From: Natrarchaeobius oligotrophus
Lineage (GTDB): Archaea > Halobacteriota > Halobacteria > Halobacteriales > Natrialbaceae
DNA: 64,000 nucleotides
Assembly (NCBI RefSeq): GCF_003841465.1
Contig: NZ_REFZ01000002.1
Span: 186,001-250,000, forward strand
Reading direction: 5' to 3'
Positions within the stretch are counted from its first letter, which is position 1. Every line of letters begins with the position of its first letter. A model generated the notes under the pieces. That model made no database searches. It was not told the origin of the DNA and saw nothing but the letters and a program-made list of their open reading frames with translations. Shown here piece after piece: positions 1 through 64,000 of the stretch. The position numbers were made by a program, and so were the translations under genes.

Positions 1-559
1 TACCCGTTCAAACTGTTAGAGCCACTTTGCGTCGTTCTCGCGTCGTTCGTGATCGGTCGGACGAACTGGATTACCTGGGGTGTGGGGTCACCTTCGACCG
101 ACGCGAAATCGACCTCGAGGACTACGTGACGAACCTTCGAAGCACGGTCTCGGACGACGCGCTGCTCGCCGAGTACACCGACGAGGTCGTCGCTTCTCGG
201 GAACTCGTCAGCGTGGTACGCGTCCCGGGTGGTCCTCGCATCACTTACGAACGGATCACGCGATTCGTCACGATCTTCTATCGGTTCACCCCTCGACGGA
301 CGATCGCGATTCTCGGGCGCTTCGTGGCCGTCACGGCCGCGACGGTCGCCGGCCCCTGTTCGTCGCCGCGGGTGTGACGTATCTCGCACGGGCTCAGTAT
401 CGTACGCTCGGCGTCGATCGACGAACGTGGCTGTTCGCGGTTCCGTCGCTCGTCCTCGCACCCCTCTTCGGCATCGCCGGGATCGTCAGGCCCACCTTCG
501 TCTGGGGCGATCGTCGCTACCGGTGGGACGACACGTTCGACGTAACCGTACTCGAGTAG
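1..559 (+). pseudogene. Frameshifted membrane protein remnant, 5' end outside window
   Basis: The reading frame is open from the left edge, so the true start lies outside the window. It codes for a charged soluble segment and then hydrophobic sequence (IAILGRFVAVTAATVAG), where the frame ends in an out-of-frame stop near 377. A second frame picks up the same kind of sequence from about base 350 (FVAAGVTYLARAQ, then a hydrophobic helix SLVLAPLFGIAGIV and a C-terminal FVWGDRRYRW) and stops at 559. The two halves join smoothly if one base is missing in the C-rich run near 345-355. The membrane helices followed by a short WGxRxYRW-type tail resemble the C-terminus of membrane-bound family 2 glycosyltransferases, but that is only a guess. 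It could be a true pseudogene or a sequencing error. Confidence 0.5.
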
Positions 560-560
560 G

Positions 561-1195
561 TCATTCCGAGAGATGCTCCTCGAGGTCGTCGTACAGCGCC
601 CGAGCCTGATCTTCGGTCAGATCGACGATGGGCTGGCGCCGATATTCGGGCGGTTTCGACTCGGGGTGTGGGCGAAAGTAGCCGTCGAGTTCGTACATTC
701 GTCTCCCCTCGCGCTCGCGGACGCGAACCTCGATGTGGTCGTATTCCATACCTGGCGATACGTCCTCGAGGGGGTTAATGGTTCCAGCGCATTCGTTCCC
801 CGCTTCGACGTCGAGGTCGTTCGATTCGTTTTCGTCGATGGTGGCGTCGAACGTCGAGTAATCGGTTAACTCGACCCGCGGAGAACGACGTCGCGTGAGA
901 CGTTCCGTGGCAATCGACGGTACTGAAACGTCGACGAACGCACTCGCCTTCGCGACCGACTCGCGGACGCGATGGACGGTTCGGTCGCCCACACTGTCGA
1001 CCTGCCGTCTTCGAAGAAGCTGCCAGCGATCCGATCAGTGGCCCCGGTGACGCCGCCGACCGGCTCGCGATCGAGCGAATCGACGACGCCGATGACGTCA
1101 GAACCGACGGGCGCACCGCCGTTTCGAGACTGGCGTATCGAGTGTGTACTCGACGCGCTCGTTCGAAACGGCGTCTCCGATATTCGTGGATGACT
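561..1195 (-). pseudogene. Broken hypothetical gene (two apparent frameshifts)
   Basis: The 3' part, 561-992, is open for 143 residues with an acidic haloarchaeal composition. It holds a segment EYDHIEVRVREREGRRMYELDGYFRPHP and an acidic C-terminal helix. Upstream, coding-like sequence with G/C-rich third positions continues in two other minus frames: GSDVIGVVDSLDREPVGGV around 1000-1105, and NIGDAVSNERVEYTLDTPVS around 1110-1190. The three pieces read as one protein if frames change near 1000-1010 and 1100-1110. No family was recognised. Only the 561-992 piece could still be translated from an internal start. The gene lies back to back with the frameshifted gene to its left, which supports local decay or local sequence error. 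Confidence 0.4.
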
Positions 1196-1341
1196 GCTAT
1201 CGGATCGATCGTTCGAGCTGTACCGCCCGTGGGAGGTCCTGCAGGGTCGTTCGCGGCCAGTGGAGAACGCTCGGGGGACGACTCCGACTTCCGGGGCGTC
1301 GGGTTCGGCCGAAGCTCGTTTCGCTCCCGTCTCCGATCCCT

Positions 1342-1980
1342 TCACGGCTCCAGGTAGCTCATTGCCTCGTCGTCGGATACCTGCCCGAAGTCCGCGTAGA
1401 ACTGACCGACACCCCTGAATGCGGCGGGCGTCTCGAGACAGACCACCTCGTCGACCTGCGCTTCGAGGTCGGCGATCGTATCCGGCGGACCGACCGGAAC
1501 GGCCAGGACGATTCGCTCGGCGTCGGATCGCTCGAGTTTCGAAAGACACGCCCTCAGAGTCGAGCCGGTCGCCACCCCGTCGTCGACGACGACCACAGTT
1601 TTCCCGCCAAGATCGGGTGCCGGTCGGCCGACGCGGTAGCGTTCAGCCTTCCGGTGGGCGTTCTCCGCTTCGATCTCACGCCGTTCCTGGAAGTACCCCT
1701 CGTCGGTTCGCGTCCCGTTGATCGCTCGTTCGTTCCGCCAGGCGCTTCCGTCGCTCGCCACGGCGCCGACGGCGTACTCCGGATTTCCCGGCGCACCGAT
1801 CTTCTTCGCGACGACGACGTCGAGCGGTGCCTCGAGCGCGTCCGCGACGGCACGTCCCAACGGGAGTCCGCCGCGCGGGACGGCGAGGACGATATCGGCG
1901 TCGATCCCGCGCTCACGAAGGGCCTGGCCGAGTCGCTTTCCCGCGTCGGTTCTGTCCGCGAACTGTCGAACCCCAGCCAT
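1342..1980 (-). CDS. Phosphoribosyltransferase domain protein
   Basis: A 212-residue type I phosphoribosyltransferase-fold protein. The PRPP-binding loop VVVVDDGVATGST lies at about residues 129-141, and an upstream segment VLAVPRGGLPLGRAVA at about 31-46 is typical of the family found next to dienelactone-hydrolase-like proteins. Family members transfer or bind phosphoribosyl pyrophosphate; the substrate here is unknown. The chosen start (MAGVRQFADRTDAGKRL) begins exactly where family similarity begins; a longer in-frame extension to 2112 would overlap the next promoter region and looks non-coding. It is divergent from the alpha/beta hydrolase at 2081, a pairing common in both bacteria and haloarchaea, which suggests a shared but undefined role. 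Confidence 0.85.
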   Translation of the reverse strand: MAGVRQFADRTDAGKRLGQALRERGIDADIVLAVPRGGLPLGRAVADALEAPLDVVVAKKIGAPGNPEYAVGAVASDGSAWRNERAINGTRTDEGYFQERREIEAENAHRKAERYRVGRPAPDLGGKTVVVVDDGVATGSTLRACLSKLERSDAERIVLAVPVGPPDTIADLEAQVDEVVCLETPAAFRGVGQFYADFGQVSDDEAMSYLEP

Positions 1981-2080
1981 CGTTCCGACCGTCTCCACGT
2001 GACGAGACGTCAAAAAACGAGTGGACCGTCCGATCCGCCCACCCACGTGCATCAAGTTCACCGCCGACGTCGGTTCACCT

Positions 2081-2722
2081 ATGACCAACGATACCGACGC
2101 GTTCGTCTCCATCCCTGTCGATGACGTCGAACTGGAGGGGGCCCTCGAGGTACCTCCGGGAACTCCTGGTGTCGTCGTCTTCGCTCACGGCAGCGGCTCG
2201 AGCCGCAAGAGCCCGAGGAACAACTACGTTGCTGACGTCATCCGCAGCCGCGGGCTCGGGACGCTGTTGTTTGACCTCCTCACCGAAGTCGAAGACCGAG
2301 ACCGTGGGAACCGATTCGACATTCCGTTGCTCACGGATCGTCTCGTCGCGGTCACCGAGTGGCTGTGGTCTCGCGACGGGACGGGAGATGCTGGGATCGG
2401 CTACTTCGGTTCGAGTACCGGCGCTGCGGCGGCGCTGCGAGCGGCCGCCCGACTCGAGACCGACGTCGACGCCGTGGTCTCACGCGGCGGACGCGTGGAC
2501 ATGGCGTCCGCAGTGCTCGAGGAGGTTCGAGCGCCCACGTTGTTCGTCGTCGGCGGCGCGGACACGCAGGTGCTCGAACTCAACCGCGAGGCACGGACGC
2601 AGCTCTCCTGTGCGAACGACCTCCACGTCGTCGAGGGGGCCGGACACCTCTTCGAGGGCGAGGGTGAACTCGAGGAGGTCGCCGACGTCGCAGCCGACTG
2701 GTTCGCAGACACGGTAGCCTGA
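2081..2722 (+). CDS. Dienelactone-hydrolase-like alpha/beta hydrolase
   Basis: A 213-residue alpha/beta hydrolase. The oxyanion segment FAHGSGSSRKSPRN follows the first strands, the nucleophile elbow is GSSTG with Ser112, the acid region is VGGADTQV, and the catalytic histidine is in GAGHLFEG near the C-terminus. This fits the small soluble hydrolases related to dienelactone hydrolase; the natural ester or thioester substrate is unknown. The start at MTNDTDAFVS was preferred over an in-frame codon at 2021 because the extension (MDRPIRPPTC...) lacks family similarity. Divergent partner of the phosphoribosyltransferase at 1342-1980. Its stop codon overlaps the start of a short open frame at 2722. 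Confidence 0.85.
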   Translation: MTNDTDAFVSIPVDDVELEGALEVPPGTPGVVVFAHGSGSSRKSPRNNYVADVIRSRGLGTLLFDLLTEVEDRDRGNRFDIPLLTDRLVAVTEWLWSRDGTGDAGIGYFGSSTGAAAALRAAARLETDVDAVVSRGGRVDMASAVLEEVRAPTLFVVGGADTQVLELNREARTQLSCANDLHVVEGAGHLFEGEGELEEVADVAADWFADTVA

Positions 2723-2999
2723 TGCCGACGGCGCTTTCGCGGAAGATGCGCGCCCTGTTCGTCCGCGACCAACCGGCTAACAAGTCGGCCCGGGGCCACC
2801 GTCGACGAAACGAGGCGCTTCTCGAGACCGTTCCGGAGGGAGACGGTCCTGAGCGAAACCAGTACCCCGTAGCCTGACGTCCCTGTTCGACGACCGCGTT
2901 AGTGCGATCAACGTCGACGAAGTCACCGGAGAGATACAGCACCGCCTCGAACTACGGACACCGGTCGAACCGTGCGAACAGACCGAGCGACGCTCGTGA
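2722..2999 (+). pseudogene. Possible small gene or remnant after the hydrolase
   Basis: An ATG at 2722 overlaps the hydrolase stop (TGATG), which is typical of translational coupling. It opens a basic 51-residue frame ending at 2877 (MPTALSRKMRALFVRDQPAN...). Coding-like sequence continues in another frame to a stop at 2999 (SLFDDRVSAINVDEVTGEIQ...), so the whole may be one gene broken by a frameshift near 2865. No family was recognised and composition alone is weak evidence. It is listed because of the start/stop overlap and because neighbouring genes show the same kind of break. Confidence 0.25.
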
Positions 3000-3490
3000 G
3001 ACTTGGTGAGTCGATTCCGACGAGCGTGGCCGAGGACCGTGCGACCTCGCGTTCCGTGGAAATCAAGCGTGACGTGACCGGTGTCGTGGACGAACGCGGA
3101 CAGCGATTCGACTGTCGGAAGTTCATCCCGCGAAGCAGCGACCGCAAGGGAGACCGGACCGACGTGCCGGAGGCCGGATACCATTCGCGGATTATCGTCG
3201 ACCTCGGGGCATCGCAGGCGCTGCCATCGGCTTTTCAACAACTTCGTGATCAGTTGCCCGAACGTGCGGCCGACCAGAACTGGGAACGCTGTTCGAAGTG
3301 GTCAACAGCGCCGGCTTGGGTGACGCTCAGGGGGCCCGGGCCGGAGGCGGATCACAACCGGTCCAAACGGGAACCGATGTCGAGTCCGTCGACGACGAAA
3401 GCGGAGAATAGCGACGCGACGGGTTCTCGTCGGTCGGTTCCGTTACTGACCGGTGTGCAAACGCTGACGCCACGGTTCGCGTACTCATCG
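3000..3490. other. Stretch without a recognisable gene
   Basis: No open frame on either strand here has haloarchaeal protein character or a recognisable motif. The longest frames are rich in Arg, Ser, Pro and Thr, as expected for wrong-frame translation of GC-rich DNA. Nothing resembling a tRNA or a repeat was seen. Confidence 0.5.
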
Positions 3491-3491
3491 A

Positions 3492-3971
3492 TCAGCCCGT
3501 CTCGACCGTGATATCGCCAACCTGGGTTTGTTCGTGGTACGTACAGATGTAGACCGCCATCTCTTCGGATGCGACGACGCCTTCGAGCGTGGTTTCCTCG
3601 CCCTCCTCGTCTAGATCCTCGCTCTGGTAGTCGTTGATTATCTCGTCGTCGCCGTCGCGGATCTCGAGGTTGTGGAGAACCCCGTCGGCGTTGATCCAGG
3701 TGAAATCGTACTCCTGACCGTCGATGAGCGTGATCGTCGGATTGTCTTCGTCCTCGATGATCGCGGGTTCGACCCCGGTCCACGCTTCGATTCGTCCCTC
3801 GAAGACGAACTCGTCGACGTCTGCCCACTCCTCGTCGTCAGCTTCGTCGTCGCCCACGTCGTCGTCGGGTTCTTCCGCTTCTTCGTCCGGACACCCCGCG
3901 AGCATCGCGAGACTGGCCGCTCCGCCGATTCGTAACACCGTTCGCCGAGACGTTCGCGCATCGTCGTCCAT
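3492..3971 (-). CDS. Cupredoxin-domain lipoprotein (halocyanin-like)
   Basis: A 159-residue exported copper-protein candidate. The N-terminus has a twin-arginine signal (RTSRRTVLRIGG) and a lipobox ending at Cys27 (MLAGC), then a very acidic linker at about 28-52 that would hold the domain above the membrane. The C-terminal cupredoxin fold keeps the type 1 copper ligands His100 (GVLHNLEI), Cys143 and His146 (YICTYHEQTQ). The usual axial Met is replaced by Gln148 or Gln150, as in stellacyanin-like sites. Likely role: single-electron transfer at the outer face of the membrane. Start chosen at MDDDARTSRR because the signal begins there; an in-frame extension to 4154 is not signal-like. Confidence 0.85.
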   Translation of the reverse strand: MDDDARTSRRTVLRIGGAASLAMLAGCPDEEAEEPDDDVGDDEADDEEWADVDEFVFEGRIEAWTGVEPAIIEDEDNPTITLIDGQEYDFTWINADGVLHNLEIRDGDDEIINDYQSEDLDEEGEETTLEGVVASEEMAVYICTYHEQTQVGDITVETG

Positions 3972-4266
3972 CACCGTCCCCACACCGAGCCAGAAAGTAA
4001 AGCCAATACGTGATGGAAACGACTGTTTGTCCTCCGGAAACGTACGCCCCTCCACTCGACCGTCGGTTTCACTCGCCGCTGGTTCCACACGCCGATAACC
4101 GCCGTCCGATCGCGTCAATCCCGACGGGTTCGTCCTGACATCCGCAGGCGACACCGAAGTACGACCGAGCGGAATACGATACTGTGGTCCGTCGCTCGGA
4201 TCGACGTTCTCGTGGTCAGTTCCTCGCGGATACGGCCCACTATACCATCGGTCGCGGAGTGACCGG

Positions 4267-4518
4267 CTATCCGAAGTACGCGACGACCACCATTCCGAAC
4301 AGTACCGCGTGCCAGACGATCGCCGTCGCGACGACTCGCGGATCCGACGGTGGAATGGGTGGGTTCCGGAACATCGCGTCGTACACGAACAGGGTCGCCA
4401 CGAGCGTCCCGACGAAGAGTCCGCCGGTGAGACTCACAGCGGTCACGTAGCTCAAGAGAACCCCACCCAGAAGACTTCCGGCGATACCTGCCAGAACCTT
4501 GTCGTAGTGTTCGACCAT
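4267..4518 (-). CDS. Small membrane protein, three predicted helices
   Basis: An 83-residue hydrophobic protein. Three membrane segments can be read: LAGIAGSLLGGVLLSYVTAV, GGLFVGTLVATLFVYDAMF, and AIVWHAVLFGMVVVAYFG at the C-terminus. A proline-rich loop (RNPPIPPSDP) lies between the second and third. It belongs to the many short membrane proteins of haloarchaea without an assigned function. Start at MVEHYDKV; the longer in-frame extension is Arg/Pro rich and unlikely to be translated. It stands alone between the cupredoxin gene and the small zinc-like gene. Confidence 0.75.
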   Translation of the reverse strand: MVEHYDKVLAGIAGSLLGGVLLSYVTAVSLTGGLFVGTLVATLFVYDAMFRNPPIPPSDPRVVATAIVWHAVLFGMVVVAYFG

Positions 4519-4745
4519 GCGTACTCCCTCGTGTCCGGATACGACTCGACGCGGTAGTAATCCTTCGGACGTTCCCAGGCTGTCGGAATTTGGTGGTGAT
4601 CGGTTCGTGGACGCAGGTTCCGTACGATCTGGTGTGACGATTTCCCGGCACCACCGCGAACACACTCGGTTGTGCCGGTTCTGATCTCCGACAGCCGGCC
4701 TCGCACTACCGATTCGCGGGCTCAGAACGCCCGTCGCTCGAGTAA

Positions 4746-4997
4746 TCAGCGCTGTCGGGAGTCGACGGCGAGTACGCGGTCGGGATCGAACGTGTCCTCG
4801 TGGATCGAGGGGCCGTCCTCGTCGTCGAGTCGCCAGCCGTTGCCCTCGCGGTCGAGTAGCTGTACGTCCGCACAGCGGACGCATCGAAACGGGTAGACGG
4901 GACCGTCGTCGGCCGTGACAACGACCTCGTGGTTCCAGGGGTGGTGCCAGTCGTGGCCGTACAGCCGGCACTGCCAGTTGACGGTCAGGTATCCCAT
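4746..4997 (-). CDS. Small putative metal-binding protein
   Basis: An 83-residue acidic protein. A Cys/His-rich first half (NWQCRLYGHDWHHPWNH, then FRCVRCADVQLL) offers one CxxC pair plus Cys10 and several His, consistent with a small zinc site. The second half is acidic (DDEDGPSIHEDTFDPD). The pattern resembles short haloarchaeal zinc-ribbon-like proteins of unknown function. Start at MGYLTVNW; sequence upstream in frame is not protein-like. About 260 bases with no recognised gene separate it from the divergent fhs remnant. Confidence 0.7.
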   Translation of the reverse strand: MGYLTVNWQCRLYGHDWHHPWNHEVVVTADDGPVYPFRCVRCADVQLLDREGNGWRLDDEDGPSIHEDTFDPDRVLAVDSRQR

Positions 4998-5261
4998 GGA
5001 GTGTGGTACGTTCTCATCTCGCTTAAGTCGCTCGTGATCCTGGACGCGTTCGAAAATCGATCGACACACCCACAGAAAACGCGTCGGTCGACGAAACGGG
5101 GCAGTTTCGGTACCGACTCGGTTGTCGATCAGTAGTGCACCAATCCCATTCAATTCCCACGACGAGCGGACGGTACCACGGGAGGCAAAAAACAGTCTGT
5201 GAATTTCCGGACGCCAGGAACGAGGGCAACGATTCAAGCGAACGGTCGTGGACAGTTCCGT

Positions 5262-6958
5262 ATGCGATCGATCGATCCGCTTCCGACGGCCGTACCTCCC
5301 GACGCGGAGCTCTCCCGTTCGGCGGAGAAACGCCCCATTCGGAGCGTGGCGGCTGACCTTGGATTCGCCCCCGACGACGTCGAGCAGTTCGGGACGTACG
5401 CCGGCAAACTGACTCACGACGCGATCCAGCGGTCAACGAACCGATGTGCGGACGGACGGCTCGTGCTCGTAACCGCGATGACCCCGACGCCCGCCGGTGA
5501 GGGAAAGACCGTCACGACCATCGGGCTCGGCGGCGCGCTCGAAGCGATCGGCGAACGGAGTCTGGTAGCGATTCGCGAACCCTCGCTGGGTCCGATCTTC
5601 GGTCTCAAAGGCGGCGCGACCGGCGGCGGTTACGCGCAGGTGGTACCGATGGAGGACGTAAATCTCCAGTTCACCGGCGACCTTCCGTCGATCACTGCCG
5701 ACCACAACCTCGTCGCGGCGATGCTGGATAACCACCTCCATCGCGGAAACGAGCTGAGTATCGACGTCAGTGAGGTCGTCTGGCCGAGAGCACTGGACGT
5801 AAACGACCGAGCGCTTCGCCGGATCGTCGTCGGACGGGGGGGCGAAGCGAACGGTATCACGCGAGAATCGTCGTTCGTCATCACGGCGGCCTCCGAGTTG
5901 ATGGCGGTCGTCGGGATGGCCGAGGATCTGCGAGATCTCGAGCGACGCGTCTCTCGAGTTATCGTCGCGTACGATCGTCACGGAGAGCCGGTAACGGTCG
6001 CTGATCTCGATGCGACGGGTGCCGTCGTCACACTCTTGCGGGACGCGATTCGACCGAACCACGTCCAGACCCTGGACGGATGCCCCGCATTCGTTCACGG
6101 GGGCCGTTCGCGAACATCGCCCACGGTACGAATACGCTCGTCGCCGATCGAGTCGGCCTCTCGCTTTCCGACTACGTCGTAACTGAGGCCGGCTTCGGAA
6201 GCGACCTCGGGGCCGAGAAGTTTTTCGACGTCGTCGCGAGGGAGGGAATCGTTCCCGGACGCCGTGGTACCGGTCGTGACGGTTCGTGCGCTGAAATACC
6301 ACGGTGGGGACGGTCACGACGAAGACGGCGAGGACGTCGAGACGGTTCGCGCCGGGTTCCCCAACCTCGATCACCACGTCGACGTCTTACGGAAGTTTGG
6401 ATTCGAACCGATCGTCGCGATCAACCGGTTCGTGGACGACGCAGACGCCGAATTCGGTGCGATTCTCGACCACTGTCGGGAACTGGACGTCGACGCTGCC
6501 ATCTCGGAGGTCTATCACCGGGGAGCCGAGGGGGGAACCGAGCTCGCGTATCTGGTGAGGAAAGCCGCCGATGCCGGAGCACCGGCGTTCGAGCCGCTGT
6601 ACGACCTCGACTCGCCACTTGACGAGAAGGTCGAGTCCGTTGCGACGCGCGGGTGTACGGGGCTGACGGGGTGACGTTCACGGACGGTGCGCGTGACGAC
6701 CTATATCGAATAATCCGACACGGGTTCGAGGACCTACCAGTCTTTTTGTCAAAAGTTCCGTCATCGTTGTCGGACGACCCCGATCAACAGGGGGTTTCGA
6801 CGGAGTGGACGCTCACTGTCCGCGAACTGTACCCGGCGAGCGGACCCGAATTCGTCGTCGCGTTGACCGGCGACGTACTGACGATGCCCGGATTACCGAA
6901 CGAACCGGCGGCAATACGACTGGCCGTCGACGACCACGGAAACGTCACCGGACTCTAA
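5262..6958 (+). pseudogene. fhs: Formate-tetrahydrofolate ligase, three frameshifts
   Basis: The sequence encodes essentially all of formate-tetrahydrofolate ligase (about 565 codons, the usual family length), but in four pieces. Piece 1 (5262 to about 6100) has the ATP-binding loop TPAGEGKTVTTIGL and the conserved GPIFGLKGGATGGGYAQVVP. Piece 2 (about 6105-6250) has [13 protein letters not shown] and [14 protein letters not shown]. Piece 3 (about 6255-6650) has [12 protein letters not shown] and [10 protein letters not shown]. Piece 4 (about 6655-6958) has VYGADGVTFTDGA and the C-terminal MTMPGLP-type region. Shifts fall near a run of five G at 6104, at CCCGG near 6251 and at GCGGG near 6650. 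The enzyme would make 10-formyltetrahydrofolate from formate. As read, it cannot be made; either decay or homopolymer sequencing error. Confidence 0.9.
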
Positions 6959-7750
6959 GGCATCTCACGGGTGACACCACTGCGACGTCGAACGTTGTCC
7001 GGAATTTAGTATATCGATATATAGTTTATCGATTCGAGTCTGGGCTATCCACGACTCGAGCCACCGGAAAACGCCGAAACGAGGGTAACACCGAATTACT
7101 TGAGTAAATGGTGATTTAACAAAGTGATTTGAGGGGTGGAAACGCTCGATACCGGCGACGAAACGGTCACACGGGCCGCTCGAACGGACGATTCGAAGAT
7201 GACGGCCAGTTTCACCGACTCGAGTTCGGAGTTCCAGGGCGGAAAAACGTGTTCGAGAGACGTCGGAGCTCGTGGCTGGACGAGTCGGAAAATCGAATCG
7301 ACGGACGCGACGAATCCCCTTTTCGAACGGTTACCCCGGGGGACGCGCGTGGGAAACGGGAATTTCCGGGGCCCGAGCAATTCGCGTCGGACGTGGATAC
7401 GCGGGTCGCCGTCGGTGACACGGACGAATCGATCGGCGCGGTGGGTGGAGTACGACCCGTTCTATCCAAGCCGGCACCATCGCACCCGCGTTCGGGACGC
7501 GGAGTGGCGTCGTCAACGTTGAACATGAGTGCAACGCGTTGAGCGTCCGAAGGAACCGAAGGTATAAATTATATACCGCTATACAAAATGTGGGGCGAGA
7601 CTAATCAGCGATTCAAGTCCCGCAGACGAGAGGACGGCGCCACGGCCGCCCGGCGTGACGATCCGACGTCACGTCGATCAGCACCGACTACACGGCGATC
7701 CGTATTTACGATAATACATATGTAAACGAAAACGGTCGTTGCCGACCCGG
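6959..7750. other. Long stretch without a recognisable gene
   Basis: Open frames here on both strands are low-complexity Arg/Ser/Gly translations that contradict each other, and none carries a motif. AT-rich patches around 7005-7030 and 7565-7590 (GGTATAAATTATATACC-like) look like promoter or spacer sequence rather than coding DNA. Confidence 0.5.
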
Positions 7751-7752
7751 CG

Positions 7753-7767
7753 TTTGCCATCGGCAAA
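7753..7767. promoter_or_regulatory. Operator-like palindrome, upstream copy
   Basis: TTTGCCATCGGCAAA is a perfect 6+6 inverted repeat with a 3-base spacer. A close copy lies 92 bases downstream, directly on the promoter of the IclR gene at 7891. Two spaced copies of one palindrome upstream of a regulator gene suggest binding by that regulator. Confidence 0.5.
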
Positions 7768-7844
7768 TTCCGATCGACGGTGGTGATAATCGGTGAGAGA
7801 CGGCCGCTTCAAAAGCCACCCAATCTGATCGTATCGCAACCGCG

Positions 7845-7859
7845 TTTGCTATTGCCAAA
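7845..7859. promoter_or_regulatory. Operator-like palindrome overlapping IclR promoter
   Basis: TTTGCTATTGCCAAA matches the palindrome at 7753 at 12 of 15 positions and keeps the TTTG/CAAA arms. It overlaps the BRE part of the promoter at 7855-7868, so a protein bound here would block transcription factor B. This fits autorepression by the IclR product. Confidence 0.5.
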
Positions 7860-7868
7860 CTTATTTAT
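7855..7868 (+). promoter_or_regulatory. BRE/TATA promoter of the IclR gene at 7891
   Basis: CCAAACTTATTTAT has the archaeal arrangement of a purine-containing BRE followed by a TATA box. The box centre is about 27 bases before the ATG at 7891, so transcription would start at or next to the start codon (leaderless). This supports 7891 over the in-frame upstream codons. Confidence 0.6.
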
Positions 7869-7890
7869 GACTGAGCGAACAGTAACAGGT

Positions 7891-8679
7891 ATGAGCGCGA
7901 ACTCGGACGACGGTCGACGGCGTATCAAGTCCGTCGACAAGGCGTTTCTGATCATTCAGGCGCTTCGGGAACAGGGGAACGCCGGAGCCGGAGTCACGAC
8001 GGTCGCAGACGCGGTGGGAATGTCCAAGGGGTCCGCCCACACGTATCTGAACACGCTCAAACAACACGGCGTAGTGACGGAACAGAACGGGCGCTACCGA
8101 CTCGGGCTCCAACTCCTCGAGCTCGGCGAGTACGCGAAACGACAGAATCTCGTCTATCAGTGCGCACAGGATCCGGTCGACGAAATCGCGACGCGAACGG
8201 GAGAACTCGCCCGTCTCGTCGTCAAAGAGCAGGGGTACGGCGTCTATCTCTATAAAGCGGAAGGCGATAACGCTATCGAGACGACGATCCAGCCGGGCCA
8301 GCGGGAGTATCTCCACTGCACTTCCCAGGGCAAAGCGATTCTGGCGCACCTATCCGAATCCGAGGTTCGAGAGATCGTCGACGAACGTGGACTTCCAGCG
8401 CGGACGGAAGATACGATCACCGACATCGACGAACTCCTCGACGAGTTAGAGGAGATCCGCGAGCGGGGCGTCGCGTTCAGCCGAAGTGAGTCGACGCGCG
8501 GGATGCGCTGTGTGGCTTCGCCCGTTCACGCGCCAGACGGGAGTGTCGTGGCTGCGATCGGCGTCTGTGGGCCCATGAGTCGGTTGCAGGGGGATCGGTT
8601 CACCGAAGAGATTCCGGACATCGTCAGGAACGCGGCGAACATCGTCGAGATCAACATCCAGATGAACCGGAACTCCTGA
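7891..8679 (+). CDS. IclR-family transcriptional regulator
   Basis: A 262-residue regulator. The N-terminal winged helix-turn-helix spans about residues 10-75 (KSVDKAFLIIQALREQG, VADAVGMSKGSAHTYLNTLKQHG). The C-terminal IclR effector domain spans about 90-255 and includes LHCTSQGKAILAHLSESE and AIGVCGPMSRLQGDRF. IclR proteins bind DNA as dimers or tetramers and respond to catabolic intermediates. It lies directly ahead of the importer ATPase gene at 8791 and is the likely controller of the NitT/TauT-type transporter genes. A promoter 27 bases upstream and two palindromes suggest autoregulation. Two more IclR genes lie in the window. Confidence 0.92.
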   Translation: MSANSDDGRRRIKSVDKAFLIIQALREQGNAGAGVTTVADAVGMSKGSAHTYLNTLKQHGVVTEQNGRYRLGLQLLELGEYAKRQNLVYQCAQDPVDEIATRTGELARLVVKEQGYGVYLYKAEGDNAIETTIQPGQREYLHCTSQGKAILAHLSESEVREIVDERGLPARTEDTITDIDELLDELEEIRERGVAFSRSESTRGMRCVASPVHAPDGSVVAAIGVCGPMSRLQGDRFTEEIPDIVRNAANIVEINIQMNRNS

Positions 8680-8790
8680 TGGTACTCCGTCGGCGACCGA
8701 CGATCTCGCGGTTCGCTCGTGGCCGACGTCCGTACGGATAGATAGAATCATATGAATCGAGTTAGTACGGATTACCATCGCCGCAATACT

Positions 8791-9558
8791 ATGAGTCAGA
8801 TCGAGATACGGGACGTCGAAAAGGTGTACAACTCCGAGGTCGTGGCGGTCGATGGCGTGAACTCGACGATCGAATCCGGCGAATTCGTCAGCATCCTCGG
8901 TCCCTCCGGCTGTGGAAAGAGTACCCTCCTGTTTATGATCGGCGGCTTTATCGAGCGGACGAACGGGGAGATCACGGTCGACGGCGAGTCCGTAACCGAG
9001 CCCGGACCGAATAGAGGGATGGTGTTCCAGGAGAGCGTCCTCTACCCCTGGCTCACGGTCGAAGACAACATCGGCTGGGGACTGAAAATTCAGGGCGTTC
9101 CGGAGGTCGAACGCCGCGAATCGGTCCAGGAGTTCATCTCGATGATCGGACTCGAGGGATTCGAAGACGCCTATCCCTCCGAACTCTCCGGCGGAATGCA
9201 ACAGCGTGCGGCGATGGCCCGCGTCCTCGTGAGCAATCCGAACGTCCTCCTGATGGACGAACCCTTCGGCGCGCTCGACGCACAGACCCGCGAAGTGATG
9301 CAGGACGAACTGCTGGACATCTGGCAGCGAACCGGCCAGACCTGCGTGTTCGTGACACACAGCATCGACGAGGCGCTGTTTCTGAGCGACCGCGTCCTCG
9401 TCCTGACCGCTCGACCGGCCTCGATCAAACTCGAGGTGGATCTCACGGAGTTCGAACGACCGCGGGATTCGTCGCTCAAACAATCCGAAGCGTTCCGACA
9501 GCGTCGAGAAGAGGTCTGGCAGACCCTCCAGGAAGAGGTCTCGATCGCTCAACCCTGA
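8791..9558 (+). CDS. ABC transporter ATPase, NitT/TauT type
   Basis: A 255-residue cytoplasmic ATPase. Walker A is GPSGCGKST at 37-45, the Q-loop is in MVFQESVLYPWLTV, the ABC signature is LSGGMQQR, and Walker B is VLLMDEPFGALD, followed by the switch histidine in VFVTHSIDEA. The PWLTVEDNIGWGL segment and the C-terminus match the NrtD/SsuB/TauB group that powers uptake of nitrate, sulfonates, taurine and aromatic or pyrimidine-like anions. Start at MSQIEIRDVEKVY; a GTG/ATG at 8752 would add 13 unsupported residues. Its permeases (11093-12747) are encoded on the other strand and its likely binding protein at 13435. Confidence 0.93.
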   Translation: MSQIEIRDVEKVYNSEVVAVDGVNSTIESGEFVSILGPSGCGKSTLLFMIGGFIERTNGEITVDGESVTEPGPNRGMVFQESVLYPWLTVEDNIGWGLKIQGVPEVERRESVQEFISMIGLEGFEDAYPSELSGGMQQRAAMARVLVSNPNVLLMDEPFGALDAQTREVMQDELLDIWQRTGQTCVFVTHSIDEALFLSDRVLVLTARPASIKLEVDLTEFERPRDSSLKQSEAFRQRREEVWQTLQEEVSIAQP

Positions 9559-9819
9559 CTCGAGATCGCCCGGCCGGTCTCAGCCGGGGACATCGTTGCG
9601 TCTTCGTCGTCGTCCTCTCGTGAGCCGCCGTCCGTCTATTCCTCGCGACCCGCCGATTGCGCGTTCTATCCGTCGATTACACGCGTCTCCGGACCCGCAG
9701 TCCCGTGATACCGACCGCTGTCCGTCGCTTTCGAACTGGCCGCCAGCCGTCCGTCAGTCGCTCCGGTACATCGATACGAAAGACCGTACGAGACCCGGTC
9801 GTGGTGCGAGAAGAGGCGT

Positions 9820-10683
9820 TCAGAGGCTCCGCAGGAAGTCGGCGGTGACGCCAGCGACCTCCGATTCGGCTCCCGTAAAGAAGTGGTCGGCTTCGACGGG
9901 GTGGACGTCGACGGTCGTAGAATCGGGGTACGTCTCGGCGATCTCGGTCGCTTCTTCGGGGGTCACGTTCCGGTCCGAGGCGTGGGGCAACAGCAGGCTC
10001 GGTACGTCGATCTCCGGCGTCCAGTCGATCGTCGCGCACGCGCTATCCGGGGAGCGATACGAGAGGAACGCCTCGGCAGTCATCGGAATGTACTCGATCC
10101 CGTCGCCCACCGGTCGCGGCAGCGCGACGATCTCGGTTCCGCGTCCGTCGTCGACGAGATCGCGCGCTCTGGCGACGAACGATTCGTAGGCTTCGTCCGG
10201 ATCGTCGGAAACCGCTTCGAAGTATCCCCGCGTCGATCGCTCGCGAATGTCCGCGAAAGGAGCGGCCAAAACCAGCCCGTCGACGTCGTCGTCGTTTCGC
10301 TTTCCCTGATAGTACGCCGCCTCCGTCGCGCCGAGACTCCGACCCCAGATGACGACGTCGTCACAACCACGCTCGAGCAGCCACTCGACGCCCCCACGGA
10401 CGTCGTGATCGATCTCGCCGAAGTCGGACGTGACGTATCCTTTGCCGCTGTTTCGCTTGTTGATCGTGAGACACCGGACGCCGGCCCGTGCCAGCGGGTG
10501 GGCGACGGGAGAGATGCCGGCGCCGAGGGCGAACCCCCTGAGTCCGTGCAAAAAGAGGACGCCGACGTCCCGTCCGTCGAAGGAAGGGACGTCGCTCGTG
10601 AGTTCGAATCCGTCGAATTCGATACCGTCGTCGCTTTCGTAGTTGATCCCGCGGAGGGTGATGTCCTCCGGCGTCGGTTGCAT
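9820..10683 (-). CDS. Alpha/beta hydrolase
   Basis: A 287-residue alpha/beta hydrolase. It has an oxyanion segment FLHGLRGFALGAG, a nucleophile elbow GRSLG with Ser116, an acid-loop region LLLPHASDRNVTPEE, and a catalytic His in VEADHFFTG. It most resembles dienelactone-hydrolase or esterase-type proteins. In the context of the nearby ring-cleavage genes it could open a lactone or hydrolyse an amide or ester intermediate (a NicD-like deformylase role is conceivable), but no substrate can be assigned. Start at MQPTPEDI; an alternative ATG lies 9 bases upstream at 10692. It sits between the ATPase and permease genes of the importer. Confidence 0.85.
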   Translation of the reverse strand: MQPTPEDITLRGINYESDDGIEFDGFELTSDVPSFDGRDVGVLFLHGLRGFALGAGISPVAHPLARAGVRCLTINKRNSGKGYVTSDFGEIDHDVRGGVEWLLERGCDDVVIWGRSLGATEAAYYQGKRNDDDVDGLVLAAPFADIRERSTRGYFEAVSDDPDEAYESFVARARDLVDDGRGTEIVALPRPVGDGIEYIPMTAEAFLSYRSPDSACATIDWTPEIDVPSLLLPHASDRNVTPEEATEIAETYPDSTTVDVHPVEADHFFTGAESEVAGVTADFLRSL

Positions 10684-10834
10684 GACTGGCATCGTGACGT
10701 TCGGTAGCTGTACGGGAAGGACAAAGATACTGTCGGTCTTTTCGCGCGCGATACGGTCATTTCGGCAACGGCAGTACGGACGGGAGGCGGCGAGTACCGA
10801 TGCGCTGGTCATCGCCCGACGCTCTGTCCGACGG

Positions 10835-11032
10835 TCACCGGTGAAGCGACTGCGAGAGCTCGCTCATCGCTCGAGCGCGCTCTTGCTGATAGACGGGACA
10901 GACGGCGCGTTGGTCGGTGACGAGCTGCTTGATCAACGCCTGTCGAATCGTGTGGTTGCATCCGCCGGCGACCGGCTTGCGGTGTGGACAGTGGAGACAG
11001 CAGGCTGTCGGTGAGAGGCCGTCGGAATCCAT
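10835..11032 (-). CDS. Small Cys-rich protein after permease gene
   Basis: A 65-residue protein: Cys-rich N-terminal half (PTACCLHCPHRKPVAGGCNH) and a second part with one more Cys (QRAVCPVYQQERARAM). Five Cys and two His could form a small metal site. It follows the permease gene at 11093-11917 on the same strand, 60 bases downstream, so it could be the last gene of that operon. No family was recognised. The start MDSDGLSP is favoured; an in-frame codon at 11083 would overlap the permease spacer. Confidence 0.55.
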   Translation of the reverse strand: MDSDGLSPTACCLHCPHRKPVAGGCNHTIRQALIKQLVTDQRAVCPVYQQERARAMSELSQSLHR

Positions 11033-11092
11033 ACTGTATGGTGGTGGTTCACACCCCTTGAATGTGTCGGAAGCGAACCCCAAGACGGGCGG

Positions 11093-11917
11093 TTAGAGGT
11101 CCATGCTGACGTCGTTCGCCCAGAACAGGAGTCGCTGACGAAGCACGGCGAGCAGTCGATCGAACAACACGCCGATAAGCGAGATTACGACGACGGCCGC
11201 GAACACGGTCTCGGGTTCGAACGACGCCTGTGAGTAGATAATGAGGTAGCCGATCCCCCGGGACGCGGAGATCATTTCGGTGACGACGGTGACGATGATC
11301 GCAATCGGCATCGCCATCCGGATTCCCGAGAAGATGTACGGCAGGCTGCCGGGCAGAACCACCTCCTTGAACAGTTGATACTGAGACGCACCGAAGTTCC
11401 GGGCGGACCAGATGTACCGTTCTTGTACGCCACCGACGCCGTAGTACGCACCCAGGATGATCGGAATCAACGCCTCGACGAAGATGATCGCGATTTTCGA
11501 GGAGTGACCGAAACCGAGGATAACCAGCAACAGTGGGTAGAACGCGATCCGCGGCACCGGATACAGCGAGCTGATGTACGGCTCGAGGAGATACTCGACC
11601 TTGCTGGACGAACCCATCATCAGGCCGAGCGGGACGCCGACCAGCACGGCGGCAACGAAGCCGACCATGACGCGATAGAGGCTCGCCCAGATGTGCGGAT
11701 ACACCGAGCGGTCGACGAAGAACATCTCCCACAGCCGCTCGGCGACGGCGGGGACGTCGGGGAGCAACAGCGGGTTGTCGACGTACATCGCGGTGAACTG
11801 CCACAGGACCACCACTAACAGTACCGAAACGAATCCGAGGATCCGAGAGGACTCCTTGAACCGCGAGAGGATCTGTTCGATGCTGGTTCCGGTGGTGGTG
11901 GTTCGCGACGCCATCAC
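11093..11917 (-). CDS. ABC transporter permease, NitT/TauT type
   Basis: A 274-residue membrane permease of the binding-protein-dependent family: an N-terminal helix (ILGFVSVLLVVVLWQFTAMYV) and five further hydrophobic segments. The EAA-type cytoplasmic loop (IWSARNFGASQYQLFKEVVLPGSLPYIFSG) lies at about 190-220 and contacts the ATPase. The SARNFGAS-x-FKxVxLPxxLPxIxxG pattern is that of SsuC/TauC/NrtB proteins. Its start overlaps the stop of the upstream permease by 4 bases (ATGA), so the two are translated together and probably form a heterodimer. Substrate unknown. Confidence 0.92.
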   Translation of the reverse strand: MMASRTTTTGTSIEQILSRFKESSRILGFVSVLLVVVLWQFTAMYVDNPLLLPDVPAVAERLWEMFFVDRSVYPHIWASLYRVMVGFVAAVLVGVPLGLMMGSSSKVEYLLEPYISSLYPVPRIAFYPLLLVILGFGHSSKIAIIFVEALIPIILGAYYGVGGVQERYIWSARNFGASQYQLFKEVVLPGSLPYIFSGIRMAMPIAIIVTVVTEMISASRGIGYLIIYSQASFEPETVFAAVVVISLIGVLFDRLLAVLRQRLLFWANDVSMDL

Positions 11918-12747
11918 GCATCACCCCCGTGTGTCCACGAGAGAATCCGGTTTCGAACGGCAAGCAAGGCTCGATCGTGAACGAATCCGAGCGCGCCGAT
12001 CACCGCGATCGCGGCGAACATGAGCTCGAAATTGTTCCCCTGTTGGGCCGAAACGATGAGGCTTCCGAGTCCGATCTGGGCCGCGATGAGTTCGACGGAG
12101 AAGATGACGACGAACGCGAGCGCCAAGCTGATGCGGAGGCCCGAGAGAATCTGTGGAAGACAGCTCGGCAGGATGACCTTGAGAAAGATCAGCAGCCTGG
12201 AGGCGTTGAAGTTGCGCGCCGACCAGATGTAGAGTCCGTTGATATTTTTCGCCCCGTCGTACGTGTAAATGTACGTCGGATAGAAGGCCGCCAGAAAGAC
12301 GACGATGACCTTGGACGTGAATCCGAGCCCGAACCAGATGAGAAAGATCGGAAAGAGCGCGATTTTAGGGATCGGATACGTGATCGAAATGAGCGGGTCG
12401 AACATTTTCCCGAGGACGTCGACGCGCCCGTTGACGAGACCCGAAGCGATGCCGAGCGTCGCACCGCCGAAAAATCCAACGTAAACGAGCTGGAGCGAGG
12501 CGGACGCGTTCGGAACGAGAACCCCCTCCTGTACCAGTTCGACGATCTCGAGAACGATCACGGACGGCGCTGGTAGGTAGTACGGCAAGACGTTCACAGC
12601 ACCCCCGAGTTGCCAGACGACGAACAACGCCAACACCGGCGCGTAGTTGACGAGGCTATCTCGGACTCTCGAACCCACGCCAGCCGCACGTCCAGTGGGC
12701 CCGAAACGCGGGGTACGATCACTGTCCGTTGAAGTCGTTTCTGTCAT
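11914..12747 (-). CDS. ABC transporter permease, NitT/TauT type
   Basis: A 277-residue permease paralogous to its downstream partner. It has a basic, Thr/Ser-rich cytoplasmic N-terminus, six predicted membrane helices and the EAA loop YIWSARNFNASRLLIFLKVI followed by LPSCLPQILSG. First gene of a minus-strand operon. A TATA-like sequence (AGATTTTTATTGG on the minus strand, about 12773-12788) lies 30-40 bases ahead of the start. The two permeases have no ATPase gene beside them and are presumed to use the one at 8791. Confidence 0.92.
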   Translation of the reverse strand: MTETTSTDSDRTPRFGPTGRAAGVGSRVRDSLVNYAPVLALFVVWQLGGAVNVLPYYLPAPSVIVLEIVELVQEGVLVPNASASLQLVYVGFFGGATLGIASGLVNGRVDVLGKMFDPLISITYPIPKIALFPIFLIWFGLGFTSKVIVVFLAAFYPTYIYTYDGAKNINGLYIWSARNFNASRLLIFLKVILPSCLPQILSGLRISLALAFVVIFSVELIAAQIGLGSLIVSAQQGNNFELMFAAIAVIGALGFVHDRALLAVRNRILSWTHGGDA

Positions 12748-12892
12748 GTGGTCCTGCTGTACTCATGCCCGGTGACCAATAAAAATCTAACTACTCGGCG
12801 GATATCTCCTGGACGGTTGTCAGGTACGGGTGGGTGGATTGCGACGACACAACTGTTATGTGAGTGGGTTTTCAACCGTCGGTCGATACCCT

Positions 12893-13324
12893 ATGGTTGG
12901 TAGCGCGGTACACTACGGACTGAACGTATCGGACATGGACGACGCGCTCGCGTTCTACGAGGGAACCCTCGGGCTCGAAGTCGACCGTCGGTTTCCGATC
13001 AGCGACGTACAGAGCGACATCGTCGGCGTCGACGGCGTCGACGGCGACATCGCGTTTCTCGACGCGGGCGGCTTTTCGATCGAGTTAATCGCCTACGATG
13101 AACCGGCGAACGAGAACGTCCACGACGAGGCGGACGGTCACGACGTCGGCGTTGCTCACCTCTGTCTCGAAGTTGACGACGTCTGGAAACGCTACGAGAC
13201 ACTCGAGGACGAGGTCGAGTTCATCAACGAACCGCAGACGGTCGGGAACGGCGCACAGATCGCCTACCTCCGGGATCCCGACGGAAACTACGTCGAACTC
13301 ATGGAGCCGCCGGCCGACACGTAA
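12893..13324 (+). CDS. VOC-superfamily (glyoxalase-like) protein
   Basis: A 143-residue two-module vicinal-oxygen-chelate protein. The modules start at HYGLNVSDMDDALAFYEG and VGVAHLCLEVDDVWKRYE. The four typical metal positions are filled: His7, Glu64 (FSIELIAY), His89 and Glu135 (DPDGNYVELMEP). This pattern is shared by glyoxalase I, methylmalonyl-CoA epimerase and small dioxygenases, so the reaction cannot be fixed. Start at MVGSAVHYGL, where the first module begins. It lies between the divergent permease operon and the binding-protein gene, suggesting a role in metabolising the imported compound. Confidence 0.82.
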   Translation: MVGSAVHYGLNVSDMDDALAFYEGTLGLEVDRRFPISDVQSDIVGVDGVDGDIAFLDAGGFSIELIAYDEPANENVHDEADGHDVGVAHLCLEVDDVWKRYETLEDEVEFINEPQTVGNGAQIAYLRDPDGNYVELMEPPADT

Positions 13325-13422
13325 TCGAACGACACGCGCGGTGGCGGTCAGTTTCGCCCCGCTGGCGGACATCGAAACCCGTCCGGATCGACGCGGGGAA
13401 ACACTTATTATGGGCCAATTTT

Positions 13423-13436
13423 ATAACATACGTTAT
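13423..13436. promoter_or_regulatory. Inverted repeat at the binding-protein start
   Basis: ATAAC-ATAC-GTTAT is a perfect 5+5 inverted repeat that overlaps the start codon at 13435 of a probably leaderless gene. A TATA-like ACTTATTATG lies at 13403-13412. A protein bound here would cover the transcription and translation start. Confidence 0.35.
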
Positions 13437-14502
13437 GCCAACACGTCCCGAGAGTGGTGCTGAGAGTGGTATTTCACGGCGAGCAGCGATAGCGGCCTCT
13501 GGTGTCGCGCTGACGGGCGGATTCGCCGGCTGTCTCGATTCGAACGGCAACGGTAACGGCACCGGAAACGGCAACGGTAACGGTACTGGCAACGGGAACG
13601 GCGACGTACCGACGATCACGCTCGGTCACGGAATCGCCGCGGAAGAGCCCCTCTGGTTGATGGAGATCATCTCGGACGAACTCGATCACTGGGGCGAAGC
13701 GTACGAGGCGGAGTTCATTCCGTTCAGCGCGAACGACGAGCGTCTCCAGGCGTTTCAGGCGGGGGAACTTCAGGCCGGAACCGCGGCGGCGATTACGACG
13801 ATCTTCGCGACCGAAAGCGGTCTGCCGATGACCGTCGTCGCGAACGTTTCCCAGTCGCGAGAAGAGACGTTCACCGAGGAGTTCCTGGTCACTCCGGACT
13901 CCGACATCGACGGGCTCAACGCGGAATCGCTCCAGGATACCCGGATCGGCATCTGTGCACCCCGGTCGTCCTGTGACATGTGGGCCCAGTCGGCCGCACT
14001 CCAGGCCGGCCTCGAGGTCGGATCGGACGTCGAAGTGGTCGTTACGCCGTTCCCCTCGATGCCCGAAGCCGTCAACGGCGGCGAGGTCGACACGGCGATG
14101 TTCCCCCAGCCGTTCCACCACACCGGAATCAACGAAACCGGTCTCGAACCGGTTTTCGACGTCATCGACGCGACCGGGTTCGAACACGACCTGATGGAGC
14201 TGTGGTTCTCGACGCAGTTCCTCGAGAACAACGGCGAGGTCGTCGAGTTGTTCCTCGACGACTACGCCACGGCGGTCGAACAGTTCAACGACGATCCCGA
14301 GTCGTCCCTCGAGATGATCGCCGAAGCCGGCTACGTCGAGACGCCGACCGAACTGTACGTCGACTTACCCTACTACACGTACTCGGTGAGTCCGATGACC
14401 GAGAGCCTCGAGGAGATCAACTCGCTCGCGGTCGAGATCGGCTGGCTCGACGAGGAAGTGTCGATCGATCACCTCTGGGACCTCTCGTATCTCCCGGACT
14501 AA
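13435..14502 (+). CDS. ABC substrate-binding lipoprotein, NitT/TauT type
   Basis: A 355-residue exported binding protein. The N-terminus carries a twin-arginine-type signal (SRRAAIAASGVALTGGFAGC) with a lipobox, then a low-complexity Asn-Gly linker (about residues 36-58) typical of haloarchaeal lipoproteins. The mature domain is NMT1/SsuA-like: VPTITLGHGIAAEEPLWLMEI, FQAGELQAGTAAAITTIFA, and a hinge region with CAPRSSCDMWAQSAALQAG. It would capture the solute for the permease pair at 11093-12747 and the ATPase at 8791. The ligand is unknown; the family takes up nitrate, sulfonates, aromatic acids and thiamine or pyrimidine precursors. The neighbouring catabolic genes suggest an aromatic or heterocyclic acid. 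Confidence 0.9.
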   Translation: MPTRPESGAESGISRRAAIAASGVALTGGFAGCLDSNGNGNGTGNGNGNGTGNGNGDVPTITLGHGIAAEEPLWLMEIISDELDHWGEAYEAEFIPFSANDERLQAFQAGELQAGTAAAITTIFATESGLPMTVVANVSQSREETFTEEFLVTPDSDIDGLNAESLQDTRIGICAPRSSCDMWAQSAALQAGLEVGSDVEVVVTPFPSMPEAVNGGEVDTAMFPQPFHHTGINETGLEPVFDVIDATGFEHDLMELWFSTQFLENNGEVVELFLDDYATAVEQFNDDPESSLEMIAEAGYVETPTELYVDLPYYTYSVSPMTESLEEINSLAVEIGWLDEEVSIDHLWDLSYLPD

Positions 14503-14731
14503 TCGTAGCGAACACCTCGAAAACGACGATCGCGACGACCTTTTGGCGGTTCGTTCGGTTGCAACCGCGTCGTTCACTCGGTCTAGCGATGACGACCCTC
14601 GACAACCGATCGTCTCGGCGGCTGTGAGGCATAACGGTCGCGCGTCGTACGGGTAACTGGTTCGAACGAACCCGTGACTGGTCGACAGTTCTCGTCACCG
14701 CGAACGTACCCGGATGAAAGCATCCGAGACC

Positions 14732-16393
14732 TCACCAGATCCGCCGCGAGACGTACTCCGCGGTCGGATCGATGCGGACGTCGAGCACCACGTGTTCGTC
14801 GGCCTCGAGAGCCTCCTCGAGCGCCGGGCGAACCTCGTCCGGTTCGGTGACGCGGATTCCGCGGACGCCGAACGATTCGGCCATCGTCGCCACGTCGACC
14901 GTCGGAATGTCGGTCGCGACCTCGGAGTATCCGGCCTTGCGCTGGTAGTTCCAGATCATCCCGTACTTGCCGTCGTTGAAGACGACCGTCACCGCGTCGG
15001 TGCCGGTCTCGACGGCGGTCGCGAGTTCCATGTTACACATCAGGAAGCCGCCGTCGCCGATGAGGTTGACGACCTGTCGGTCCGGATCGACCAGCTTCGC
15101 CGCGTTGCCGGCCGGGACCGGAAAGCCCATCGAGTCGTAGAGTCGAGAGTGCTGGAAGCTGTTCGTCTCCCGGTACTCGAAGGCGTCGTTCGGCCACGCG
15201 CCGCCGGCGGCCCCCGCGTCGCCGGTCAGCAGGACGTCGTCGTCGGCCACCTCGCGAAGCGCCGTCATGATCACGAGCGGGTGGATCGGCGTCCGATCTC
15301 GAACCTCCTCGAGGTAGGCCTCGACGTCGTCCGCGACGCGGTCGGCTTCCTCCCGAACCGCCTGGGCGTAGGCCGCGTCGGTCGCGCCGGCGTTGCCCTC
15401 CAGCGCCGCGGCGGCGTCCGCGAGGGCAGGACCGAGGTCGCCGGAGACGACCTCCGCGGCGCTCGAGGCCGGGAACTCGTACGGCGGATCGTCGAGGTAG
15501 ACGATCGAGACGTCGTCGGGCGTCCGGTCGCCCAGCACCGCGGCCTCGTGGGAGTTCGTTCGAACGCCGAGCGAGAGAACGGCGTCGGCGTTCGCCAGCG
15601 CGGTCGTCGCTGCCGGGTGGTCGGACATGCCAACGGTGCCGGCGAACAGCCGGTGGTCGTTCGGGAACGAATCGGGGTAGTGTCGCGGGCAGACGACGGG
15701 TGCGTCGAGCGCCTCGGCGATCGCGACGACTTCGTCGGTCGCGAACGCGCGCAGGACGCCCTTTCCGACGTACAGACAGCGCTGCTCGGCCGCGCGGATC
15801 GGCTCGAGCGCGTCGTCGACGGCGGCCGACGACACCGCCGGTTCGTCGTGGGACTCGTGTTCGAACGCCTCGTCGGGAACGTCGACTTCGTTCTGCAGGA
15901 CGTCCTCGTCGACGCCGACGAACACCGGGCCGGGGCGGCCGCTGGTCGCGACGTCGAACGCCCGAGCGACGACCTCGGGGAGGCGATCGGCGTCGTGGAC
16001 CTGCGTGCTCCACTTCGTGGCCGGTTCGAACGCTTTCCGGAGGAAGTGCTGGTCGTCGACGCCGTGAAGCGCCTCCGTGTGCTCGTCCTCCGGGAGCACG
16101 GCGCTGATGAGGATCATCGGAGAGGCGGCGGTGTAGGCCTGTGCGACGCCGGTCAGCGCGTTCGTGCCGCCCGGTCCGGCGACGGTGACGGCGATTCCGG
16201 GGTCTCCGGTGAGTCGACCGTAGGTGTCGGCCATCACGGCCGCGTTGTACTCGTGGCGTGCGGTGATCACGTCTGCTCCGCGCCGATCGAGTCCGTCCGC
16301 GATCGTCACCGTCTGGTTGCCCAGCAGTACGTACGCCTCCGAGACGCCGTTTTCGGCGAGGACACTCGCGACGGCGTCGCCTCCAGTTGTCAT
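14732..16393 (-). CDS. Thiamine-diphosphate-dependent enzyme (acetolactate synthase-like)
   Basis: A 553-residue ThDP enzyme with the full three-domain architecture. The PYR domain holds catalytic Glu48 (ITARHEYNAAVMADTYGRLTG). The central domain spans about 190-335, and the PP domain has the Mg/ThDP motif GDGG at 446-449 with Asn473 (VVFNDGKYGM). Length and motifs fit the acetolactate synthase, benzoylformate decarboxylase and sulfoacetaldehyde acetyltransferase group. No FAD or carboligase-specific marker could be assigned, so decarboxylation of a 2-oxo acid and carboligation are both possible. It follows the Rieske dioxygenase operon on the same strand, 78 bases after the small subunit. 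Its own TATA-like element (CACCTTTAATAGG, minus strand, about 16411-16423) suggests partly independent expression. Confidence 0.9.
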   Translation of the reverse strand: MTTGGDAVASVLAENGVSEAYVLLGNQTVTIADGLDRRGADVITARHEYNAAVMADTYGRLTGDPGIAVTVAGPGGTNALTGVAQAYTAASPMILISAVLPEDEHTEALHGVDDQHFLRKAFEPATKWSTQVHDADRLPEVVARAFDVATSGRPGPVFVGVDEDVLQNEVDVPDEAFEHESHDEPAVSSAAVDDALEPIRAAEQRCLYVGKGVLRAFATDEVVAIAEALDAPVVCPRHYPDSFPNDHRLFAGTVGMSDHPAATTALANADAVLSLGVRTNSHEAAVLGDRTPDDVSIVYLDDPPYEFPASSAAEVVSGDLGPALADAAAALEGNAGATDAAYAQAVREEADRVADDVEAYLEEVRDRTPIHPLVIMTALREVADDDVLLTGDAGAAGGAWPNDAFEYRETNSFQHSRLYDSMGFPVPAGNAAKLVDPDRQVVNLIGDGGFLMCNMELATAVETGTDAVTVVFNDGKYGMIWNYQRKAGYSEVATDIPTVDVATMAESFGVRGIRVTEPDEVRPALEEALEADEHVVLDVRIDPTAEYVSRRIW

Positions 16394-16471
16394 ACTACTC
16401 GAACGATATCCCGTCCTATTAAAGGTGTCGTCGCCGTCCGAAACCGGCGATTCGAATCGGCCGTCGACGAC

Positions 16472-16939
16472 CTAGAAGACGTGAACGTCGTCGTCGTCGT
16501 CCGGCCCGTACGGCGTTCGCAGCAGCTCCGAAAAGAACGTCTTCGGTTCGTCGATCAACGCGGCGAGAACGCGAGCGTCGACGACGGTTCCGTACCCCAT
16601 CTTCGGCGCGGTGAGCCATACGCTTTTGCCGTCGTCGCTCCGGCGGAGCCGGGCGATGGCGTACTCGTTCGTGATCTGCAGGTCGGCGACCGACTTCGGA
16701 GCGGGATCGACCTCCCGAAACTCGTACTCGTCGTCGATCAACTCCTCGAAGAAGTCCGCGTCCTGCCACGTCAGCGCCTCCAGTTCGATCGCGTCGAGAC
16801 AAGTTCGACCGAGCTCGTCGTGCTCGACCTGGATCCGCGCGCCGGTGGGCGTCCGCACTTTCGTTAGCACGACGCGCGTCCCGTCGGTCTCCACGTCGAT
16901 GCGGTCGACGTCCGCGGTGGGGTAGTATCCGTCGGTCAT
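16472..16939 (-). CDS. Small protein linked to ring-hydroxylating dioxygenase
   Basis: A 155-residue acidic protein whose start overlaps the beta-subunit stop by 4 bases, so it is translated with the dioxygenase. The C-terminal half (ITNEYAIARLRRSDDGKSVW, then APKMGYGTVVDARVLAALID and SELLRTPYGP) resembles short proteins sometimes annotated as dihydrodiol dehydrogenase but lacking any nucleotide-binding fold. The first half seems to be a related repeat: RTPTGARIQVEHDELGRTCLDAIELEALTWQDADFFEELI. A two-module accessory or third subunit of the oxygenase is the best reading; this is inference from position and weak resemblance. Confidence 0.7.
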   Translation of the reverse strand: MTDGYYPTADVDRIDVETDGTRVVLTKVRTPTGARIQVEHDELGRTCLDAIELEALTWQDADFFEELIDDEYEFREVDPAPKSVADLQITNEYAIARLRRSDDGKSVWLTAPKMGYGTVVDARVLAALIDEPKTFFSELLRTPYGPDDDDDVHVF

Positions 16940-17454
16940 AGGATGATCGAAAGCGAGGGCGTTCCCACGACGGTGTGGTCGAGCAACACGGTGCGATCGG
17001 CGAGTCGCCAGGAGCCGTCCACCCGCCTGAGCGTATCCCGCCGTTCCGCGGAGAGCAGGTCCGGCTCCGTGTCGTTGGCTCGAAGTCGGTGGACGAGAAG
17101 GTTACTCCGGATGGAAACCTCTCCCGCGTCCGGATCTTCGTCCGCGACCCGGACGTTCGAGACGAACCGCCGGTTTCGCGACGGGGGATCCTCCGACCAG
17201 GCGAAGTCGTTCTCCATGCGCTCGACGCGCACCTTGAGCGAGCCCCAGTCTTCGATCATGTGAAACGACTCCTCGCTGAACTCCGTCTCGGCGGAGCGCT
17301 CTTTGGTCGTCCGCACCGGAACCCGGTACTCGACGTCGTCGGTGATGAGCGTCTCGTGCCACTCGAGCAGGTCCCGGTCGTCCAGTAACTGTGCCTCGCG
17401 GTAGAGGAAGTTCTCGCAGGATTCGCGCAGCGAGTTGGCCTCGAGTTCCCACAT
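16936..17454 (-). CDS. Ring-hydroxylating dioxygenase beta subunit
   Basis: A 172-residue protein of the NTF2-like beta-subunit family: an N-terminal helix (FLYREAQLLDDRDLLEWHETLITDDVEY) and a conserved core (RRFVSNVRVADED, then VSIRSNLLVHRLR) with a C-terminal WRLADRTVLLDHTVVGTPSLS. Beta subunits have no cofactor; they build the alpha3beta3 hexamer. The start lies one base past the alpha stop, and the stop overlaps the next gene, so the three form one operon. The length is typical of the family. Confidence 0.88.
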   Translation of the reverse strand: MWELEANSLRESCENFLYREAQLLDDRDLLEWHETLITDDVEYRVPVRTTKERSAETEFSEESFHMIEDWGSLKVRVERMENDFAWSEDPPSRNRRFVSNVRVADEDPDAGEVSIRSNLLVHRLRANDTEPDLLSAERRDTLRRVDGSWRLADRTVLLDHTVVGTPSLSIIL

Positions 17455-17455
17455 G

Positions 17456-18811
17456 CTATCGATCCTCCGTCATGGTCCGGTGCCACTTTCGATAGAACTC
17501 GAGTTGGTTTTCGTCGGTCATGCCGCCCTCCCGGTAGACCGTTCCCGGGCCGGGCCAGGACTCGTCGACTTCGGCAACCGTCCCTTCGCCTCGTCCCATC
17601 GAGAAGACGGTGGTGGCGTTTACCCGTTCGGCGAAGACGCTGTCGGCCGCCTCCGGGATGCCGTCCCAGATGCCGATGTCGTCGACCTCGAAGTTGCCCG
17701 AGAGGCTGAACGTACCCACGCCGACCTCGTACACCCGGTCCTTGTACTCCTGTGGGGCGTCTTTCGGAACCATGATCCAGTTCCAGGCCTCCATCTTCCC
17801 CGGCTCGATGGGCTGCCACTGACGGAGACAGAACGTTCCGACGGTGTCTTTGTCCGGATCGTCGGAGCCGCCGAGGTAGATGAACGAGAGGTTCGGGAAA
17901 ATGGTTCCGAGCGAGACGCCCGACTGTCTGGCGACGCGGTACTGGTCGTCGGTGAGACGATCGGGGTGGAACGTCTCGATCACTTCGGGGGGATGGCCCC
18001 AGAAGAAGTCCTCGTCGGGAATCTGGTAGATGCTGAACGCATGGCCTCCGACCTCCGAGATGGCGTACAGCTCCGATTCCTTCTCGCCTTTGGCCGTTTC
18101 GCTCCCGATGCCGACGTCGATCGCGGACTTGTGGCCCATCGGCACGTGGTAGTTGTCGCCGTAGAAGTTCTCGGCGGGCGTCTTCCAGTCCGTGTCGATC
18201 TCCCAGCGATGGGGGTCCCCGATGACCTCCATGTCCGCGAGCTCGAAGTACAGGTCGAGGTACCACTTCGACGGTCCGAGGTACGTCTCGAGGTCGGGCG
18301 CGTCGGGGTCGAGCGACGCGAACACGAGCCCGTTGTAGCTGTCGACGTTCGGCGCCGCGTGGAGCCCTTTCTCCTCCACGTCGAGTTCCGGGAATCCGTC
18401 CCCCTTTCGCGGCACGCCGATGAGTTCGCCGGTGTTTCGGTACGTCCAGCCGTGGTACGGACAACGGAAGTGAGTCGTGTTCCCTTTTTCGGCGCGACAC
18501 ACTTTCGCGCCCCGGTGTCGGCAACTGTCCCAGAGGACCTGCACCTCGCCGTTTTCGTCCCGGACGAAGATGAACGGATCCTTGCCGATGTACCGCTGGC
18601 GGTAGTCTCCCTCCTCGGGTATCTCGGATTCGTGGCCGACGTACACCCAGTTCGTCGCGAAAATGCGCTCGAGTTCGCGTTCGAACACGTCATCGTCGTG
18701 AAGTATCTCGAGGAGAGCCTCGCCCTGCTCGAGGGCGTCACCCATCCGCTCGAGTTTCGACTCGATGGGGGCGCGACTACCGCGTGCGTCCCCAGTCCTG
18801 TTCTGTGCCAT
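17456..18811 (-). CDS. Ring-hydroxylating dioxygenase alpha subunit (Rieske)
   Basis: A 451-residue catalytic subunit. Rieske [2Fe-2S] ligands are Cys97, His99, Cys117 and His120 (CRHRGAKVC ... FRCPYHGW). The mononuclear iron site has Asp219 (the bridging residue), His222 and His227 (DNYHVPMGH), with the acidic ligand in NFEVDDIGIW near 377-378. This is the size of benzoate, naphthalene or biphenyl dioxygenase alpha subunits. The enzyme inserts both oxygen atoms into an aromatic ring to give a cis-diol. No dedicated reductase or ferredoxin gene is present here, so electrons must come from elsewhere. A TATA-like sequence (ATAACTTAGATAACC, minus strand, about 18833-18847) lies 22-36 bases ahead of the start. 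Confidence 0.93.
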   Translation of the reverse strand: MAQNRTGDARGSRAPIESKLERMGDALEQGEALLEILHDDDVFERELERIFATNWVYVGHESEIPEEGDYRQRYIGKDPFIFVRDENGEVQVLWDSCRHRGAKVCRAEKGNTTHFRCPYHGWTYRNTGELIGVPRKGDGFPELDVEEKGLHAAPNVDSYNGLVFASLDPDAPDLETYLGPSKWYLDLYFELADMEVIGDPHRWEIDTDWKTPAENFYGDNYHVPMGHKSAIDVGIGSETAKGEKESELYAISEVGGHAFSIYQIPDEDFFWGHPPEVIETFHPDRLTDDQYRVARQSGVSLGTIFPNLSFIYLGGSDDPDKDTVGTFCLRQWQPIEPGKMEAWNWIMVPKDAPQEYKDRVYEVGVGTFSLSGNFEVDDIGIWDGIPEAADSVFAERVNATTVFSMGRGEGTVAEVDESWPGPGTVYREGGMTDENQLEFYRKWHRTMTEDR

Positions 18812-18872
18812 ACTAGGTGTTCATCGTGCGCAGGGTTATCTAAGTTATGGGTCCTGTCGCCACGACACCAGG

Positions 18873-19775
18873 TTAGGCGAGCGCGACGAAGACGACGCCG
18901 AGGATAATGACGGCTGCACCGACGACGACGCCCCGGGTCACTCGTTCGACGCGCTTGAGAAAGAGCACGGTAAAGAGGGCGGCGAACAGCGGCGAGGTGC
19001 CGGCGAGGGGATCGACGACGATCACCGGACCGCGACTGAGCGCGGTGAACAGCGAGAGAAGCGCGAGACTCGAGAGGAGACCGCCGACGGCAAAGAGCGC
19101 GTACGTGCGACGGGACGCCACGAGAACGCCCGGCCCGTGTCGGACCAGCGCGTAGCCGACGAGAACGCCCATCGCCGCGAACTCGTTCAACACGAACGCC
19201 GAGAGGACGTCCGTCTGGGTTACGGTGAAGCCGTAGCGGCGAACGACGTTGCCCGCACCGTAGGCGATGGCGGCGAACAGCGGGAAACCGAGTTCGTACC
19301 ACGACCACCCACGGATGTCGCCGCCCCGAGACAGCGAGACGAGCACGACGCCGGCGACGATCACGACGATCCCCAGCCCGAGCCAGCCGGTGATCGGTTC
19401 GTTCAACAGCGCGACCGCGAGCAACCCGGCGAACAGTGGACGCGTGTTCAAGATCGCCGTGTTGACGCTGACGCCCACCCGATCGACGCCGACGTAGACG
19501 ACGATCCGTCCGAGCGAACTTCCGATCACGCCGCCGAACAGAAAGATCGCCGCCCCGGTTCGCGACACACCCAGGTACGACTCCGTCGGCCCGTAGACGA
19601 CGGTCGCGATCGTCACGAACAGCGAGAAACTCACGATGACGGCGACGACCGACGCGAGAATGGAGTTGCCGTCCCGTTCAAGCCCCTTTTTCATGAAGAC
19701 GGGATTGAGGCCCCACAGCACGGCCGCACCGATCGAAAACAGGAAGACGTCTATCGTCGCCGGCATCGTCTCCAC
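18873..19775 (-). CDS. EamA/DMT-family transporter
   Basis: A 300-residue membrane protein with about ten hydrophobic segments arranged as two EamA repeats: first from VFLFSIGAAVLWGLNPVFMKKGL, second from YELGFPLFAAIAYGAGNVVRRYGF. The ending VTRGVVVGAAVIILGVVFVAL is typical of the drug/metabolite transporter superfamily. Direction and substrate of transport cannot be read. It is upstream of the dioxygenase operon on the same strand and diverges from the diol dehydrogenase at 19972. A second EamA gene lies at 23171, so the catabolic island carries two. The ATG at 19775 or the one at 19766 may be used. Confidence 0.88.
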   Translation of the reverse strand: METMPATIDVFLFSIGAAVLWGLNPVFMKKGLERDGNSILASVVAVIVSFSLFVTIATVVYGPTESYLGVSRTGAAIFLFGGVIGSSLGRIVVYVGVDRVGVSVNTAILNTRPLFAGLLAVALLNEPITGWLGLGIVVIVAGVVLVSLSRGGDIRGWSWYELGFPLFAAIAYGAGNVVRRYGFTVTQTDVLSAFVLNEFAAMGVLVGYALVRHGPGVLVASRRTYALFAVGGLLSSLALLSLFTALSRGPVIVVDPLAGTSPLFAALFTVLFLKRVERVTRGVVVGAAVIILGVVFVALA

Positions 19776-19971
19776 CCGAATCCCGCGCGATCGGTCCGCG
19801 TCGTCGCGCGAACGCCGTCCCTCGAAGCCGTTACCATCGTACTCCTACCGTGGCGGCCGCGTTACTTAGAGGTAGCTGTTCGAACGCCTCGCTCGACGGC
19901 CGTGTTCCTGACGGCCGCCTCGAGAACGGACGACAGGAAGATATTTCCGATCCACCCGCGATGACTCGCCC

Positions 19972-20811
19972 ATGGGTTGGCTCGATAATCGCGTTGCACT
20001 GGTTACCGGCGGCGCATCAGGACTGGGACGAGCCGTCGTCCGACGATTCGTCGACGAGGGCGCGTCCGTCGGCGTACTCGACGTGTCGGCCGACGGGCTG
20101 GACGATCTCGAGGACGAACTCGGGAACTCCGTGGTTACGATCGCGGGTGACGTCACACGGCTCTCGGACAACGAGACGGCGGTCGAACGAACGGTCGACG
20201 CGTTCGGTCGGCTCGACGTCTTCGTGGGCAACGCCGGCGTCTTCGACGACAACGTCACGATCGCGGAGCTCCCCGAGGACGACGAGGCGCTCGCCAAGAG
20301 CTTTCGGGATCTCTTCGATATCAACGTCCTCGGCTACCTCCTCGGCGCGAAAGCGGCGCTTCCCGAACTGGTGGAGACGAACGGGAGAATGGTGTTTACC
20401 GCCTCGGGTGCGAGCTTCGCACCCGACGGCGGCGGCTCGCTGTACGTCCCGTCGAAACACGCGGTCGCCGGTATCATCCGTCAGCTCGCGTTCGAACTCT
20501 CGCCGACGGTCAGCGTCAACGGCGTCGCGCCGGGGTACGTCCCAACGGACCTCTCGGGTATCGACTCGCTCGAGCGCGACGAGGGCGGTCTCATCGACGA
20601 ATCGGAGTTCGATCCGTCGGTTCACCCCGCCGGAATCGTTCCGACCCCAGACGACTACGCGGGGGCGTACGTACTACTCGCATCCGAGGAGAACTCCCGG
20701 CCGATGACGGGGACGATCGTCCGCGCAAATCTCGGACGAGACGTCCGGGGAATCGGAGCCGTCTCGGGACGGGCGCTCGAGTTCGTCACCGACGGACTCG
20801 ACGGAGCGTAA
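19972..20811 (+). CDS. cis-Dihydrodiol dehydrogenase-like SDR
   Basis: A 279-residue classical short-chain dehydrogenase. The NAD site is VTGGASGLGR at 11-20 with an acidic residue after the second strand (VLDVS) favouring NAD. The active site has Ser145 or Ser148, Tyr158 and Lys162 (TASGASF ... SLYVPSKHAVAG). Several segments match the biphenyl/benzene cis-diol dehydrogenase (BphB) group: FDINVLGYLLGAKAALPELV, GGGSLYVPSKHAVAGIIRQL and VNGVAPGYVPTDLSGIDSL. It would oxidise the cis-diol made by the Rieske dioxygenase, rearomatising the ring to a catechol-like product with formation of NADH. Convergent with the NicX-like gene and divergent from the EamA/dioxygenase block. Confidence 0.88.
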   Translation: MGWLDNRVALVTGGASGLGRAVVRRFVDEGASVGVLDVSADGLDDLEDELGNSVVTIAGDVTRLSDNETAVERTVDAFGRLDVFVGNAGVFDDNVTIAELPEDDEALAKSFRDLFDINVLGYLLGAKAALPELVETNGRMVFTASGASFAPDGGGSLYVPSKHAVAGIIRQLAFELSPTVSVNGVAPGYVPTDLSGIDSLERDEGGLIDESEFDPSVHPAGIVPTPDDYAGAYVLLASEENSRPMTGTIVRANLGRDVRGIGAVSGRALEFVTDGLDGA

Positions 20812-20939
20812 ACCGAAAAATCGATCGGTCCGATGCGGGATATCCGACGTGAACGCGCGGGTCACGCGGACCGGTGTCCGTCAGGCCCGATCCAACCACG
20901 TCCGGCGGTTGCACCGAAACATCGGTGTAGCAGGACGTC

Positions 20940-21992
20940 TCAGTCGACAAGTTCGCCTTCTTCGACGACCGGTTCGCCGTCGAGGTAGACGTTGCAGTTC
21001 TTCTGGGCGATGTCGTAGTGACAGTTCGTGTACCGGTCCTGGTGGGTGTTCGGGCCCGTACTCCAGAGCATGTTCCCCTCCCAGACGCGGCCTTCGCTCG
21101 CGCTCACGCCGGTCTCGTCGGGTTTTCGATCCTTGATCGCCATGTTGTAGAACGTGCCGTTTTCGTTGAGTCCCCAGCCGAAGTGACTCGTCGCGAAGAC
21201 GTCGCGGTCGTCGTAGCTCTCCATGTGGCCGCGCATCAACTCGGCGTCGCCACCGTCGCCGTTGATCGCCTCGATGAAGCCGTCCTCGACGACGCACTCG
21301 ATCGACGAGTCGACGTAGTCGTTGAACGGGACGACGTTGTAGTCGCCCGCGGCGATGACGATCGTTCCGTTGACGCTCGTCGGGTAGTTCGAGACCATGT
21401 TCTGGCCCCAGACGTCCCACTTGCCCGGTTCGTCGACGAAGCCGTAGGAGTCGAAGGCGGTGTCGGGTTCGACCTCCATCGTCACGTCGGTGCCGTACTC
21501 CGAGGTGATTCGCATCTCGTCGGCGGACTCGAGCAACTCGCGGTGGGCCTGCACCTTCTCTTTGACCGCGGCGGCCTCTTCGGGCTCCCAGGGCATCAGG
21601 CGGCGCAACACGAACGGCTCGCGGGCACCGACGCGCAGAATTCGCGTTCCGGCGTCCCGGATCTCGCCCCGCTCGGGGACGTGGATGAATCCCTCGAGGG
21701 TGAAATCGAAGACCATGTCGGCGCTCTTGCAGGCCTCGACGGGGCCTCGGGGAAGTCGAAGGCTGCCACCCTGTCCGGCGGAGACTTCGGCTCCGACAGA
21801 GTTGCGACCGTACTCCGGAATCTGTACTTCGAAGACCTCTGCGCCGATGTCCTGTGCCGCGGCGAAGCTCGCGGCGACGTGTTCGCGATTGCTCTTGACG
21901 TCGGTAACGAGCGCCACAGCCTCGTCGTCGGTCACCTGACAGTGTTCCATCTGCCGACGGAACATCGGCACTAATAGTCCAGCAGCTTCCAT
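20940..21992 (-). CDS. NicX-like 2,5-dihydroxypyridine 5,6-dioxygenase
   Basis: A 350-residue protein, the same length as Pseudomonas NicX, with many conserved blocks: AGTRILRVGAREPFVLRRLMP, GFVDEPGKWDVW, TSHFGWGL, WEGNMLWSTGPNT, and NCHYDIAQKNCNVYLDGEPVV. The three iron ligands known in NicX (two His and an Asp) fall here at His270, His325 and Asp327 with matching spacing. NicX opens the pyridine ring of 2,5-dihydroxypyridine to N-formylmaleamate. The fold is shared with M29 aminopeptidases, which is the usual misannotation. The start at 21992 gives family length and is about 30 bases from a TATA box; a further upstream codon at 22049 would place the start beyond it. The true substrate may be another electron-rich heteroaromatic diol. 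Confidence 0.85.
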   Translation of the reverse strand: MEAAGLLVPMFRRQMEHCQVTDDEAVALVTDVKSNREHVAASFAAAQDIGAEVFEVQIPEYGRNSVGAEVSAGQGGSLRLPRGPVEACKSADMVFDFTLEGFIHVPERGEIRDAGTRILRVGAREPFVLRRLMPWEPEEAAAVKEKVQAHRELLESADEMRITSEYGTDVTMEVEPDTAFDSYGFVDEPGKWDVWGQNMVSNYPTSVNGTIVIAAGDYNVVPFNDYVDSSIECVVEDGFIEAINGDGGDAELMRGHMESYDDRDVFATSHFGWGLNENGTFYNMAIKDRKPDETGVSASEGRVWEGNMLWSTGPNTHQDRYTNCHYDIAQKNCNVYLDGEPVVEEGELVD

Positions 21993-22019
21993 GGTACAGT
22001 TGATGATTTCGTCGAGAGC

Positions 22020-22032
22020 ATAAATAAGTTGC
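22020..22032 (-). promoter_or_regulatory. TATA promoter of the NicX-like gene
   Basis: On the minus strand the sequence reads GCAACTTATTTAT, with the box centred about 32 bases before the ATG at 21992. It supports that start over the in-frame codon at 22049, which lies upstream of the box. Confidence 0.55.
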
Positions 22033-22192
22033 GTGCCGACGCGACGCACGACCGACTCCGGCGCTCTCCGTCGGCGGCCGTCGCCGTCGGACGCGGCCGG
22101 TCTGACGCACAGGTCGTTGTGACGACGATCGGACGCGCGGTCGTTCGACCGATCCCACTACAATTATTAGCCTGCCACAGAGAAGACGCCGT

Positions 22193-23017
22193 ATGAGTCG
22201 ATCGATCGGTATCTTTGGCGGCGGTACGATTGCGACCGAGATCGCACGCGCGATTTCGGACGGAACGCTGTCGGCCGAACTCGCAGCCGTGTACGACCGA
22301 CACCCGGAGAACGTCAACCGGATTCAGGCGCTGTTCGACCAGGAATCGGCCCCCGACGAGGCCGACGATCCGTCAGCCCTGCTCGAGGCGGATCTCGTCC
22401 TCGAGGCGGCGGGACAGACGGCCGTCGAGCAGATCGCCGTCGACGCGCTCTCTGGCGGCCGCGACTGCATGATCCTGAGCGTCGGGGCGCTCGCAGACGC
22501 GGCCCTTCGCAAGGGGGTGTTCGAAGCCGCACGCGCGAGCGAAGGGCGACTGTACGCTCCGTCGGGAGCGATCGCAGGACTCGACGCCGTCAAAACCGCC
22601 GCGCTCACCGGCGACCTCGAGTCCGTCGCCCTGACGACGACGAAGCCGCCGGCCGGGCTCGAGGGCGCGCCCTACGTCGTCGACAACGAGATCGATCTCG
22701 CGGATATCGACGAACCGACCGTGATCTTCGACGGTCCGGCGACGGAAGCTGCGGCGGCCTTCCCCTCGAACATCAACGTCGCGGTCGCGCTCAGCCTCGC
22801 GGGTATCGGTCCGGACGAAACCGCGGTGCGCATCGTCGCGGACCCCGAGGAGGAAAACAACGTCCACGAGATCACGGCCGAGGGCGGGATGGGCCGGATC
22901 GAGACCACCGTTCGGAACGTCCCGTCGCCGACGAATCCCAAGACGAGTTATCTCGCGGCCATCTCGGCGATCGAAACGCTGCGCGGGCTCGAGACGTCGA
23001 TCGACATCGGGACGTGA
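22193..23017 (+). CDS. nadX: L-aspartate dehydrogenase
   Basis: A 274-residue NAD(P)-dependent dehydrogenase matching the NadX family throughout: Rossmann motif IFGGGTIATEIARA at 7-20, ILSVGALAD, the substrate block APSGAIAGLDAVKTAALTGD at about 122-141, TTTKPP, FPSNINVAVALSL, catalytic His225 in IVADPEEENNVHEI, and the C-terminal VPSPTNPKTSYLA. The enzyme interconverts aspartate and iminoaspartate/oxaloacetate plus ammonia, and usually feeds NAD biosynthesis. No nadA or nadC is present. Here it is divergent from the NicX-like gene and surrounded by catabolic genes, so a role in releasing or fixing ammonia from an N-heterocycle is possible. A TATA-like TACAATTATTAGCC lies at about 22154-22168. 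Confidence 0.92.
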   Translation: MSRSIGIFGGGTIATEIARAISDGTLSAELAAVYDRHPENVNRIQALFDQESAPDEADDPSALLEADLVLEAAGQTAVEQIAVDALSGGRDCMILSVGALADAALRKGVFEAARASEGRLYAPSGAIAGLDAVKTAALTGDLESVALTTTKPPAGLEGAPYVVDNEIDLADIDEPTVIFDGPATEAAAAFPSNINVAVALSLAGIGPDETAVRIVADPEEENNVHEITAEGGMGRIETTVRNVPSPTNPKTSYLAAISAIETLRGLETSIDIGT

Positions 23018-23170
23018 CGGGAATCGAGCCGGTTCGACGAACCTCACCGCTTCGACCCCACGTCACCGTCTCGTCCGCGAGCGCTCGATGCGATCACGGG
23101 CACCCGTAGACGACTCAGACGAATCGATCGGAAACGCGATTCGAAGCAACCGATTCGGTACACGACTCGA

Positions 23171-24049
23171 ATGGAACTCCCGGTTCAGATCCTCCTCGCG
23201 CTCGGAACGGCCGCCGCCTTCGCGACGTCCTCGGTCCTCGTCAGGTTCGGCGTAGAGCGTTCGACGCCGATGGCCGCGATGTTCGCGACGGTGAGCGTCA
23301 ACGTCGTCGTGCTCTGGACGATCAGCCTCGCGCTGTACGACGTGACGATCGATCTCTGGGCGTGGCGTTACTTCATCCTCGCCGGCGTGTTCGCGCCCGT
23401 GCTCGGCCGACTCTGTAACTACGTCGGGCTCGAGCGCGTCGGCGTGAACCTGACGCTTCCGATCAGCAACTCGAACCCGCTGATCTCGGTCGTACTCGCC
23501 ATGGTTCTGCTCGGGGAGTCGCTGACCCGCCAGGGCGGCGTCGGGGCTCTCGCCGCGATCTTCGGCGGGATTCTCCTGGCGACTGCGGGTCGAGACGACG
23601 GCGTCGCCGACGTTCGATACCGCGACCTGCTGTTTCCGGTCGCCGGGGCGGTCATCTACGGTAGCGTTCAGCTCCTGCGCAACGTCGGGATGGAACTCGT
23701 CCCCGAACCCGCCGTCGGGGCCGCGGTCAACCTCACGACGTCGTGGCTCGTCGCGGCAGCGTTTTTCGCCGTCGCGCCGAACCACCGGTCGGCGCTGTCG
23801 ATTCCGCGGAGCGATCTGCGGTACTTCGTCCTCGCGGGCGTCGCCTCGAGCCTCGGACTGATCAGTCTGTACGCCGCGTTCCGATCGGGAACGGTCGTCG
23901 TCGTGACGCCGATTCTCAACGCGACGCCGCTTTTCGCTCTCGCGTTGACCTACGCGTTCCTGCGCGAGCGCGAGCCGTTCACGCCGCAGGTCGTCGCCGG
24001 CACCGTTCTGGTCGTCGCGGGCGTCGCGTTGCTCGCGACGTCGACGTGA
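23171..24049 (+). CDS. EamA/DMT-family transporter
   Basis: A 292-residue membrane protein with about ten hydrophobic segments in two EamA repeats: LALGTAAAFATSSVLVRFGVE at the N-terminus, and FPVAGAVIYGSVQLLRNVGM starting the second half. The conserved ending TPQVVAGTVLVVAGVALLAT matches the 19775 transporter in type but the two differ clearly in sequence. Located 153 bases after nadX on the same strand and 77 before the VOC gene, so probably part of one expression unit. The transported compound is unknown. Confidence 0.87.
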   Translation: MELPVQILLALGTAAAFATSSVLVRFGVERSTPMAAMFATVSVNVVVLWTISLALYDVTIDLWAWRYFILAGVFAPVLGRLCNYVGLERVGVNLTLPISNSNPLISVVLAMVLLGESLTRQGGVGALAAIFGGILLATAGRDDGVADVRYRDLLFPVAGAVIYGSVQLLRNVGMELVPEPAVGAAVNLTTSWLVAAAFFAVAPNHRSALSIPRSDLRYFVLAGVASSLGLISLYAAFRSGTVVVVTPILNATPLFALALTYAFLREREPFTPQVVAGTVLVVAGVALLATST

Positions 24050-24126
24050 CTCCCGGATGCGCCACCGGCTTCCGAGAGGCGGAACCGATCGGAAAACTCA
24101 ATACCCCTCGGTAACGCCTGTAGTAC

Positions 24127-24699
24127 ATGGTCGTTGATAACATGGGCTTAGACCACGTTGCGATCAAAGTACGGGATCTCGAGCGGACGATCGAGTTTTA
24201 CACCGACGTGATGAACATGGCAGTCTCCGACAGGATCGGCGACTCGGTGGCGTTTCTGCGCACGCCGGCCGTCTCCGAGACGGCCGACCATCACGAGATG
24301 AACGTCACGCAGTACTCCGACGAAGAACTCGACGTCCTCGAACAGCGGGGCGAACTCGAGGTCGACCTCCACGACTTCGAGGAGGACCTCCCCGAGGACG
24401 GACCGCCGATGCTGCCGACGACGGGACCCATCTACCACATCGCGTTCGAAGTTCCGAACTTCGCGTCGATCAAAGCCGCCGCCGAGGAACTCGAGAACAG
24501 AAACCACCCGATCTACCGCGGACCGGGTCGACACGGTCCCGGGAACAACATCTTCCTGTACTTCCCCGACCCCGACGGGTACGCGATCGAACTGAGTGCG
24601 AAAATGGAAGAGGCACCGGAGGACGGCGGGCGACCGGCTCGACAGTGGCCGAAGTCCCCGGACACCTGGAACGTCTGGCGAAACGCCGAAGACCTGTAG
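24127..24699 (+). CDS. VOC-superfamily dioxygenase-like protein
   Basis: A 190-residue protein with two VOC modules. Likely metal ligands are His10 (LDHVAIKV), His104 (IYHIAFEV) and Glu155 (DPDGYAIELSAKM), the His-His-Glu set of Fe(II) or Mn(II) extradiol ring-cleavage enzymes. It has an acidic insertion (about 76-93) and a C-terminal tail (PARQWPKSPDTWNVWRNAEDL) seen in catechol 2,3-dioxygenase-like proteins. It could cleave the diol produced by the dioxygenase and dehydrogenase, or be a non-oxidative VOC enzyme. Last gene of the plus-strand unit nadX-EamA-VOC. An alternative start lies 15 bases downstream (MGLDH). Confidence 0.82.
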   Translation: MVVDNMGLDHVAIKVRDLERTIEFYTDVMNMAVSDRIGDSVAFLRTPAVSETADHHEMNVTQYSDEELDVLEQRGELEVDLHDFEEDLPEDGPPMLPTTGPIYHIAFEVPNFASIKAAAEELENRNHPIYRGPGRHGPGNNIFLYFPDPDGYAIELSAKMEEAPEDGGRPARQWPKSPDTWNVWRNAEDL

Positions 24700-24955
24700 A
24701 CTGCCGGCCGATTCACTTTTCGCGCGACCGTCGAATCCGTCGACTGGATACGTCGCACATCACGAGTTCAGTCGGACAGCACCGCTCTCGCGGACTCCCG
24801 CGCAGAATAGCCGCGATACGTCGCCGTGGTCGTTCGTGAATACCAAACGGTGAGCGAGGAGTCGAACGAAAGGGGTCGACTCGGAGTGAACTGACCGCGA
24901 CGAAGGCGTTCGTGGATCGTTTGACCGTTCGCCACGTTTCCCACACGCGCTCAGG

Positions 24956-24970
24956 TTTGCTAGTGACAAA
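24956..24970. promoter_or_regulatory. Operator-like TTTG...CAAA element
   Basis: TTTGCTAGTGACAAA keeps the arm and spacing pattern of the elements at 7753 and 7845 (13 of 15 identical to the 7845 copy). A second element of the same form lies 114 bases downstream. It may be bound by one of the IclR-family proteins. Confidence 0.4.
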
Positions 24971-25069
24971 CACACGTGTCGCGTTCCTCGACAGAACGGT
25001 CGCGGAGACGGCCCGACAGCCACAGAGAGGGGAAGTACAGTTCGGTCCGCGATCGTTCAAATTCGTCCG

Positions 25070-25084
25070 TTTGTCAATTACAAA
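25070..25084. promoter_or_regulatory. Operator-like TTTG...CAAA palindrome
   Basis: TTTGTCAATTACAAA has symmetric arms (TTTGT / ACAAA) around an AT-rich centre and is paired with the element at 24956. Both lie roughly 600 bases ahead of the IclR gene at 25659, so the promoter they control is not obvious. Confidence 0.4.
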
Positions 25085-25176
25085 CGCAGTTCGTTGCGCA
25101 CAGCGACCGCGAAATTAGACGACTGTATGAATGTAAAGACGGCGCGCGATCGTCGATCGGCATTTATAACAGAAAT

Positions 25177-25190
25177 CATATAATTATATG
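25177..25190. repeat. Perfect 14-base AT palindrome
   Basis: CATATAATTATATG is fully self-complementary and lies within the AT-rich segment. It may be part of a promoter, a regulator site or simply low-complexity spacer. Confidence 0.4.
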
Positions 25191-25658
25191 GAAGAGCCAG
25201 ATATAGTATATTTTCGATATTTCACGGATCAGTACAGAGATAACACTAATATATAAAATCATAATTTTAATGGGTAGCTCCTCGATGTTGTTGGTATAGT
25301 AGTGGTATTTTCTAAGCCAATGTGTGTTGCAAAGTCACAGTGAGACGTCTCGAGCGGTCGTGATCGGCGAGGAGCGATCCAATACAACGCACTGAGCCTG
25401 ATGCACCGAGTCGAACGAATTCTGCAATCGGTTACCGGGACCAGCGGGGGAAGTAGAGAAGAGGGAAATATAATTATTATATCATATATGAGTTTTTTAT
25501 ATGAGTTCGATATCATTCGACGGGCCTTCAGCAGTCGCCGCTCGCTGATTCGAGCGATCGAATCGCGACGCTCGCGGCTTCATCGTAAGGAGACGATGGC
25601 GCGGCGTCGGCACGGACGAGTGCGTAACGATAAGTGGCTGCGAGACGGTGTAGCCGAT

Positions 25659-26441
25659 ATGTCCGCGCCACGACGCCTCCAAACGCTCGAGAACGCGACC
25701 GAGATGATCGATCACATCCGGGCCGCGGACGGCCTCGCGGTCACGGAGTTGGCGGAGCGCGTCGAGATGAGCCCCGGAACGGTACACACCTACCTGAGCA
25801 CGCTGAAAGCCCAGGGATACATCGAACAGCGAGGGTCAGAGTATCGACTGGGACCGACGCTGCTCACCCACGGCGAGTACTACCGAAACAAGAATCTGCT
25901 GTTCAGAGCGGGGAAAAAAGAGGTTGAACAACTCGCGACCGACACCGGAGAGTGCATCCACCTCATCATCGAACACAACGGGGAGGTGATCACCCTCTAC
26001 GACGAGTTCGGCACGAAAGCGGTCGGAACGAAGTACCACACGCACTGGCGCGAGGAACCGAAAAGTTACCTGCACTGTATCTCGGCCGGAAAGGCGATCC
26101 TCGCGGGAATGTCGGACAAAGAAGTGTGGGAGATCATCGAAACGAAAGGGCTCGAGCGACAGACGCCCAATACGATCACGGATCCGGAGGAGTTGTTCGA
26201 CGAGCTAGACCGAATCCGGGAAACCGGGGTCGCCTGGAACGACGAGGAGGAGGTCGTCGGCATTCGGGCCGTCGGCGTCGCGATCACGGACGCCGACGGG
26301 GAGGTCCTCGGCGCGATCAGCCTGACCGCGCCGACGAGTCGAATGGCCGAGGACTACTTCCGAGAGGAGTTACCGCAAAAGCTGAAAAAGGCCGTCAACA
26401 TCATCGAAGTCAAAATCGAGACGAACGACTTTCACTACTAG
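25659..26441 (+). CDS. IclR-family transcriptional regulator
   Basis: A 260-residue regulator. The winged helix-turn-helix is at about 5-70 (RLQTLENATEMIDHIRAADG, LAERVEMSPGTVHTYLSTLK). The IclR effector domain follows, with YLHCISAGKAILAGMSDKEVWEI and the conserved AISLTAPTSRMAEDYFREELP. Start at MSAPRRLQ, where the family similarity begins; in-frame extension upstream into the AT-rich region is not protein-like. It faces a convergent aminotransferase gene (26475-27740), 33 bases away, and probably controls nearby catabolic genes. Confidence 0.9.
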   Translation: MSAPRRLQTLENATEMIDHIRAADGLAVTELAERVEMSPGTVHTYLSTLKAQGYIEQRGSEYRLGPTLLTHGEYYRNKNLLFRAGKKEVEQLATDTGECIHLIIEHNGEVITLYDEFGTKAVGTKYHTHWREEPKSYLHCISAGKAILAGMSDKEVWEIIETKGLERQTPNTITDPEELFDELDRIRETGVAWNDEEEVVGIRAVGVAITDADGEVLGAISLTAPTSRMAEDYFREELPQKLKKAVNIIEVKIETNDFHY

Positions 26442-26474
26442 TCGTCCGTCGCTCCGGTGGTGAACGGGTCGCTC

Positions 26475-27740
26475 TCAGATTTCGTCGAGACACTCACAGA
26501 GGACGTCGATGCCGAGATCGATCTGGTCCGTCGAGATAGTCAGCGGGGGCGAAATTCGGATCGTGTTCCCGCGCCAGCCCTGTCCGGCGGGGAGGATCAC
26601 GCCGCGATCGAGCGCCTGGCGGCGGATCTCCATGCTCCGTTCTTTGGGGAGGGGCGCTCCCGCCGAGTCGACGAGGTCGACTCCGATGAACAGCCCCTTG
26701 CCGCGAACGGCGCCGATCTCGGGATAGTCGGCCTGAATCGAGTGGAGGCGGTCCACGAAGTACTCGCCTTTCTCGCGGGCGGCGTCGACGAGACCTTCCT
26801 CCTCGATCACCTCGACGCTCGCCAACCCGGCGGCGGTCGCGACGGGGTTCCCCCCGAACGTCGAGAAGTAATCCATGCTCTCGAAGGCGTCCGCGACGTC
26901 CGCGGTGGCGATCGTCGCGCCGATGGGCATGCCGCCGCCGAGCGATTTCGCCGTCGTCATGATGTCCGGTTCGACGCCGTAGTGCTCGATCCCAAATCGC
27001 TCTCCGGTTCGCCCGAAGCCGGTGATGACCTCGTCCGCGATGAAGAGGATGTCGTGGTCGTCGCAAATCTCGCGGACGCGCTCGAAGTAGCCTTCGGGGG
27101 CCGGAATGTTACCGGCCGTTCCCATCATCGGCTCGGCGATGAACGCCGCGACGTCTCCGGCTTGATACTTCAGCGCGTACTCGATCAGTTCGGCGTACTC
27201 GCTTCCGTCTTCGGGGTCGACGTCGCCGGGGAAGTCGTCGCAGTTGTGCGACGGAACGTGGGTGACGTCGGGGACGAACGGGCCGAAATTCTTCCGGTAG
27301 CCGTGCCAGCCGACGAGCGAACGAGCGCCGAGCGTACGGCCGTGAAACGCCTCGCCGAGCGCGAGGAACTCGTGGTTGCCGGTCTTCTTACGCGCGAGCG
27401 AGAGCGCGACTTCGACAGCTTCGGATCCCGAGTTGACGAAGTACGCCCGCTCTAACTCGCCGGGCGTAAACTCGGCGAGCCGGCGAGCGAATTTCCGACT
27501 CGGCTCGGTGGGAAAGTCGTAGGCGCTGAAATTGAGGGTTTCGAACTGGTCGACGACGGCGTCCACGATTTTCGGGTGAGAGTACCCATGGGACATAGTC
27601 GCGTGTTGTCCGAAGAAGTCGACGTACTCGTTTCCGTCTTCGTCGACGAGGACGGCGTCGGTTCCTTCGACGATCGTCGGCGTCTCGTCGCCGACGAAAC
27701 GCGAGACCGCTGGCATAAGGCTCTCGTCTGTCTCCACCAT
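26475..27740 (-). CDS. Class III aminotransferase
   Basis: A 421-residue PLP enzyme of the class III (omega) family. The PLP-binding lysine is Lys265 (MTTAKSLGGGMPIGA), the pyridine-nitrogen Asp is Asp236 (FIADEVITGFGRTG), and the phosphate-binding loop is VNSGSEAVEVALSLA at about 102-116. The family covers 4-aminobutyrate, ornithine, taurine and beta-alanine:pyruvate transaminases; the sequence alone does not pick one. It diverges from the semialdehyde dehydrogenase at 28115, the classic partner that would oxidise the semialdehyde formed by omega-transamination. Start at MVETDESLMP, 26 bases from a TATA box. Confidence 0.9.
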   Translation of the reverse strand: MVETDESLMPAVSRFVGDETPTIVEGTDAVLVDEDGNEYVDFFGQHATMSHGYSHPKIVDAVVDQFETLNFSAYDFPTEPSRKFARRLAEFTPGELERAYFVNSGSEAVEVALSLARKKTGNHEFLALGEAFHGRTLGARSLVGWHGYRKNFGPFVPDVTHVPSHNCDDFPGDVDPEDGSEYAELIEYALKYQAGDVAAFIAEPMMGTAGNIPAPEGYFERVREICDDHDILFIADEVITGFGRTGERFGIEHYGVEPDIMTTAKSLGGGMPIGATIATADVADAFESMDYFSTFGGNPVATAAGLASVEVIEEEGLVDAAREKGEYFVDRLHSIQADYPEIGAVRGKGLFIGVDLVDSAGAPLPKERSMEIRRQALDRGVILPAGQGWRGNTIRISPPLTISTDQIDLGIDVLCECLDEI

Positions 27741-27760
27741 GACCGAACGTTCGGCTAACC

Positions 27761-27772
27761 GTGATATAAACC
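27761..27772 (-). promoter_or_regulatory. TATA promoter of the class III aminotransferase
   Basis: The minus strand reads GGTTTATATCAC, centred about 26 bases from the ATG at 27740, the distance expected for a leaderless haloarchaeal transcript. Confidence 0.55.
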
Positions 27773-28070
27773 TTATGCCACCCGCCGATCGGGCCGCTCG
27801 ATCGTCGATCGCGAAGCGAGCACTCGTCGGGGAAATCGGGATTCGTAATATACAAAACCAGTGTGCGGTGCCGTCCCACCATCCCACTATCCCCGCCGAT
27901 AGGGCCGTTTCCTCCGTATATCCACGGTTTCGGCTCGCTCCGGATCGGGTTCCCGAGCGCGAATTCATCCGAATTCTGCATTTACACCCGTACCACCGTA
28001 ATATTGGCATTCGTATATTACAAATCTGTTCCGAAGTTACGCGGATCGGCTACTCCCTCGTACACTCGTG
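27773..28070. other. Divergent intergenic region without a gene
   Basis: Nearly 300 bases between the aminotransferase promoter and the promoter of the aldehyde dehydrogenase (GAAAGATTTATC, about 28073-28084). AT-rich patches occur near 27846-27858 and 27999-28025. No open frame with protein character was seen. Confidence 0.5.
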
Positions 28071-28114
28071 AGAAAGATTTATCACGGTATCAGACCGACC
28101 ACAGCCAGAACACG

Positions 28115-29569
28115 ATGGGTAGAGAAGTACGTCTGTTCATCGACGGTGAGTGGATCGAATCCGAATCGGATGCGCGGATCGAGAGTCGAAATCCCGCCAG
28201 CCCCGACGAAGTCGTCGCTCGCGTCTCGAGAGCCACGAGCGCCGAAGCCGAACGGGCCGTCGAAACGGCCGCGTCCGCGAGCGAATCGTGGGCCGATCGG
28301 ACGCCCCACGAGCGGGGCGACGTACTCCGCGAAGCGGCCGCGATCGTCGACGATCGAACGGAGGAGATCGCCGAGTTGATCGTCCGCGAGATGGGAAAGA
28401 CGATCTCGGCCGCGCGCGGAGAAGTTCAGCGGGGCATCGATCTCTTCGACTACTACTCGCAGATCGCCCGTGATTACGACGGGGTCAAGCGTCCGAGCGC
28501 GGATTCGAACACGCTGGCGTACACGGAGCGCGAACCGCTTGGCGTCGCCGCCGCGATCACGCCGTGGAACTTTCCGTTCGCGATCCCCGCCTGGAAGATC
28601 GCTCCCGCGCTGGTGAGCGGCAACGCGGTCGCGTTCAAACCCGCGTCCTCGACGCCGGCGACCGGAGCAGCGATCACCCGCGCTCTCGCGGATGCCGGTC
28701 TCCCCGACGGCGTACTCAATTTCGTGCCCGGATCGGGAAGCGACGTGGGATCGGTTCTGACCGAACATCCCGCCGTCGACGCGATATCGTTTACGGGAAG
28801 CACCGGGGTCGGCAGCTCGGTCCAGCGGACGGCGAGCGGGGAGGGCAAACGCGTCCAGTGTGAGATGGGCGGAAAGAATCCGATCGTCGTCGATCCCTCC
28901 GCCGACCTCGAACTCGCGGTCGAACTGACCGTGGGGGGCGCGTTCGGCCTCGCGGGACAAGCGTGCACCGCGACCAGTCGGGCGATCGTCTTCGAGGAGA
29001 TATACCACGAATACCTCGAGGCCCTCGTCGACGCCGTCGAAGCGCTTCGGGTCGGCGATCCGCTCGATCCCGCGACCGACACGGGTCCGAAAGCGTCGGC
29101 GGACAACCTCGAGGAGGACCTCGCGTACGTGCAAGCAGGTCGCGATCAGGGTGCGACCGTCGTCACCGGCGGTCGCCGGATCGAAGACCCAGAACTCGCC
29201 AGCGGACACTACGTCGAACCGACGGTGCTGGCCGACGTCACGTCCGAGATGACCGTCGCCCAGGAGGAAATCTTCGGACCCGTCCTCTCGGTGCTCTCGG
29301 TCGCAGACTACGAAGAAGCGATAGCCGTCGCGAACGACGTCGAGTACGGACTGTCCGCGTCGATCTGTACCAACAGGCTCGATCACGCGAAGTCGTTCGC
29401 CTCCGACGTCGACGTCGGGGTCGTCAAAGTGAACCAGACGTCGACGGGCGTCGAGCTACAGCTGCCCTTCGGCGGGAAAAAGCAGTCCAGTTCCGAGACG
29501 TTCAAAGAGCAGGGCCGCCAGGCTATCGATTTCTACACCCACGAGAAGGCGGTGTACGTGACCCACTGA
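28115..29569 (+). CDS. Aldehyde (semialdehyde) dehydrogenase
   Basis: A 484-residue NAD(P)-dependent aldehyde dehydrogenase. It has Asn152 (ITPWNFPFAIPAWK), the cofactor lysine Lys175 (AVAFKPASSTPAT), the general base Glu250 (CEMGGKNP) and nucleophile Cys284 (GQACTATSRAIV). The GQxCTATSR block and the C-terminal QLPFGGKKQSSS are characteristic of the 2-oxoglutarate-semialdehyde / succinate-semialdehyde dehydrogenase branch. It probably oxidises the product of the divergently encoded omega-aminotransferase. The start is supported by a TATA box about 35 bases upstream; an upstream frame to 27863 is not protein-like. Confidence 0.9.
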   Translation: MGREVRLFIDGEWIESESDARIESRNPASPDEVVARVSRATSAEAERAVETAASASESWADRTPHERGDVLREAAAIVDDRTEEIAELIVREMGKTISAARGEVQRGIDLFDYYSQIARDYDGVKRPSADSNTLAYTEREPLGVAAAITPWNFPFAIPAWKIAPALVSGNAVAFKPASSTPATGAAITRALADAGLPDGVLNFVPGSGSDVGSVLTEHPAVDAISFTGSTGVGSSVQRTASGEGKRVQCEMGGKNPIVVDPSADLELAVELTVGGAFGLAGQACTATSRAIVFEEIYHEYLEALVDAVEALRVGDPLDPATDTGPKASADNLEEDLAYVQAGRDQGATVVTGGRRIEDPELASGHYVEPTVLADVTSEMTVAQEEIFGPVLSVLSVADYEEAIAVANDVEYGLSASICTNRLDHAKSFASDVDVGVVKVNQTSTGVELQLPFGGKKQSSSETFKEQGRQAIDFYTHEKAVYVTH

Positions 29570-29714
29570 GAAGCCTGTTCGAGGGAATCGCACTCGACGT
29601 CCGTTCGGCGAACGGAGTCAGTTCCACGCGTCGAGTGCAGATCTCGGACTGACGTCACCCTCGATCCGTCCCCAAGGTATATGTAGCGCGGTTCGAAAGC
29701 TCAACGTGATTCAC

Positions 29715-30980
29715 ATGGATACCTTCGAGGACCGCTACGGAGACGATCTTCGACAGTTCGTCGATACCTTTCTGGCGTTCGAGTCGACTCGCGGGAACGA
29801 ACTCGCGGCACAGCAGTGGTTTCGCGAACAGCTTTCGGAGCGGGGATTCGAAACGTACGAGTGGACGGCCGATCCGGACGAGCTGGCGAGCATACCGACG
29901 TTCCCCGACGCCGAGGACATTCCGACCGCGGATCGACCGAGCGTCGCCGGCGTCCTCGAGTTCGGCGATCCGTCGAACGGGAGAACGCTGATTTTGAACG
30001 GACACGTCGACGTCGTTCCGGTCGACGAGACGTCGTGGGAAACGGATCCGTTCGAACCGACGTGGGACGGCGATCGACTCGTCGCTCGGGGCGCAGCCGA
30101 CATGAAGAGCAACCTCGCGGCGTGTCTCTTCGTCGCAGAGTACCTCCGCGAAACGCTCTCGGACGTCGACGGACGGATCGTCGTCGAGAGCGTTACCGGC
30201 GAAGAAGAGGGCGGAATCGGTGCGCCCGCGGCGATGTTGTCGAATCCGTATCCGTTCGAACGCGACGCCGCGATCGTCGCCGAGCCGACGGAACTCAACG
30301 TCGTGACCGCGATCGAGGGCGTGCTCATGAAGGAGCTGCGTCTGCAAGGGCGGTCGGCGCACGCCGCGACCCGCTGGCGTGGACAGTCGGTCCTCCCGCT
30401 GTTCGAGGAGATCAGGGGCGCGTTCCGTCGGCTCGAGGCGGAGCGCCACAAGAACGTTCACCACCCGCTGTACGAGGGGGTGCCCATCGCCTGGCCGGTC
30501 AACTTCGGCACGGTAGAGGCCGGGTCGTGGACGTCGAACGTTCCGGCGGAACTGACGTCGGAGGTTCGAATCGGCGTCGCACCTGGCGAAACGATCGACG
30601 AGGTAGAACGACAGTTCGAGGAGCGCCTCGCCGACGTCGTTTCCGAGAACGAGTGGCTTCGGGATCACCCGCCGAAGTTCGAACGCCGGGCGATCCAGTT
30701 CGAGCCGTCCGAAATCGACCCCGACGAGGAAGTCGTCCGGGCGGTCCAGGGTGCGATGATCGACAACGGACTGTCCAATACCGAACCACGGGGACAGACG
30801 TACAGTTCCGACTCGCGGTTCTACGTCGAGGCGGGAATACCGTCGGTCATCTTCGGTGCGGGGACGATCGATCAGGCGCACTTCCCCAACGAGTCGGTCC
30901 GATGGTCCGACGTTCTCACCGGCGGACAGGTGATCGCTGACGCGGCCCGCGCGTTCCTCTCGAATAGCGTCGAGTCGTGA
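29715..30980 (+). CDS. M20-family metallohydrolase (ArgE/DapE type)
   Basis: A 421-residue zinc hydrolase. The metal-binding order is clear: NGHVDVVPVD, then RGAADMKSNLAACL (bridging Asp), the general base pair Glu-Glu in VTGEEEGGIGA, VAEPTE, and the C-terminal His in IDQAHFPNESV. A dimerisation domain interrupts the catalytic domain at about 205-330. Family members remove acyl groups from amino acids (acetylornithine, succinyl-diaminopimelate) or hydrolyse carbamoyl-type amides. It follows the aldehyde dehydrogenase on the same strand and precedes the importer genes, so deacylation of an imported N-acyl amino compound is plausible. Start chosen at MDTFEDRYG; a GTG lies 9 bases upstream. Confidence 0.9.
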   Translation: MDTFEDRYGDDLRQFVDTFLAFESTRGNELAAQQWFREQLSERGFETYEWTADPDELASIPTFPDAEDIPTADRPSVAGVLEFGDPSNGRTLILNGHVDVVPVDETSWETDPFEPTWDGDRLVARGAADMKSNLAACLFVAEYLRETLSDVDGRIVVESVTGEEEGGIGAPAAMLSNPYPFERDAAIVAEPTELNVVTAIEGVLMKELRLQGRSAHAATRWRGQSVLPLFEEIRGAFRRLEAERHKNVHHPLYEGVPIAWPVNFGTVEAGSWTSNVPAELTSEVRIGVAPGETIDEVERQFEERLADVVSENEWLRDHPPKFERRAIQFEPSEIDPDEEVVRAVQGAMIDNGLSNTEPRGQTYSSDSRFYVEAGIPSVIFGAGTIDQAHFPNESVRWSDVLTGGQVIADAARAFLSNSVES

Positions 30981-30981
30981 G

Positions 30982-31707
30982 TTAGTCGCCGCCCGTCGAT
31001 CCGCCGAGGTACAGTTCCCCCAGGTCGTCCTGTTCGACGAACTGCGAACTCTCCCGATCGGCGACGACGGAGCCGTTTCGGAGCGCGTACGTCCGATCCG
31101 TGTGCTCGAGCACGATGGGAACGTTTTGTTCGATGATGAGAAACGCCGTCTCCCGTTCGCGCTGAATGTCGGCAATTCGCTCGAAGATCTCCGAGATGTA
31201 CTTGGGCATGAGCCCCGCGCTCGGCTCGTCGAAGAGGACGAGATCGGGATTCGTCACCATCGCTCTGGCGATCGCGACCATCTTCTGTTCGCCGCCGCTC
31301 ATGGTTCGGACCTTCTGGTCGGCCCGTTCTTCGAGTCGCGGAAAGAGGTCGAAAAGCTCCTGAATGCGTCCCTCGTACGTCTCCGAGTCGAGCGTGTACG
31401 CACCCATCCGGAGATTTTCCCTGACGGTCATCTTCGGAAACACGTTCTCGCGCTGGGGCACGTACCCGATGCCGAGTTTCACCCGTTCGCTGGGTTTCGC
31501 GTCGTCGATGGCCTCTCCGCCGTACCGCACCGTCCCCGACCACGGCTCGAGATACCCCATGATCGTCTTGAACACCGTGGACTTGCCCGCACCGTTCGGT
31601 CCGATGACGCCGACCGCTTCGTTGCGATCGACCGCGAGCGTCACGTCGTGCAAAACAGACACGTCGTTGTAGCCCGTGGTGACGTCCTCGAGTTCGAGCA
31701 AACTCAT
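30982..31707 (-). CDS. livF: ABC transporter ATPase, branched-chain amino acid type (LivF)
   Basis: A 241-residue ATPase of the LivF group. Walker A is GPNGAGKST, the family-specific YVPQRENVFPKMTVRENLRMG follows, the signature is MSGGEQKMVAIARA and Walker B is LVLFDEPSAGLMPK. The switch His of other ABC proteins is part of a EQN motif here (FLIIEQNVPI), as in LivF. It powers import through the LivH/LivM-type permeases at 33803-35657. Its start overlaps the livG stop by 4 bases. Convergent with the M20 hydrolase, whose end is one base away. Confidence 0.92.
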   Translation of the reverse strand: MSLLELEDVTTGYNDVSVLHDVTLAVDRNEAVGVIGPNGAGKSTVFKTIMGYLEPWSGTVRYGGEAIDDAKPSERVKLGIGYVPQRENVFPKMTVRENLRMGAYTLDSETYEGRIQELFDLFPRLEERADQKVRTMSGGEQKMVAIARAMVTNPDLVLFDEPSAGLMPKYISEIFERIADIQRERETAFLIIEQNVPIVLEHTDRTYALRNGSVVADRESSQFVEQDDLGELYLGGSTGGD

Positions 31708-32408
31708 TGGAGACCACCCAGATAGGAACGCTGAACGTCCTCGTCTTCACGTACGGCCTCCGGATCGCCTTTCAGCAGCTTCTTTCCGTCGACGAGGACG
31801 ACGATTTCGTCGCAGATCTTGCTCAGCTCGTCCATTTCGTGATCGATGATCAGGACGGTCTTTCCTTCCTCCTCGACGAGCGTGACGAGGAGTTGCCGGA
31901 TGTCGGCGACGAGACCCGGATTCACGCCGGCAAACGGCTCGTCGAGCAACAGGAGGTCGGGATCGAGCATCAGCGTCCGTGCGATCCCCAACAGCACCTG
32001 CTGACCGCCCGAAAGGTCCTGTGCGAAACTGTTTCGCTCGTCGTGCATTTCGATCAATCCGAGCAACTCGTTCGCCCGGGCGTCCTTGTCGTCGTCGGTC
32101 TGGACGACGAGCAGGTTTTCGTAGACGGTCATCTCGTCGAACACCCGGGCCTGCTGAAACGTACGTCCGAGTCCCCGTCGTGCGATCGTGTACGGCTTCT
32201 CGTCAGTGATCTCCTCACCGTCGAACACCACGGTGCCGCCGTCCGATTCGAGCGTTCCACTGATGAGGTTGAACGTCGTGGACTTTCCCGAGCCGTTCGG
32301 CCCGATCAGTCCGGTGATCGATTCCTCCTCGACGCTCATCGAGAGGCCGTCGACGGCGGTAACGCCACCGAAGGACCGTTTGAGTCCCTCTACTTCTAGA
32401 ATTCCCAT
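31704..32408 (-). CDS. livG: ABC transporter ATPase, branched-chain amino acid type (LivG)
   Basis: A 234-residue ATPase of the LivG group. Walker A is GPNGSGKST, with FNLISGTLESDGG following, then GLGRTFQQARVFDEMTVYENLL, the signature LSGGQQVLLGIARTL, Walker B LLLLDEPFAGVNPG and the switch region LIIDHEMDEL. First gene of the minus-strand livGF pair. Start at MGILEVEGLKRSFGG; a TATA-like CAGTTTTATGG on the minus strand (about 32434-32444) is 29 bases away. Divergent from the binding protein and permease genes, so all five parts of one importer are contiguous. Confidence 0.92.
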   Translation of the reverse strand: MGILEVEGLKRSFGGVTAVDGLSMSVEEESITGLIGPNGSGKSTTFNLISGTLESDGGTVVFDGEEITDEKPYTIARRGLGRTFQQARVFDEMTVYENLLVVQTDDDKDARANELLGLIEMHDERNSFAQDLSGGQQVLLGIARTLMLDPDLLLLDEPFAGVNPGLVADIRQLLVTLVEEEGKTVLIIDHEMDELSKICDEIVVLVDGKKLLKGDPEAVREDEDVQRSYLGGLQ

Positions 32409-32564
32409 ACACGTGGCGTTTATCTCTCGAGACCATAAAACTGTTCCTCGTTCGAACGGCACACGCCGTCGAACGGAGACGACCGGCCGTTCGGTCGCTC
32501 AGCCATCGTTACGCGACAGACGCCGATAGATTATCTCCGTTCGACTTCGATTTCGTCCGGTACG

Positions 32565-32572
32565 TATATAAT
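32565..32572 (+). promoter_or_regulatory. TATA box of the binding-protein gene
   Basis: TATATAAT is centred about 31 bases before the ATG at 32600, consistent with a near-leaderless transcript for the binding protein and permease genes. Confidence 0.55.
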
Positions 32573-32599
32573 GGATTAGTCAGAAGCCAGTACTGGACA

Positions 32600-33793
32600 A
32601 TGGTGAACGATTCCAGAGTGGACTATACGAGCCGACGCACAGTGTTAACTGCCGCCGCCGGAACCGCAGCGGTGGGACTCGCAGGGTGTACGGGATCGGA
32701 CGACGACGCCGACTTGACGGTCGGCCTGTCGATTCCGTTATCCGGAGACTTCTCGGGAAACGGGGCGCAGTATCAGGCCGCGTTCGAAACCTGGGAGGAC
32801 AAAATCGAAGAACAGGGCGGCATCGACGGCCACGACGTCGAGCTCAGGTACGACGATAACGATAGCCAGGAAGACCAGGCCTCGCGCATCGCGAACCAGT
32901 ACGTCGACGACGAAGTCGACTTCGTGGTCAGCGCGTACTCGTCGCCGCTCGCTCGTGCGATGGCAGGTCCGCTCGAGCAGGCCGGCATCCCATTCGTCAC
33001 CACGGGGTCGAACAACGACGAAATTCACGCGGAGTCGGACACCATGTACATGTTCGAACCGCCGGTCGACCGCCGCGCGGAAGGCAACGTTCTCGAGAAC
33101 GAAGGGGTCACGGAAGTCGCGGCGCTCGTCGTCGACCTCGGCTGGGCGCGGATAATGCACGATCGGTTCGTCGAGGATATCGCGCCCCAACACGGGATCG
33201 ACGTCGTCTACGAAGACGTGCACGCGACCGACATCGACGACTTCTCGTCGTTCATCCTCCAGGCAGAAGAGAGCGACGCCGACGCGATCATCACCACCAA
33301 CTACCCGGAGGACGTCGTCAACGTCCTTCGCTCGATGACGTCGCAGGGGTACGAACCGGAGTTCGTCAGCAGCCACACGGCAAACCTGCCGAGCGTCGGA
33401 GAGCAACTCGGCGACACCGTGGAGGGGCTGTGCGTTCCGACGTGTTACGCCGAAACGTTCGATACCCACGAAAACGACGACTTCCCGGATCGATTCCGGG
33501 AGGTCCGAAGCAGCGACGAGATCGAACTCGACGTCAACGCGGCGAACGGATACGGCGTGTTGCAGACGTTCGAACAGGCGGTCGAAAACGCCGGTCCGGA
33601 TCCGGAATCCATCAACGAGTCCCTGCGAAACGACGAGTTCGACACGGTGATCGGAACGACCACGTTCGACGACCGGGGCGTACAGGAAGGGTTCTGGAGC
33701 CTCGAGCAGTGGCACAGCGATTCCAGCCTCGAACTCGTCTGGCCCGACGACGAAGCGACGGGCGATTTCATCCATCCCAAACCGTGGAACTGA
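32600..33793 (+). CDS. ABC substrate-binding lipoprotein, LivK type
   Basis: A 397-residue periplasmic-binding-protein type I fold. It has a twin-arginine signal (TSRRTVLTAAAGTAAVGLAGC) with a lipobox, followed by LTVGLSIPLSGDFSGNGAQYQAA and the repeating VELRYDDNDSQEDQASRIANQ that opens LivK-like domains. Later come VSAYSSPLARAMAGPLEQAGIPF and EDVVNVLRSMTSQGYEPEFV. It is the receptor for the importer formed by 30982-35657. The family takes amino acids, amides, urea and aromatic acids; the ligand is not identifiable. It starts a plus-strand operon with the two permeases (9-base gap). Confidence 0.9.
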   Translation: MVNDSRVDYTSRRTVLTAAAGTAAVGLAGCTGSDDDADLTVGLSIPLSGDFSGNGAQYQAAFETWEDKIEEQGGIDGHDVELRYDDNDSQEDQASRIANQYVDDEVDFVVSAYSSPLARAMAGPLEQAGIPFVTTGSNNDEIHAESDTMYMFEPPVDRRAEGNVLENEGVTEVAALVVDLGWARIMHDRFVEDIAPQHGIDVVYEDVHATDIDDFSSFILQAEESDADAIITTNYPEDVVNVLRSMTSQGYEPEFVSSHTANLPSVGEQLGDTVEGLCVPTCYAETFDTHENDDFPDRFREVRSSDEIELDVNAANGYGVLQTFEQAVENAGPDPESINESLRNDEFDTVIGTTTFDDRGVQEGFWSLEQWHSDSSLELVWPDDEATGDFIHPKPWN

Positions 33794-33802
33794 GCCGAAT
33801 CT

Positions 33803-34678
33803 ATGAGTGATATCTTCATCACGCTACTCATAAACGGCGTGCTCCTGGCCAGTATCTACCTCCTGATCAGCCTGGGGCTTACGCTGGTCTTCGGAGTGAT
33901 GAACGTGATCAACTTCGCCCACGGGGGGTTCATCATGGCTGGCGGGTACGTAACCTACTGGCTCGCGGGCAGTTTCGGCGTCGATCCGATTCTGAGCCTC
34001 GTCGTCGTTATCCCGGTCGTCTTCGCGGGTTGTTATGCCATCCAGCTCTCGCTGCTCGAGAAGGTGATCGGCCAGGACGACCTCTACACGCTGTTGCTGA
34101 CGTTCGGAATCCTGCTGGTTCTCGAGTCGGTGTTTCGCCTGCAGTTCGGAACGCAGTCGCAAACGATGGAATACCTCTCCGCACCGGTCACGTTCGGTGA
34201 GGTGAGCATTTCCATGACCAGGATCGCGACCGGCGCGATCGGGTTGATCGCGGCCGGCGCGCTGTTTGCCTTCCTGAACTGGTCCCGACAGGGGCAAGCG
34301 ATTCGAGCGACGAGCCAGGCGCCGAATCTCGCGGAAGCGAGCGGAATCGACTCGCGACGAATTCGCGCACTGACGTTCGGCCTGGGCGGCGTACTCGCCG
34401 GAATCGGCGGAACGGCGTACTTCCTGACCTACAGCATCAGCCCCGTCGGCGGTCGGCACCTGCTGTTGATCGCGTTCGTCGTCGTCGTGCTCGGCGGAAT
34501 GAACAGCCTCCGCGGAACGGTCGCCGCCGCGTTCATCGTCGGTATCTACCAGACGTTCGTTCAGTTTCAGTTCGGCAGCACGGAGGCGCTGTTCACGATG
34601 TTCATCGGCATCGCCGTCCTGTTGCTGATCAGGCCCCACGGACTGTTCGGGGAACCGGAGGGGAGATTGCATGGGTAA
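33803..34678 (+). CDS. livH: ABC transporter permease, LivH type
   Basis: A 291-residue membrane permease of the LivH group with about eight hydrophobic segments. It starts with LINGVLLASIYLLISLGLTL and the typical VFGVMNVINFAHGGFIMAGGY. The cytoplasmic coupling region is QGQAIRATSQAPNLAEASGID, close to the LivH consensus in which a residue pair contacts LivF/G. The C-terminus ends with LLLIRPHGLFGEPEGR, a LivH hallmark. Its stop overlaps the livM start by 8 bases. Confidence 0.92.
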   Translation: MSDIFITLLINGVLLASIYLLISLGLTLVFGVMNVINFAHGGFIMAGGYVTYWLAGSFGVDPILSLVVVIPVVFAGCYAIQLSLLEKVIGQDDLYTLLLTFGILLVLESVFRLQFGTQSQTMEYLSAPVTFGEVSISMTRIATGAIGLIAAGALFAFLNWSRQGQAIRATSQAPNLAEASGIDSRRIRALTFGLGGVLAGIGGTAYFLTYSISPVGGRHLLLIAFVVVVLGGMNSLRGTVAAAFIVGIYQTFVQFQFGSTEALFTMFIGIAVLLLIRPHGLFGEPEGRLHG

Positions 34679-35657
34679 AGCCGGCGTCGGTACCGCGTCC
34701 GAACTGATCGGTCGATTCGCGGCCGAAATCGACGACCGTCGGATGTTCTACGGGCTGCTCGCGTCCGCGACGGTACTCGCCGCGATCGTCCAGCCCTTTG
34801 CGTCCGGGTTGGTCGTTACGACGCTGTACTTCATCTTCATGTACGTCGCGCTGGCCCAGGCGTGGAACTACATCAGCGGCTACACCGGGTACGGAACGTT
34901 CGGCCCGCACGCGTTCATCGGACTCGGGGCGTACGCCCTCGGGGCACAGGTCGTCTACCTGGACGTCTCGTGGCCGGTCGCTCTCGTCGGCGTTGCGATC
35001 GTCGCCGTCGTCGTCGGTGCCGTGCTAGGTGTGATACTGCTTCGAATCTCCGGCATCTACTTCGCGATCGCGACGCTGCTCGTCGCCGAGGGAATGCGAC
35101 TCGGTTTCCTCGCGGAGACGACGTACATGCAGGGTTCGATCGGGCTGACGATCGTCAGACTGTCCTCGATCGAGGTGTACGCGCTCTTCGGCGTGCTCGC
35201 ACTCGCGAGCACCATCATCGCCTACGAGACGGCGACCTCGGAGTTCGGACTTCGGCTGATGGCGATCCGCGAGGACGAGCAGGCGCTTCGCACGCTCGGC
35301 GTGAACCCGCTACGGTACAAGCTTCCCGCGTTCGTAATCCACGCGGTGATCACCTCGCTCGCGGGCGCAGTGTACGCGCTCTCGCTCGGGTTCCTCTTTC
35401 CCGACACGTTCTTCTCGATCGACCTGACGATCACCATCCTCCTCATCGTCATCCTCGGCGGCATCAGCACCGTCTGGGGACCGGTGATCGGCGCGCTCTT
35501 GCTGATTCCGCTGCAAGAGGGGCTTCGACTCGAGTTCCCGGATCTGCACGTCCTCATCTTCGGCGTCGCACTCGTCGCGCTCGTCATCTACCTCCCCGGC
35601 GGAGTGATGAGCAAGGTCAAAAGCGCCGTCGAGAAGCGCCACTCGAGGGGGATGTGA
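34671..35657 (+). CDS. livM: ABC transporter permease, LivM type
   Basis: A 328-residue permease of the LivM group with nine or ten hydrophobic segments. It has YVALAQAWNYISGYTGYGTFGPHAFIGLGAY in the first third, the coupling loop LRLMAIREDEQALRTLGVNP, and VVILGGISTVWGPVIGALLL before the C-terminus. It pairs with LivH to form the membrane channel. Last gene of the plus-strand operon; a spacer of 173 bases separates it from the FAD/Fe-S oxidoreductase gene. Confidence 0.92.
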   Translation: MGKAGVGTASELIGRFAAEIDDRRMFYGLLASATVLAAIVQPFASGLVVTTLYFIFMYVALAQAWNYISGYTGYGTFGPHAFIGLGAYALGAQVVYLDVSWPVALVGVAIVAVVVGAVLGVILLRISGIYFAIATLLVAEGMRLGFLAETTYMQGSIGLTIVRLSSIEVYALFGVLALASTIIAYETATSEFGLRLMAIREDEQALRTLGVNPLRYKLPAFVIHAVITSLAGAVYALSLGFLFPDTFFSIDLTITILLIVILGGISTVWGPVIGALLLIPLQEGLRLEFPDLHVLIFGVALVALVIYLPGGVMSKVKSAVEKRHSRGM

Positions 35658-35830
35658 GAAGCAGTTCGTCCCCTCATCCCTTTCGCGCGATCGTTCTCCG
35701 GTTCGGCCCCGGGGTCGTTTCTCACCGACGATCATCGATGGGGGATCGAAATGCGTGGCGTGTCGGTTCCGGGACTTTTATACTCGGCGGCTCTGTTTGG
35801 TAGGGCGACAACCCGAGGGAGAGCCAATCA

Positions 35831-38800
35831 ATGCAGCAGTACAGCACGAACGACGTCGAAGAGAGCAACGGCACTGACTGGACCGAACCGATTACCGAAC
35901 TCGAGCGTCGCGTCGACTGCGAAGTGCGCGCAGACTCGTACTCACGCCATCTGTACGCGACCGACGCGAGCGCGTACGAGGTGTTACCGATCGCGGTGGC
36001 GCTTCCGGAGTCGACGGCCGACGTGAGCGAGATCCTCGAGTACGCGTCCGAACGCGGCATGCCAGTTCTCCCCCGCGGTGGCGGGACCAGTCTGGCCGGT
36101 CAGACGGTCAACCGAGCCGTCGTGCTGGATTTCACCCGGCACATGAACGACGTCCTCGAGGTCGACCCGGACGGTCGGACGGCGACGGTCCAGCCGGGGA
36201 CGATCCTCGGGACGCTCAACGAGACGCTCTCGCCCCACGATCTCAAGTTCGCACCCGATCCGGCCTGGGGGGACAAGAGCGCCATCGGCGGCGCGATCGG
36301 CAACAATTCGACCGGCTCGCACTCGCTGGCGTACGGCAAGACCGACGCCTACGTCGAGTCCGCGGAGGTTGTCCTCGCCGACGGCACCGTCACCGAGTTC
36401 GGCGAGGTGACGCTCGCGGAGATCGACGAGCGCGCGGATCCCGACGGCGACCTCGAGAATCGGATCTACGCCGAAGTTCGCCGCATCCTCGAGGAAGAGA
36501 GCGATCGGATCGAGGAGGCCTATCCCGACCTCGAGCGAAACGTCTCCGGTTACAATCTCGACCGATTGGTCGCGGAAGCCCGCGGCGACCCCCTTCCCGG
36601 CGGCGAGGACACCGGCGAGGCGGGGACGGTCAACCTCGCCCGACTGCTGGCCGGCAGCGAGGGCACGCTCGCGATCGTCACCGAAGCGACGCTGTCGCTC
36701 GAACCGGTGCCGGAGACCAAAGCGGTATCCCTGCTGTGTTACCGGAGTCTCCACGACGCGATGTGCGACGTCCAGCCCATCCTCGAGTACGAGCCGGCGG
36801 CCGTGGAGGTGCTCGACGGCGTCCTACTCGAACGGGCACGTGACTCGGCGGAGTTCGGTCCCGTCGCGGAGCGTCTCCCCGACGGGACGAACGCCGTTCT
36901 CTTCGTGGAGTTCTACGCCGACGACGGCGACCACGGCGACGTACAGGTGTCGGCGTTGCTCGCGGATCGCTGTCCGGGGGTGCTAACCCAACGCGAATCC
37001 CCGGCAGCCGACTCGAGTATCGGATCGGTCCACGGTTCGACAGCTCGACCGACGGAACGTGCGATCGACGCACTCTGGGCGAACACGGAAGACGAACGGA
37101 ACGCGTTCTGGAAACTCAGAAAGTCCGGATTGCCGATCCTGCTCTCGCGGACGACCGACGAGAAACACGTCTCGTTCATCGAGGACACCGCCGTTCCGCC
37201 CGCGAAACTGCCGGAGTTCGTCGAGCGCTTCGAGGCGATCCTCGAGTCTTACGACACCTACGCCAGCTTCTACGCCCACGCCGGCCCCGGCGTCCTCCAC
37301 GTCCGGCCGCTCGTCAACACGAAGACCGACGTCGGCCTCGAGCAGTTACACGGCATCGCTGACGAGGTGACCGACCTGGTAATCGACCTCGGCGGCTCGG
37401 TGTCGGGCGAACACGGCGACGGCCGCGCGCGAACCCAGTGGAACCGCAAACTATACGGCGAGGAGCTCTGGGAGACGTTCAAAGGACTCAAGACGGCGTT
37501 CGATCCCGACTGGATCCTCAACCCTGGCCAGGTCGTCTTCCGCGAGGACGACCCGACCGACCTGCGAGAGCACCTGCGGTTCGACCCCGACTACGAGTTC
37601 GACGCCGGCTTCGAACCCGAACTCGAGTGGGCCAACGACAACGGCTTCCAGGGGATGGTCGAACTCTGTCACGGCTGTGGCGGCTGTCGCGGCGAGCAGT
37701 CGACGACCGGCGGCGTGATGTGTCCGACCTACCGCGCGAGCCGCGAGGAGATCACTGCGACTCGAGGGCGGGCGAACGCACTTCGACAGGCGATGAGCGG
37801 CGATCTGGAGCAGGGCGAGGCCGTTTCCGACGAGTTCGTCGAGGAAGTGCTCGACCTCTGTATCGGTTGCAAGGGTTGTGCCGTCGACTGCCCGAGCGAG
37901 GTCGACATGGCCAAACTCAAAGCCGAAATCACCCACGAATATCACGAGCAAAACGGAGCCAGCCTCCGCGACCACCTGTTTGCCAACGTTGCGACGCTCT
38001 CGCGGTGGGGGTCGCGGCTCGCGCCGCTGTCGAACGTACTCCCGAAACTTCCCGGCGCGCGCCGCGCGCTCGAGGCCACGATCGGCGTCGACGCCGACCG
38101 CCCGCTCCCGACGTTTCACCGGGTGACGTTTCGCGACTGGTTCGAGGCACGTGGCGGTGCCCGGATCGACGAAGACGACGCGGTTCGGAAGGCGATCGTC
38201 TACCCGGACACGTACACCAACTACAACTCGCCAGCGGTCGGGAAAGCGACGGTACGGGTGCTCGAAGCCGCCAACGTCCACGTCGCCGTCCCGGACGGCC
38301 TCGGCGACACCGGACGGCCGGCGTTCTCCAAGGGATTTCTCGACCGGGCCCGCGATACCGCCGAGGAGAACCTGGCGACCCTCGCGCCTCGCGTCGAGGT
38401 GGGCTGGGACGTCGTCGTCGCCGAGCCCTCGGACGCGGTGATGCTCCAGTCCGATTATCGCGATCTGATTCCGGGCGACGCGACCGACCGACTCGCAGAA
38501 GTCACGTACGGACCGTGCGAGTACGTCGACGCCGCCGGTCTCGAGGCGGCGCTCGAGTTCGACGAAGAGCCGTCTCCCGAGCCGATCGCGTACCACGGTC
38601 ACTGTCACCAGAAGGCGACGCTGACGGATCACCACGCCGTCAGCGTGTTGCGACGCGCGGGGTACGAGGTCGATCCGCTCGATTCGGGGTGTTGTGGCAT
38701 GGCAGGGAGTTTCGGCTACGAGGCCGAACACGCCTCGATGAGCGACGCCATCGCGTCGATCCTCTACGACCAGGTCGACGACAGCGACGGCGAGCGCGTC

Positions 38801-38902
38801 GTCGCACCCGGAGCCTCCTGTCGCACCCAACTCGAGAACCGCTCGCGCGGTGCCGACCAGCCGCCGACGCCGATCGAACTCCTCGCCGACGCCCTCGAGT
38901 GA
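35831..38902 (+). CDS. FAD/Fe-S oxidoreductase fusion (GlcD-GlcF / YdiJ type)
   Basis: A 1023-residue single-chain enzyme. Residues about 45-235 form the FAD-binding PCMH domain (PVLPRGGGTSLAGQTV, AIGGAIGNNSTGSHSL) and about 300-570 the FAD-linked oxidase C-terminal domain (VSGEHGDGRARTQW). A ferredoxin-like part follows with two [4Fe-4S] motifs, from Cys613 (CHGCGGC) and Cys677 (CIGCKGCAVDC). The C-terminus has a CCG domain (GHCHQKA and SGCCGMAGSFGYE, about 955). Enzymes of this size and order oxidise D-2-hydroxy acids: D-lactate, glycolate, or D-2-hydroxyglutarate as in E. coli YdiJ. It is convergent with an L-2-hydroxyglutarate oxidase gene, which favours a 2-hydroxyglutarate role, but D-lactate is equally common in haloarchaea. 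Confidence 0.9.
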   Translation: MQQYSTNDVEESNGTDWTEPITELERRVDCEVRADSYSRHLYATDASAYEVLPIAVALPESTADVSEILEYASERGMPVLPRGGGTSLAGQTVNRAVVLDFTRHMNDVLEVDPDGRTATVQPGTILGTLNETLSPHDLKFAPDPAWGDKSAIGGAIGNNSTGSHSLAYGKTDAYVESAEVVLADGTVTEFGEVTLAEIDERADPDGDLENRIYAEVRRILEEESDRIEEAYPDLERNVSGYNLDRLVAEARGDPLPGGEDTGEAGTVNLARLLAGSEGTLAIVTEATLSLEPVPETKAVSLLCYRSLHDAMCDVQPILEYEPAAVEVLDGVLLERARDSAEFGPVAERLPDGTNAVLFVEFYADDGDHGDVQVSALLADRCPGVLTQRESPAADSSIGSVHGSTARPTERAIDALWANTEDERNAFWKLRKSGLPILLSRTTDEKHVSFIEDTAVPPAKLPEFVERFEAILESYDTYASFYAHAGPGVLHVRPLVNTKTDVGLEQLHGIADEVTDLVIDLGGSVSGEHGDGRARTQWNRKLYGEELWETFKGLKTAFDPDWILNPGQVVFREDDPTDLREHLRFDPDYEFDAGFEPELEWANDNGFQGMVELCHGCGGCRGEQSTTGGVMCPTYRASREEITATRGRANALRQAMSGDLEQGEAVSDEFVEEVLDLCIGCKGCAVDCPSEVDMAKLKAEITHEYHEQNGASLRDHLFANVATLSRWGSRLAPLSNVLPKLPGARRALEATIGVDADRPLPTFHRVTFRDWFEARGGARIDEDDAVRKAIVYPDTYTNYNSPAVGKATVRVLEAANVHVAVPDGLGDTGRPAFSKGFLDRARDTAEENLATLAPRVEVGWDVVVAEPSDAVMLQSDYRDLIPGDATDRLAEVTYGPCEYVDAAGLEAALEFDEEPSPEPIAYHGHCHQKATLTDHHAVSVLRRAGYEVDPLDSGCCGMAGSFGYEAEHASMSDAIASILYDQVDDSDGERVVAPGASCRTQLENRSRGADQPPTPIELLADALE

Positions 38903-38936
38903 GCCAGCATCGACGGGCGTCGACGGCGTTGGCTGG

Positions 38937-40139
38937 TCACTCGAGCGCCTCGAGCGCCGTCTCGGCGACGTGGTCGCCGAACGGAAGCGAGGACGTGAGG
39001 CCGGGAGAGACGGCGTTGAGCACGTGCAGCGACCGCGGGCCGTCGGTGAGCATGGGATCTTTGATCAGGTTCCCGTCGGCGTCGAGCAGTTGCGCCCGAA
39101 CGCCGGCGTAGCTCCGCGCGAAGTCCTCCTCGCGGACGGACGGAACGAGTCGGCGAGCGGCCTCGACGAATCGCTGCTTTCGGTAGGACTTGTTGAGTTC
39201 GTCCCACGCGACGCTCGCCATCTCTCGCGAGGCCATGAGCTTCCAGAATCCGCCGTAAGAGAGGGTTTCGGCCAGATCCCGGAGGTTCACCTCGGTGTTG
39301 CGATAGGATTCGCGGCCGAACGCCAGCACGGCGTTGGGTCCGACGATGACCTTCCCGTCGGTCCGGCGGGTGTAGTGAACGCCGAGAAACGGGAGATCCG
39401 GATCGGGCGTGGGGTAGATCATCGACTGACAGACGTCCTCCGTGCCGGGAACGAGTTCGTAGTACTCACCGCGGAACGGGACGATCTGGTAGCCGCGTCC
39501 GACGCCGACCTCGGCGGCGATCCGATCCGCGTGCAAGCCCGCGGCGTTGATCAGGTACGACGCGGTCACCGTTCCCTTCGACGTCGTGATGGCGTGTTCG
39601 CCGTCGAAGTCGATTCCGTCCACCCGGTGGCCGACGTAGAAGTCGACGCCGCTCGCTTTCGCGTCCGCGGCGAGCTGGTAGACGTACTGCTGTGAGTCGA
39701 CCGACGCCGCCTCCGGACAGTACAGCGCCGCCTGGCCGCGGGCGTGCGGTTCGTACTCCCTGACGGCCGACTCCCCGGTCACGATCTCCGTCTCGACGCC
39801 GTTTTCGGTCGCCTGCGCCTGGAGATCGCTGAGTCGACGCTCCTCGCGGTCGGTCGTCGCGACCACGAGGACGCCGGTGTGCTCGAGCGGGAGGTCGTGT
39901 TCGTCGAAGTACGCCTTCATCCGGCGCGTCCCCTCCGTGCTGAAGCGCGCTTTCAGCGATCCGGGTGGATAGTTGAATCCAGGATGGAGAACGCCGGAGT
40001 TGCGGCCGCTTTGATGGGTTGCCAGGTGGTACTCCTTCTCGAGCAAGCAGATCTCGAGCTCCGACCGTTCCGCGAGGTGCTTGGCGGTCGAACACCCGAT
40101 ACAGCCACCGCCGACGATCGCGACGTCGTAATCAGCCAT
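38937..40139 (-). CDS. lhgO: L-2-hydroxyglutarate oxidase
   Basis: A 400-residue FAD-dependent oxidoreductase of the DAO fold. The dinucleotide motif is VAIVGGGCIGCSTAKHLAER at 6-25. Family-specific blocks are HQSGRNSGVLHPGFNYPPGS, LINAAGLHADRIA, and the substrate segment PFLGVHYTRRTDGKVIVGPN. The C-terminus ends with HVLNAVSPGLTSSLPFGDHV. LhgO oxidises L-2-hydroxyglutarate to 2-oxoglutarate at the membrane, passing electrons to quinones. It faces the FAD/Fe-S fusion enzyme, 35 bases from its stop codon. Confidence 0.92.
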   Translation of the reverse strand: MADYDVAIVGGGCIGCSTAKHLAERSELEICLLEKEYHLATHQSGRNSGVLHPGFNYPPGSLKARFSTEGTRRMKAYFDEHDLPLEHTGVLVVATTDREERRLSDLQAQATENGVETEIVTGESAVREYEPHARGQAALYCPEAASVDSQQYVYQLAADAKASGVDFYVGHRVDGIDFDGEHAITTSKGTVTASYLINAAGLHADRIAAEVGVGRGYQIVPFRGEYYELVPGTEDVCQSMIYPTPDPDLPFLGVHYTRRTDGKVIVGPNAVLAFGRESYRNTEVNLRDLAETLSYGGFWKLMASREMASVAWDELNKSYRKQRFVEAARRLVPSVREEDFARSYAGVRAQLLDADGNLIKDPMLTDGPRSLHVLNAVSPGLTSSLPFGDHVAETALEALE

Positions 40140-41669
40140 TATGCGATAGTACGACCCACGGCTGGTAAAGCTATTGTTCGCCGTGTGCCAAGCGTGCGAG
40201 AACGCTCGGCTGGAGTAAGAGCCGACGATACTCGATCAGTCGAGCGGTCTCTCCGCGTGAGAGCGACGCGATCAGACGAAACGAGGTGACACGACCGTAG
40301 AGTCGGAACAGCAGTCGGGAATTATTGTTCAGTACACTGTTATTATTTCTGAATCATCTAATATAATATGTAATATTTTGGATAGCTACGGTGAGGTTTC
40401 CGAATCAGAATGGCATCGACCGAGAACATTCAGACACCAATTTGACCGGCTAAAGCGCCGATATTAGACGTCATCGATACGAAATTTCGTCTCAGACGGA
40501 GTTACTCCGATCGAATTCAGTTGCTCAGACATACTATAGTTATATTCACATAATTATACCCTAAATAGGCGTTTAATAGGTAGCTATTGGCGATAATAGA
40601 GAATAAAAGTTTAGAATTGGCTAAAAGATCTGATTTTGTCAATTTCGGGAAAGAGAATAGTAATTTAGCAATCAAAAGACTCTAGTCTATTATCTGGAAC
40701 ACATAATTGCCGACCCAAGTGTCGTTTCGAACGAAATGACGAAAATCACGCCGACGGATATCGTGATGGAGTTGACCAGTTGTGAGACGTGCACAGATGA
40801 CGTGCCAGTCGTTCGTCACAATCTGTCCGATCGGTGGACACGACGTCTTCCCGTCCACGATCCCGTTCGAACGGGAGAAGACGTGATACACGGTTCTATC
40901 CCTCTCGGGAGGACAACCGCATCGCAAGCAGTCTCGACCGACGGGAGGAAACGACGATCGGGGATCGCAATCAATTACAGTTGTACAGGTGTAATTAGCG
41001 ACCGAACGACCGCCGGTCGGACCCGGGCTCGCACAGCAGTCGAATGGCGACTCGAGTCCTCTACTGTCGGTCGACGAGAGTCGTCGGCCACAGCGACGGG
41101 TGTAGTGTACGTTGGCCGCGGCCTCGCGGTTCACGTCTCCGCCCCACACTGCCACTGTGTCTCTCTAGTGGAACTCGATATCCGGAGAGATGAGATCTAT
41201 AGTCCACGATTTGCCCGATCTCATTCCGTATTACGCATTCTGGAGGAGCTCAGCTGTGCACGGTAGAGACATAGACAAATATCACAAAGTAATCGAAAGT
41301 ATCCGATCTAACTACAGTACATTCCGATAAATAGCAAATCAGTTCCCGAAATATAATTTCTAATTTCATCATACTGGTAAATATACATTCAGACGGAATA
41401 TCAAGATGATACTACGGGCGGCGTAAGCCCTATAACACCCGATTGCCTACTAGATTCAGTTTCGACCGCGTTGACATCACGGTTGTAGATATGTGCACTT
41501 CTCGTGGAATGCGATCAGACGTCAAAACCCGGCCACGTTCGATTCAGTACGCCGATTGAGCGGTGGGTCGTACACAGTCGTCCCTGTCCCATCTCCGTCT
41601 GGCGGTGAGAGTGTACTGACCCTGTGCTCGGGAGAAAGAATTACGTCGGTGCGTGTTCACACGTGTACT
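40140..41669. other. 1.5-kb region without a recognisable gene, AT-rich core
   Basis: From about 40320 to 40690 the DNA is markedly AT-rich (runs such as ATCTAATATAATATGTAATATTTT). The longest open frames (about 176 codons plus strand from 40736, 157 minus) have neither acidic composition nor a motif. They conflict with each other and are probably chance. A second AT-rich patch at about 41275-41400 lies upstream of the IclR gene at 41670. The region could be a degraded insertion or a large control region. Confidence 0.6.
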
Positions 41670-42503
41670 ATGGCTATCGACACTACATCCGATCCCCACG
41701 GTCGAACACTCGAGACGGTGAGCACGACGTTCGAGGTGCTCAACGTCCTCATGGAGAACGACGGGGCGAAGGCGACGGAGATAGCCCAAGCGCTCGATCT
41801 CTCACGAAGCGCCGTCTACAATCATCTGACGACGCTCAAAGAACACGAGTGGATCGTCAACTGCGACAACGAGTACCGCCTCAGTCTCAAATTTCATCAG
41901 TTCGGAATCTTCGTCCGCAACAAGAGCACGCTGTTTTCCACGGCGAAACCGGAGGTTCAAAAACTCGCAGAAGAGACGGGAGAAACGGCCCACCTGGCGA
42001 CGGAACAGCACGGTTACCAGATCAACCTGTTGAAAGTAACCGATAAACCCGCCGTCGCGGACGAGTACCATACGGAGAAACTTCAGAAGGTGAGCTATCA
42101 CCACGACACCGCGAGCGGAAAGGCGATTCTCGCGTTTCTGCCGCCCGAGCGGGTCGAAGCGATCATCGACAAGCAGGGAGGGCTCCCGCGAAAGACGTAC
42201 AACACGATCGTCGACCGCGACGAACTTCTCGAGGATCTCGAGGAGACCAGAGAGCGCGGCTACGCGATCAACGACGAGGAGGAGATCGAACGGCTTCGTG
42301 CCGTCGGCGCGCCGATCCGGGACAACGCCGGAAACGTCCTCGGTGCGGTCAGCGTCTCCGGACCGACGTCCCGACTGAAAGGAAAGCGATTCCGCGAGGA
42401 ACTGCCCGAGACGGTGATGAGCACGGCGAACATCATCGAACTCAATCTCAACATGAAAAATCGAATCACGTCGGCGGACGAGCCGACCCCCGAAAACCCG
42501 TAA
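41670..42503 (+). CDS. IclR-family transcriptional regulator
   Basis: A 277-residue regulator, third of its family in the window. The winged helix-turn-helix is at about 12-80 (LETVSTTFEVLNVLMENDGA, IAQALDLSRSAVYNHLTTLKE). The IclR effector domain has YHHDTASGKAILAFLPPERVE and GAVSVSGPTSRLKGKRFREELP. A polar tail follows (ITSADEPTPENP). Start at MAIDTTSDPHGR; the in-frame extension to 41493 is not protein-like. It is convergent with the polyamine-type permease operon (42526-45658), which it may control. Confidence 0.9.
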   Translation: MAIDTTSDPHGRTLETVSTTFEVLNVLMENDGAKATEIAQALDLSRSAVYNHLTTLKEHEWIVNCDNEYRLSLKFHQFGIFVRNKSTLFSTAKPEVQKLAEETGETAHLATEQHGYQINLLKVTDKPAVADEYHTEKLQKVSYHHDTASGKAILAFLPPERVEAIIDKQGGLPRKTYNTIVDRDELLEDLEETRERGYAINDEEEIERLRAVGAPIRDNAGNVLGAVSVSGPTSRLKGKRFREELPETVMSTANIIELNLNMKNRITSADEPTPENP

Positions 42504-42525
42504 CCCGATTCGGATCGGGCGCGGG

Positions 42526-43365
42526 TCAGGATTTGAGGAACTGTTCTAAGCCGACCAGTCGATCGGCGACGAGCACGGCGGCGAACGCCACGAAGACGTA
42601 GACGCTCGCGATCGCCGCGATGAGCGGACTGATGTTCGATCGGATGGCGGTGTAGATCAACACGGGCAGCGTCACGATGTCCGGCGTGGTGATGATCAGA
42701 CTCACGATGAACTCGTTGAGTCCGAGGACGAACATGATGAGCGAGCCCGTGATGACGCCCGGCATCAGCGAGGGTAACGTGACGTTGATGAACGTCTGAA
42801 TCTCGTCGGCACCCAGGTTCTTCGCGGCGTTCTCGAGCTCCGGATCGAGCGCGTTGACTCGGGAGGTGACGCTCCAGATCATGAACGGGATGTTGATGAT
42901 GGTCAACGCGAGCCCGACCGTCCAGAGCGAGCCGATGTAGCCGAGTTCGCCGAGGATGATCAGCAGGATCACGCCCGAGACGACGAGTGGAACGGTAAAC
43001 GGAAGCAGGAAGTAAATTTGCAGGGGCTTTTCGAAGCGAATGTCGTAGCGAATCAGTCCGAGGCCGGTGAGGATTCCGATCGGAATCGCCAACAGCGTAC
43101 AGAACAGCGCGACGGCGATGCTCCGATAGAACGCCGAGATGAACCGGTCCTCGCCGGGGATCTGTGCGTACCACTGCAGCGAGAAGTCGTCCGGCGGGAA
43201 CCGGACCAGATCGCCCGCCTGGAACGAAACCACGAGGACGATCAACGTCGGCAGCATCAGGAACACGACCTGGAAGGCGATCAGTATCGACAACAGCGGA
43301 TACTCACCGGGGAGCTGTCGCGTGAACCTGAACAGCCGGTTCATGCGGCTTGTGGAGTTACTCAT
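42526..43365 (-). CDS. ABC transporter permease, PotC type
   Basis: A 279-residue permease with six hydrophobic segments. It has the EAA-type loop LENAAKNLGADEIQTFINVTLPSLMPGVITG at about 185-215 and the PotC-like ending NISPLIAAIASVYVFVAFAAVLVADRL. The family imports spermidine/putrescine, but paralogues carry other solutes such as aminophosphonates and amino acids. The start ATG (MSNSTSRMN) overlaps the upstream permease stop by 8 bases; an ATG 9 bases further up at 43374 is also possible. Confidence 0.9.
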   Translation of the reverse strand: MSNSTSRMNRLFRFTRQLPGEYPLLSILIAFQVVFLMLPTLIVLVVSFQAGDLVRFPPDDFSLQWYAQIPGEDRFISAFYRSIAVALFCTLLAIPIGILTGLGLIRYDIRFEKPLQIYFLLPFTVPLVVSGVILLIILGELGYIGSLWTVGLALTIINIPFMIWSVTSRVNALDPELENAAKNLGADEIQTFINVTLPSLMPGVITGSLIMFVLGLNEFIVSLIITTPDIVTLPVLIYTAIRSNISPLIAAIASVYVFVAFAAVLVADRLVGLEQFLKS

Positions 43366-44320
43366 CGTTCTCACCCGTATCGACGCCGAGTGTTCCGGTT
43401 CCGATCACCTGGAAGACGAACAGGACGACGATCGAACTGACGAGCACGAGTGTGATACTGAACGTCGCAGCGAGCGGCCAGTTAGCGATGTCGAACAGCG
43501 TCCGGTAGATGAGGTTAGCCACGAAGTCGACCTGACCGCCGCCGATCAGCGCCGGGATCGCGTACGTCGCGGACGTGATCGTGAACACGACGATGGTCGC
43601 ACCGGCGATACCGGGCAACGACAGCGGAATGATGATGTGTCGGAACGTGCTCACCCGATTTGCGCCGAGATTGCTGGCTGCGCGTTCGAGCGATCGATCG
43701 ATGTTCTGGATCGCCGGAGCGATCATGATGATTGCGAACGGAATCATAATCTGTAACAGTCCGATGACGACGCCGAGTTGCGTTCCGATGAATCGGACGG
43801 GTTCGATGCCAAACAGGCCAAGGAACGAGTTGACGAGCCCGTTTCGTCCGAGGATGATCAGCCAGCCGTACGCCCGCACGATCACGCCGGTGAAGAACGG
43901 AACGAACAGACTAACCAACAGGAGTTTTCGTACGAGCGACGATCGAACGCGGATCGTGAGGTAAGCGTACGGAAGCGCGAGCACGACCGAGATGGCCGTG
44001 ATCAACAGCGCCATGAATATCGTCCGGACGAAGATGTTGTAGTATCCGGTCGTTCCGAGCAGCCGCTCCCAGTTTTCGAGCGTGAACTCGTAGATGATGA
44101 ACTCGAACGGATCGTGGGTCAAAAAGCTGTAGAATCCGAGAATGAACATGCCGACGAAGAGAAAGCTCACCAGTAGCAGCCCCGGAAGGATGAAAATGTA
44201 TCCCATCCAGGGGGGCGGAGACCGGTAGAGACCCTTCGGTAACAGTTCCTTCGCTGCGATGAGCGCGTCTTCTACGCGCCACGCAGCACGTTCGAATCGT
44301 TGCGATACTTTATCAGCCAT
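43358..44320 (-). CDS. ABC transporter permease, PotB type
   Basis: A 320-residue permease. A cytoplasmic N-terminus of about 38 residues is followed by a first helix (MGYIFILPGLLLVSFLFVGMFILGFY), a larger extracellular loop, five more helices, and the EAA loop LERAASNLGANRVSTFRHIIIPLSLPGIAG. The order binding protein, PotB-type, PotC-type is the classical one. A TATA-like element (minus strand ATCATTATTATG, about 44342-44353) is present, but co-transcription with the binding-protein gene 93 bases upstream is likely. The solute is unknown. Confidence 0.9.
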   Translation of the reverse strand: MADKVSQRFERAAWRVEDALIAAKELLPKGLYRSPPPWMGYIFILPGLLLVSFLFVGMFILGFYSFLTHDPFEFIIYEFTLENWERLLGTTGYYNIFVRTIFMALLITAISVVLALPYAYLTIRVRSSLVRKLLLVSLFVPFFTGVIVRAYGWLIILGRNGLVNSFLGLFGIEPVRFIGTQLGVVIGLLQIMIPFAIIMIAPAIQNIDRSLERAASNLGANRVSTFRHIIIPLSLPGIAGATIVVFTITSATYAIPALIGGGQVDFVANLIYRTLFDIANWPLAATFSITLVLVSSIVVLFVFQVIGTGTLGVDTGENDE

Positions 44321-44413
44321 GGGGCGTAGTACACAGCGGTTTCATAATAATGATTTGGTACTGGTTTGCTCGCGACGGCGAAACCGACCGGATAGATCGC
44401 GTCGGCGGTCCGG

Positions 44414-45658
44414 TTAGGCTCCCATGATCAGGTCGAACTCCTCGTAGAGGCTCGAGGACACTTCGGTGTAGGTGTCCATGTCGACGGTGAGCAGGTTGTC
44501 GAAGTCGTCTTCGTTGGTCGGGTACGCCGGATCGTCTTCCATGTAATCCATCGGATCGACGTTCTGGTTGAGCATCGGAAGGGCGAGCCCCTCGGTCCAG
44601 CCCTCCTGGTTCTCTGCCGCGGAGGCGTAGTTGATGAACACCTGGGACCAGTACAGTTCGGATTCCGACTGATTGACCGGCGTGTACATTCCGTCACCCC
44701 AGGCGGTCGCTCCTTCCTCCGGAATCGTCCAACCGACCGGTTCGCCGTCCTGGTACGCCTCGAAGAGGTTGTTCATGATCAACGGTGCGCCGGCGATCTC
44801 ACCCTCGCGAATGTTCTCGGTGAGACTCGTGTCGTCGCCGATGTGACCGATGCTGGGTTCGAAGTCCTCCACGGTGTCGAACAGCGGATCGAGGTCGTCC
44901 GCGTCGATCGGCGTGCCCGAAATCTCCGAGAACACCGGCCAGAATCCGTATCCGTTGTCGTACTGACCGAACTCGTTTTCGAACTCGTCGCTCTGGAAGT
45001 CGGCCCACGCCTCCGGCGGCTCGGTCGTACCGTGTGCCCGTTCCATCGCCTCCTCGTTGTACGAGAGCGCGTACGTGTAGGAGTACAACACGAGGTACGG
45101 CAGCCAATCCTCGTCGACGTCGGGGATCGCGAGATCGAACATCTCGGCGCTGTTCGTGACGATATCCGGATGGAGGGGTTCTGCCAGCCCCATCCGGTAC
45201 TCCTCGTGGAGCGCCGGTTCGACGGTCCAGTTCACGTTGACGGGGGGTTCTCTGTCCTGCTGAATCGCCGTTCTGATGTCGCCTTGCATCACGGTTCGGT
45301 CCGTGTTGTCGTAAACGACGTCGATCCCCGTCTCCTCGGTGAACGCGTCACCGACGTGTTCGGCAAGCGATCCTTCCCACACGCCACCCCAGGCGCGGAC
45401 TGTGATCGAATCCGGTTCTTCCGGAGGGTTGTCGGGATCGAGCGCGTCCGACCCCGACGCTCCGTTCCCGTTGCCGTTACCGTTTCCGTTTCCGACGCCG
45501 TTTCCGTTCCCGTTGCCGTTGCCGCCGACACAGCCGGCGAGCCCCGAGACGAGCGCCGCTGAACCGGCACCGAGGACGGCTCTCCTCGACGTTCTGTTCG
45601 CTCCGCGCGTAGTCGCATCTCGATTCCTGTCGGTTCTGGCTTGGTTACCTTCCACCAT
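44414..45658 (-). CDS. ABC substrate-binding lipoprotein, PotD-like
   Basis: A 414-residue exported binding protein. It has a twin-arginine signal (TSRRAVLGAGSAALVSGLAGC) with lipobox, a long Asn-Gly linker (about 44-67), then the type II binding fold: ITVRAWGGVWEGSLAEHVGDAF, EETGIDVVYDN, GVxxPLHPDIVTN-like and LVLYSYTYALSYNEEAME. The fold and partner permeases match the spermidine/putrescine group of family 1 binding proteins. Length is normal. First gene of the minus-strand operon; TATA promoter about 32 bases upstream. The matching ATPase is encoded 4 kb away at 49805-50953. Confidence 0.9.
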   Translation of the reverse strand: MVEGNQARTDRNRDATTRGANRTSRRAVLGAGSAALVSGLAGCVGGNGNGNGNGVGNGNGNGNGNGASGSDALDPDNPPEEPDSITVRAWGGVWEGSLAEHVGDAFTEETGIDVVYDNTDRTVMQGDIRTAIQQDREPPVNVNWTVEPALHEEYRMGLAEPLHPDIVTNSAEMFDLAIPDVDEDWLPYLVLYSYTYALSYNEEAMERAHGTTEPPEAWADFQSDEFENEFGQYDNGYGFWPVFSEISGTPIDADDLDPLFDTVEDFEPSIGHIGDDTSLTENIREGEIAGAPLIMNNLFEAYQDGEPVGWTIPEEGATAWGDGMYTPVNQSESELYWSQVFINYASAAENQEGWTEGLALPMLNQNVDPMDYMEDDPAYPTNEDDFDNLLTVDMDTYTEVSSSLYEEFDLIMGA

Positions 45659-45684
45659 GTTACAAACTATCAATTATGGTGGGA

Positions 45685-45699
45685 CCATATATTACTTTC
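45685..45699 (-). promoter_or_regulatory. BRE/TATA promoter of the PotD-like gene
   Basis: The minus strand reads GAAAGTAATATATGG, BRE-like purines followed by a TATA box, centred about 32 bases before the start at 45658. Confidence 0.55.
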
Positions 45700-45923
45700 C
45701 CTTAGTGCAGTCCAAGTTCGGTGTGGGAATCCGTATAGTTCAGTTCTCTAGACGGTCGTGTACCTCGGTAAACGATCCGGTTCAGAGCGCTCGCTCCAAC
45801 AGTCAGCCCCGAGAGATCGGAACGCGAACTCGAGGCGAGGTATCAGCCAACAGGTCGCGAGACGGAACCGGGCGCGAGACCCGTTCGAACGCCGAAATTA
45901 TGCGTTCGAACCCGAATAACCAC

Positions 45924-45932
45924 ATTTATTTA
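45924..45932 (+). promoter_or_regulatory. TATA box of the molybdenum hydroxylase operon
   Basis: ATTTATTTA is centred about 36 bases upstream of the ATG at 45964 and is the only clear promoter ahead of the three-gene operon. The 220 bases between it and the divergent 45685 promoter hold no gene. Confidence 0.5.
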
Positions 45933-45963
45933 CCGAGGAACTGTATAGCTACCGAGGACGAGC

Positions 45964-48357
45964 ATGCCAAAGAATAGCAAAAGCTTTCACGCCATCGGTA
46001 CGGACAGTCCCCGGAAAGGTGGCAAAGCGAAAGTAACCGGCAAGGCAGTGTACGCGCCTGACGTCTCGCTCCCCGGAATGTGGCACGGGAAGGTGCTCCG
46101 ATCGCCGCATCCCAACGCGACGGTCGTCGACATCGACACCAGCGAGGCCGAGGCGATGGGTGCGATCTGCATCACGCCCGACGACGTTCCCGACGTCAAG
46201 TACAACGAACGAACGATCAGCGTCCCCGACGCCATCTATCGCGACAATCGGGTACTCACGGACCGACCGCGACAGGTCGGCGAAGGAATCGCGGCCGTCG
46301 CCGCCGAAACCGAAGAAAAGGCCGAACGCGCGCTCAAAGCCATCGACGTCACGTACGAAGAGCACGAACCGGTGATCGATCCGGAGTTCGCGGTCAGCGA
46401 CGACGCGCCGGCGATCCACGAATCGATCGTCCGCGACGGCGAGGTCGAACCGATCGAGAACAATATCGCGGTCGAACGCGACATTAGCGTCGGCGACGTC
46501 GAACAGGGGTTCGCCGAGTCCGATCACGTCTTCGAACACTCGTTCGAAACCGGTCGAACCTACCACGCGCAACTCGAGAACAAGACCACGGTCTGTCGAC
46601 CCGAGCCAGACGGCGGCATCACCGTCTGGCCGACCACCCAGACCGTCCACAACGTTCGACAACTCCTGGGCGAGATCTTCGACATCAACCTCAGCAAGGT
46701 CAACGTCAAACGCCTGGAACTCGGCGGGTCGTTCGGCTCGAGCATCCAGACCAACTCCGTGACGCCGATCACGGTCGCGCTCGCGATGGCGGCGGACAAG
46801 CCGGTGAAGATCGTCTCCAGTCGCGAGGAGGACATGTACGATCACTGCCGGTACCCGTCGAAGCTCGACGTGAAAATCGGCGCGAACGACGACGGAACCC
46901 TGAACGCCGTCGAGATGGACGTCCTCGCAGACGTCGGCTCGCACAACATTCAGGCGTTCCCGTACCTCGGCGTCGTCGCCGGGTTCACCGCGTCGCTGTA
47001 CGACTTCGAACACCTCGAGTTCCGCGGACGGGCGGTGTACACGAACAAAGCGCCCGCGTGTGCGATGCAAGGGTTCGGGAATCCGCAGGCGACGTTCGCC
47101 GTCGAGTGTATGATCGACGCCATCGCCGAGGAGCTCGGCATCGACCAGCTCGAGCTGATCAGGAAGAACTACGTCGGCGAGGGCGACACGTTCTGGGGCC
47201 AGGGTCCCACGATCAAGTCCGTGGTCAAAAGCTGCGGCGTCGAGGAGCTCCTCGATCAGGGGGCCGAGGCGATCGGGTGGGACGAGCGCACACCGCCCGG
47301 AGAGAAAGACGGACGGTACCGCCGAGGAATCGGCATGGCCCGCGGCTTCCACACGTCCGGAACCGGTGGTCCCACCCCCGGCGAAGCGATCGACTACTCG
47401 AGCGCGCTGGTGAAGATCAACGAGGACGGCAGCGTCGACGTGGTCTCCGCGCTGCAGGACCACGGCGGCGGCACCCGAAGCGCGGGCGCGCGGATCGTTG
47501 CCGAAGCCCTCGACGTCCCTATCGAGAACGTCGAACTCTCTCCGACGGACTCGCGAAACACCGCCTACGACGTCGCCACGCACGCGACCCGCGGCGTCTA
47601 CGCGGGCGGAGCCGCGATGAAAAAGGCCGCGGAGAGCGTCCGCGAACAGCTGCTCGAGAACGCCTCGCGGCTACTCGAGGTGCCGCCGGACGCCATCTCG
47701 CTCGAGGCCGACACCGACGAAGGGATCGGACGCGTCTTCGTCGAAGGGGTGCCGGACAAGGAACTCACCGTCGGCGAGGTCGCAAAGCGCGCGGAACTCA
47801 ACAACTGGGGGACGATGGCGGCCGTCGAGAGTAACCGACAGGTCGCCTGTCCACCCGCCTACGCGGCGCAGTTCGTCGAGGTCGAAGTCGACATGGAGAC
47901 GGGCGAGATCGACATCCTCCGGACGGCGATCGGAAACGATTCGGGCACGATCGTCAATCCGAAACTGGCGGCCGGCCAGCAACACGGCGGCTTCTACCGC
48001 GGTGCCGGCTACGCGCTGGTCGAGGACACCCAGTACGACGAGAACGGAGCCATCGACGGCAACGGTCTTCTCACCGACTACCGAATGCTGACGACGATGG
48101 ACCTGCCGAGCAACGACGAGACGGAGACGTTCTTCGTCGAGACCGAAGAACCCTCGGGCCCGTTCGGCGCGAAAGGGCTCGGTGAAGCGTGTATCAACCC
48201 GACCGCGGCGGCCGTCGCCAACGCGGTCTACAACGCCACCGGAGTGCGCTTCACCGACATCCCCATGACCCCCGAGAAGATCATCGGCGACCTCCGCGCC
48301 GAGTACACGGATCGCGTCACCGGAAAACCGATGGTCCCCGCGGAGGACGACGACTGA
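45964..48357 (+). CDS. Molybdenum hydroxylase large subunit (xanthine dehydrogenase family)
   Basis: A 797-residue molybdopterin-binding subunit. The N-terminal a/b hammerhead domain (about 20-130: GKAVYAPDVSLPGMWHGKVLRSPHP) is followed by the two Moco-binding domains. The catalytic glutamate is Glu741 in SGPFGAKGLGEACINP. Two positions are unusual. The first is LGGSFGSS (253-259), where GGGFGxK is common. The second is CAMQGFGNPQ, with Gln369 where many relatives carry Arg. The active-site loop type AYRC of CO dehydrogenase is absent, so this hydroxylates a carbon, for example in an N-heterocycle, aldehyde or aromatic CoA ester. Followed after 9 bases by the FAD subunit and then the Fe-S subunit. 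Confidence 0.9.
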   Translation: MPKNSKSFHAIGTDSPRKGGKAKVTGKAVYAPDVSLPGMWHGKVLRSPHPNATVVDIDTSEAEAMGAICITPDDVPDVKYNERTISVPDAIYRDNRVLTDRPRQVGEGIAAVAAETEEKAERALKAIDVTYEEHEPVIDPEFAVSDDAPAIHESIVRDGEVEPIENNIAVERDISVGDVEQGFAESDHVFEHSFETGRTYHAQLENKTTVCRPEPDGGITVWPTTQTVHNVRQLLGEIFDINLSKVNVKRLELGGSFGSSIQTNSVTPITVALAMAADKPVKIVSSREEDMYDHCRYPSKLDVKIGANDDGTLNAVEMDVLADVGSHNIQAFPYLGVVAGFTASLYDFEHLEFRGRAVYTNKAPACAMQGFGNPQATFAVECMIDAIAEELGIDQLELIRKNYVGEGDTFWGQGPTIKSVVKSCGVEELLDQGAEAIGWDERTPPGEKDGRYRRGIGMARGFHTSGTGGPTPGEAIDYSSALVKINEDGSVDVVSALQDHGGGTRSAGARIVAEALDVPIENVELSPTDSRNTAYDVATHATRGVYAGGAAMKKAAESVREQLLENASRLLEVPPDAISLEADTDEGIGRVFVEGVPDKELTVGEVAKRAELNNWGTMAAVESNRQVACPPAYAAQFVEVEVDMETGEIDILRTAIGNDSGTIVNPKLAAGQQHGGFYRGAGYALVEDTQYDENGAIDGNGLLTDYRMLTTMDLPSNDETETFFVETEEPSGPFGAKGLGEACINPTAAAVANAVYNATGVRFTDIPMTPEKIIGDLRAEYTDRVTGKPMVPAEDDD

Positions 48358-48366
48358 ACGAGAACT

Positions 48367-49263
48367 ATGGAATACAAACTAGCCTCTAACACGACGACAC
48401 GAGTTATCTCACAGGAGTTCGACTACTCCGTTCCCGCCTCGCTCGAGGAGGCCCTCGAGCTGCGAGACGAGCACGGAGACGACGTCAGACCGCTCGCGGG
48501 CGGCACGGATCTGCTCATTCAGTTGAAAGCCGACGTCCGAACCGAGAGTCACCTCATGTACGTCAACGGTCTGGACGAACTCGACGACGTCAGCGAGACC
48601 GAGGAGGGACTCGAGATCGGCGCGACGGTAACGTACGACGACCTGATGAACTCCTCGCTCGTCGACCAGCACGTTCCGATCCTCGCGGAGGCCGCCAGCG
48701 ACGCGGGCGGCGTCCAGGTCGAGAAGATGGGAACGATCGGCGGCAACCTCTGTAACGGCTCGCCCGCGGCCAGCACCGCGCCGCCGCTTTTGATCCTCGG
48801 GGCCGAAGTCGTCCTCGAGAGCGTCGACGGGGAACGGATCGTCCCCATCGAGGAGTTTTTCACCGGACCGAAACGGACGGTCCTCGAGCCGAACGAACTG
48901 CTCACGTCGGTGCGCGTTCCGACGCCGGCGAGCGATCGGTGGGCCCACGAGGAGATCAAGCGCGTCACCGAGGACCTCGCGAAGGTCATCGTCTCCGTCT
49001 CGCTCGAGTGCGACGACGGGACCGTCACCGACTGCGGAATCGGGCTGGGCTGCGTCGCGCCGACGCCGATCCGGGCGACGGAGGCCGAGGCGGCGATCCG
49101 CGGCGAGCCGGCGACCGAGGAGACGTTCGCTCGAGCGGGCGAGATCGCGAGCGACGAAATCTCGCCGATCTCGGACTCGCGGTCGACGGCGGAGTACAGA
49201 CGGCTGATCACCGAGACGAAAGTGCGCGATCTGCTGGTCGACGCACACGAGACCAATGTCTAG
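48367..49263 (+). CDS. Molybdenum hydroxylase FAD subunit (CoxM type)
   Basis: A 298-residue FAD-binding subunit. It has the PCMH-fold segments VRPLAGGTDLLIQLKADVRTES and EKMGTIGGNLCNGSPAASTAPPLLILG, the second matching the conserved TIGGNL...SPAxD region that binds the FAD pyrophosphate. The CO-dehydrogenase flavoprotein C-terminal domain covers about 180-295. It carries electrons from the Fe-S subunit to an acceptor, probably NAD or the quinone pool. Its stop overlaps the start of the Fe-S subunit by 8 bases. Confidence 0.9.
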   Translation: MEYKLASNTTTRVISQEFDYSVPASLEEALELRDEHGDDVRPLAGGTDLLIQLKADVRTESHLMYVNGLDELDDVSETEEGLEIGATVTYDDLMNSSLVDQHVPILAEAASDAGGVQVEKMGTIGGNLCNGSPAASTAPPLLILGAEVVLESVDGERIVPIEEFFTGPKRTVLEPNELLTSVRVPTPASDRWAHEEIKRVTEDLAKVIVSVSLECDDGTVTDCGIGLGCVAPTPIRATEAEAAIRGEPATEETFARAGEIASDEISPISDSRSTAEYRRLITETKVRDLLVDAHETNV

Positions 49264-49780
49264 CGAGAAAATCACACACGGCGACGACGGCGGGAACGAA
49301 CGGACGATCGAACTGACCATCAACGACGAGACCCACCAGGTTCGGGTGAAGCCGAACGAGCTGTTGCTCAACGTCATTCGGGACAAACTGGACCTGACGG
49401 GACCGAAGTACGCCTGCGGCACGGGCGAGTGTCGAGCCTGTTCGATCCTGGTCGACGGCGAACCGGAGCTCTCCTGTCTCAGACTGGCGGTCACCGCGGA
49501 CGGATCGGAGATCACCACCGTCGAAGGGCTCTCCGACGGCCGAGACCTTCACGAGATTCAACAATCGTATCTCTCGGAGGGCGGAAGTCAGTGCGGCTTC
49601 TGTACGCCCGGATTCGTCATCATGACGAAAGACCTCCTCGACAACAATCCCGATCCGACCGAAGAGGAGATTCGCGATCACCTGAAGGGGAACATCTGTC
49701 GGTGTACCGGCTACAACAACATCGTCGAGGCGGTGAAGGTCGCCGCAGACCGCTCGCCGGAGAACGGAGAGAGCGAGTAA
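49256..49780 (+). CDS. Molybdenum hydroxylase [2Fe-2S] subunit (CoxS type)
   Basis: A 174-residue iron-sulfur subunit with both clusters intact. The plant-type site has Cys54, Cys59, Cys62 and Cys74 (KYACGTGECRACSI ... ELSCLR). The second site has Cys113, Cys116, Cys148 and Cys150 (SQCGFCTPGF and GNICRCTGYNNI). It relays electrons from the Mo site to FAD. The N-terminal extension of about 16 acidic residues is longer than usual. Last gene of the operon; a palindromic terminator follows before the convergent ATPase gene. Confidence 0.92.
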   Translation: MSSEKITHGDDGGNERTIELTINDETHQVRVKPNELLLNVIRDKLDLTGPKYACGTGECRACSILVDGEPELSCLRLAVTADGSEITTVEGLSDGRDLHEIQQSYLSEGGSQCGFCTPGFVIMTKDLLDNNPDPTEEEIRDHLKGNICRCTGYNNIVEAVKVAADRSPENGESE

Positions 49781-49792
49781 GATCGCACCGGA

Positions 49793-49806
49793 AAAAACGC
49801 GTTTTT
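49793..49806. terminator. Palindromic bidirectional terminator
   Basis: AAAAACGCGTTTTT is perfectly self-complementary and ends in a T run on both strands. It lies between the convergent ends of the molybdenum hydroxylase operon and the ABC ATPase gene, and its right end overlaps the stop codon of the ATPase. Confidence 0.5.
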
Positions 49807-50953
49807 ACGAGGGGTAGACGAGACTGTCCGTTCCGTTCCAGCCGACCTGAACGACGTCGCCGCGCTCGAAGACGCGGTTGCCGTCAGAGTTGAGATCGCT
49901 GATTTTGAACTCCAGTTCGGTGCCGTCAAGCTGGACGGTCGTGTTGACCATGTCGCCTTTGAACACGACGCTCGAGACCGTCGCCTCGAAGACGTTGTCC
50001 GCCGAGATCGACTCTCCCAACCTGACGTCTTCGAATCGGATGCCGACCGAGACGTCGTCTTTTTCCGCGACCGACTCGCCGACGACGTCGGTTCGACAGT
50101 CGATTCGCAGGTTGCTATCGGTACACTCGACGGTACAGCTCGGATTGTCGGTTTCGACGACCGTCCCGTACACCATATTAGTGTTCCCGACGAAGTCGGC
50201 GACGAACGCCGTTTCGGGGTGGGCGTACAGCTCCTGGGTGGGTGCGTGCTGTGCGATCCGGCCCTCCTGGATGACGGCCATCCGGTCGGCCATCGTGAGC
50301 GCTTCCTCCTGGTTGTGCGTGACGTGAACGGTCGTCACGTTCGTCTCGCGGTGGATGCGAAGCAGTTCGTGGCGCATCTCCTCGCGAAGTTTCTTGTCGA
50401 GCGAACTCAGCGGCTCGTCGAGCAACAGCAGGGACGGTTTGAACGACAGCGCGCGGGCGATGGCGACGCGCTGTTGTTGCCCACCCGAGAGCTCGGAGAC
50501 GTCCCGGTCTGCGATTTCGGGCAGGCGAATGAGGTCCAGCATCTCCTGGACGCGCTCGTCCCGGTTGACCTTCTCCATCCGTCGCATCTTGAGCGGAAAC
50601 GCGATGTTCTCCGCGACGGTCATGTGCGGGAACAGCGCCATGCTCTGGAACACCATGCCGATGTTGCGCTCGTACGGCGGTTTGTTCGTCACGACCTCGT
50701 CGTCGATGTGGATGTCGCCCGACGTCGGGGTCGTAAAGCCCGCGATCATGTGCAACAGGGTCGTCTTTCCGGCGCCGCTCGGGCCGAGCAGCGTCAGAAA
50801 CTCCTCATCGCGAATATTGAGCGAGACGTCGTCGACGGCGACGACGTCGTCGTACTCCTTGGTCACGTTCTCGATTCGAACGGCGTAGTCGTGGTCGGTT
50901 TCACCACCCGAATCGGTGGACTGTCTGGGTGTCTCGTCCTGATTCAGCTCCAT
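49805..50953 (-). CDS. ABC transporter ATPase, PotA type
   Basis: A 382-residue ATPase with a regulatory domain. Walker A is GPSGAGKTT, the Q-loop GMVFQSMALFPHMTV, the signature LSGGQQQRVAIARAL, Walker B LLLLDEPLSSLD, and the switch His HVTHNQEEALTMAD. The C-terminal TOBE/OB domain covers about 270-382. PotA/UgpC-type ATPases of this length serve polyamine and related importers, so it is the expected motor of the permeases at 42526-44320, although the Mo-hydroxylase operon separates them. Start at MELNQDETPRQ; strong promoter 27 bases upstream. Confidence 0.92.
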   Translation of the reverse strand: MELNQDETPRQSTDSGGETDHDYAVRIENVTKEYDDVVAVDDVSLNIRDEEFLTLLGPSGAGKTTLLHMIAGFTTPTSGDIHIDDEVVTNKPPYERNIGMVFQSMALFPHMTVAENIAFPLKMRRMEKVNRDERVQEMLDLIRLPEIADRDVSELSGGQQQRVAIARALSFKPSLLLLDEPLSSLDKKLREEMRHELLRIHRETNVTTVHVTHNQEEALTMADRMAVIQEGRIAQHAPTQELYAHPETAFVADFVGNTNMVYGTVVETDNPSCTVECTDSNLRIDCRTDVVGESVAEKDDVSVGIRFEDVRLGESISADNVFEATVSSVVFKGDMVNTTVQLDGTELEFKISDLNSDGNRVFERGDVVQVGWNGTDSLVYPS

Positions 50954-50974
50954 AGGCGCAAAATTCTTCCAGAC

Positions 50975-50990
50975 GATATATATAGTTTGG
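50975..50990 (-). promoter_or_regulatory. BRE/TATA promoter of the PotA-type ATPase gene
   Basis: The minus strand reads CCAAACTATATATATC, a textbook archaeal BRE plus TATA, centred about 27 bases before the ATG at 50953. Confidence 0.65.
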
Positions 50991-51016
50991 GCTCCTCGGA
51001 AATCCGTCACGTTCGG

Positions 51017-51670
51017 TCAGAGCCGTTCCTCGAGGATTTCGCCGATCACCTTTCCTTCGGCGCGGCGCAGGTGTTCTTCGAACGTTCGACGGCTGAGATC
51101 GAGCGTCTCCGCGACCTCCTCGGACGTGTTCTCCCGGGGAATTTCGTAGAAGCCGTGTTCGTGCGCGGCGACCAGCGCCTCCATCTGCCGGTCGGTCAAT
51201 CCCGCCGTCACCGAGTGTGAGTGGTCGACGATGTCGTCGAGAACGTCGTGGGTCCGGTGAAGCTTCGATTCGACGGTGACCGGAAACTCCTCGACTAGCT
51301 GCTGGTAAAGCTCCGAGAGGCTCGTCTCGGTCAGGGCCAGCACGCGAACCAGCAGCTGTCCGTGCTCGTACCGCTGTGGCGGCCACAGGAGACAGCCGTG
51401 CTCGCTGAGGTAGGTCTCGATCAACGGCTCCTGGTGCGAGCGGAGACAGTCGTCGGTGATGAGCAACAGCCGGTCGTCGCCGCGGTACATGTCCCGGATG
51501 CCGACGAGCGACTCGAGTCTGTCGACGAGGACGTCGGTGTCGGTTCCCGCCGCCCGGATCATGTCGCAGTGATCGTTACACCACATGTCCAGTCGGAGAC
51601 CCCGGCCGCGGGTGAGTTCGGCGTACGCGCTCTCGTGGGCGACGCGGAAGGTTGCCTCGTACAGCGTCAT
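51017..51670 (-). CDS. HTH_10 (bacterio-opsin activator-like) regulator
   Basis: A 217-residue haloarchaeal regulator. The N-terminal part (about 1-150) is the sensor-like domain of this family (FRVAHESAYAELTRGRGLRLDMWCND ... CLLWPPQRYEHGQLLVRVLAL). The C-terminal HTH_10 domain reads LTDRQMEALVAAHEHGFYEIPRENTSEEVAETLDLSRRTFEEHLRRAEGKV. Divergent from hutU with 83 bases between starts. A TATA-like TTTTAAATACTATC on the minus strand lies about 51687-51700. It probably controls the histidine utilisation genes. An alternative start at 51676 adds two residues. Confidence 0.88.
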   Translation of the reverse strand: MTLYEATFRVAHESAYAELTRGRGLRLDMWCNDHCDMIRAAGTDTDVLVDRLESLVGIRDMYRGDDRLLLITDDCLRSHQEPLIETYLSEHGCLLWPPQRYEHGQLLVRVLALTETSLSELYQQLVEEFPVTVESKLHRTHDVLDDIVDHSHSVTAGLTDRQMEALVAAHEHGFYEIPRENTSEEVAETLDLSRRTFEEHLRRAEGKVIGEILEERL

Positions 51671-51752
51671 ATCCACATCTTCGTCCGATAGTATTTAAAA
51701 CCCGCCGCTAGGTGGAACAGGGTTGAGTGTCCTTGCGAACGAATACCGAACC

Positions 51753-53495
51753 ATGCCCGGCAAGCAACAATCCGCATCGTTCGACCGCGGCACTCCGAGT
51801 GAGCAGTGGCAAGAGTACAGGGGAGCACCCACCGGCACGGACCTCGAGTGTGCGGGCTGGCGCCAGGAGGCGGCGCTGCGGATGCTCAACAACAACCTCG
51901 ACCCGGAGGTCGGCGAGGACCCCGAAAACCTCGTCGTCTACGGCGGCTCCGGACGGGCCGCCAGGAGCTGGGACGCGTACGACGCGATCCTCGACGAGCT
52001 GCGCGAGCTCGACGACGACGAGACGCTGCTCGTCCAGTCGGGGAAGCCAGTCGGTCGGTTCCGGACCCACGAGATGGCCCCGCGCGTTCTCATCGCGAAC
52101 TCCAACCTCGTCGGAAAGTGGGACGACTGGGAACACTTCCACGAACTCGAGGCCGAGGGGAAGATCATGTACGGCCAGATGACGGCCGGATCGTGGGCGT
52201 ACATCGGCACCCAGGGGATCATCCAGGGAACGTTCGAGACGCTCGCCGAACTGGCCCGTCAGCACTTCGACGGCGACCTCTCCGGAAAGATCACCGTCAC
52301 CGCCGGCCTCGGCGGGATGGGCGGCGCACAGCCGCTCGCGGTCACGATGAACGAAGGCGTCTGCATCGCCGCGGAGGTCGACGAGGAACGGATCGACCGT
52401 CGCATCGAGACCGGCTACTGTATGGAGAAGACCGACGACATCGACGAGGCGCTCGAGCGCGCCCGGGAGGCCGCGGCGGCGAACGAGCCCTACAGCGTCG
52501 GCGTGCACGTCAACGCCGCCGATCTGCTCGAGGGACTGCTCGAACGCGAGTTCGTCCCGGACGTGATCACCGACCAGACGAGCGCCCACGACGTCCTCGA
52601 CGGATACTACCCGTCGGGGTACACCGTCGAGGAAGCCGACGAGCTCCGCGAGGACGATCCCGAAAAATACAGGGAGGAGAGCGTAGAGACGATGGAACGC
52701 CACGTCGACGGCATCCTCGAACTGCAGGAGCGGGGTGCGATCGCCTTCGAGTACGGGAACAACATTCGCGGACAGGTACAGGACGCCTTCGGTCGAGACG
52801 ACGCGTTCGACTTCCCCGGATTCGTCCCGGCCTACATCCGACCGCAGTTCTGTCGCGGCAAGGGGCCCTTCCGCTGGGTCGCACTCTCGGGCGATCCGGA
52901 CGACATCTACCGGACGGACGAGGCGGTCCTCGAGCTGTTCCCCGAGAAAGAGCACCTCCGGCGCTGGATCGACCTCGCACAGGAGCGGGTGCAGTTCCAG
53001 GGACTGCCCAGTCGCGTCTGCTGGCTCGGATACAGCACGGAAGGCGAAGGCGACGGAGAACTCACGGAACGCGCGCGGTTCGCACTCCGGATCAACGAAC
53101 TCGTCGCCGACGGCGAGATCTCCGCACCCGTGGTCGTCACCCGCGACCACCTCGACGCGGGTAGCGTCGCCAGCCCGTTCCGCGAGACGGAGGACATGCG
53201 CGACGGCACCGACGCCGTCGCCGACTGGCCGATCCTCAACGCGCTGGTGAACTGCGCCGCCGGGGCGGACATCGTCAGCGTCCACGACGGCGGCGGCGTC
53301 GGAATCGGCAACTCCCTGCACGCGAACAACCACGTCGTCCTCGACGGCACGGAGCTGGCCGCGAAGAAGGCTCGCCGCGTGTTCACCACGGACCCCGGCA
53401 TGGGCGTCGTCAGACACGCCGACGCCGGCTACGAGGACGCCCTGGACGAAGCGAGCGAGTCGAACGTCGCCGTTCCGATGCGGGACGAGCCATGA
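51753..53495 (+). CDS. hutU: Urocanate hydratase
   Basis: A 580-residue urocanase, the normal family size. It matches throughout: the NAD-binding core [79 protein letters not shown], and the active-site cysteine region [21 protein letters not shown]. It converts urocanate to imidazolonepropionate in histidine degradation. First gene of the hut operon; hutI follows after 16 bases. Start at [13 protein letters not shown]; a codon 30 bases upstream in the leader is less likely. Confidence 0.96.
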
Positions 53496-53511
53496 GCCGG
53501 GGGCGGTCCGC

Positions 53512-54750
53512 ATGACCGACCTGCAGCTGGTCGTCCACGACGCGTCGGAGGTCGCGGCCGTCCGCGACGGTGACGGCTCGAGCGCGTCGAGCGGCCTGGA
53601 GCCCATCGACGACGGCGCGGTTGCGGTGGTCGACGGCGAGATCGAGGCCGTCGGCGACAGCGGCGCGATCACGCGGGAGTATCCGCCGGAGAACGCCGAG
53701 ACGGCGATCGACGCGACCGGACGGACCGTCCAGCCCGGCTTCGTCGATCCGCACACGCACGCCGTGTTCGCGGGCGATCGCTCCGACGAGTTCGAGGCCA
53801 AGCTTCAGGGCAAGAGCTACCAGGAGATCATGGCCGAAGGCGGCGGAATCCTCCGGACGGTACGGGCGACGCGCGAGGCCGACGACGAGACGCTGCTCGC
53901 GAACCTCCTCGATCACCTCGACGTGATGCTCGCCCACGGCTCGACGACCGTCGAGGTGAAATCCGGCTACGGCCTCGACGCCGAGACCGAACTCCGGATG
54001 CTCGAGGCGATCGAGCGGGCGGACGAACGCCACCCGATCGACCTCGTCGCCACGTACATGGGCGCTCACGCGGTTCCCGAGGGAAGCGACGCCGACGAGT
54101 ACGTCGACGAGGTGATCGACGAGCAACTCCCCACCGTGGCGGACCAGGGAATCGCGGAGTTCTGCGACGTGTTCTGCGAGGAGGACGTCTTCTCCGTCGA
54201 GCAGTCCCGTCGGATTCTCGAGGCGGGCCGAGCGCACGGACTCGCGCCGAAGGTCCACGCCGAGGAGTTCGTCCACCTCGGCGGCACGCAGCTCGCTGCC
54301 GACGTCGGCGCGACGAGCGCCGACCACCTGTTGCACGCGACGACCGACGACGTGCGGGCGCTGATCGACGCCGGGACGGTCCCGGTGTTGCTCCCCGGCA
54401 CGGCCTTCGGGCTCCGAACCGAGTACGCGGACGCCCGCGGCATGCTCGAGGAGGGCGCGCCGGTCGCGCTGGCGACGGACTTCAACCCGAACTGCTACTC
54501 CCACAGCATGGGGTACGCGACGACGCTCGCCTGCGTCGGCATGCGAATGACGCCCGCCGAGGCGCTGGTCGCCGCGACGAGAACCGCGGCGGCCGCGATC
54601 GATCGACCGGACGGACCGGGACGCCTCGAGGTCGGCGCGCCCGCGGATCTCTGCGTGCTCGACGCGCCGTCGCACGTCCACGTGCCCTACAGCTTCGGCG
54701 TCAACCGCGTCGATACGGTCGTCAAGGACGGTGAGGTCGTCCATGAGTGA
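53512..54750 (+). CDS. hutI: Imidazolonepropionase
   Basis: A 412-residue amidohydrolase. The metal ligands begin with His81 and His83 (GFVDPHTHAVFAGDRSDE). Family-specific blocks are LQGKSYQEIMAEGGGILRTV, VEVKSGYGLDAETELRML, YMGAHAVPEG, KVHAEEFVHLGGTQLA and TDFNPNCYSHSMGYATTLACVGMRMTPAEAL. It hydrolyses imidazolonepropionate to formiminoglutamate. It sits between hutU and hutH; its stop overlaps the hutH start by 8 bases. The usual haloarchaeal neighbour hutG, which would process formiminoglutamate, is missing between hutU and hutI. Confidence 0.96.
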   Translation: MTDLQLVVHDASEVAAVRDGDGSSASSGLEPIDDGAVAVVDGEIEAVGDSGAITREYPPENAETAIDATGRTVQPGFVDPHTHAVFAGDRSDEFEAKLQGKSYQEIMAEGGGILRTVRATREADDETLLANLLDHLDVMLAHGSTTVEVKSGYGLDAETELRMLEAIERADERHPIDLVATYMGAHAVPEGSDADEYVDEVIDEQLPTVADQGIAEFCDVFCEEDVFSVEQSRRILEAGRAHGLAPKVHAEEFVHLGGTQLAADVGATSADHLLHATTDDVRALIDAGTVPVLLPGTAFGLRTEYADARGMLEEGAPVALATDFNPNCYSHSMGYATTLACVGMRMTPAEALVAATRTAAAAIDRPDGPGRLEVGAPADLCVLDAPSHVHVPYSFGVNRVDTVVKDGEVVHE

Positions 54751-56350
54751 TCGTGACACTGTCGTCTGCGACGGCAGCTCGCTCGAGCCCGAGGACGTCG
54801 TCGCGGTCGCGCGAGACGACGCCCGCGTCGAGGTTCCGGAGGAAGCGCGAACGGAAATTCGGAACGCGCGACGGCGGGTCGAGGAGATCGTCGACAGCGG
54901 CGCGATCGCCTACGGCCTGAACACCGGCTTCGGCGAGCTCGTGGACGAGCGGATTCCGCCGGACGACGTCGATCAGCTCCAGACGAACCTCCTCCGGAGC
55001 CACGCCTCGGGCGCGGGCCGGGTGCTGACGCGAGTCGAAGTCCGAGCGCTCCTGCTGACCAGAATCAACGCGCTGGCGGTGGGTTACTCCGGCGTGCGCG
55101 AGCACGTCGTCGATCTGCTGGTCGAGCTGCTCAACGAGGGCGTCCACCCGATCGTCAGATCCCGCGGGAGCCTGGGGGCCAGCGGCGACCTCGCGCCGCT
55201 CGCACACGCCTCGCTCGTGCTGATCGGGGAGGGCCAGGCCGTCGTCGACGACGAACGACGGGCGCAGCCCGAGAACGCCCGGGCTCGAGTCTCCGGCGAC
55301 GAGGCGCTCGAGGCCGTCGGACTCGAGCCGGTCACGCTCACCGCGAAAGAGGGGCTCGCGCTAATCAACGGCACGCAGCTGAGCGTCGGCCTGGCGTCGC
55401 TGTTTCTCGTCGACGCCGAGCGCGCGTTGCGCGCCGCCGACGCCGCCGGATCGCTGTCGCTCGAGGTTTCGATGGGAACCGACGCGATCGCGGAGCCGGC
55501 GATTCACGAGGCGCGACCGCACGACGGTCAGCTCGAGACGGCGCGAAACGTGCGCCGGCTCGTCGACGGCTCCGGGATCGTCGCCTCCCACCGCGACTGC
55601 GATCGCATCCAGGACGCCTACTCCTTCCGGTGCATTCCGCAGGTCCACGGCGCGGTTCGGGACGCGCTGGACCACCTGCGCGATGCGGTCGAGGTCGAGC
55701 TGAACAGCGCGACGGACAACCCGCTTCTGTTCTCCGGCGACCGCGTCGGCGATCACGCGAGCGGGACCGCCGACGCGAAGGTGGTCTCCGGCGGGAACTT
55801 CCACGGCGAGCCGCTCGCGCTCCGGCTGGATTACGCGCTGAGTGCGGTGACCGAGCTGGCGGCGATCGGCGAGCGGCGGGTGGATCGGCTGCTCAACCCG
55901 AACGTCCAGGAGTCGCACCTGCCGCCGTTTCTGACGCCCGAGAGCGGCCTCAACTCCGGCTACATGATCGGACAGTACACCGCGGCCGCGATGGTCAACG
56001 AACTCCGCTCGATCGGGCGCGCGTCGATCGACACGACGCCGGTCAGCGGTAACCAGGAAGACCACGTCAGCATGAGCGCGACGAGCGCCCTCAACGCCAC
56101 CCGGGCCGTCGATCGACTGACGACGGTCGTCGCCGTCGAACTACTCTGTGGCGCACAGGCCGCGGAGTTCGTCGACGACGACCTCTCGCACGGCCGCGGA
56201 ACGTCGCTCGTCTACGAGGCCGTCCGGGAACTCGCCCCGCCGCTCGAGGACGACCGGCCGTTGCACGACGAGATCGACGACGTCGCGACGATGGTCAGGT
56301 CCGGACTGCTCGACGAGCGGATCCGTCCGGTGCTCGAGGACTCGACCTAG
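54743..56350 (+). CDS. hutH: Histidine ammonia-lyase
   Basis: A 535-residue lyase. The triplet Ala146-Ser147-Gly148 (RGSLGASGDLAPL) forms the MIO electrophile by self-cyclisation. The catalytic tyrosine is in IAYGLNTGFGELVD (Tyr58). Other blocks include NGTQLSVGLASLFLVDAER, VELNSATDNPLLF, GNFHGEPLALRLDY and SGNQEDHVSMS. It deaminates histidine to urocanate, the first step of the pathway, but is the last gene of the operon here. Start at MSDRDTVVC, overlapping hutI by 8 bases; an earlier in-frame codon at 54731 would increase the overlap. Confidence 0.96.
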   Translation: MSDRDTVVCDGSSLEPEDVVAVARDDARVEVPEEARTEIRNARRRVEEIVDSGAIAYGLNTGFGELVDERIPPDDVDQLQTNLLRSHASGAGRVLTRVEVRALLLTRINALAVGYSGVREHVVDLLVELLNEGVHPIVRSRGSLGASGDLAPLAHASLVLIGEGQAVVDDERRAQPENARARVSGDEALEAVGLEPVTLTAKEGLALINGTQLSVGLASLFLVDAERALRAADAAGSLSLEVSMGTDAIAEPAIHEARPHDGQLETARNVRRLVDGSGIVASHRDCDRIQDAYSFRCIPQVHGAVRDALDHLRDAVEVELNSATDNPLLFSGDRVGDHASGTADAKVVSGGNFHGEPLALRLDYALSAVTELAAIGERRVDRLLNPNVQESHLPPFLTPESGLNSGYMIGQYTAAAMVNELRSIGRASIDTTPVSGNQEDHVSMSATSALNATRAVDRLTTVVAVELLCGAQAAEFVDDDLSHGRGTSLVYEAVRELAPPLEDDRPLHDEIDDVATMVRSGLLDERIRPVLEDST

Positions 56351-56557
56351 GACCGACTCTCGAGGGCTGGACGGAGCGCTACGTTCTCGAGGGACGTCTC
56401 CCGGTTCGCGAGCGACTACCTCCGGTCCGATTTTTGAGCGATCGTCTTCGTCCCCGTTCACGACGCCCCGTGCTGGTCGAACCGATCCCCCGTTCGATCA
56501 CACCCGCTCGAGAACTGCGACGAAGAGACGATCCGGGAGGGGGCCGACGCGGTCGAT

Positions 56558-57211
56558 TCAGCGGTCGACGGATCGAAAGTTCTCGAGAAATCGTGCGACG
56601 AGACGGTTCTCGGCTCGGCGCAGGTGGTACTCGAACGTGCGCCTGTCGACGCCGATCTCGTCGGCCAGGTCGGCCGTCCGGGTGCGACGCGGGATGTCGT
56701 AGTAGCCGCCCTCGAACGCCGCCACCAGCGCGGTCTCCTGGCGATCCGTGAGGTCGACCCCGGCCACCCGCGGCACCAGAAGTTCGTACCCCGCCGTCTC
56801 GAGTTCCCGCTTGGAGACGACCGACACGGCGAAGCGCTCGGCGAGTTCCTCGAACAGGCGCGAGAGGTGCTCGAACTCCGAGGCGACGATGCGAAGGTGG
56901 ATCCGGCCGTCGTGGTAGGAAAGCGGCGGGATCGTACGACAGTCGTTGCGTTCCAGGTGAGCTTCGACGAAGTCGTCGCCGTGTTCGCGGAGGCACGTGC
57001 TCGTGAACGCGAGTACGTCGGTTCCGTCGACGATCGCGTCGTACACGCCGAGTTCCGCCGCGAGAACCTCGAGGGCGTTCGTCGAGTCGGGCCCCCGAAG
57101 GAAGATGATGTCCCAGCGGTTGTTGCACCAGAGCTCGACGTCGACGTCGTACTCCGTCGAGAGATCGGCGTACAGGCTCCGGTACTCGATCGACATCGTC
57201 GCCTCGTGCAT
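56558..57211 (-). CDS. HTH_10 (bacterio-opsin activator-like) regulator
   Basis: A 217-residue regulator of the same architecture as the one at 51017. The N-terminal sensor-like domain (VDVELWCNNRWDIIFLRGPD ... CRTIPPLSYHDGRIHLRIVA) is followed by the C-terminal HTH_10 domain (LTDRQETALVAAFEGGYYDIPRRTRTADLADEIGVDRRTFEYHLRRAENRL). The two proteins are paralogues bracketing the hut operon. An internal start at MSIEYRSLYADL (57196) begins with a common N-terminus of this family and may be the real one. Targets may include hut genes or the CoA-transferase operon that begins 200 bases away. Confidence 0.86.
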   Translation of the reverse strand: MHEATMSIEYRSLYADLSTEYDVDVELWCNNRWDIIFLRGPDSTNALEVLAAELGVYDAIVDGTDVLAFTSTCLREHGDDFVEAHLERNDCRTIPPLSYHDGRIHLRIVASEFEHLSRLFEELAERFAVSVVSKRELETAGYELLVPRVAGVDLTDRQETALVAAFEGGYYDIPRRTRTADLADEIGVDRRTFEYHLRRAENRLVARFLENFRSVDR

Positions 57212-57410
57212 GCGGGGGGATACGTCCCGGCGCCACTATACTGTTGCCCGCCGCTTTCGGTCTCGAACGTCACGTGAGACGGTCCGATGTGAGATTACCG
57301 GTACAATCGCGACCGTCCTGTGGGTGTACCGGTACCGACTTTCAACAGTCCGTACGAACCGTCGGTCGGTCGACGACGAAACGCGTACTCGAGCGACGAT
57401 CCGAACGCGG

Positions 57411-58688
57411 TCAGTAGAGGATCTCGTCGGTCTGCAGGCGATCGATCCGCTCGTCGGGCATCTCGAGCCAGTCCCGGAGGACGTCGTCGGTGTGTTCGCC
57501 AAAGAGCGGGGCTCGAGACGGCGGGGTCACGTCGACGGCGGAGAACTCCGACGGGAAGCCGGTGTACGTCCGCTCGCCGACCTCCGGGTGGTCGCGTTCG
57601 ACGAAGGTGGTTCGCTCGCGCAGTTGCGGGTCGTCCTCGACGAGGTCGCGCTCGTTCGCGACGCGGCCGGCCGGCACGCCGCGTTCCTGCAGCGTCGTTC
57701 GGGCCTCCTCAGCGTTCGTATCCCGGCTCCAGGATTCGACGACCTCGTCGAAGCGATCGTGGTTGCGCAGCCGAGCGGCGTGCGTGGCCAGCTCCGAATC
57801 GGTCGCGAGCTCCGGCCGGCCGACGACGTCGCACAGCGTCCGCCACTGGGCGTCGGTTCCGACGGCGACGGCGAGCCAGTCGTCCTCGCCGCGACACTCG
57901 TAGACCCCCTGTACGAATCGCCGGTCCTCGTCGCGCGCGCCCGTCCGTTCGCCGGACTCCCCGGTCAGGTCGGCGGTCGCGAGGGCGCCGTGAAGGAGCG
58001 AGACGGTCGTCTCGAACTGCGGAATCTCGATCCGGCGACCCTCCCCGGTGGATTCGCGCGAGGCGAGCGCGGCCAAAATAGCGAAGACGGCCATCACGCC
58101 CGCCGTCGGATCGGGCCAGGAGAAGCCCGCCGGCGTCGGCGGATCGTCGGGCCGACCCGAGAGGTGGTCCAGCCCGGCCATCGCCTCGAGGTTCATCCCC
58201 CAGGCGCGGTACTCCGCGGCCGGCCCCGAAGAGGCCCATCCCGGCATCGAGACGGAGACGATCTCCGGGTTGACCGCTCGCACCGACTCGTAACCGAGGT
58301 CGATCGAGCGGAGGAATCCCGGAGAGAAATTCTCGATCCAGACGTCGGCCGCGGCGGCCAGCTCGAGGGCGAGCTCTCGGCCGCGCTCGCGCTTCAGGTT
58401 CAGCCGGAGGCTCCGCTTTCCGAGGTTGAACTCGTTGTAGAACGCGGAGACGTTGGGACTCTCGCCCGCCTCGAACTCGTCGTAGGTGTAGCCGTACCGC
58501 ATCATGTCGGGTTTGTACTTCGACTCCACCTTGACGACGTCCGCGCCGAGGGCCGCCAGGTGTTTCGTCGCGTGCGGGCCCGCGTACACCCACGTGAAAT
58601 CGAGGACGCGGATTCCCTCGAGCGGCTTCGGAGAGTCGTCCGCCTCCCGGACGGATTCACCACCACCGCGGTCGGCGTCGCCGGTCAT
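57411..58688 (-). CDS. Class III CoA-transferase (CaiB/BaiF), second of pair
   Basis: A 425-residue family III CoA-transferase. The N-terminal block is LEGIRVLDFTWVYAGPHATKHLAALGADVVKVE, with the catalytic Asp expected in the NLGKRSLRLNLKRERGRELAL-to-SFSxGFLxxxGLGY region (ADVWIENFSPGFLRSIDLGYE). Also conserved are RAVNPEIVSVSMPGW and IPxxQFETTVSLLHGAL. The 26-residue acidic N-terminal extension is unusual. Such enzymes move CoA between carboxylic acids. Its start overlaps the stop of the paralogous gene upstream by 4 bases, suggesting a two-subunit enzyme. Confidence 0.9.
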   Translation of the reverse strand: MTGDADRGGGESVREADDSPKPLEGIRVLDFTWVYAGPHATKHLAALGADVVKVESKYKPDMMRYGYTYDEFEAGESPNVSAFYNEFNLGKRSLRLNLKRERGRELALELAAAADVWIENFSPGFLRSIDLGYESVRAVNPEIVSVSMPGWASSGPAAEYRAWGMNLEAMAGLDHLSGRPDDPPTPAGFSWPDPTAGVMAVFAILAALASRESTGEGRRIEIPQFETTVSLLHGALATADLTGESGERTGARDEDRRFVQGVYECRGEDDWLAVAVGTDAQWRTLCDVVGRPELATDSELATHAARLRNHDRFDEVVESWSRDTNAEEARTTLQERGVPAGRVANERDLVEDDPQLRERTTFVERDHPEVGERTYTGFPSEFSAVDVTPPSRAPLFGEHTDDVLRDWLEMPDERIDRLQTDEILY

Positions 58689-59866
58689 CGGATCACCCCC
58701 GACGCGGCGAGTCGGTCTCGATCCAGCCCGAGTTCGTCGTAGAGATCGTTGTCTTCGCCGAGGGCGGGCGGCGCGTCCATCGGCAGCTGCGAGCCGTCGA
58801 CGCGGAACGGCGAGCCGGGAACGGTGACCGTTTCCCCGTTCGGAAGCTCGAGGTCCGTCCAGAATCCGCGCTCGCGGAGGTGCTCGAACTCGAGCAGTTC
58901 GGTCGGCGTCTGGACGATCCCGCAGGGGATGCCGTTGTCCTGGAACTCCTCGAACAGCTCCCACTTCCCCCGCTGGCCGGTGTAGGATTCGACGACCTCC
59001 CGCATCGCCGGCAGGTTCTCGAGGCGGGCCTCCGGCGTTGCAAACCGGTCGTCCTCGGTTAGCTCCGGTCGCTCGAGGACGTCCTCGCAGAAGGCGTCCC
59101 AGCGGGCGTCGCTCACCGCGGCCGAGACGTAGCCGTCCGCGGCCTCGTAGAGGGCCGGCAGTCCGGGCTGGCCGTCCTGGTCGGGGTAGCCGAGGCCGGT
59201 CCGCTCGGTCGGTTCGCCGGACCAGGAGTAGCCGGCGAGAAAGCCCTCCATGTACGTGATCGCGACGTCGCGGGCGGCGACGTCGACGTACTGCCCGCAT
59301 CCGTTCTGGAGGTCGCGAACCAGGAGCGCGGCGAGCCCGCCGATCGCCGCGTGCTGGCCCGCCCAGAAGTCGGCGCTTTTGACCCGCGGACGAAGCGGCG
59401 GTTCGTCCGGGTATCCCATCTTGTTCATCTGACCGCTTTCGGCCATCGCGACGATCTCCGGTCCGCTGAACTCCGCGAACGGACCGTCCGAACCGAAGCC
59501 GCTCACCGAGACGACGGTGAGCCCGTCGTCGCGCTCCTGGAGCGTGCGTCCGTCGATCCCGTAGTCGTCGAGTCGGCTCTCGAGGACGAGGTCGATCTCC
59601 AGAGTCTCGATCGCGTCCTCGAGCAGCTCCGGCGCACGATCACTGGACGGAGAGAGCGTGACGCTTCGTTTGCTCGTGTTGAGGTAGCCGAACGACGCGC
59701 TCTCGCTTCGACCGTCGCCGTCGACGAACGGGGGAACCCGTCGTGCGGAGTCGCCGTCCGGCGGTTCGACTTTGATCACGTCGGCCCCGCAGTCCCCGAG
59801 GAGCTTTCCGGCGTACGGTACCGCGACGTAGTCGCCGACTTCGAGGACGGTGTAGTGCTCGAGCAT
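58685..59866 (-). CDS. Class III CoA-transferase (CaiB/BaiF), first of pair
   Basis: A 393-residue family III CoA-transferase. It opens with YTVLEVGDYVAVPYAGKLLGDCGADVIKVEPPDGDSAR, then TSKRSVTLSPSSDRAPELLEDAI. The usual catalytic-Asp region reads DLVLESRLDDYGIDGRTL and is more divergent than in its partner. The C-terminus holds KWELFEEFQDNGIPCGIVQTPTELLEFEHLRERGF, conserved in the family. Overlap and divergence suggest that one subunit is catalytic and the other structural, as in heteromeric family III enzymes such as BbsEF. It lies 2 bases after the acyl-CoA dehydrogenase stop, so all three form an operon. Confidence 0.9.
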   Translation of the reverse strand: MLEHYTVLEVGDYVAVPYAGKLLGDCGADVIKVEPPDGDSARRVPPFVDGDGRSESASFGYLNTSKRSVTLSPSSDRAPELLEDAIETLEIDLVLESRLDDYGIDGRTLQERDDGLTVVSVSGFGSDGPFAEFSGPEIVAMAESGQMNKMGYPDEPPLRPRVKSADFWAGQHAAIGGLAALLVRDLQNGCGQYVDVAARDVAITYMEGFLAGYSWSGEPTERTGLGYPDQDGQPGLPALYEAADGYVSAAVSDARWDAFCEDVLERPELTEDDRFATPEARLENLPAMREVVESYTGQRGKWELFEEFQDNGIPCGIVQTPTELLEFEHLRERGFWTDLELPNGETVTVPGSPFRVDGSQLPMDAPPALGEDNDLYDELGLDRDRLAASGVIR

Positions 59867-59868
59867 GG

Positions 59869-61038
59869 TCAGTAGGATTTCGGGAGTCCGAGCGTGTGCT
59901 GGCCGAGGTAGTTGCGGATCATCTCCTCGCTGACCGGGACCGTCCGAGCGTGGCGGATGAATCCCCACGCCGCGGCCACGCCCATCTCGGCGGCGACCGA
60001 CATCCCGCCGAAGGTCGTCATCGCCGCCTCCGCTGCGTTCCAGGCCGCTTTCCCGGCCTGCAGGTTGGCGAGGTTCGCGGCCTCGCCGACGCCCTCGCGC
60101 CCGTTCGACTGCTGCCACGCCGCCTTCCGGAGGACGAGTCTCGCGCTCTCGAGGTCGGCGTAGGCGTCGGCGAGGGGGTGCTGGATCGCCTGGTGGCCGC
60201 CGATCGGCTCCGACCAGACGACTCGTTCCCGGGCCTGCTCGACGGCCGCGTCGAGGACGGTCTTTCCCGCGCCCCACGAACAGGCGCCGAGGATGATCCG
60301 CTCGGTGTTGAGAGTGTCGAACAGCTGTCGAAAGCCGCCGTCGACGGTGCCGAGCACCCGGTCTTCGCCGACGCGAACGTCGTCGAGTTGGATCTCGAAC
60401 GTCCGTTCCGGGTAGTAGATGTCTAGGTCGATCTCGTCGTAGTGGACGTCCTCGTCGTCCAGATCGAGGACGAACATGGTGATTCCGTCTGCCGGCGAAT
60501 CGACCTCGTCTTTCGGCGTGGTTCGGGCGAGCAGGAGCATCCGGTGGGAGTGATCGACGCCCGAGATGAACTGCTTGCCGCCCGAAACGACGAACTCGTC
60601 GCCGTCGCGTTCGGCCCGCGTCTGGATGTTCGTGGTGTTCAGGCCCGCGTTCGCCTCGGTGACGCCGAGCGCCCACCGCTCGCTGCCGTCGACGATCGGG
60701 GGAAGGTATCGCTCCTTCTGGGCTTCCGTTCCGTGCTCGAGGATCGAAAGCCCCCCGAACACCGGCCCCGACAGCAGCGAGACCGCGCCGATCCACGACC
60801 CCTCTTCGGCCAACGTCTCGACGACGGCCAGCAGCGCGAGCAGGTCCATGTCCTGACCGTCGTAGCGCTCGGGAAAGAGGATCCCGAGCCAGCCACCGTC
60901 GGCCAGATCCTGGTACAGTTCGGTCGGAAAGCGGTTCTCCGCGCGGACGTCACGCCAGTACTCGTCGGGGTAGTCCGCCGCGAGGTCGGCGATCACCTGC
61001 TTGATCAGCGTGTACTCCTCTGACCATTCGAAGTTCAT
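59869..61038 (-). CDS. Acyl-CoA dehydrogenase
   Basis: A 389-residue FAD enzyme. The N-terminal helices precede GGWLGILFPERYDGQDMDLLALL. The flavin and substrate segments are WALGVTEANAGLNTTNIQTRAER and GGKQFISGVDHSHRMLLLAR, and the C-terminal domain has TTFGGMSVAAEMGVAAAWGFIRHARTVPVSEEMIRNYLGQ. The classical catalytic Glu in EGT is not in its usual place; the PVSEEM motif belongs to a recognised subgroup whose members end in LGLP(R/K)SY. It would oxidise an acyl-CoA made by the two downstream CoA-transferases. First gene of the operon. Confidence 0.9.
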   Translation of the reverse strand: MNFEWSEEYTLIKQVIADLAADYPDEYWRDVRAENRFPTELYQDLADGGWLGILFPERYDGQDMDLLALLAVVETLAEEGSWIGAVSLLSGPVFGGLSILEHGTEAQKERYLPPIVDGSERWALGVTEANAGLNTTNIQTRAERDGDEFVVSGGKQFISGVDHSHRMLLLARTTPKDEVDSPADGITMFVLDLDDEDVHYDEIDLDIYYPERTFEIQLDDVRVGEDRVLGTVDGGFRQLFDTLNTERIILGACSWGAGKTVLDAAVEQARERVVWSEPIGGHQAIQHPLADAYADLESARLVLRKAAWQQSNGREGVGEAANLANLQAGKAAWNAAEAAMTTFGGMSVAAEMGVAAAWGFIRHARTVPVSEEMIRNYLGQHTLGLPKSY

Positions 61039-61116
61039 CGTGGTTCAGACGTGGGCGTCGAGGAGGGTAAGCGATCGCTCACCGTACGCCAAGGGTTTAA
61101 AAGGAGCGCCGGGCAG

Positions 61117-62286
61117 TTACGAAGAGAACGACTCGAAAACGCGTCGCATTCGGTCGACCGCCTCCCGAATCGTTTCCTCGTCGGTCGCGTACGAGAGTCG
61201 GACGTACGAGTCGGCGGAGTCGCCGAACACGCCGCCGGGAACGACGGCGACCTGCTCGTCCTCGAGCAACTGCATCACGACCGAGCGGCTGTCGCGGTCC
61301 GTGCCGGTGATCTCGGCGAAGACGTAAAACGCGCCCGCGGGTTCGACCGGCGAGAGTCCCGGCACCGCCTCGAGTTCCTCGAGCAGCAGGGAGCGGCGAC
61401 GATCGAAGATCTCGCGCACGTCGTCGAGCAGTTCGGGTTCGGAGAGTGCGGCCAACGCGGCCTCCTGTGCGGGCTCGGCGACGCACGAAACGGTGTGTTC
61501 CTGGAGGACCCGGATCGAGTCGATCACGTGCGACGGTCCGGAGACGTAGCCGACGCGCCAGCCGGTCATCGCGTACGCCTTCGAGAAGCTGTGGACCGTG
61601 AGCGTTCGGTCGAACGTTTCGGGGTCGCTCGCGATCGAGTGATGTTCGGCGTCGTCGTACACCAGCGACTCGTACGTCTCGTCGACGAGACACCAGACGC
61701 CGGCGCGGTCGACGACGGCCGCGATCTCCTCGAGCGTCGCCGGCGGGATCACCGCGCCGGTCGGGTTCGACGGCGTGTTCAGTACGAGAAGTTTCGTCTC
61801 GGGCGTGATCGCGTCCGCGACGTCCTCGGGTGACGGAACGAAACCGTCCTCCGGATCCGTCTCGACGGGGACGACCGTCCCGCCCGCGCTGGCGACGTGG
61901 CCGTCGTAGTTCGGCCAGTAGGGTTCGGGGATGACGACCTCGTCGCCGGAGTCGACGAGCGAGTGGATCGCCTCGAACAGCGCACCCATCGCGCCGGGCG
62001 TGACGATGACCTCCGTCTCGGGGTCGGCCGAGATGCCGTTTTCGCGCTCGAGTTTCGCCGACAGCGCCTCCCGCAGATCCGGCCGCCCCTGCGTCGGCGT
62101 GTAGTGGGTCGCGCCGCTTCTGACGCGGTCGTCGACGCGGTCGACGATCGGTTCCGGCGTCGTAAAGTCCGGCTCGCCGATGCTCAAATCGGCGACGTCG
62201 TCGTACGTGGCCGCCTCGTCGAACACTTCCCTGATTCCGGATTCGGGCATCCGAACGATCCGTCCCGCGAGTTCGCTCTCGTCCAT
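61117..62286 (-). CDS. Class I/II aminotransferase
   Basis: A 389-residue PLP enzyme of fold type I. The phosphate and substrate segments are LSIGEPDFTTPEPIVD, THYTPTQGRPDLREAL, and NTPSNPTGAVIP. The Asp is in CLVDETYESLVY, and the PLP lysine in VHSFSKAYAMTGWRVGYVSG. C-terminal Arg is in SYVRLSYATDEETI. The set matches the aspartate/aromatic/alanine aminotransferase subfamily I-gamma common in archaea. The amino donor cannot be predicted. It lies between the acyl-CoA dehydrogenase and the 2-hydroxyacid dehydrogenase on the same strand; together they could turn an amino acid into a 2-oxo and then a 2-hydroxy acid. Confidence 0.9.
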   Translation of the reverse strand: MDESELAGRIVRMPESGIREVFDEAATYDDVADLSIGEPDFTTPEPIVDRVDDRVRSGATHYTPTQGRPDLREALSAKLERENGISADPETEVIVTPGAMGALFEAIHSLVDSGDEVVIPEPYWPNYDGHVASAGGTVVPVETDPEDGFVPSPEDVADAITPETKLLVLNTPSNPTGAVIPPATLEEIAAVVDRAGVWCLVDETYESLVYDDAEHHSIASDPETFDRTLTVHSFSKAYAMTGWRVGYVSGPSHVIDSIRVLQEHTVSCVAEPAQEAALAALSEPELLDDVREIFDRRRSLLLEELEAVPGLSPVEPAGAFYVFAEITGTDRDSRSVVMQLLEDEQVAVVPGGVFGDSADSYVRLSYATDEETIREAVDRMRRVFESFSS

Positions 62287-62343
62287 GTGAGTACCTGTCA
62301 GAGGATGGCTAAAGTCGTTTGGTCTCCGTACGGTGGTTCGTTC

Positions 62344-63333
62344 CTACTCGAGCGCCTCGGGATTGACGATCCCCTCGTGCTCGCGGCGCTCGTAGGCCGC
62401 GACGACGGCTTCGGATCCCTTCTCGATCAGCGCCTCGACCGATCGCTCGGAGTACCACGCGGCGTGGGGCGTCACGACGACGTCGTCGCGGTCGAGCAGC
62501 GGGTTCGACGCCGACGGCGGTTCGGTCGCGAGCACGTCGAGTCCGGCCGAGAGCAGCGGTCCGTCCTCGAGGGCGTCGACGAGCGCGTCTTCGTCGACGA
62601 GTTCTCCGCGGGAGGTGTTGACGAGGACGCTCGCCTCGGGCATCCGCGAGAGCACGTCGGCGTCGACGATCCCCCGGGTCTCGTCGGTCAGCGGCGCGTT
62701 GAGCGACAGCACGTCGGATCGCTCGATCAGTTCGTCGAACTCGACGGGTTCGACGCCCGCGTCCCTGACGTCCTCGTCGTCGAGGAACGGGTCCGCGGCG
62801 ACGCAGTCGAAGCCGATCGCGTTCGCGAGGTCGGCGGCCGCTCGGGCCTTGTTGCCGAACGCGAGGAATCCGAACGTGAGCTCCGAGAACGGACGAACGG
62901 GGTCGACGAGGTCCCACTCCCACTCGCCGTCGGCCGTCGACGCGTCGTACTGCGGGAGCCCGCGGAGACACGAAAGCGCGAGCGCGATCACGTGTTCGCC
63001 GACCTCGCGGTTACAGTAGGTGGGGACGTTCGTGACGCGAACGCCGCGTTCGGTCGCGCCCTCCACGTCGATGCCGTCGATGCCGGTCGCGTACCGGCTG
63101 ACGACCGAACAGCCCGTCGCGTCCATCAGTTCGCCGGGAACGTCCGTGTAGTGCGTGAGCAACGCGTCGGCCTCGCCGACTCGCCGTGCGACGTCGTCCG
63201 CGGACTCCTCCGGCGAGACGTCCACGGCCTCGACGGCCACGGACTCGAACGCTCGCTCGAACGCGCGTCGCTCGCCGTCGACGGTACCGAACCAGTCTGG
63301 ATCGAGGTGAACGATCCGTACAGTACTGGACAT
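62344..63333 (-). CDS. D-isomer-specific 2-hydroxyacid dehydrogenase
   Basis: A 329-residue NAD-dependent dehydrogenase. The catalytic triad is Arg242 (VNTSRGELVDE), Glu271 (VLATEPPS) and His290 (VVVTPHAAWYSERS). The HxAWYS ending is typical of the C-terminal-binding-protein-like branch. The nucleotide-binding loop is altered: FGFLAFGNKARAAADLA (from about 154) has no GxGxxG, only Gly155 and Gly160 with Asn161-Lys162 after them. The enzyme would reduce a 2-oxo acid to a D-2-hydroxy acid. It follows the Fe-S subunit at the window end on the same strand after a 220-base gap that holds no gene. Confidence 0.88.
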   Translation of the reverse strand: MSSTVRIVHLDPDWFGTVDGERRAFERAFESVAVEAVDVSPEESADDVARRVGEADALLTHYTDVPGELMDATGCSVVSRYATGIDGIDVEGATERGVRVTNVPTYCNREVGEHVIALALSCLRGLPQYDASTADGEWEWDLVDPVRPFSELTFGFLAFGNKARAAADLANAIGFDCVAADPFLDDEDVRDAGVEPVEFDELIERSDVLSLNAPLTDETRGIVDADVLSRMPEASVLVNTSRGELVDEDALVDALEDGPLLSAGLDVLATEPPSASNPLLDRDDVVVTPHAAWYSERSVEALIEKGSEAVVAAYERREHEGIVNPEALE

Positions 63334-63555
63334 ACGTTGTCACTTACTCGGATCGGCAAAAGATCTTCGGTGATTCGTCCGCAAAACTTCGATCACCACC
63401 CCCCGACTCCCCCCGAGTACACCGCCCCTCAGTGTCGTTGGCGTGCCGGTCGCCGGCCGGATGGCACGTCCCTCACGCCGACTGCAGACAGTCGTTGCCG
63501 GAGCGGCCGCGAGCCGTCCAGCAGTCGCTCCGACACTTCCGTACGCCAGACCGCA

Positions 63556-64000
63556 TCAATCGTCGGCCGGACTCGCTCGAGAGTCGTCGCTCATCTCCCC
63601 CGCCGCCCGCTTGACGCCCTCGAAGATCATGTCGTAGCCGGTGCACCGACAGGTGTTGCCGTGGAGTGCCGTCTCGATCTCTTCGTCCGTCGGATCCGAA
63701 TTCTCCTCGAGCAACGCGACGGTGGACATGACGAACCCGGGCGTACAGAAGCCACACTGGAGCGAGAACTCCTCGAGGAACGCCTCCTGGACAGGGTGGA
63801 GGTCGCCATCGTCGGCGAGATCCTCGACGGTCTGGATCGACTTGCCGTCGGCCATGCCGGCGATGTGCATGCAGGCTTTTCGCGGCTCGTCGTCGATCCT
63901 GACGGTGCAGGCACCGCAGACGCCCGTCGAACAGCCTTTCTTCGTTCCGGTCAGTCCGAGATCGTCCCGAAGGACGTCCACGAGCGGCTTCGAGGGATCG
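63556..64000 (-). CDS. Molybdenum hydroxylase [2Fe-2S] subunit, N-terminus outside window
   Basis: The C-terminal 148 residues or so of a CoxS-type iron-sulfur subunit; the frame is open to the right edge, so the start lies outside. Both clusters are present as far as visible: CSTGVCGACTVRIDD with ACMHIAG for the first, and LQCGFCTPGFVMS with GNTCRCTGYDMIFEG for the second. It differs clearly from the subunit at 49256, so the region has a second molybdenum hydroxylase whose other subunits are probably to the right. Confidence 0.88.
   Translation of the reverse strand, partial: DPSKPLVDVLRDDLGLTGTKKGCSTGVCGACTVRIDDEPRKACMHIAGMADGKSIQTVEDLADDGDLHPVQEAFLEEFSLQCGFCTPGFVMSTVALLEENSDPTDEEIETALHGNTCRCTGYDMIFEGVKRAAGEMSDDSRASPADD

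Follow-up and report, generated by a model that had tools for sequence, protein, structure and literature searches.

A conserved haloarchaeal gene cassette that may degrade a two-ring N-heteroaromatic carboxylate

Kynurenate is a tryptophan breakdown product, and its classical degradation through kynurenate 7,8-dioxygenase (EC 1.14.99.2, 1.3.1.18, and 1.13.11.10) was reportedly described by Taniuchi and Hayaishi in Pseudomonas in the 1960s. The formation of 7,8-dihydroxykynurenate, and of glutamate from kynurenate in Pseudomonas, is classical biochemistry, as shown by titles cited in two papers (PMC5610271, PMC11354673). We found no paper assigning genes to this route.

A second point of reference is NicX (PDB 7cn3/7cnt/7cup), whose E177 and H189 contact 2,5-dihydroxypyridine; the double mutant is inactive (PMC7910607). 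Genes for the amidase NicF and the isomerase NicE adjoin NicX in Rhizobium and Pseudomonas. For haloarchaea, passages in two reviews describe aromatic routes through gentisate, catechol 1,2-dioxygenase, and protocatechuate 3,4-dioxygenase, and these same passages describe no N-heterocycle route (PMC6140281, PMC4005966). Our literature search found no description of N-heteroaromatic acid degradation of the kind considered below in archaea and found its genes named in no organism. An earlier sequence-only reading knew of no established archaeal pathway with the gene set reported here, and the search likewise found none published.

The gene set lies in a 64,000-nucleotide stretch of Natrarchaeobius oligotrophus DNA, hereafter the window. 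All genes named by the sequence-only reading between positions 12893 and 24699 are full-length open reading frames (ORFs) with family support. The core comprises a ThDP enzyme, Rieske oxygenase alpha and beta subunits with a small partner, an HcaB-like short-chain dehydrogenase (SDR), a NicX-like enzyme, the aspartate dehydrogenase NadX, an EamA transporter, and a VOC protein (VOC2). Together with an alpha/beta hydrolase, this core recurs in 11 other haloarchaea from several families, with some copies on plasmids. Because the gene order is rearranged among these 11 genomes (12 including the window), the cassette is no chance cluster. The co-occurrence that the earlier reading had set as a test is thus found, and its catabolic island is supported in a larger form, of about a dozen genes. 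The NicX-like, ThDP, and NadX genes are present in every carrier. The first two have identical phyletic profiles, occurring in the same 10 of 391 haloarchaeal genomes, for which the chance would be 1/C(391,10), or ~5e-20, if the events were independent, which linked transfer means they are not. At an E value of ≤1e-120, a search of the 391 genomes found the ThDP gene in each of the 10 that carry the cassette and in no other; VOC2 is present in 9 of the 10. No bacterial ortholog cluster that could anchor the function of the cassette was found.

The Rieske alpha subunit (17456..18811, minus strand) has the cluster motif C97-x-H99/C117-xx-H120 (CxH...CxxH) and a 2-His-1-carboxylate site formed by His222, His227, and Asp377/378, and it is accompanied by a beta subunit (Ring_hydroxyl_B, PF00866; 16936..17454, minus strand). 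The alpha subunit is ~40% identical to Rhodococcus plasmid alpha subunits and scores 231.9 bits against the NCBIfam equivalog for the 3-phenylpropionate dioxygenase HcaE, far below the cut-off of 830. Following the beta gene is a small 155-amino-acid protein (16472..16939, minus strand), a tandem duplicate of an ~70-amino-acid unit, each copy with a predicted beta4-alpha2 fold. It matches no Pfam or NCBIfam family and has no cysteine motif; of the Rieske alpha/beta/small operon read earlier, the alpha and beta subunits are therefore borne out, while the small protein is not a Rieske subunit. No ferredoxin or reductase gene is among the cassette genes. The SDR (19972..20811, plus strand) is probably of the cis-dihydrodiol dehydrogenase type (HcaB/BphB group) and contains the Tyr-x3-Lys motif as Y158-VPS-K162; its scores are near but below both relevant cut-offs, at 317.2 bits to NF004849 (cut-off, 330) and 304.2 bits to HcaB (cut-off, 450).

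Two VOC proteins are encoded at the edges of the region named earlier. VOC1 (12893..13324, plus strand) is glyoxalase-like, is without the HH and GRH extradiol motifs, and occurs in 7 of the 11 other genomes. VOC2 (24127..24699, plus strand), a candidate single-domain type I extradiol dioxygenase without the N-terminal domain that extradiol enzymes mostly have, has H10, H104, and E155, which we take to be metal ligands, and H55-H56, H136, and Y145, which are presumably catalytic. The full set is conserved in all 11 aligned orthologs. These residues predict that VOC2 is complete as an extradiol catalyst, which the sequence-only reading had overlooked. This set shifts the interpretation from one ring to two, since a cassette with two dioxygenases that cleave rings implies a bicyclic substrate.

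The other predicted ring cleaver is the NicX-family Fe(II) dioxygenase (20940..21992, minus strand; residues numbered from the ORF start at 22049). Pfam and NCBIfam models gave no match to the protein; it has full-length homology to PDB 7cn3 (177.7 bits; E value, 2.6e-51; residues 26 to 368), which confirms the family membership claimed earlier. The claimed metal triad does not hold, in that the iron has four protein ligands: His265, Ser302, His318, and Asp320 of NicX correspond here to H289, S330, H344, and D346, which are invariant in 10 orthologs. NicX Glu177 and His189 are replaced by Ser201 and Val213, also invariant in 10 aligned orthologs; the histidine is retained in the other NicX relatives examined, unlike in the haloarchaeal clade. 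Neither the window cassette nor the annotated plasmid copies contain NicF or NicE. Because the 2,5-dihydroxypyridine contacts are replaced and NicF/NicE are absent, the protein is, as predicted from its residues and neighbors, a NicX-type ring cleaver acting on a substrate other than 2,5-dihydroxypyridine.

Three further enzymes suggest how cleavage products might be processed. The ThDP enzyme (14732..16393, minus strand) belongs to the acetolactate synthase/2-oxoacid decarboxylase superfamily. Since no meta-cleavage hydratase or aldolase genes were recognized in the cassette, a natural next step would be decarboxylation of the 2-oxo acid from ring cleavage by a ThDP enzyme. The alpha/beta hydrolase (DUF1749-like; 9820..10692, minus strand), which lies just outside the region given in the sequence-only reading, was missed there, and extends the cassette to the left, has a GRSLG nucleophile (Ser119), Asp240, and His270 (residue numbers count from the ATG at 10692), is 64 to 88% identical in 10 of the 11 other genomes, and is proposed to be an N-acyl/amide hydrolase. 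NadX (22193..23017, plus strand) exceeds its curated cut-offs (NF009830, 288.3 bits versus 267; TIGR03855, 237.2 bits versus 206.55). Since it does so, and since the genome has two nadB homologs at other loci (the better at 421.6 bits, just below its cut-off of 452.75), a role for NadX in NAD synthesis is unlikely. Aspartate dehydrogenase in the cassette implies an iminosuccinate-type product, which refines the earlier suggestion that this enzyme handles released ammonia: the ring nitrogen more probably reaches it as iminosuccinate or aminofumarate.

Import and regulation appear to be linked to the cassette. An IclR-family regulator (7780..8679, plus strand; ORF start uncertain) is nearest to cassette-side IclR genes of genomes G087, G263, and G247 (73%, 67%, and 63% identity). 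A NitT/TauT-type importer is encoded by an ATPase gene (8752..9558, plus strand), which is kept beside the cassette in haloarchaeal genomes G211 and G053 (64 to 65%), two permease genes (11093..11917 and 11914..12747, both minus strand), and a gene for an NMT1/SsuA-like substrate-binding protein (13435..14502, plus strand). Na+/solute symporters occur in other carriers. The transporter EamA2 (23171..24049, plus strand) is a conserved cassette member, found in 9 of the 11 other genomes; EamA1 (18873..19775, minus strand) has its sole close copy in the congener G119 and a weaker one in G070. A second IclR-family gene at the right edge (25401..26441, plus strand; ORF start uncertain) is not claimed for the cassette.

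An N-containing aromatic ring, the substrate class named earlier, is supported. We tentatively propose, at somewhat less than an even chance, that the cassette is one horizontally mobile catabolic unit whose substrate is a two-ring N-heteroaromatic carboxylate taken up from outside. The likeliest candidate is kynurenate (4-hydroxyquinoline-2-carboxylate) or a closely similar quinoline-2-carboxylate. We infer this substrate, the order of the steps, and every reaction. After import by the NitT/TauT system (or the symporters) under IclR control, the Rieske enzyme would dihydroxylate the benzenoid ring at C7-C8, and the SDR would rearomatize the cis-diol to 7,8-dihydroxykynurenate. VOC2 would then perform extradiol 8,8a-cleavage to a pyridine bearing a 3-carboxy-3-oxopropenyl side chain, and the ThDP enzyme would decarboxylate this 2-oxo acid, possibly giving a carboxyethyl side chain directly via internal redox. 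The NicX-type enzyme would cut the dihydroxypyridine between the C4-OH carbon and C5, yielding an N-acyl-aminofumarate that the hydrolase would split into 2-oxoglutarate and aminofumarate/iminosuccinate, which NadX would reduce to l-aspartate. The carbon balance closes, with nine carbons after decarboxylation equaling 2-oxoglutarate (five) plus aspartate (four). Against kynurenate, the classical decarboxylation yields an aldehyde that needs an aldehyde dehydrogenase, and none is conserved in the cassette; sequence cannot separate kynurenate from other quinoline-2-carboxylates. Tryptophan 2,3-dioxygenase (PF03301) was found in 0 of 391 haloarchaea, and so kynurenate would need to be imported from outside. 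Also counting against the proposal are the missing ferredoxin and reductase genes, the missing N-terminal domain of VOC2, the failure to find an anchoring bacterial ortholog cluster, and the distant relationship of the Caballeronia enzymes described below.

A monocyclic pyridine-2-carboxylate (picolinate, dipicolinate, quinolinate, or a derivative) is an unlikely substrate. The Rieske enzyme and SDR would produce a dihydroxypyridine carboxylate, only the NicX-like enzyme would open a ring, the hydrolase would split the N-acyl product, NadX would take the iminosuccinate half, the ThDP enzyme would handle a small 2-oxo acid, and VOC2 would be an accessory isomerase or hydrolase. This fits the retention of NadX and the NicX-like enzyme in all carriers, and the pairing of the latter with a hydrolase recalls NicX/NicD logic. 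However, an accessory role does not lead one to expect an invariant extradiol set in VOC2. Nor does it predict the arrangement in haloarchaeal genome G070, where the same ThDP, NicX-like, and NadX genes recur but VOC2 is replaced by a neighboring two-domain protein resembling catechol 2,3-dioxygenase, a replacement that also favors the two-ring proposal. In addition, it is less usual for a Rieske/SDR pair to dihydroxylate a bare pyridine ring.

Another bicyclic N-heteroaromatic (quinaldate without 4-hydroxylation, a quinolone, an indole carboxylate, or an isoquinoline acid) is likewise improbable; it would share all of the two-ring evidence and differ in ring-2 chemistry. Molybdenum hydroxylases often oxidize N-heteroaromatics, and in both G070 and plasmid pNK84 of Caballeronia sp. 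NK8, one lies next to genes for a Rieske oxygenase, a ThDP enzyme, and an extradiol VOC protein, in a cluster that also includes NadX; this would suit quinoline-type hydroxylation and also counts in favor of the proposal above. The window cassette, however, has no molybdenum hydroxylase, and unless a carboxylate lies beside the nitrogen and C4 bears an oxygen, ring opening gives no simple aspartate-level fragment, leaving NadX unexplained.

We consider a carbocyclic aromatic acid (phthalate, phenylpropionate, or PAH type) quite unlikely. The Rieske, SDR, and VOC2 proteins would form an upper pathway, consistent with an SDR near HcaB and with naphthalene and phthalate 3,4-dioxygenases of Rhodococcus as the nearest solved structures to the alpha subunit, and the NicX-like, NadX, and EamA genes would belong to unrelated nitrogen metabolism. 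Yet the NicX-like, ThDP, and NadX genes are not incidental, because every carrier has them; G070 keeps these with the hydrolase despite a different upper part, and the hydratase/aldolase genes of ordinary meta-cleavage were not recognized. Finally, the 2,5-dihydroxypyridine pathway of the sequence-only reading (nicotinate- or picolinate-like, with NicX forming N-formylmaleamate) agrees with the family membership and intact iron ligands but is very improbable, given the clade-wide substitutions and missing NicF/NicE described above, and has no place for NadX or the ThDP enzyme.

If the kynurenate-type reading is correct, N-heteroaromatic catabolism would join the known capacities of archaea, a route from the 1960s whose enzyme activities are so far known only biochemically would gain candidate genes, the NicX family, a small group of iron dioxygenases that cleave rings, would gain a new substrate class, and NadX would gain a catabolic role. 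Cultivable haloarchaea, including Haloferax elongans, carry the cassette, partly on plasmids, so that growth, induction, and deletion can be tested directly; Natrialba chahannaoensis and Halostella pelagica are also among the carriers. Should the substrate be wrongly guessed, a concrete target is still given by this conserved island of ten genes and two dioxygenases, for which no function in archaea has been described.

Compared with known systems, the cassette shares with NicX the family and the His-Ser-His-Asp iron site, but its enzyme has replaced substrate-binding residues and is surrounded by Rieske, SDR, extradiol VOC, ThDP, and NadX genes rather than NicF/NicE. With the HcaEFB, NarA, and phthalate 3,4-dioxygenase systems, it has in common Rieske alpha and beta subunits and, probably, an HcaB/BphB-type dehydrogenase, whereas it has no adjoining ferredoxin/reductase and differs in ring-cleavage and downstream genes. 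Like the known haloarchaeal routes, its proposed role is aerobic catabolism of an aromatic acid. Caballeronia pNK84 and Novosphingobium resinovorum pSA2 also combine Rieske alpha, ThDP, NadX, extradiol-type VOC, and IclR genes, and the Caballeronia cluster, with its molybdenum hydroxylase close by, additionally shares the SDR and alpha/beta hydrolase. In contrast to the cassette, these clusters have a different Rieske type, an aldehyde dehydrogenase, a cupin, and no NicX-like gene, and the Caballeronia enzymes are only distantly related (ThDP, 26% identity).

The kynurenate 7,8-route likewise depends on dihydroxylating a ring, dehydrogenating the cis-diol, cleaving with an extradiol dioxygenase, and removing the carboxylate of a 2-oxo acid. 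Enzyme families for these steps occur together in this one conserved cassette, and the expected end products of the route match C4-N and C5 fragments. A more doubtful proposal is that the cassette, an archaeal one, provides for the first time a set of genes by which kynurenate or another quinoline-2-carboxylate is degraded aerobically and completely; in it, a NicX-type enzyme would open a substituted dihydroxypicolinate, a ThDP enzyme would convert the extradiol product, and NadX would recover the ring nitrogen as aspartate. The route is known from biochemistry in bacteria, whereas the cassette is haloarchaeal, with a NicX-type enzyme proposed for the second ring.

The cassette lies within the window G000:C2:186001-250000 of a 4.61 Mb haloarchaeal genome, and the genes named there by a sequence-only reading are all present as full-length open reading frames with family support. 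The aspartate dehydrogenase NadX scores above its curated cutoffs, and the SDR scores near but below those of the HcaB-type models. The solved structures nearest to the Rieske alpha subunit are Rhodococcus naphthalene dioxygenase and phthalate 3,4-dioxygenase; no ferredoxin system was found among the cassette genes. Neither Pfam nor NCBIfam models match the NicX-like protein, which nonetheless aligns with the 2,5-dihydroxypyridine dioxygenase NicX (PDB 7cn3) at 177.7 bits.

The cassette is real and conserved. Of 391 haloarchaeal genomes searched across the class, 10 encode orthologs of the NicX-like protein, with identities of 77% or more; the remaining matches reach no more than about 61 bits, save for a paralog of 40% identity in the genome of the window itself. 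With the ThDP enzyme as query, these 391 genomes gave the identical 10; with the extradiol dioxygenase candidate VOC2 (24127-24699, forward strand), they gave 9 of the 10 and none besides. Regions of about 30 to 50 kb were fetched around each NicX-like ortholog, and the window proteins were mapped onto them. The ThDP enzyme, the NicX-like protein, and NadX are present in all nine other carriers, as are the Rieske alpha and beta subunits with their small protein, although genome G070 has its Rieske copy 14 kb away and at 53% identity. EamA2, a transporter (23171-24049, forward strand), VOC2, the SDR, and an alpha/beta hydrolase are each found in eight of the nine. The co-occurrence in other haloarchaea that had been proposed as a check is thus borne out: the gene set recurs, while order and orientation vary. 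Two further carriers, Haloarcula amylovorans and Halobacteriales archaeon YIM A00010, are on GTDB contigs, and the plasmid records hold three copies. Among the carriers that the plasmid and GTDB searches identified by name are also Halocatena salina, Salinigranum rubrum, Halostella pelagica, Haloferax elongans, Natrialba chahannaoensis, and Halostagnicola sp. A56. The Rieske alpha gene of S. rubrum (L047:13586-14883 of genome G322) matches as two adjoining pieces in different frames, and the sole annotation there is a short SRPBCC protein; the gene is possibly frameshifted in this record.

The alpha/beta hydrolase (9820-10692) is a conserved cassette member lying outside the island as originally drawn (12893-24699). 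It occurs in 10 of 11 other genomes, the exception being G119, where the 50 kb examined did not contain it. Its predicted structure is a generic alpha/beta hydrolase (pLDDT, 72.6) whose best structural matches are monoglyceride lipases and feruloyl esterases, and neither the model nor the matches hinted at a substrate. The transport module differs between carriers: a NitT/TauT ABC importer in the window, G211, and G053; and a sodium:solute symporter with a protein of about 100 amino acids in Salinigranum and Halocatena, with open reading frames matching this symporter module in G087, G263, and G247.

In NicX, iron is coordinated by H265, S302, H318, and D320, while E177 and H189 contact the substrate, and a double mutant of these two contacts is inactive on 2,5-dihydroxypyridine (PMC7910607). 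The window protein has an equivalent iron site (H289, S330, H344, and D346) and carries S201 and V213 at the substrate contacts; all six residues are invariant in ten aligned orthologs. The histidine at the H189 position is kept in the contig 9 paralog and in all bacterial relatives tested. Moreover, the cassette lacks NicF and NicE, whose genes lie on either side of NicX in Rhizobium and Pseudomonas. By sequence, then, the protein is a NicX-type iron dioxygenase, but it fails the defining substrate-binding test of NicX, which argues against the opening of 2,5-dihydroxypyridine originally ascribed to it. No bacterial ortholog emerged from 72,556 plasmids (bacterial matches reached about 36% identity at most), the six relatives confirmed in a GTDB genome scan are all haloarchaeal, and the bacterial NicX neighborhoods examined are mostly of the NicX/NicF/NicE/NicD type or unrelated. 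The paralog itself belongs to a second, different NicX/Rieske cluster (G000:C9:107000-137000; L053, L054, and L055), with a carbon-nitrogen hydrolase, an SDR, a small protein, Rieske beta and alpha subunits, a Mo hydroxylase, a two-domain extradiol VOC protein, an asparaginase-like protein, a ThDP enzyme, and an ALDH.

VOC2 holds H10, H104, and E155, which we take to be metal ligands, and H55-H56, H136, and Y145, presumably catalytic, all conserved in 11 orthologs; by motif, this is the type I extradiol arrangement (e.g., homoprotocatechuate 2,3-dioxygenase). G070 lacks VOC2 and has a two-domain catechol-2,3-dioxygenase-like protein in its place, just past NadX. VOC1 (12893-13324, forward strand) lacks the extradiol motifs and is absent from some carriers.

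The small protein of the Rieske operon (16472-16939) comprises two copies of a unit of about 70 amino acids, belongs to no Pfam family, and is modeled by AF2 as beta4-alpha2 per unit (pLDDT, 84.5). A fold search gave weak PUR-repeat-like matches alone (E = 1.4e-3; TM, 0.28), which were set aside. Geobacillus pBt40 encodes a single-unit version between Rieske beta and hcaB, and Rieske-bearing plasmids of Rhodococcus, Thermus, and Thermomicrobium carry matches, some annotated "dihydrodiol dehydrogenase"; loci of such proteins include L063:3552-3758 and L069:13857-14333. It is likely an uncharacterized partner of this Rieske oxygenase group. A third alpha/beta/small operon (G000:C4:207000-210000; L056), with alpha and beta at 48 to 51% identity, adjoins ABC importer genes.

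Since one cassette combines Rieske/SDR and extradiol enzymes, suited to a benzenoid ring, with a NicX-type enzyme, suited to a hydroxypyridine-type ring, its content suggests a bicyclic N-heteroaromatic substrate. The presence of NadX further points to iminosuccinate as the form in which the ring nitrogen is released and, therefore, to a carboxylate on the carbon adjoining it. A role for NadX in NAD synthesis is less likely because nadB homologs lie elsewhere in the genome, the better one just under the curated cutoff. Classically, kynurenate (4-hydroxyquinoline-2-carboxylate) is degraded via 7,8-dihydroxykynurenate, and this is, to our knowledge, the single classical route with dihydroxylation, diol dehydrogenation, extradiol cleavage, and 2-oxo acid carboxylate loss on a quinoline-2-carboxylate. 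We propose that this route would be continued by NicX-type C4-C5 cleavage and N-acyl hydrolysis, yielding 2-oxoglutarate, and aminofumarate that NadX would convert to aspartate. The two products would account for all nine carbons, and each core enzyme would have one job. The cassette, therefore, probably encodes a pathway for a two-ring N-heteroaromatic acid, the substrate class of the sequence-only reading having been right, and kynurenate is the best single candidate. It would be exogenous, as tryptophan 2,3-dioxygenase (PF03301) was found in none of the 391 haloarchaeal genomes, which disfavors supply from tryptophan within haloarchaea. A literature search on homarine yielded nothing useful, and no open-access paper was found that assigns genes to the kynurenate 7,8-route. 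Extracts of reviews of haloarchaeal aromatic catabolism describe gentisate, catechol, and protocatechuate routes alone (PMC6140281, PMC4005966).

To the right of the cassette, window positions 26475-38902 look like another catabolic island, with a class III aminotransferase, an ALDH, an M20 peptidase, a LIV-type ABC importer, and a 1,023-amino-acid FAD/Fe-S oxidase resembling glycolate/lactate oxidases. The aminotransferase, ALDH, peptidase, and LIV-ABC genes (26 to 36 kb) were rejected as cassette members, lacking conservation alongside it. A three-subunit xanthine dehydrogenase/CO dehydrogenase-type Mo hydroxylase (45964-49780), 20 kb from the cassette and near an ABC permease gene, was rejected likewise and is 32% identical to that of G070. 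The G070 cassette adjoins UbiD, UbiX, and its Mo hydroxylase, which curated models did not assign; Mo hydroxylases of this family commonly oxidize N-heteroaromatics.

A NadX search gave an independent hint from bacteria, pNK84 of Caballeronia sp. NK8, which encodes a ferredoxin, a Rieske alpha subunit, an SDR, a cupin, an alpha/beta hydrolase, IclR, and another SDR, followed by a ThDP enzyme, NadX, an ALDH, an extradiol-type VOC protein, and a ferredoxin reductase. About 10 kb further lie a second Rieske/ThDP/VOC set and a three-subunit Mo hydroxylase. Novosphingobium resinovorum pSA2 carries a comparable ThDP/NadX/ALDH/Rieske/VOC/cupin set; the other bacterial NadX neighborhoods examined held no such set. 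Because the proteins are just distantly related (26% identity between the cassette and Caballeronia ThDP enzymes), the Caballeronia and Novosphingobium clusters are, as judged by these comparisons, a similar solution rather than the cassette itself.
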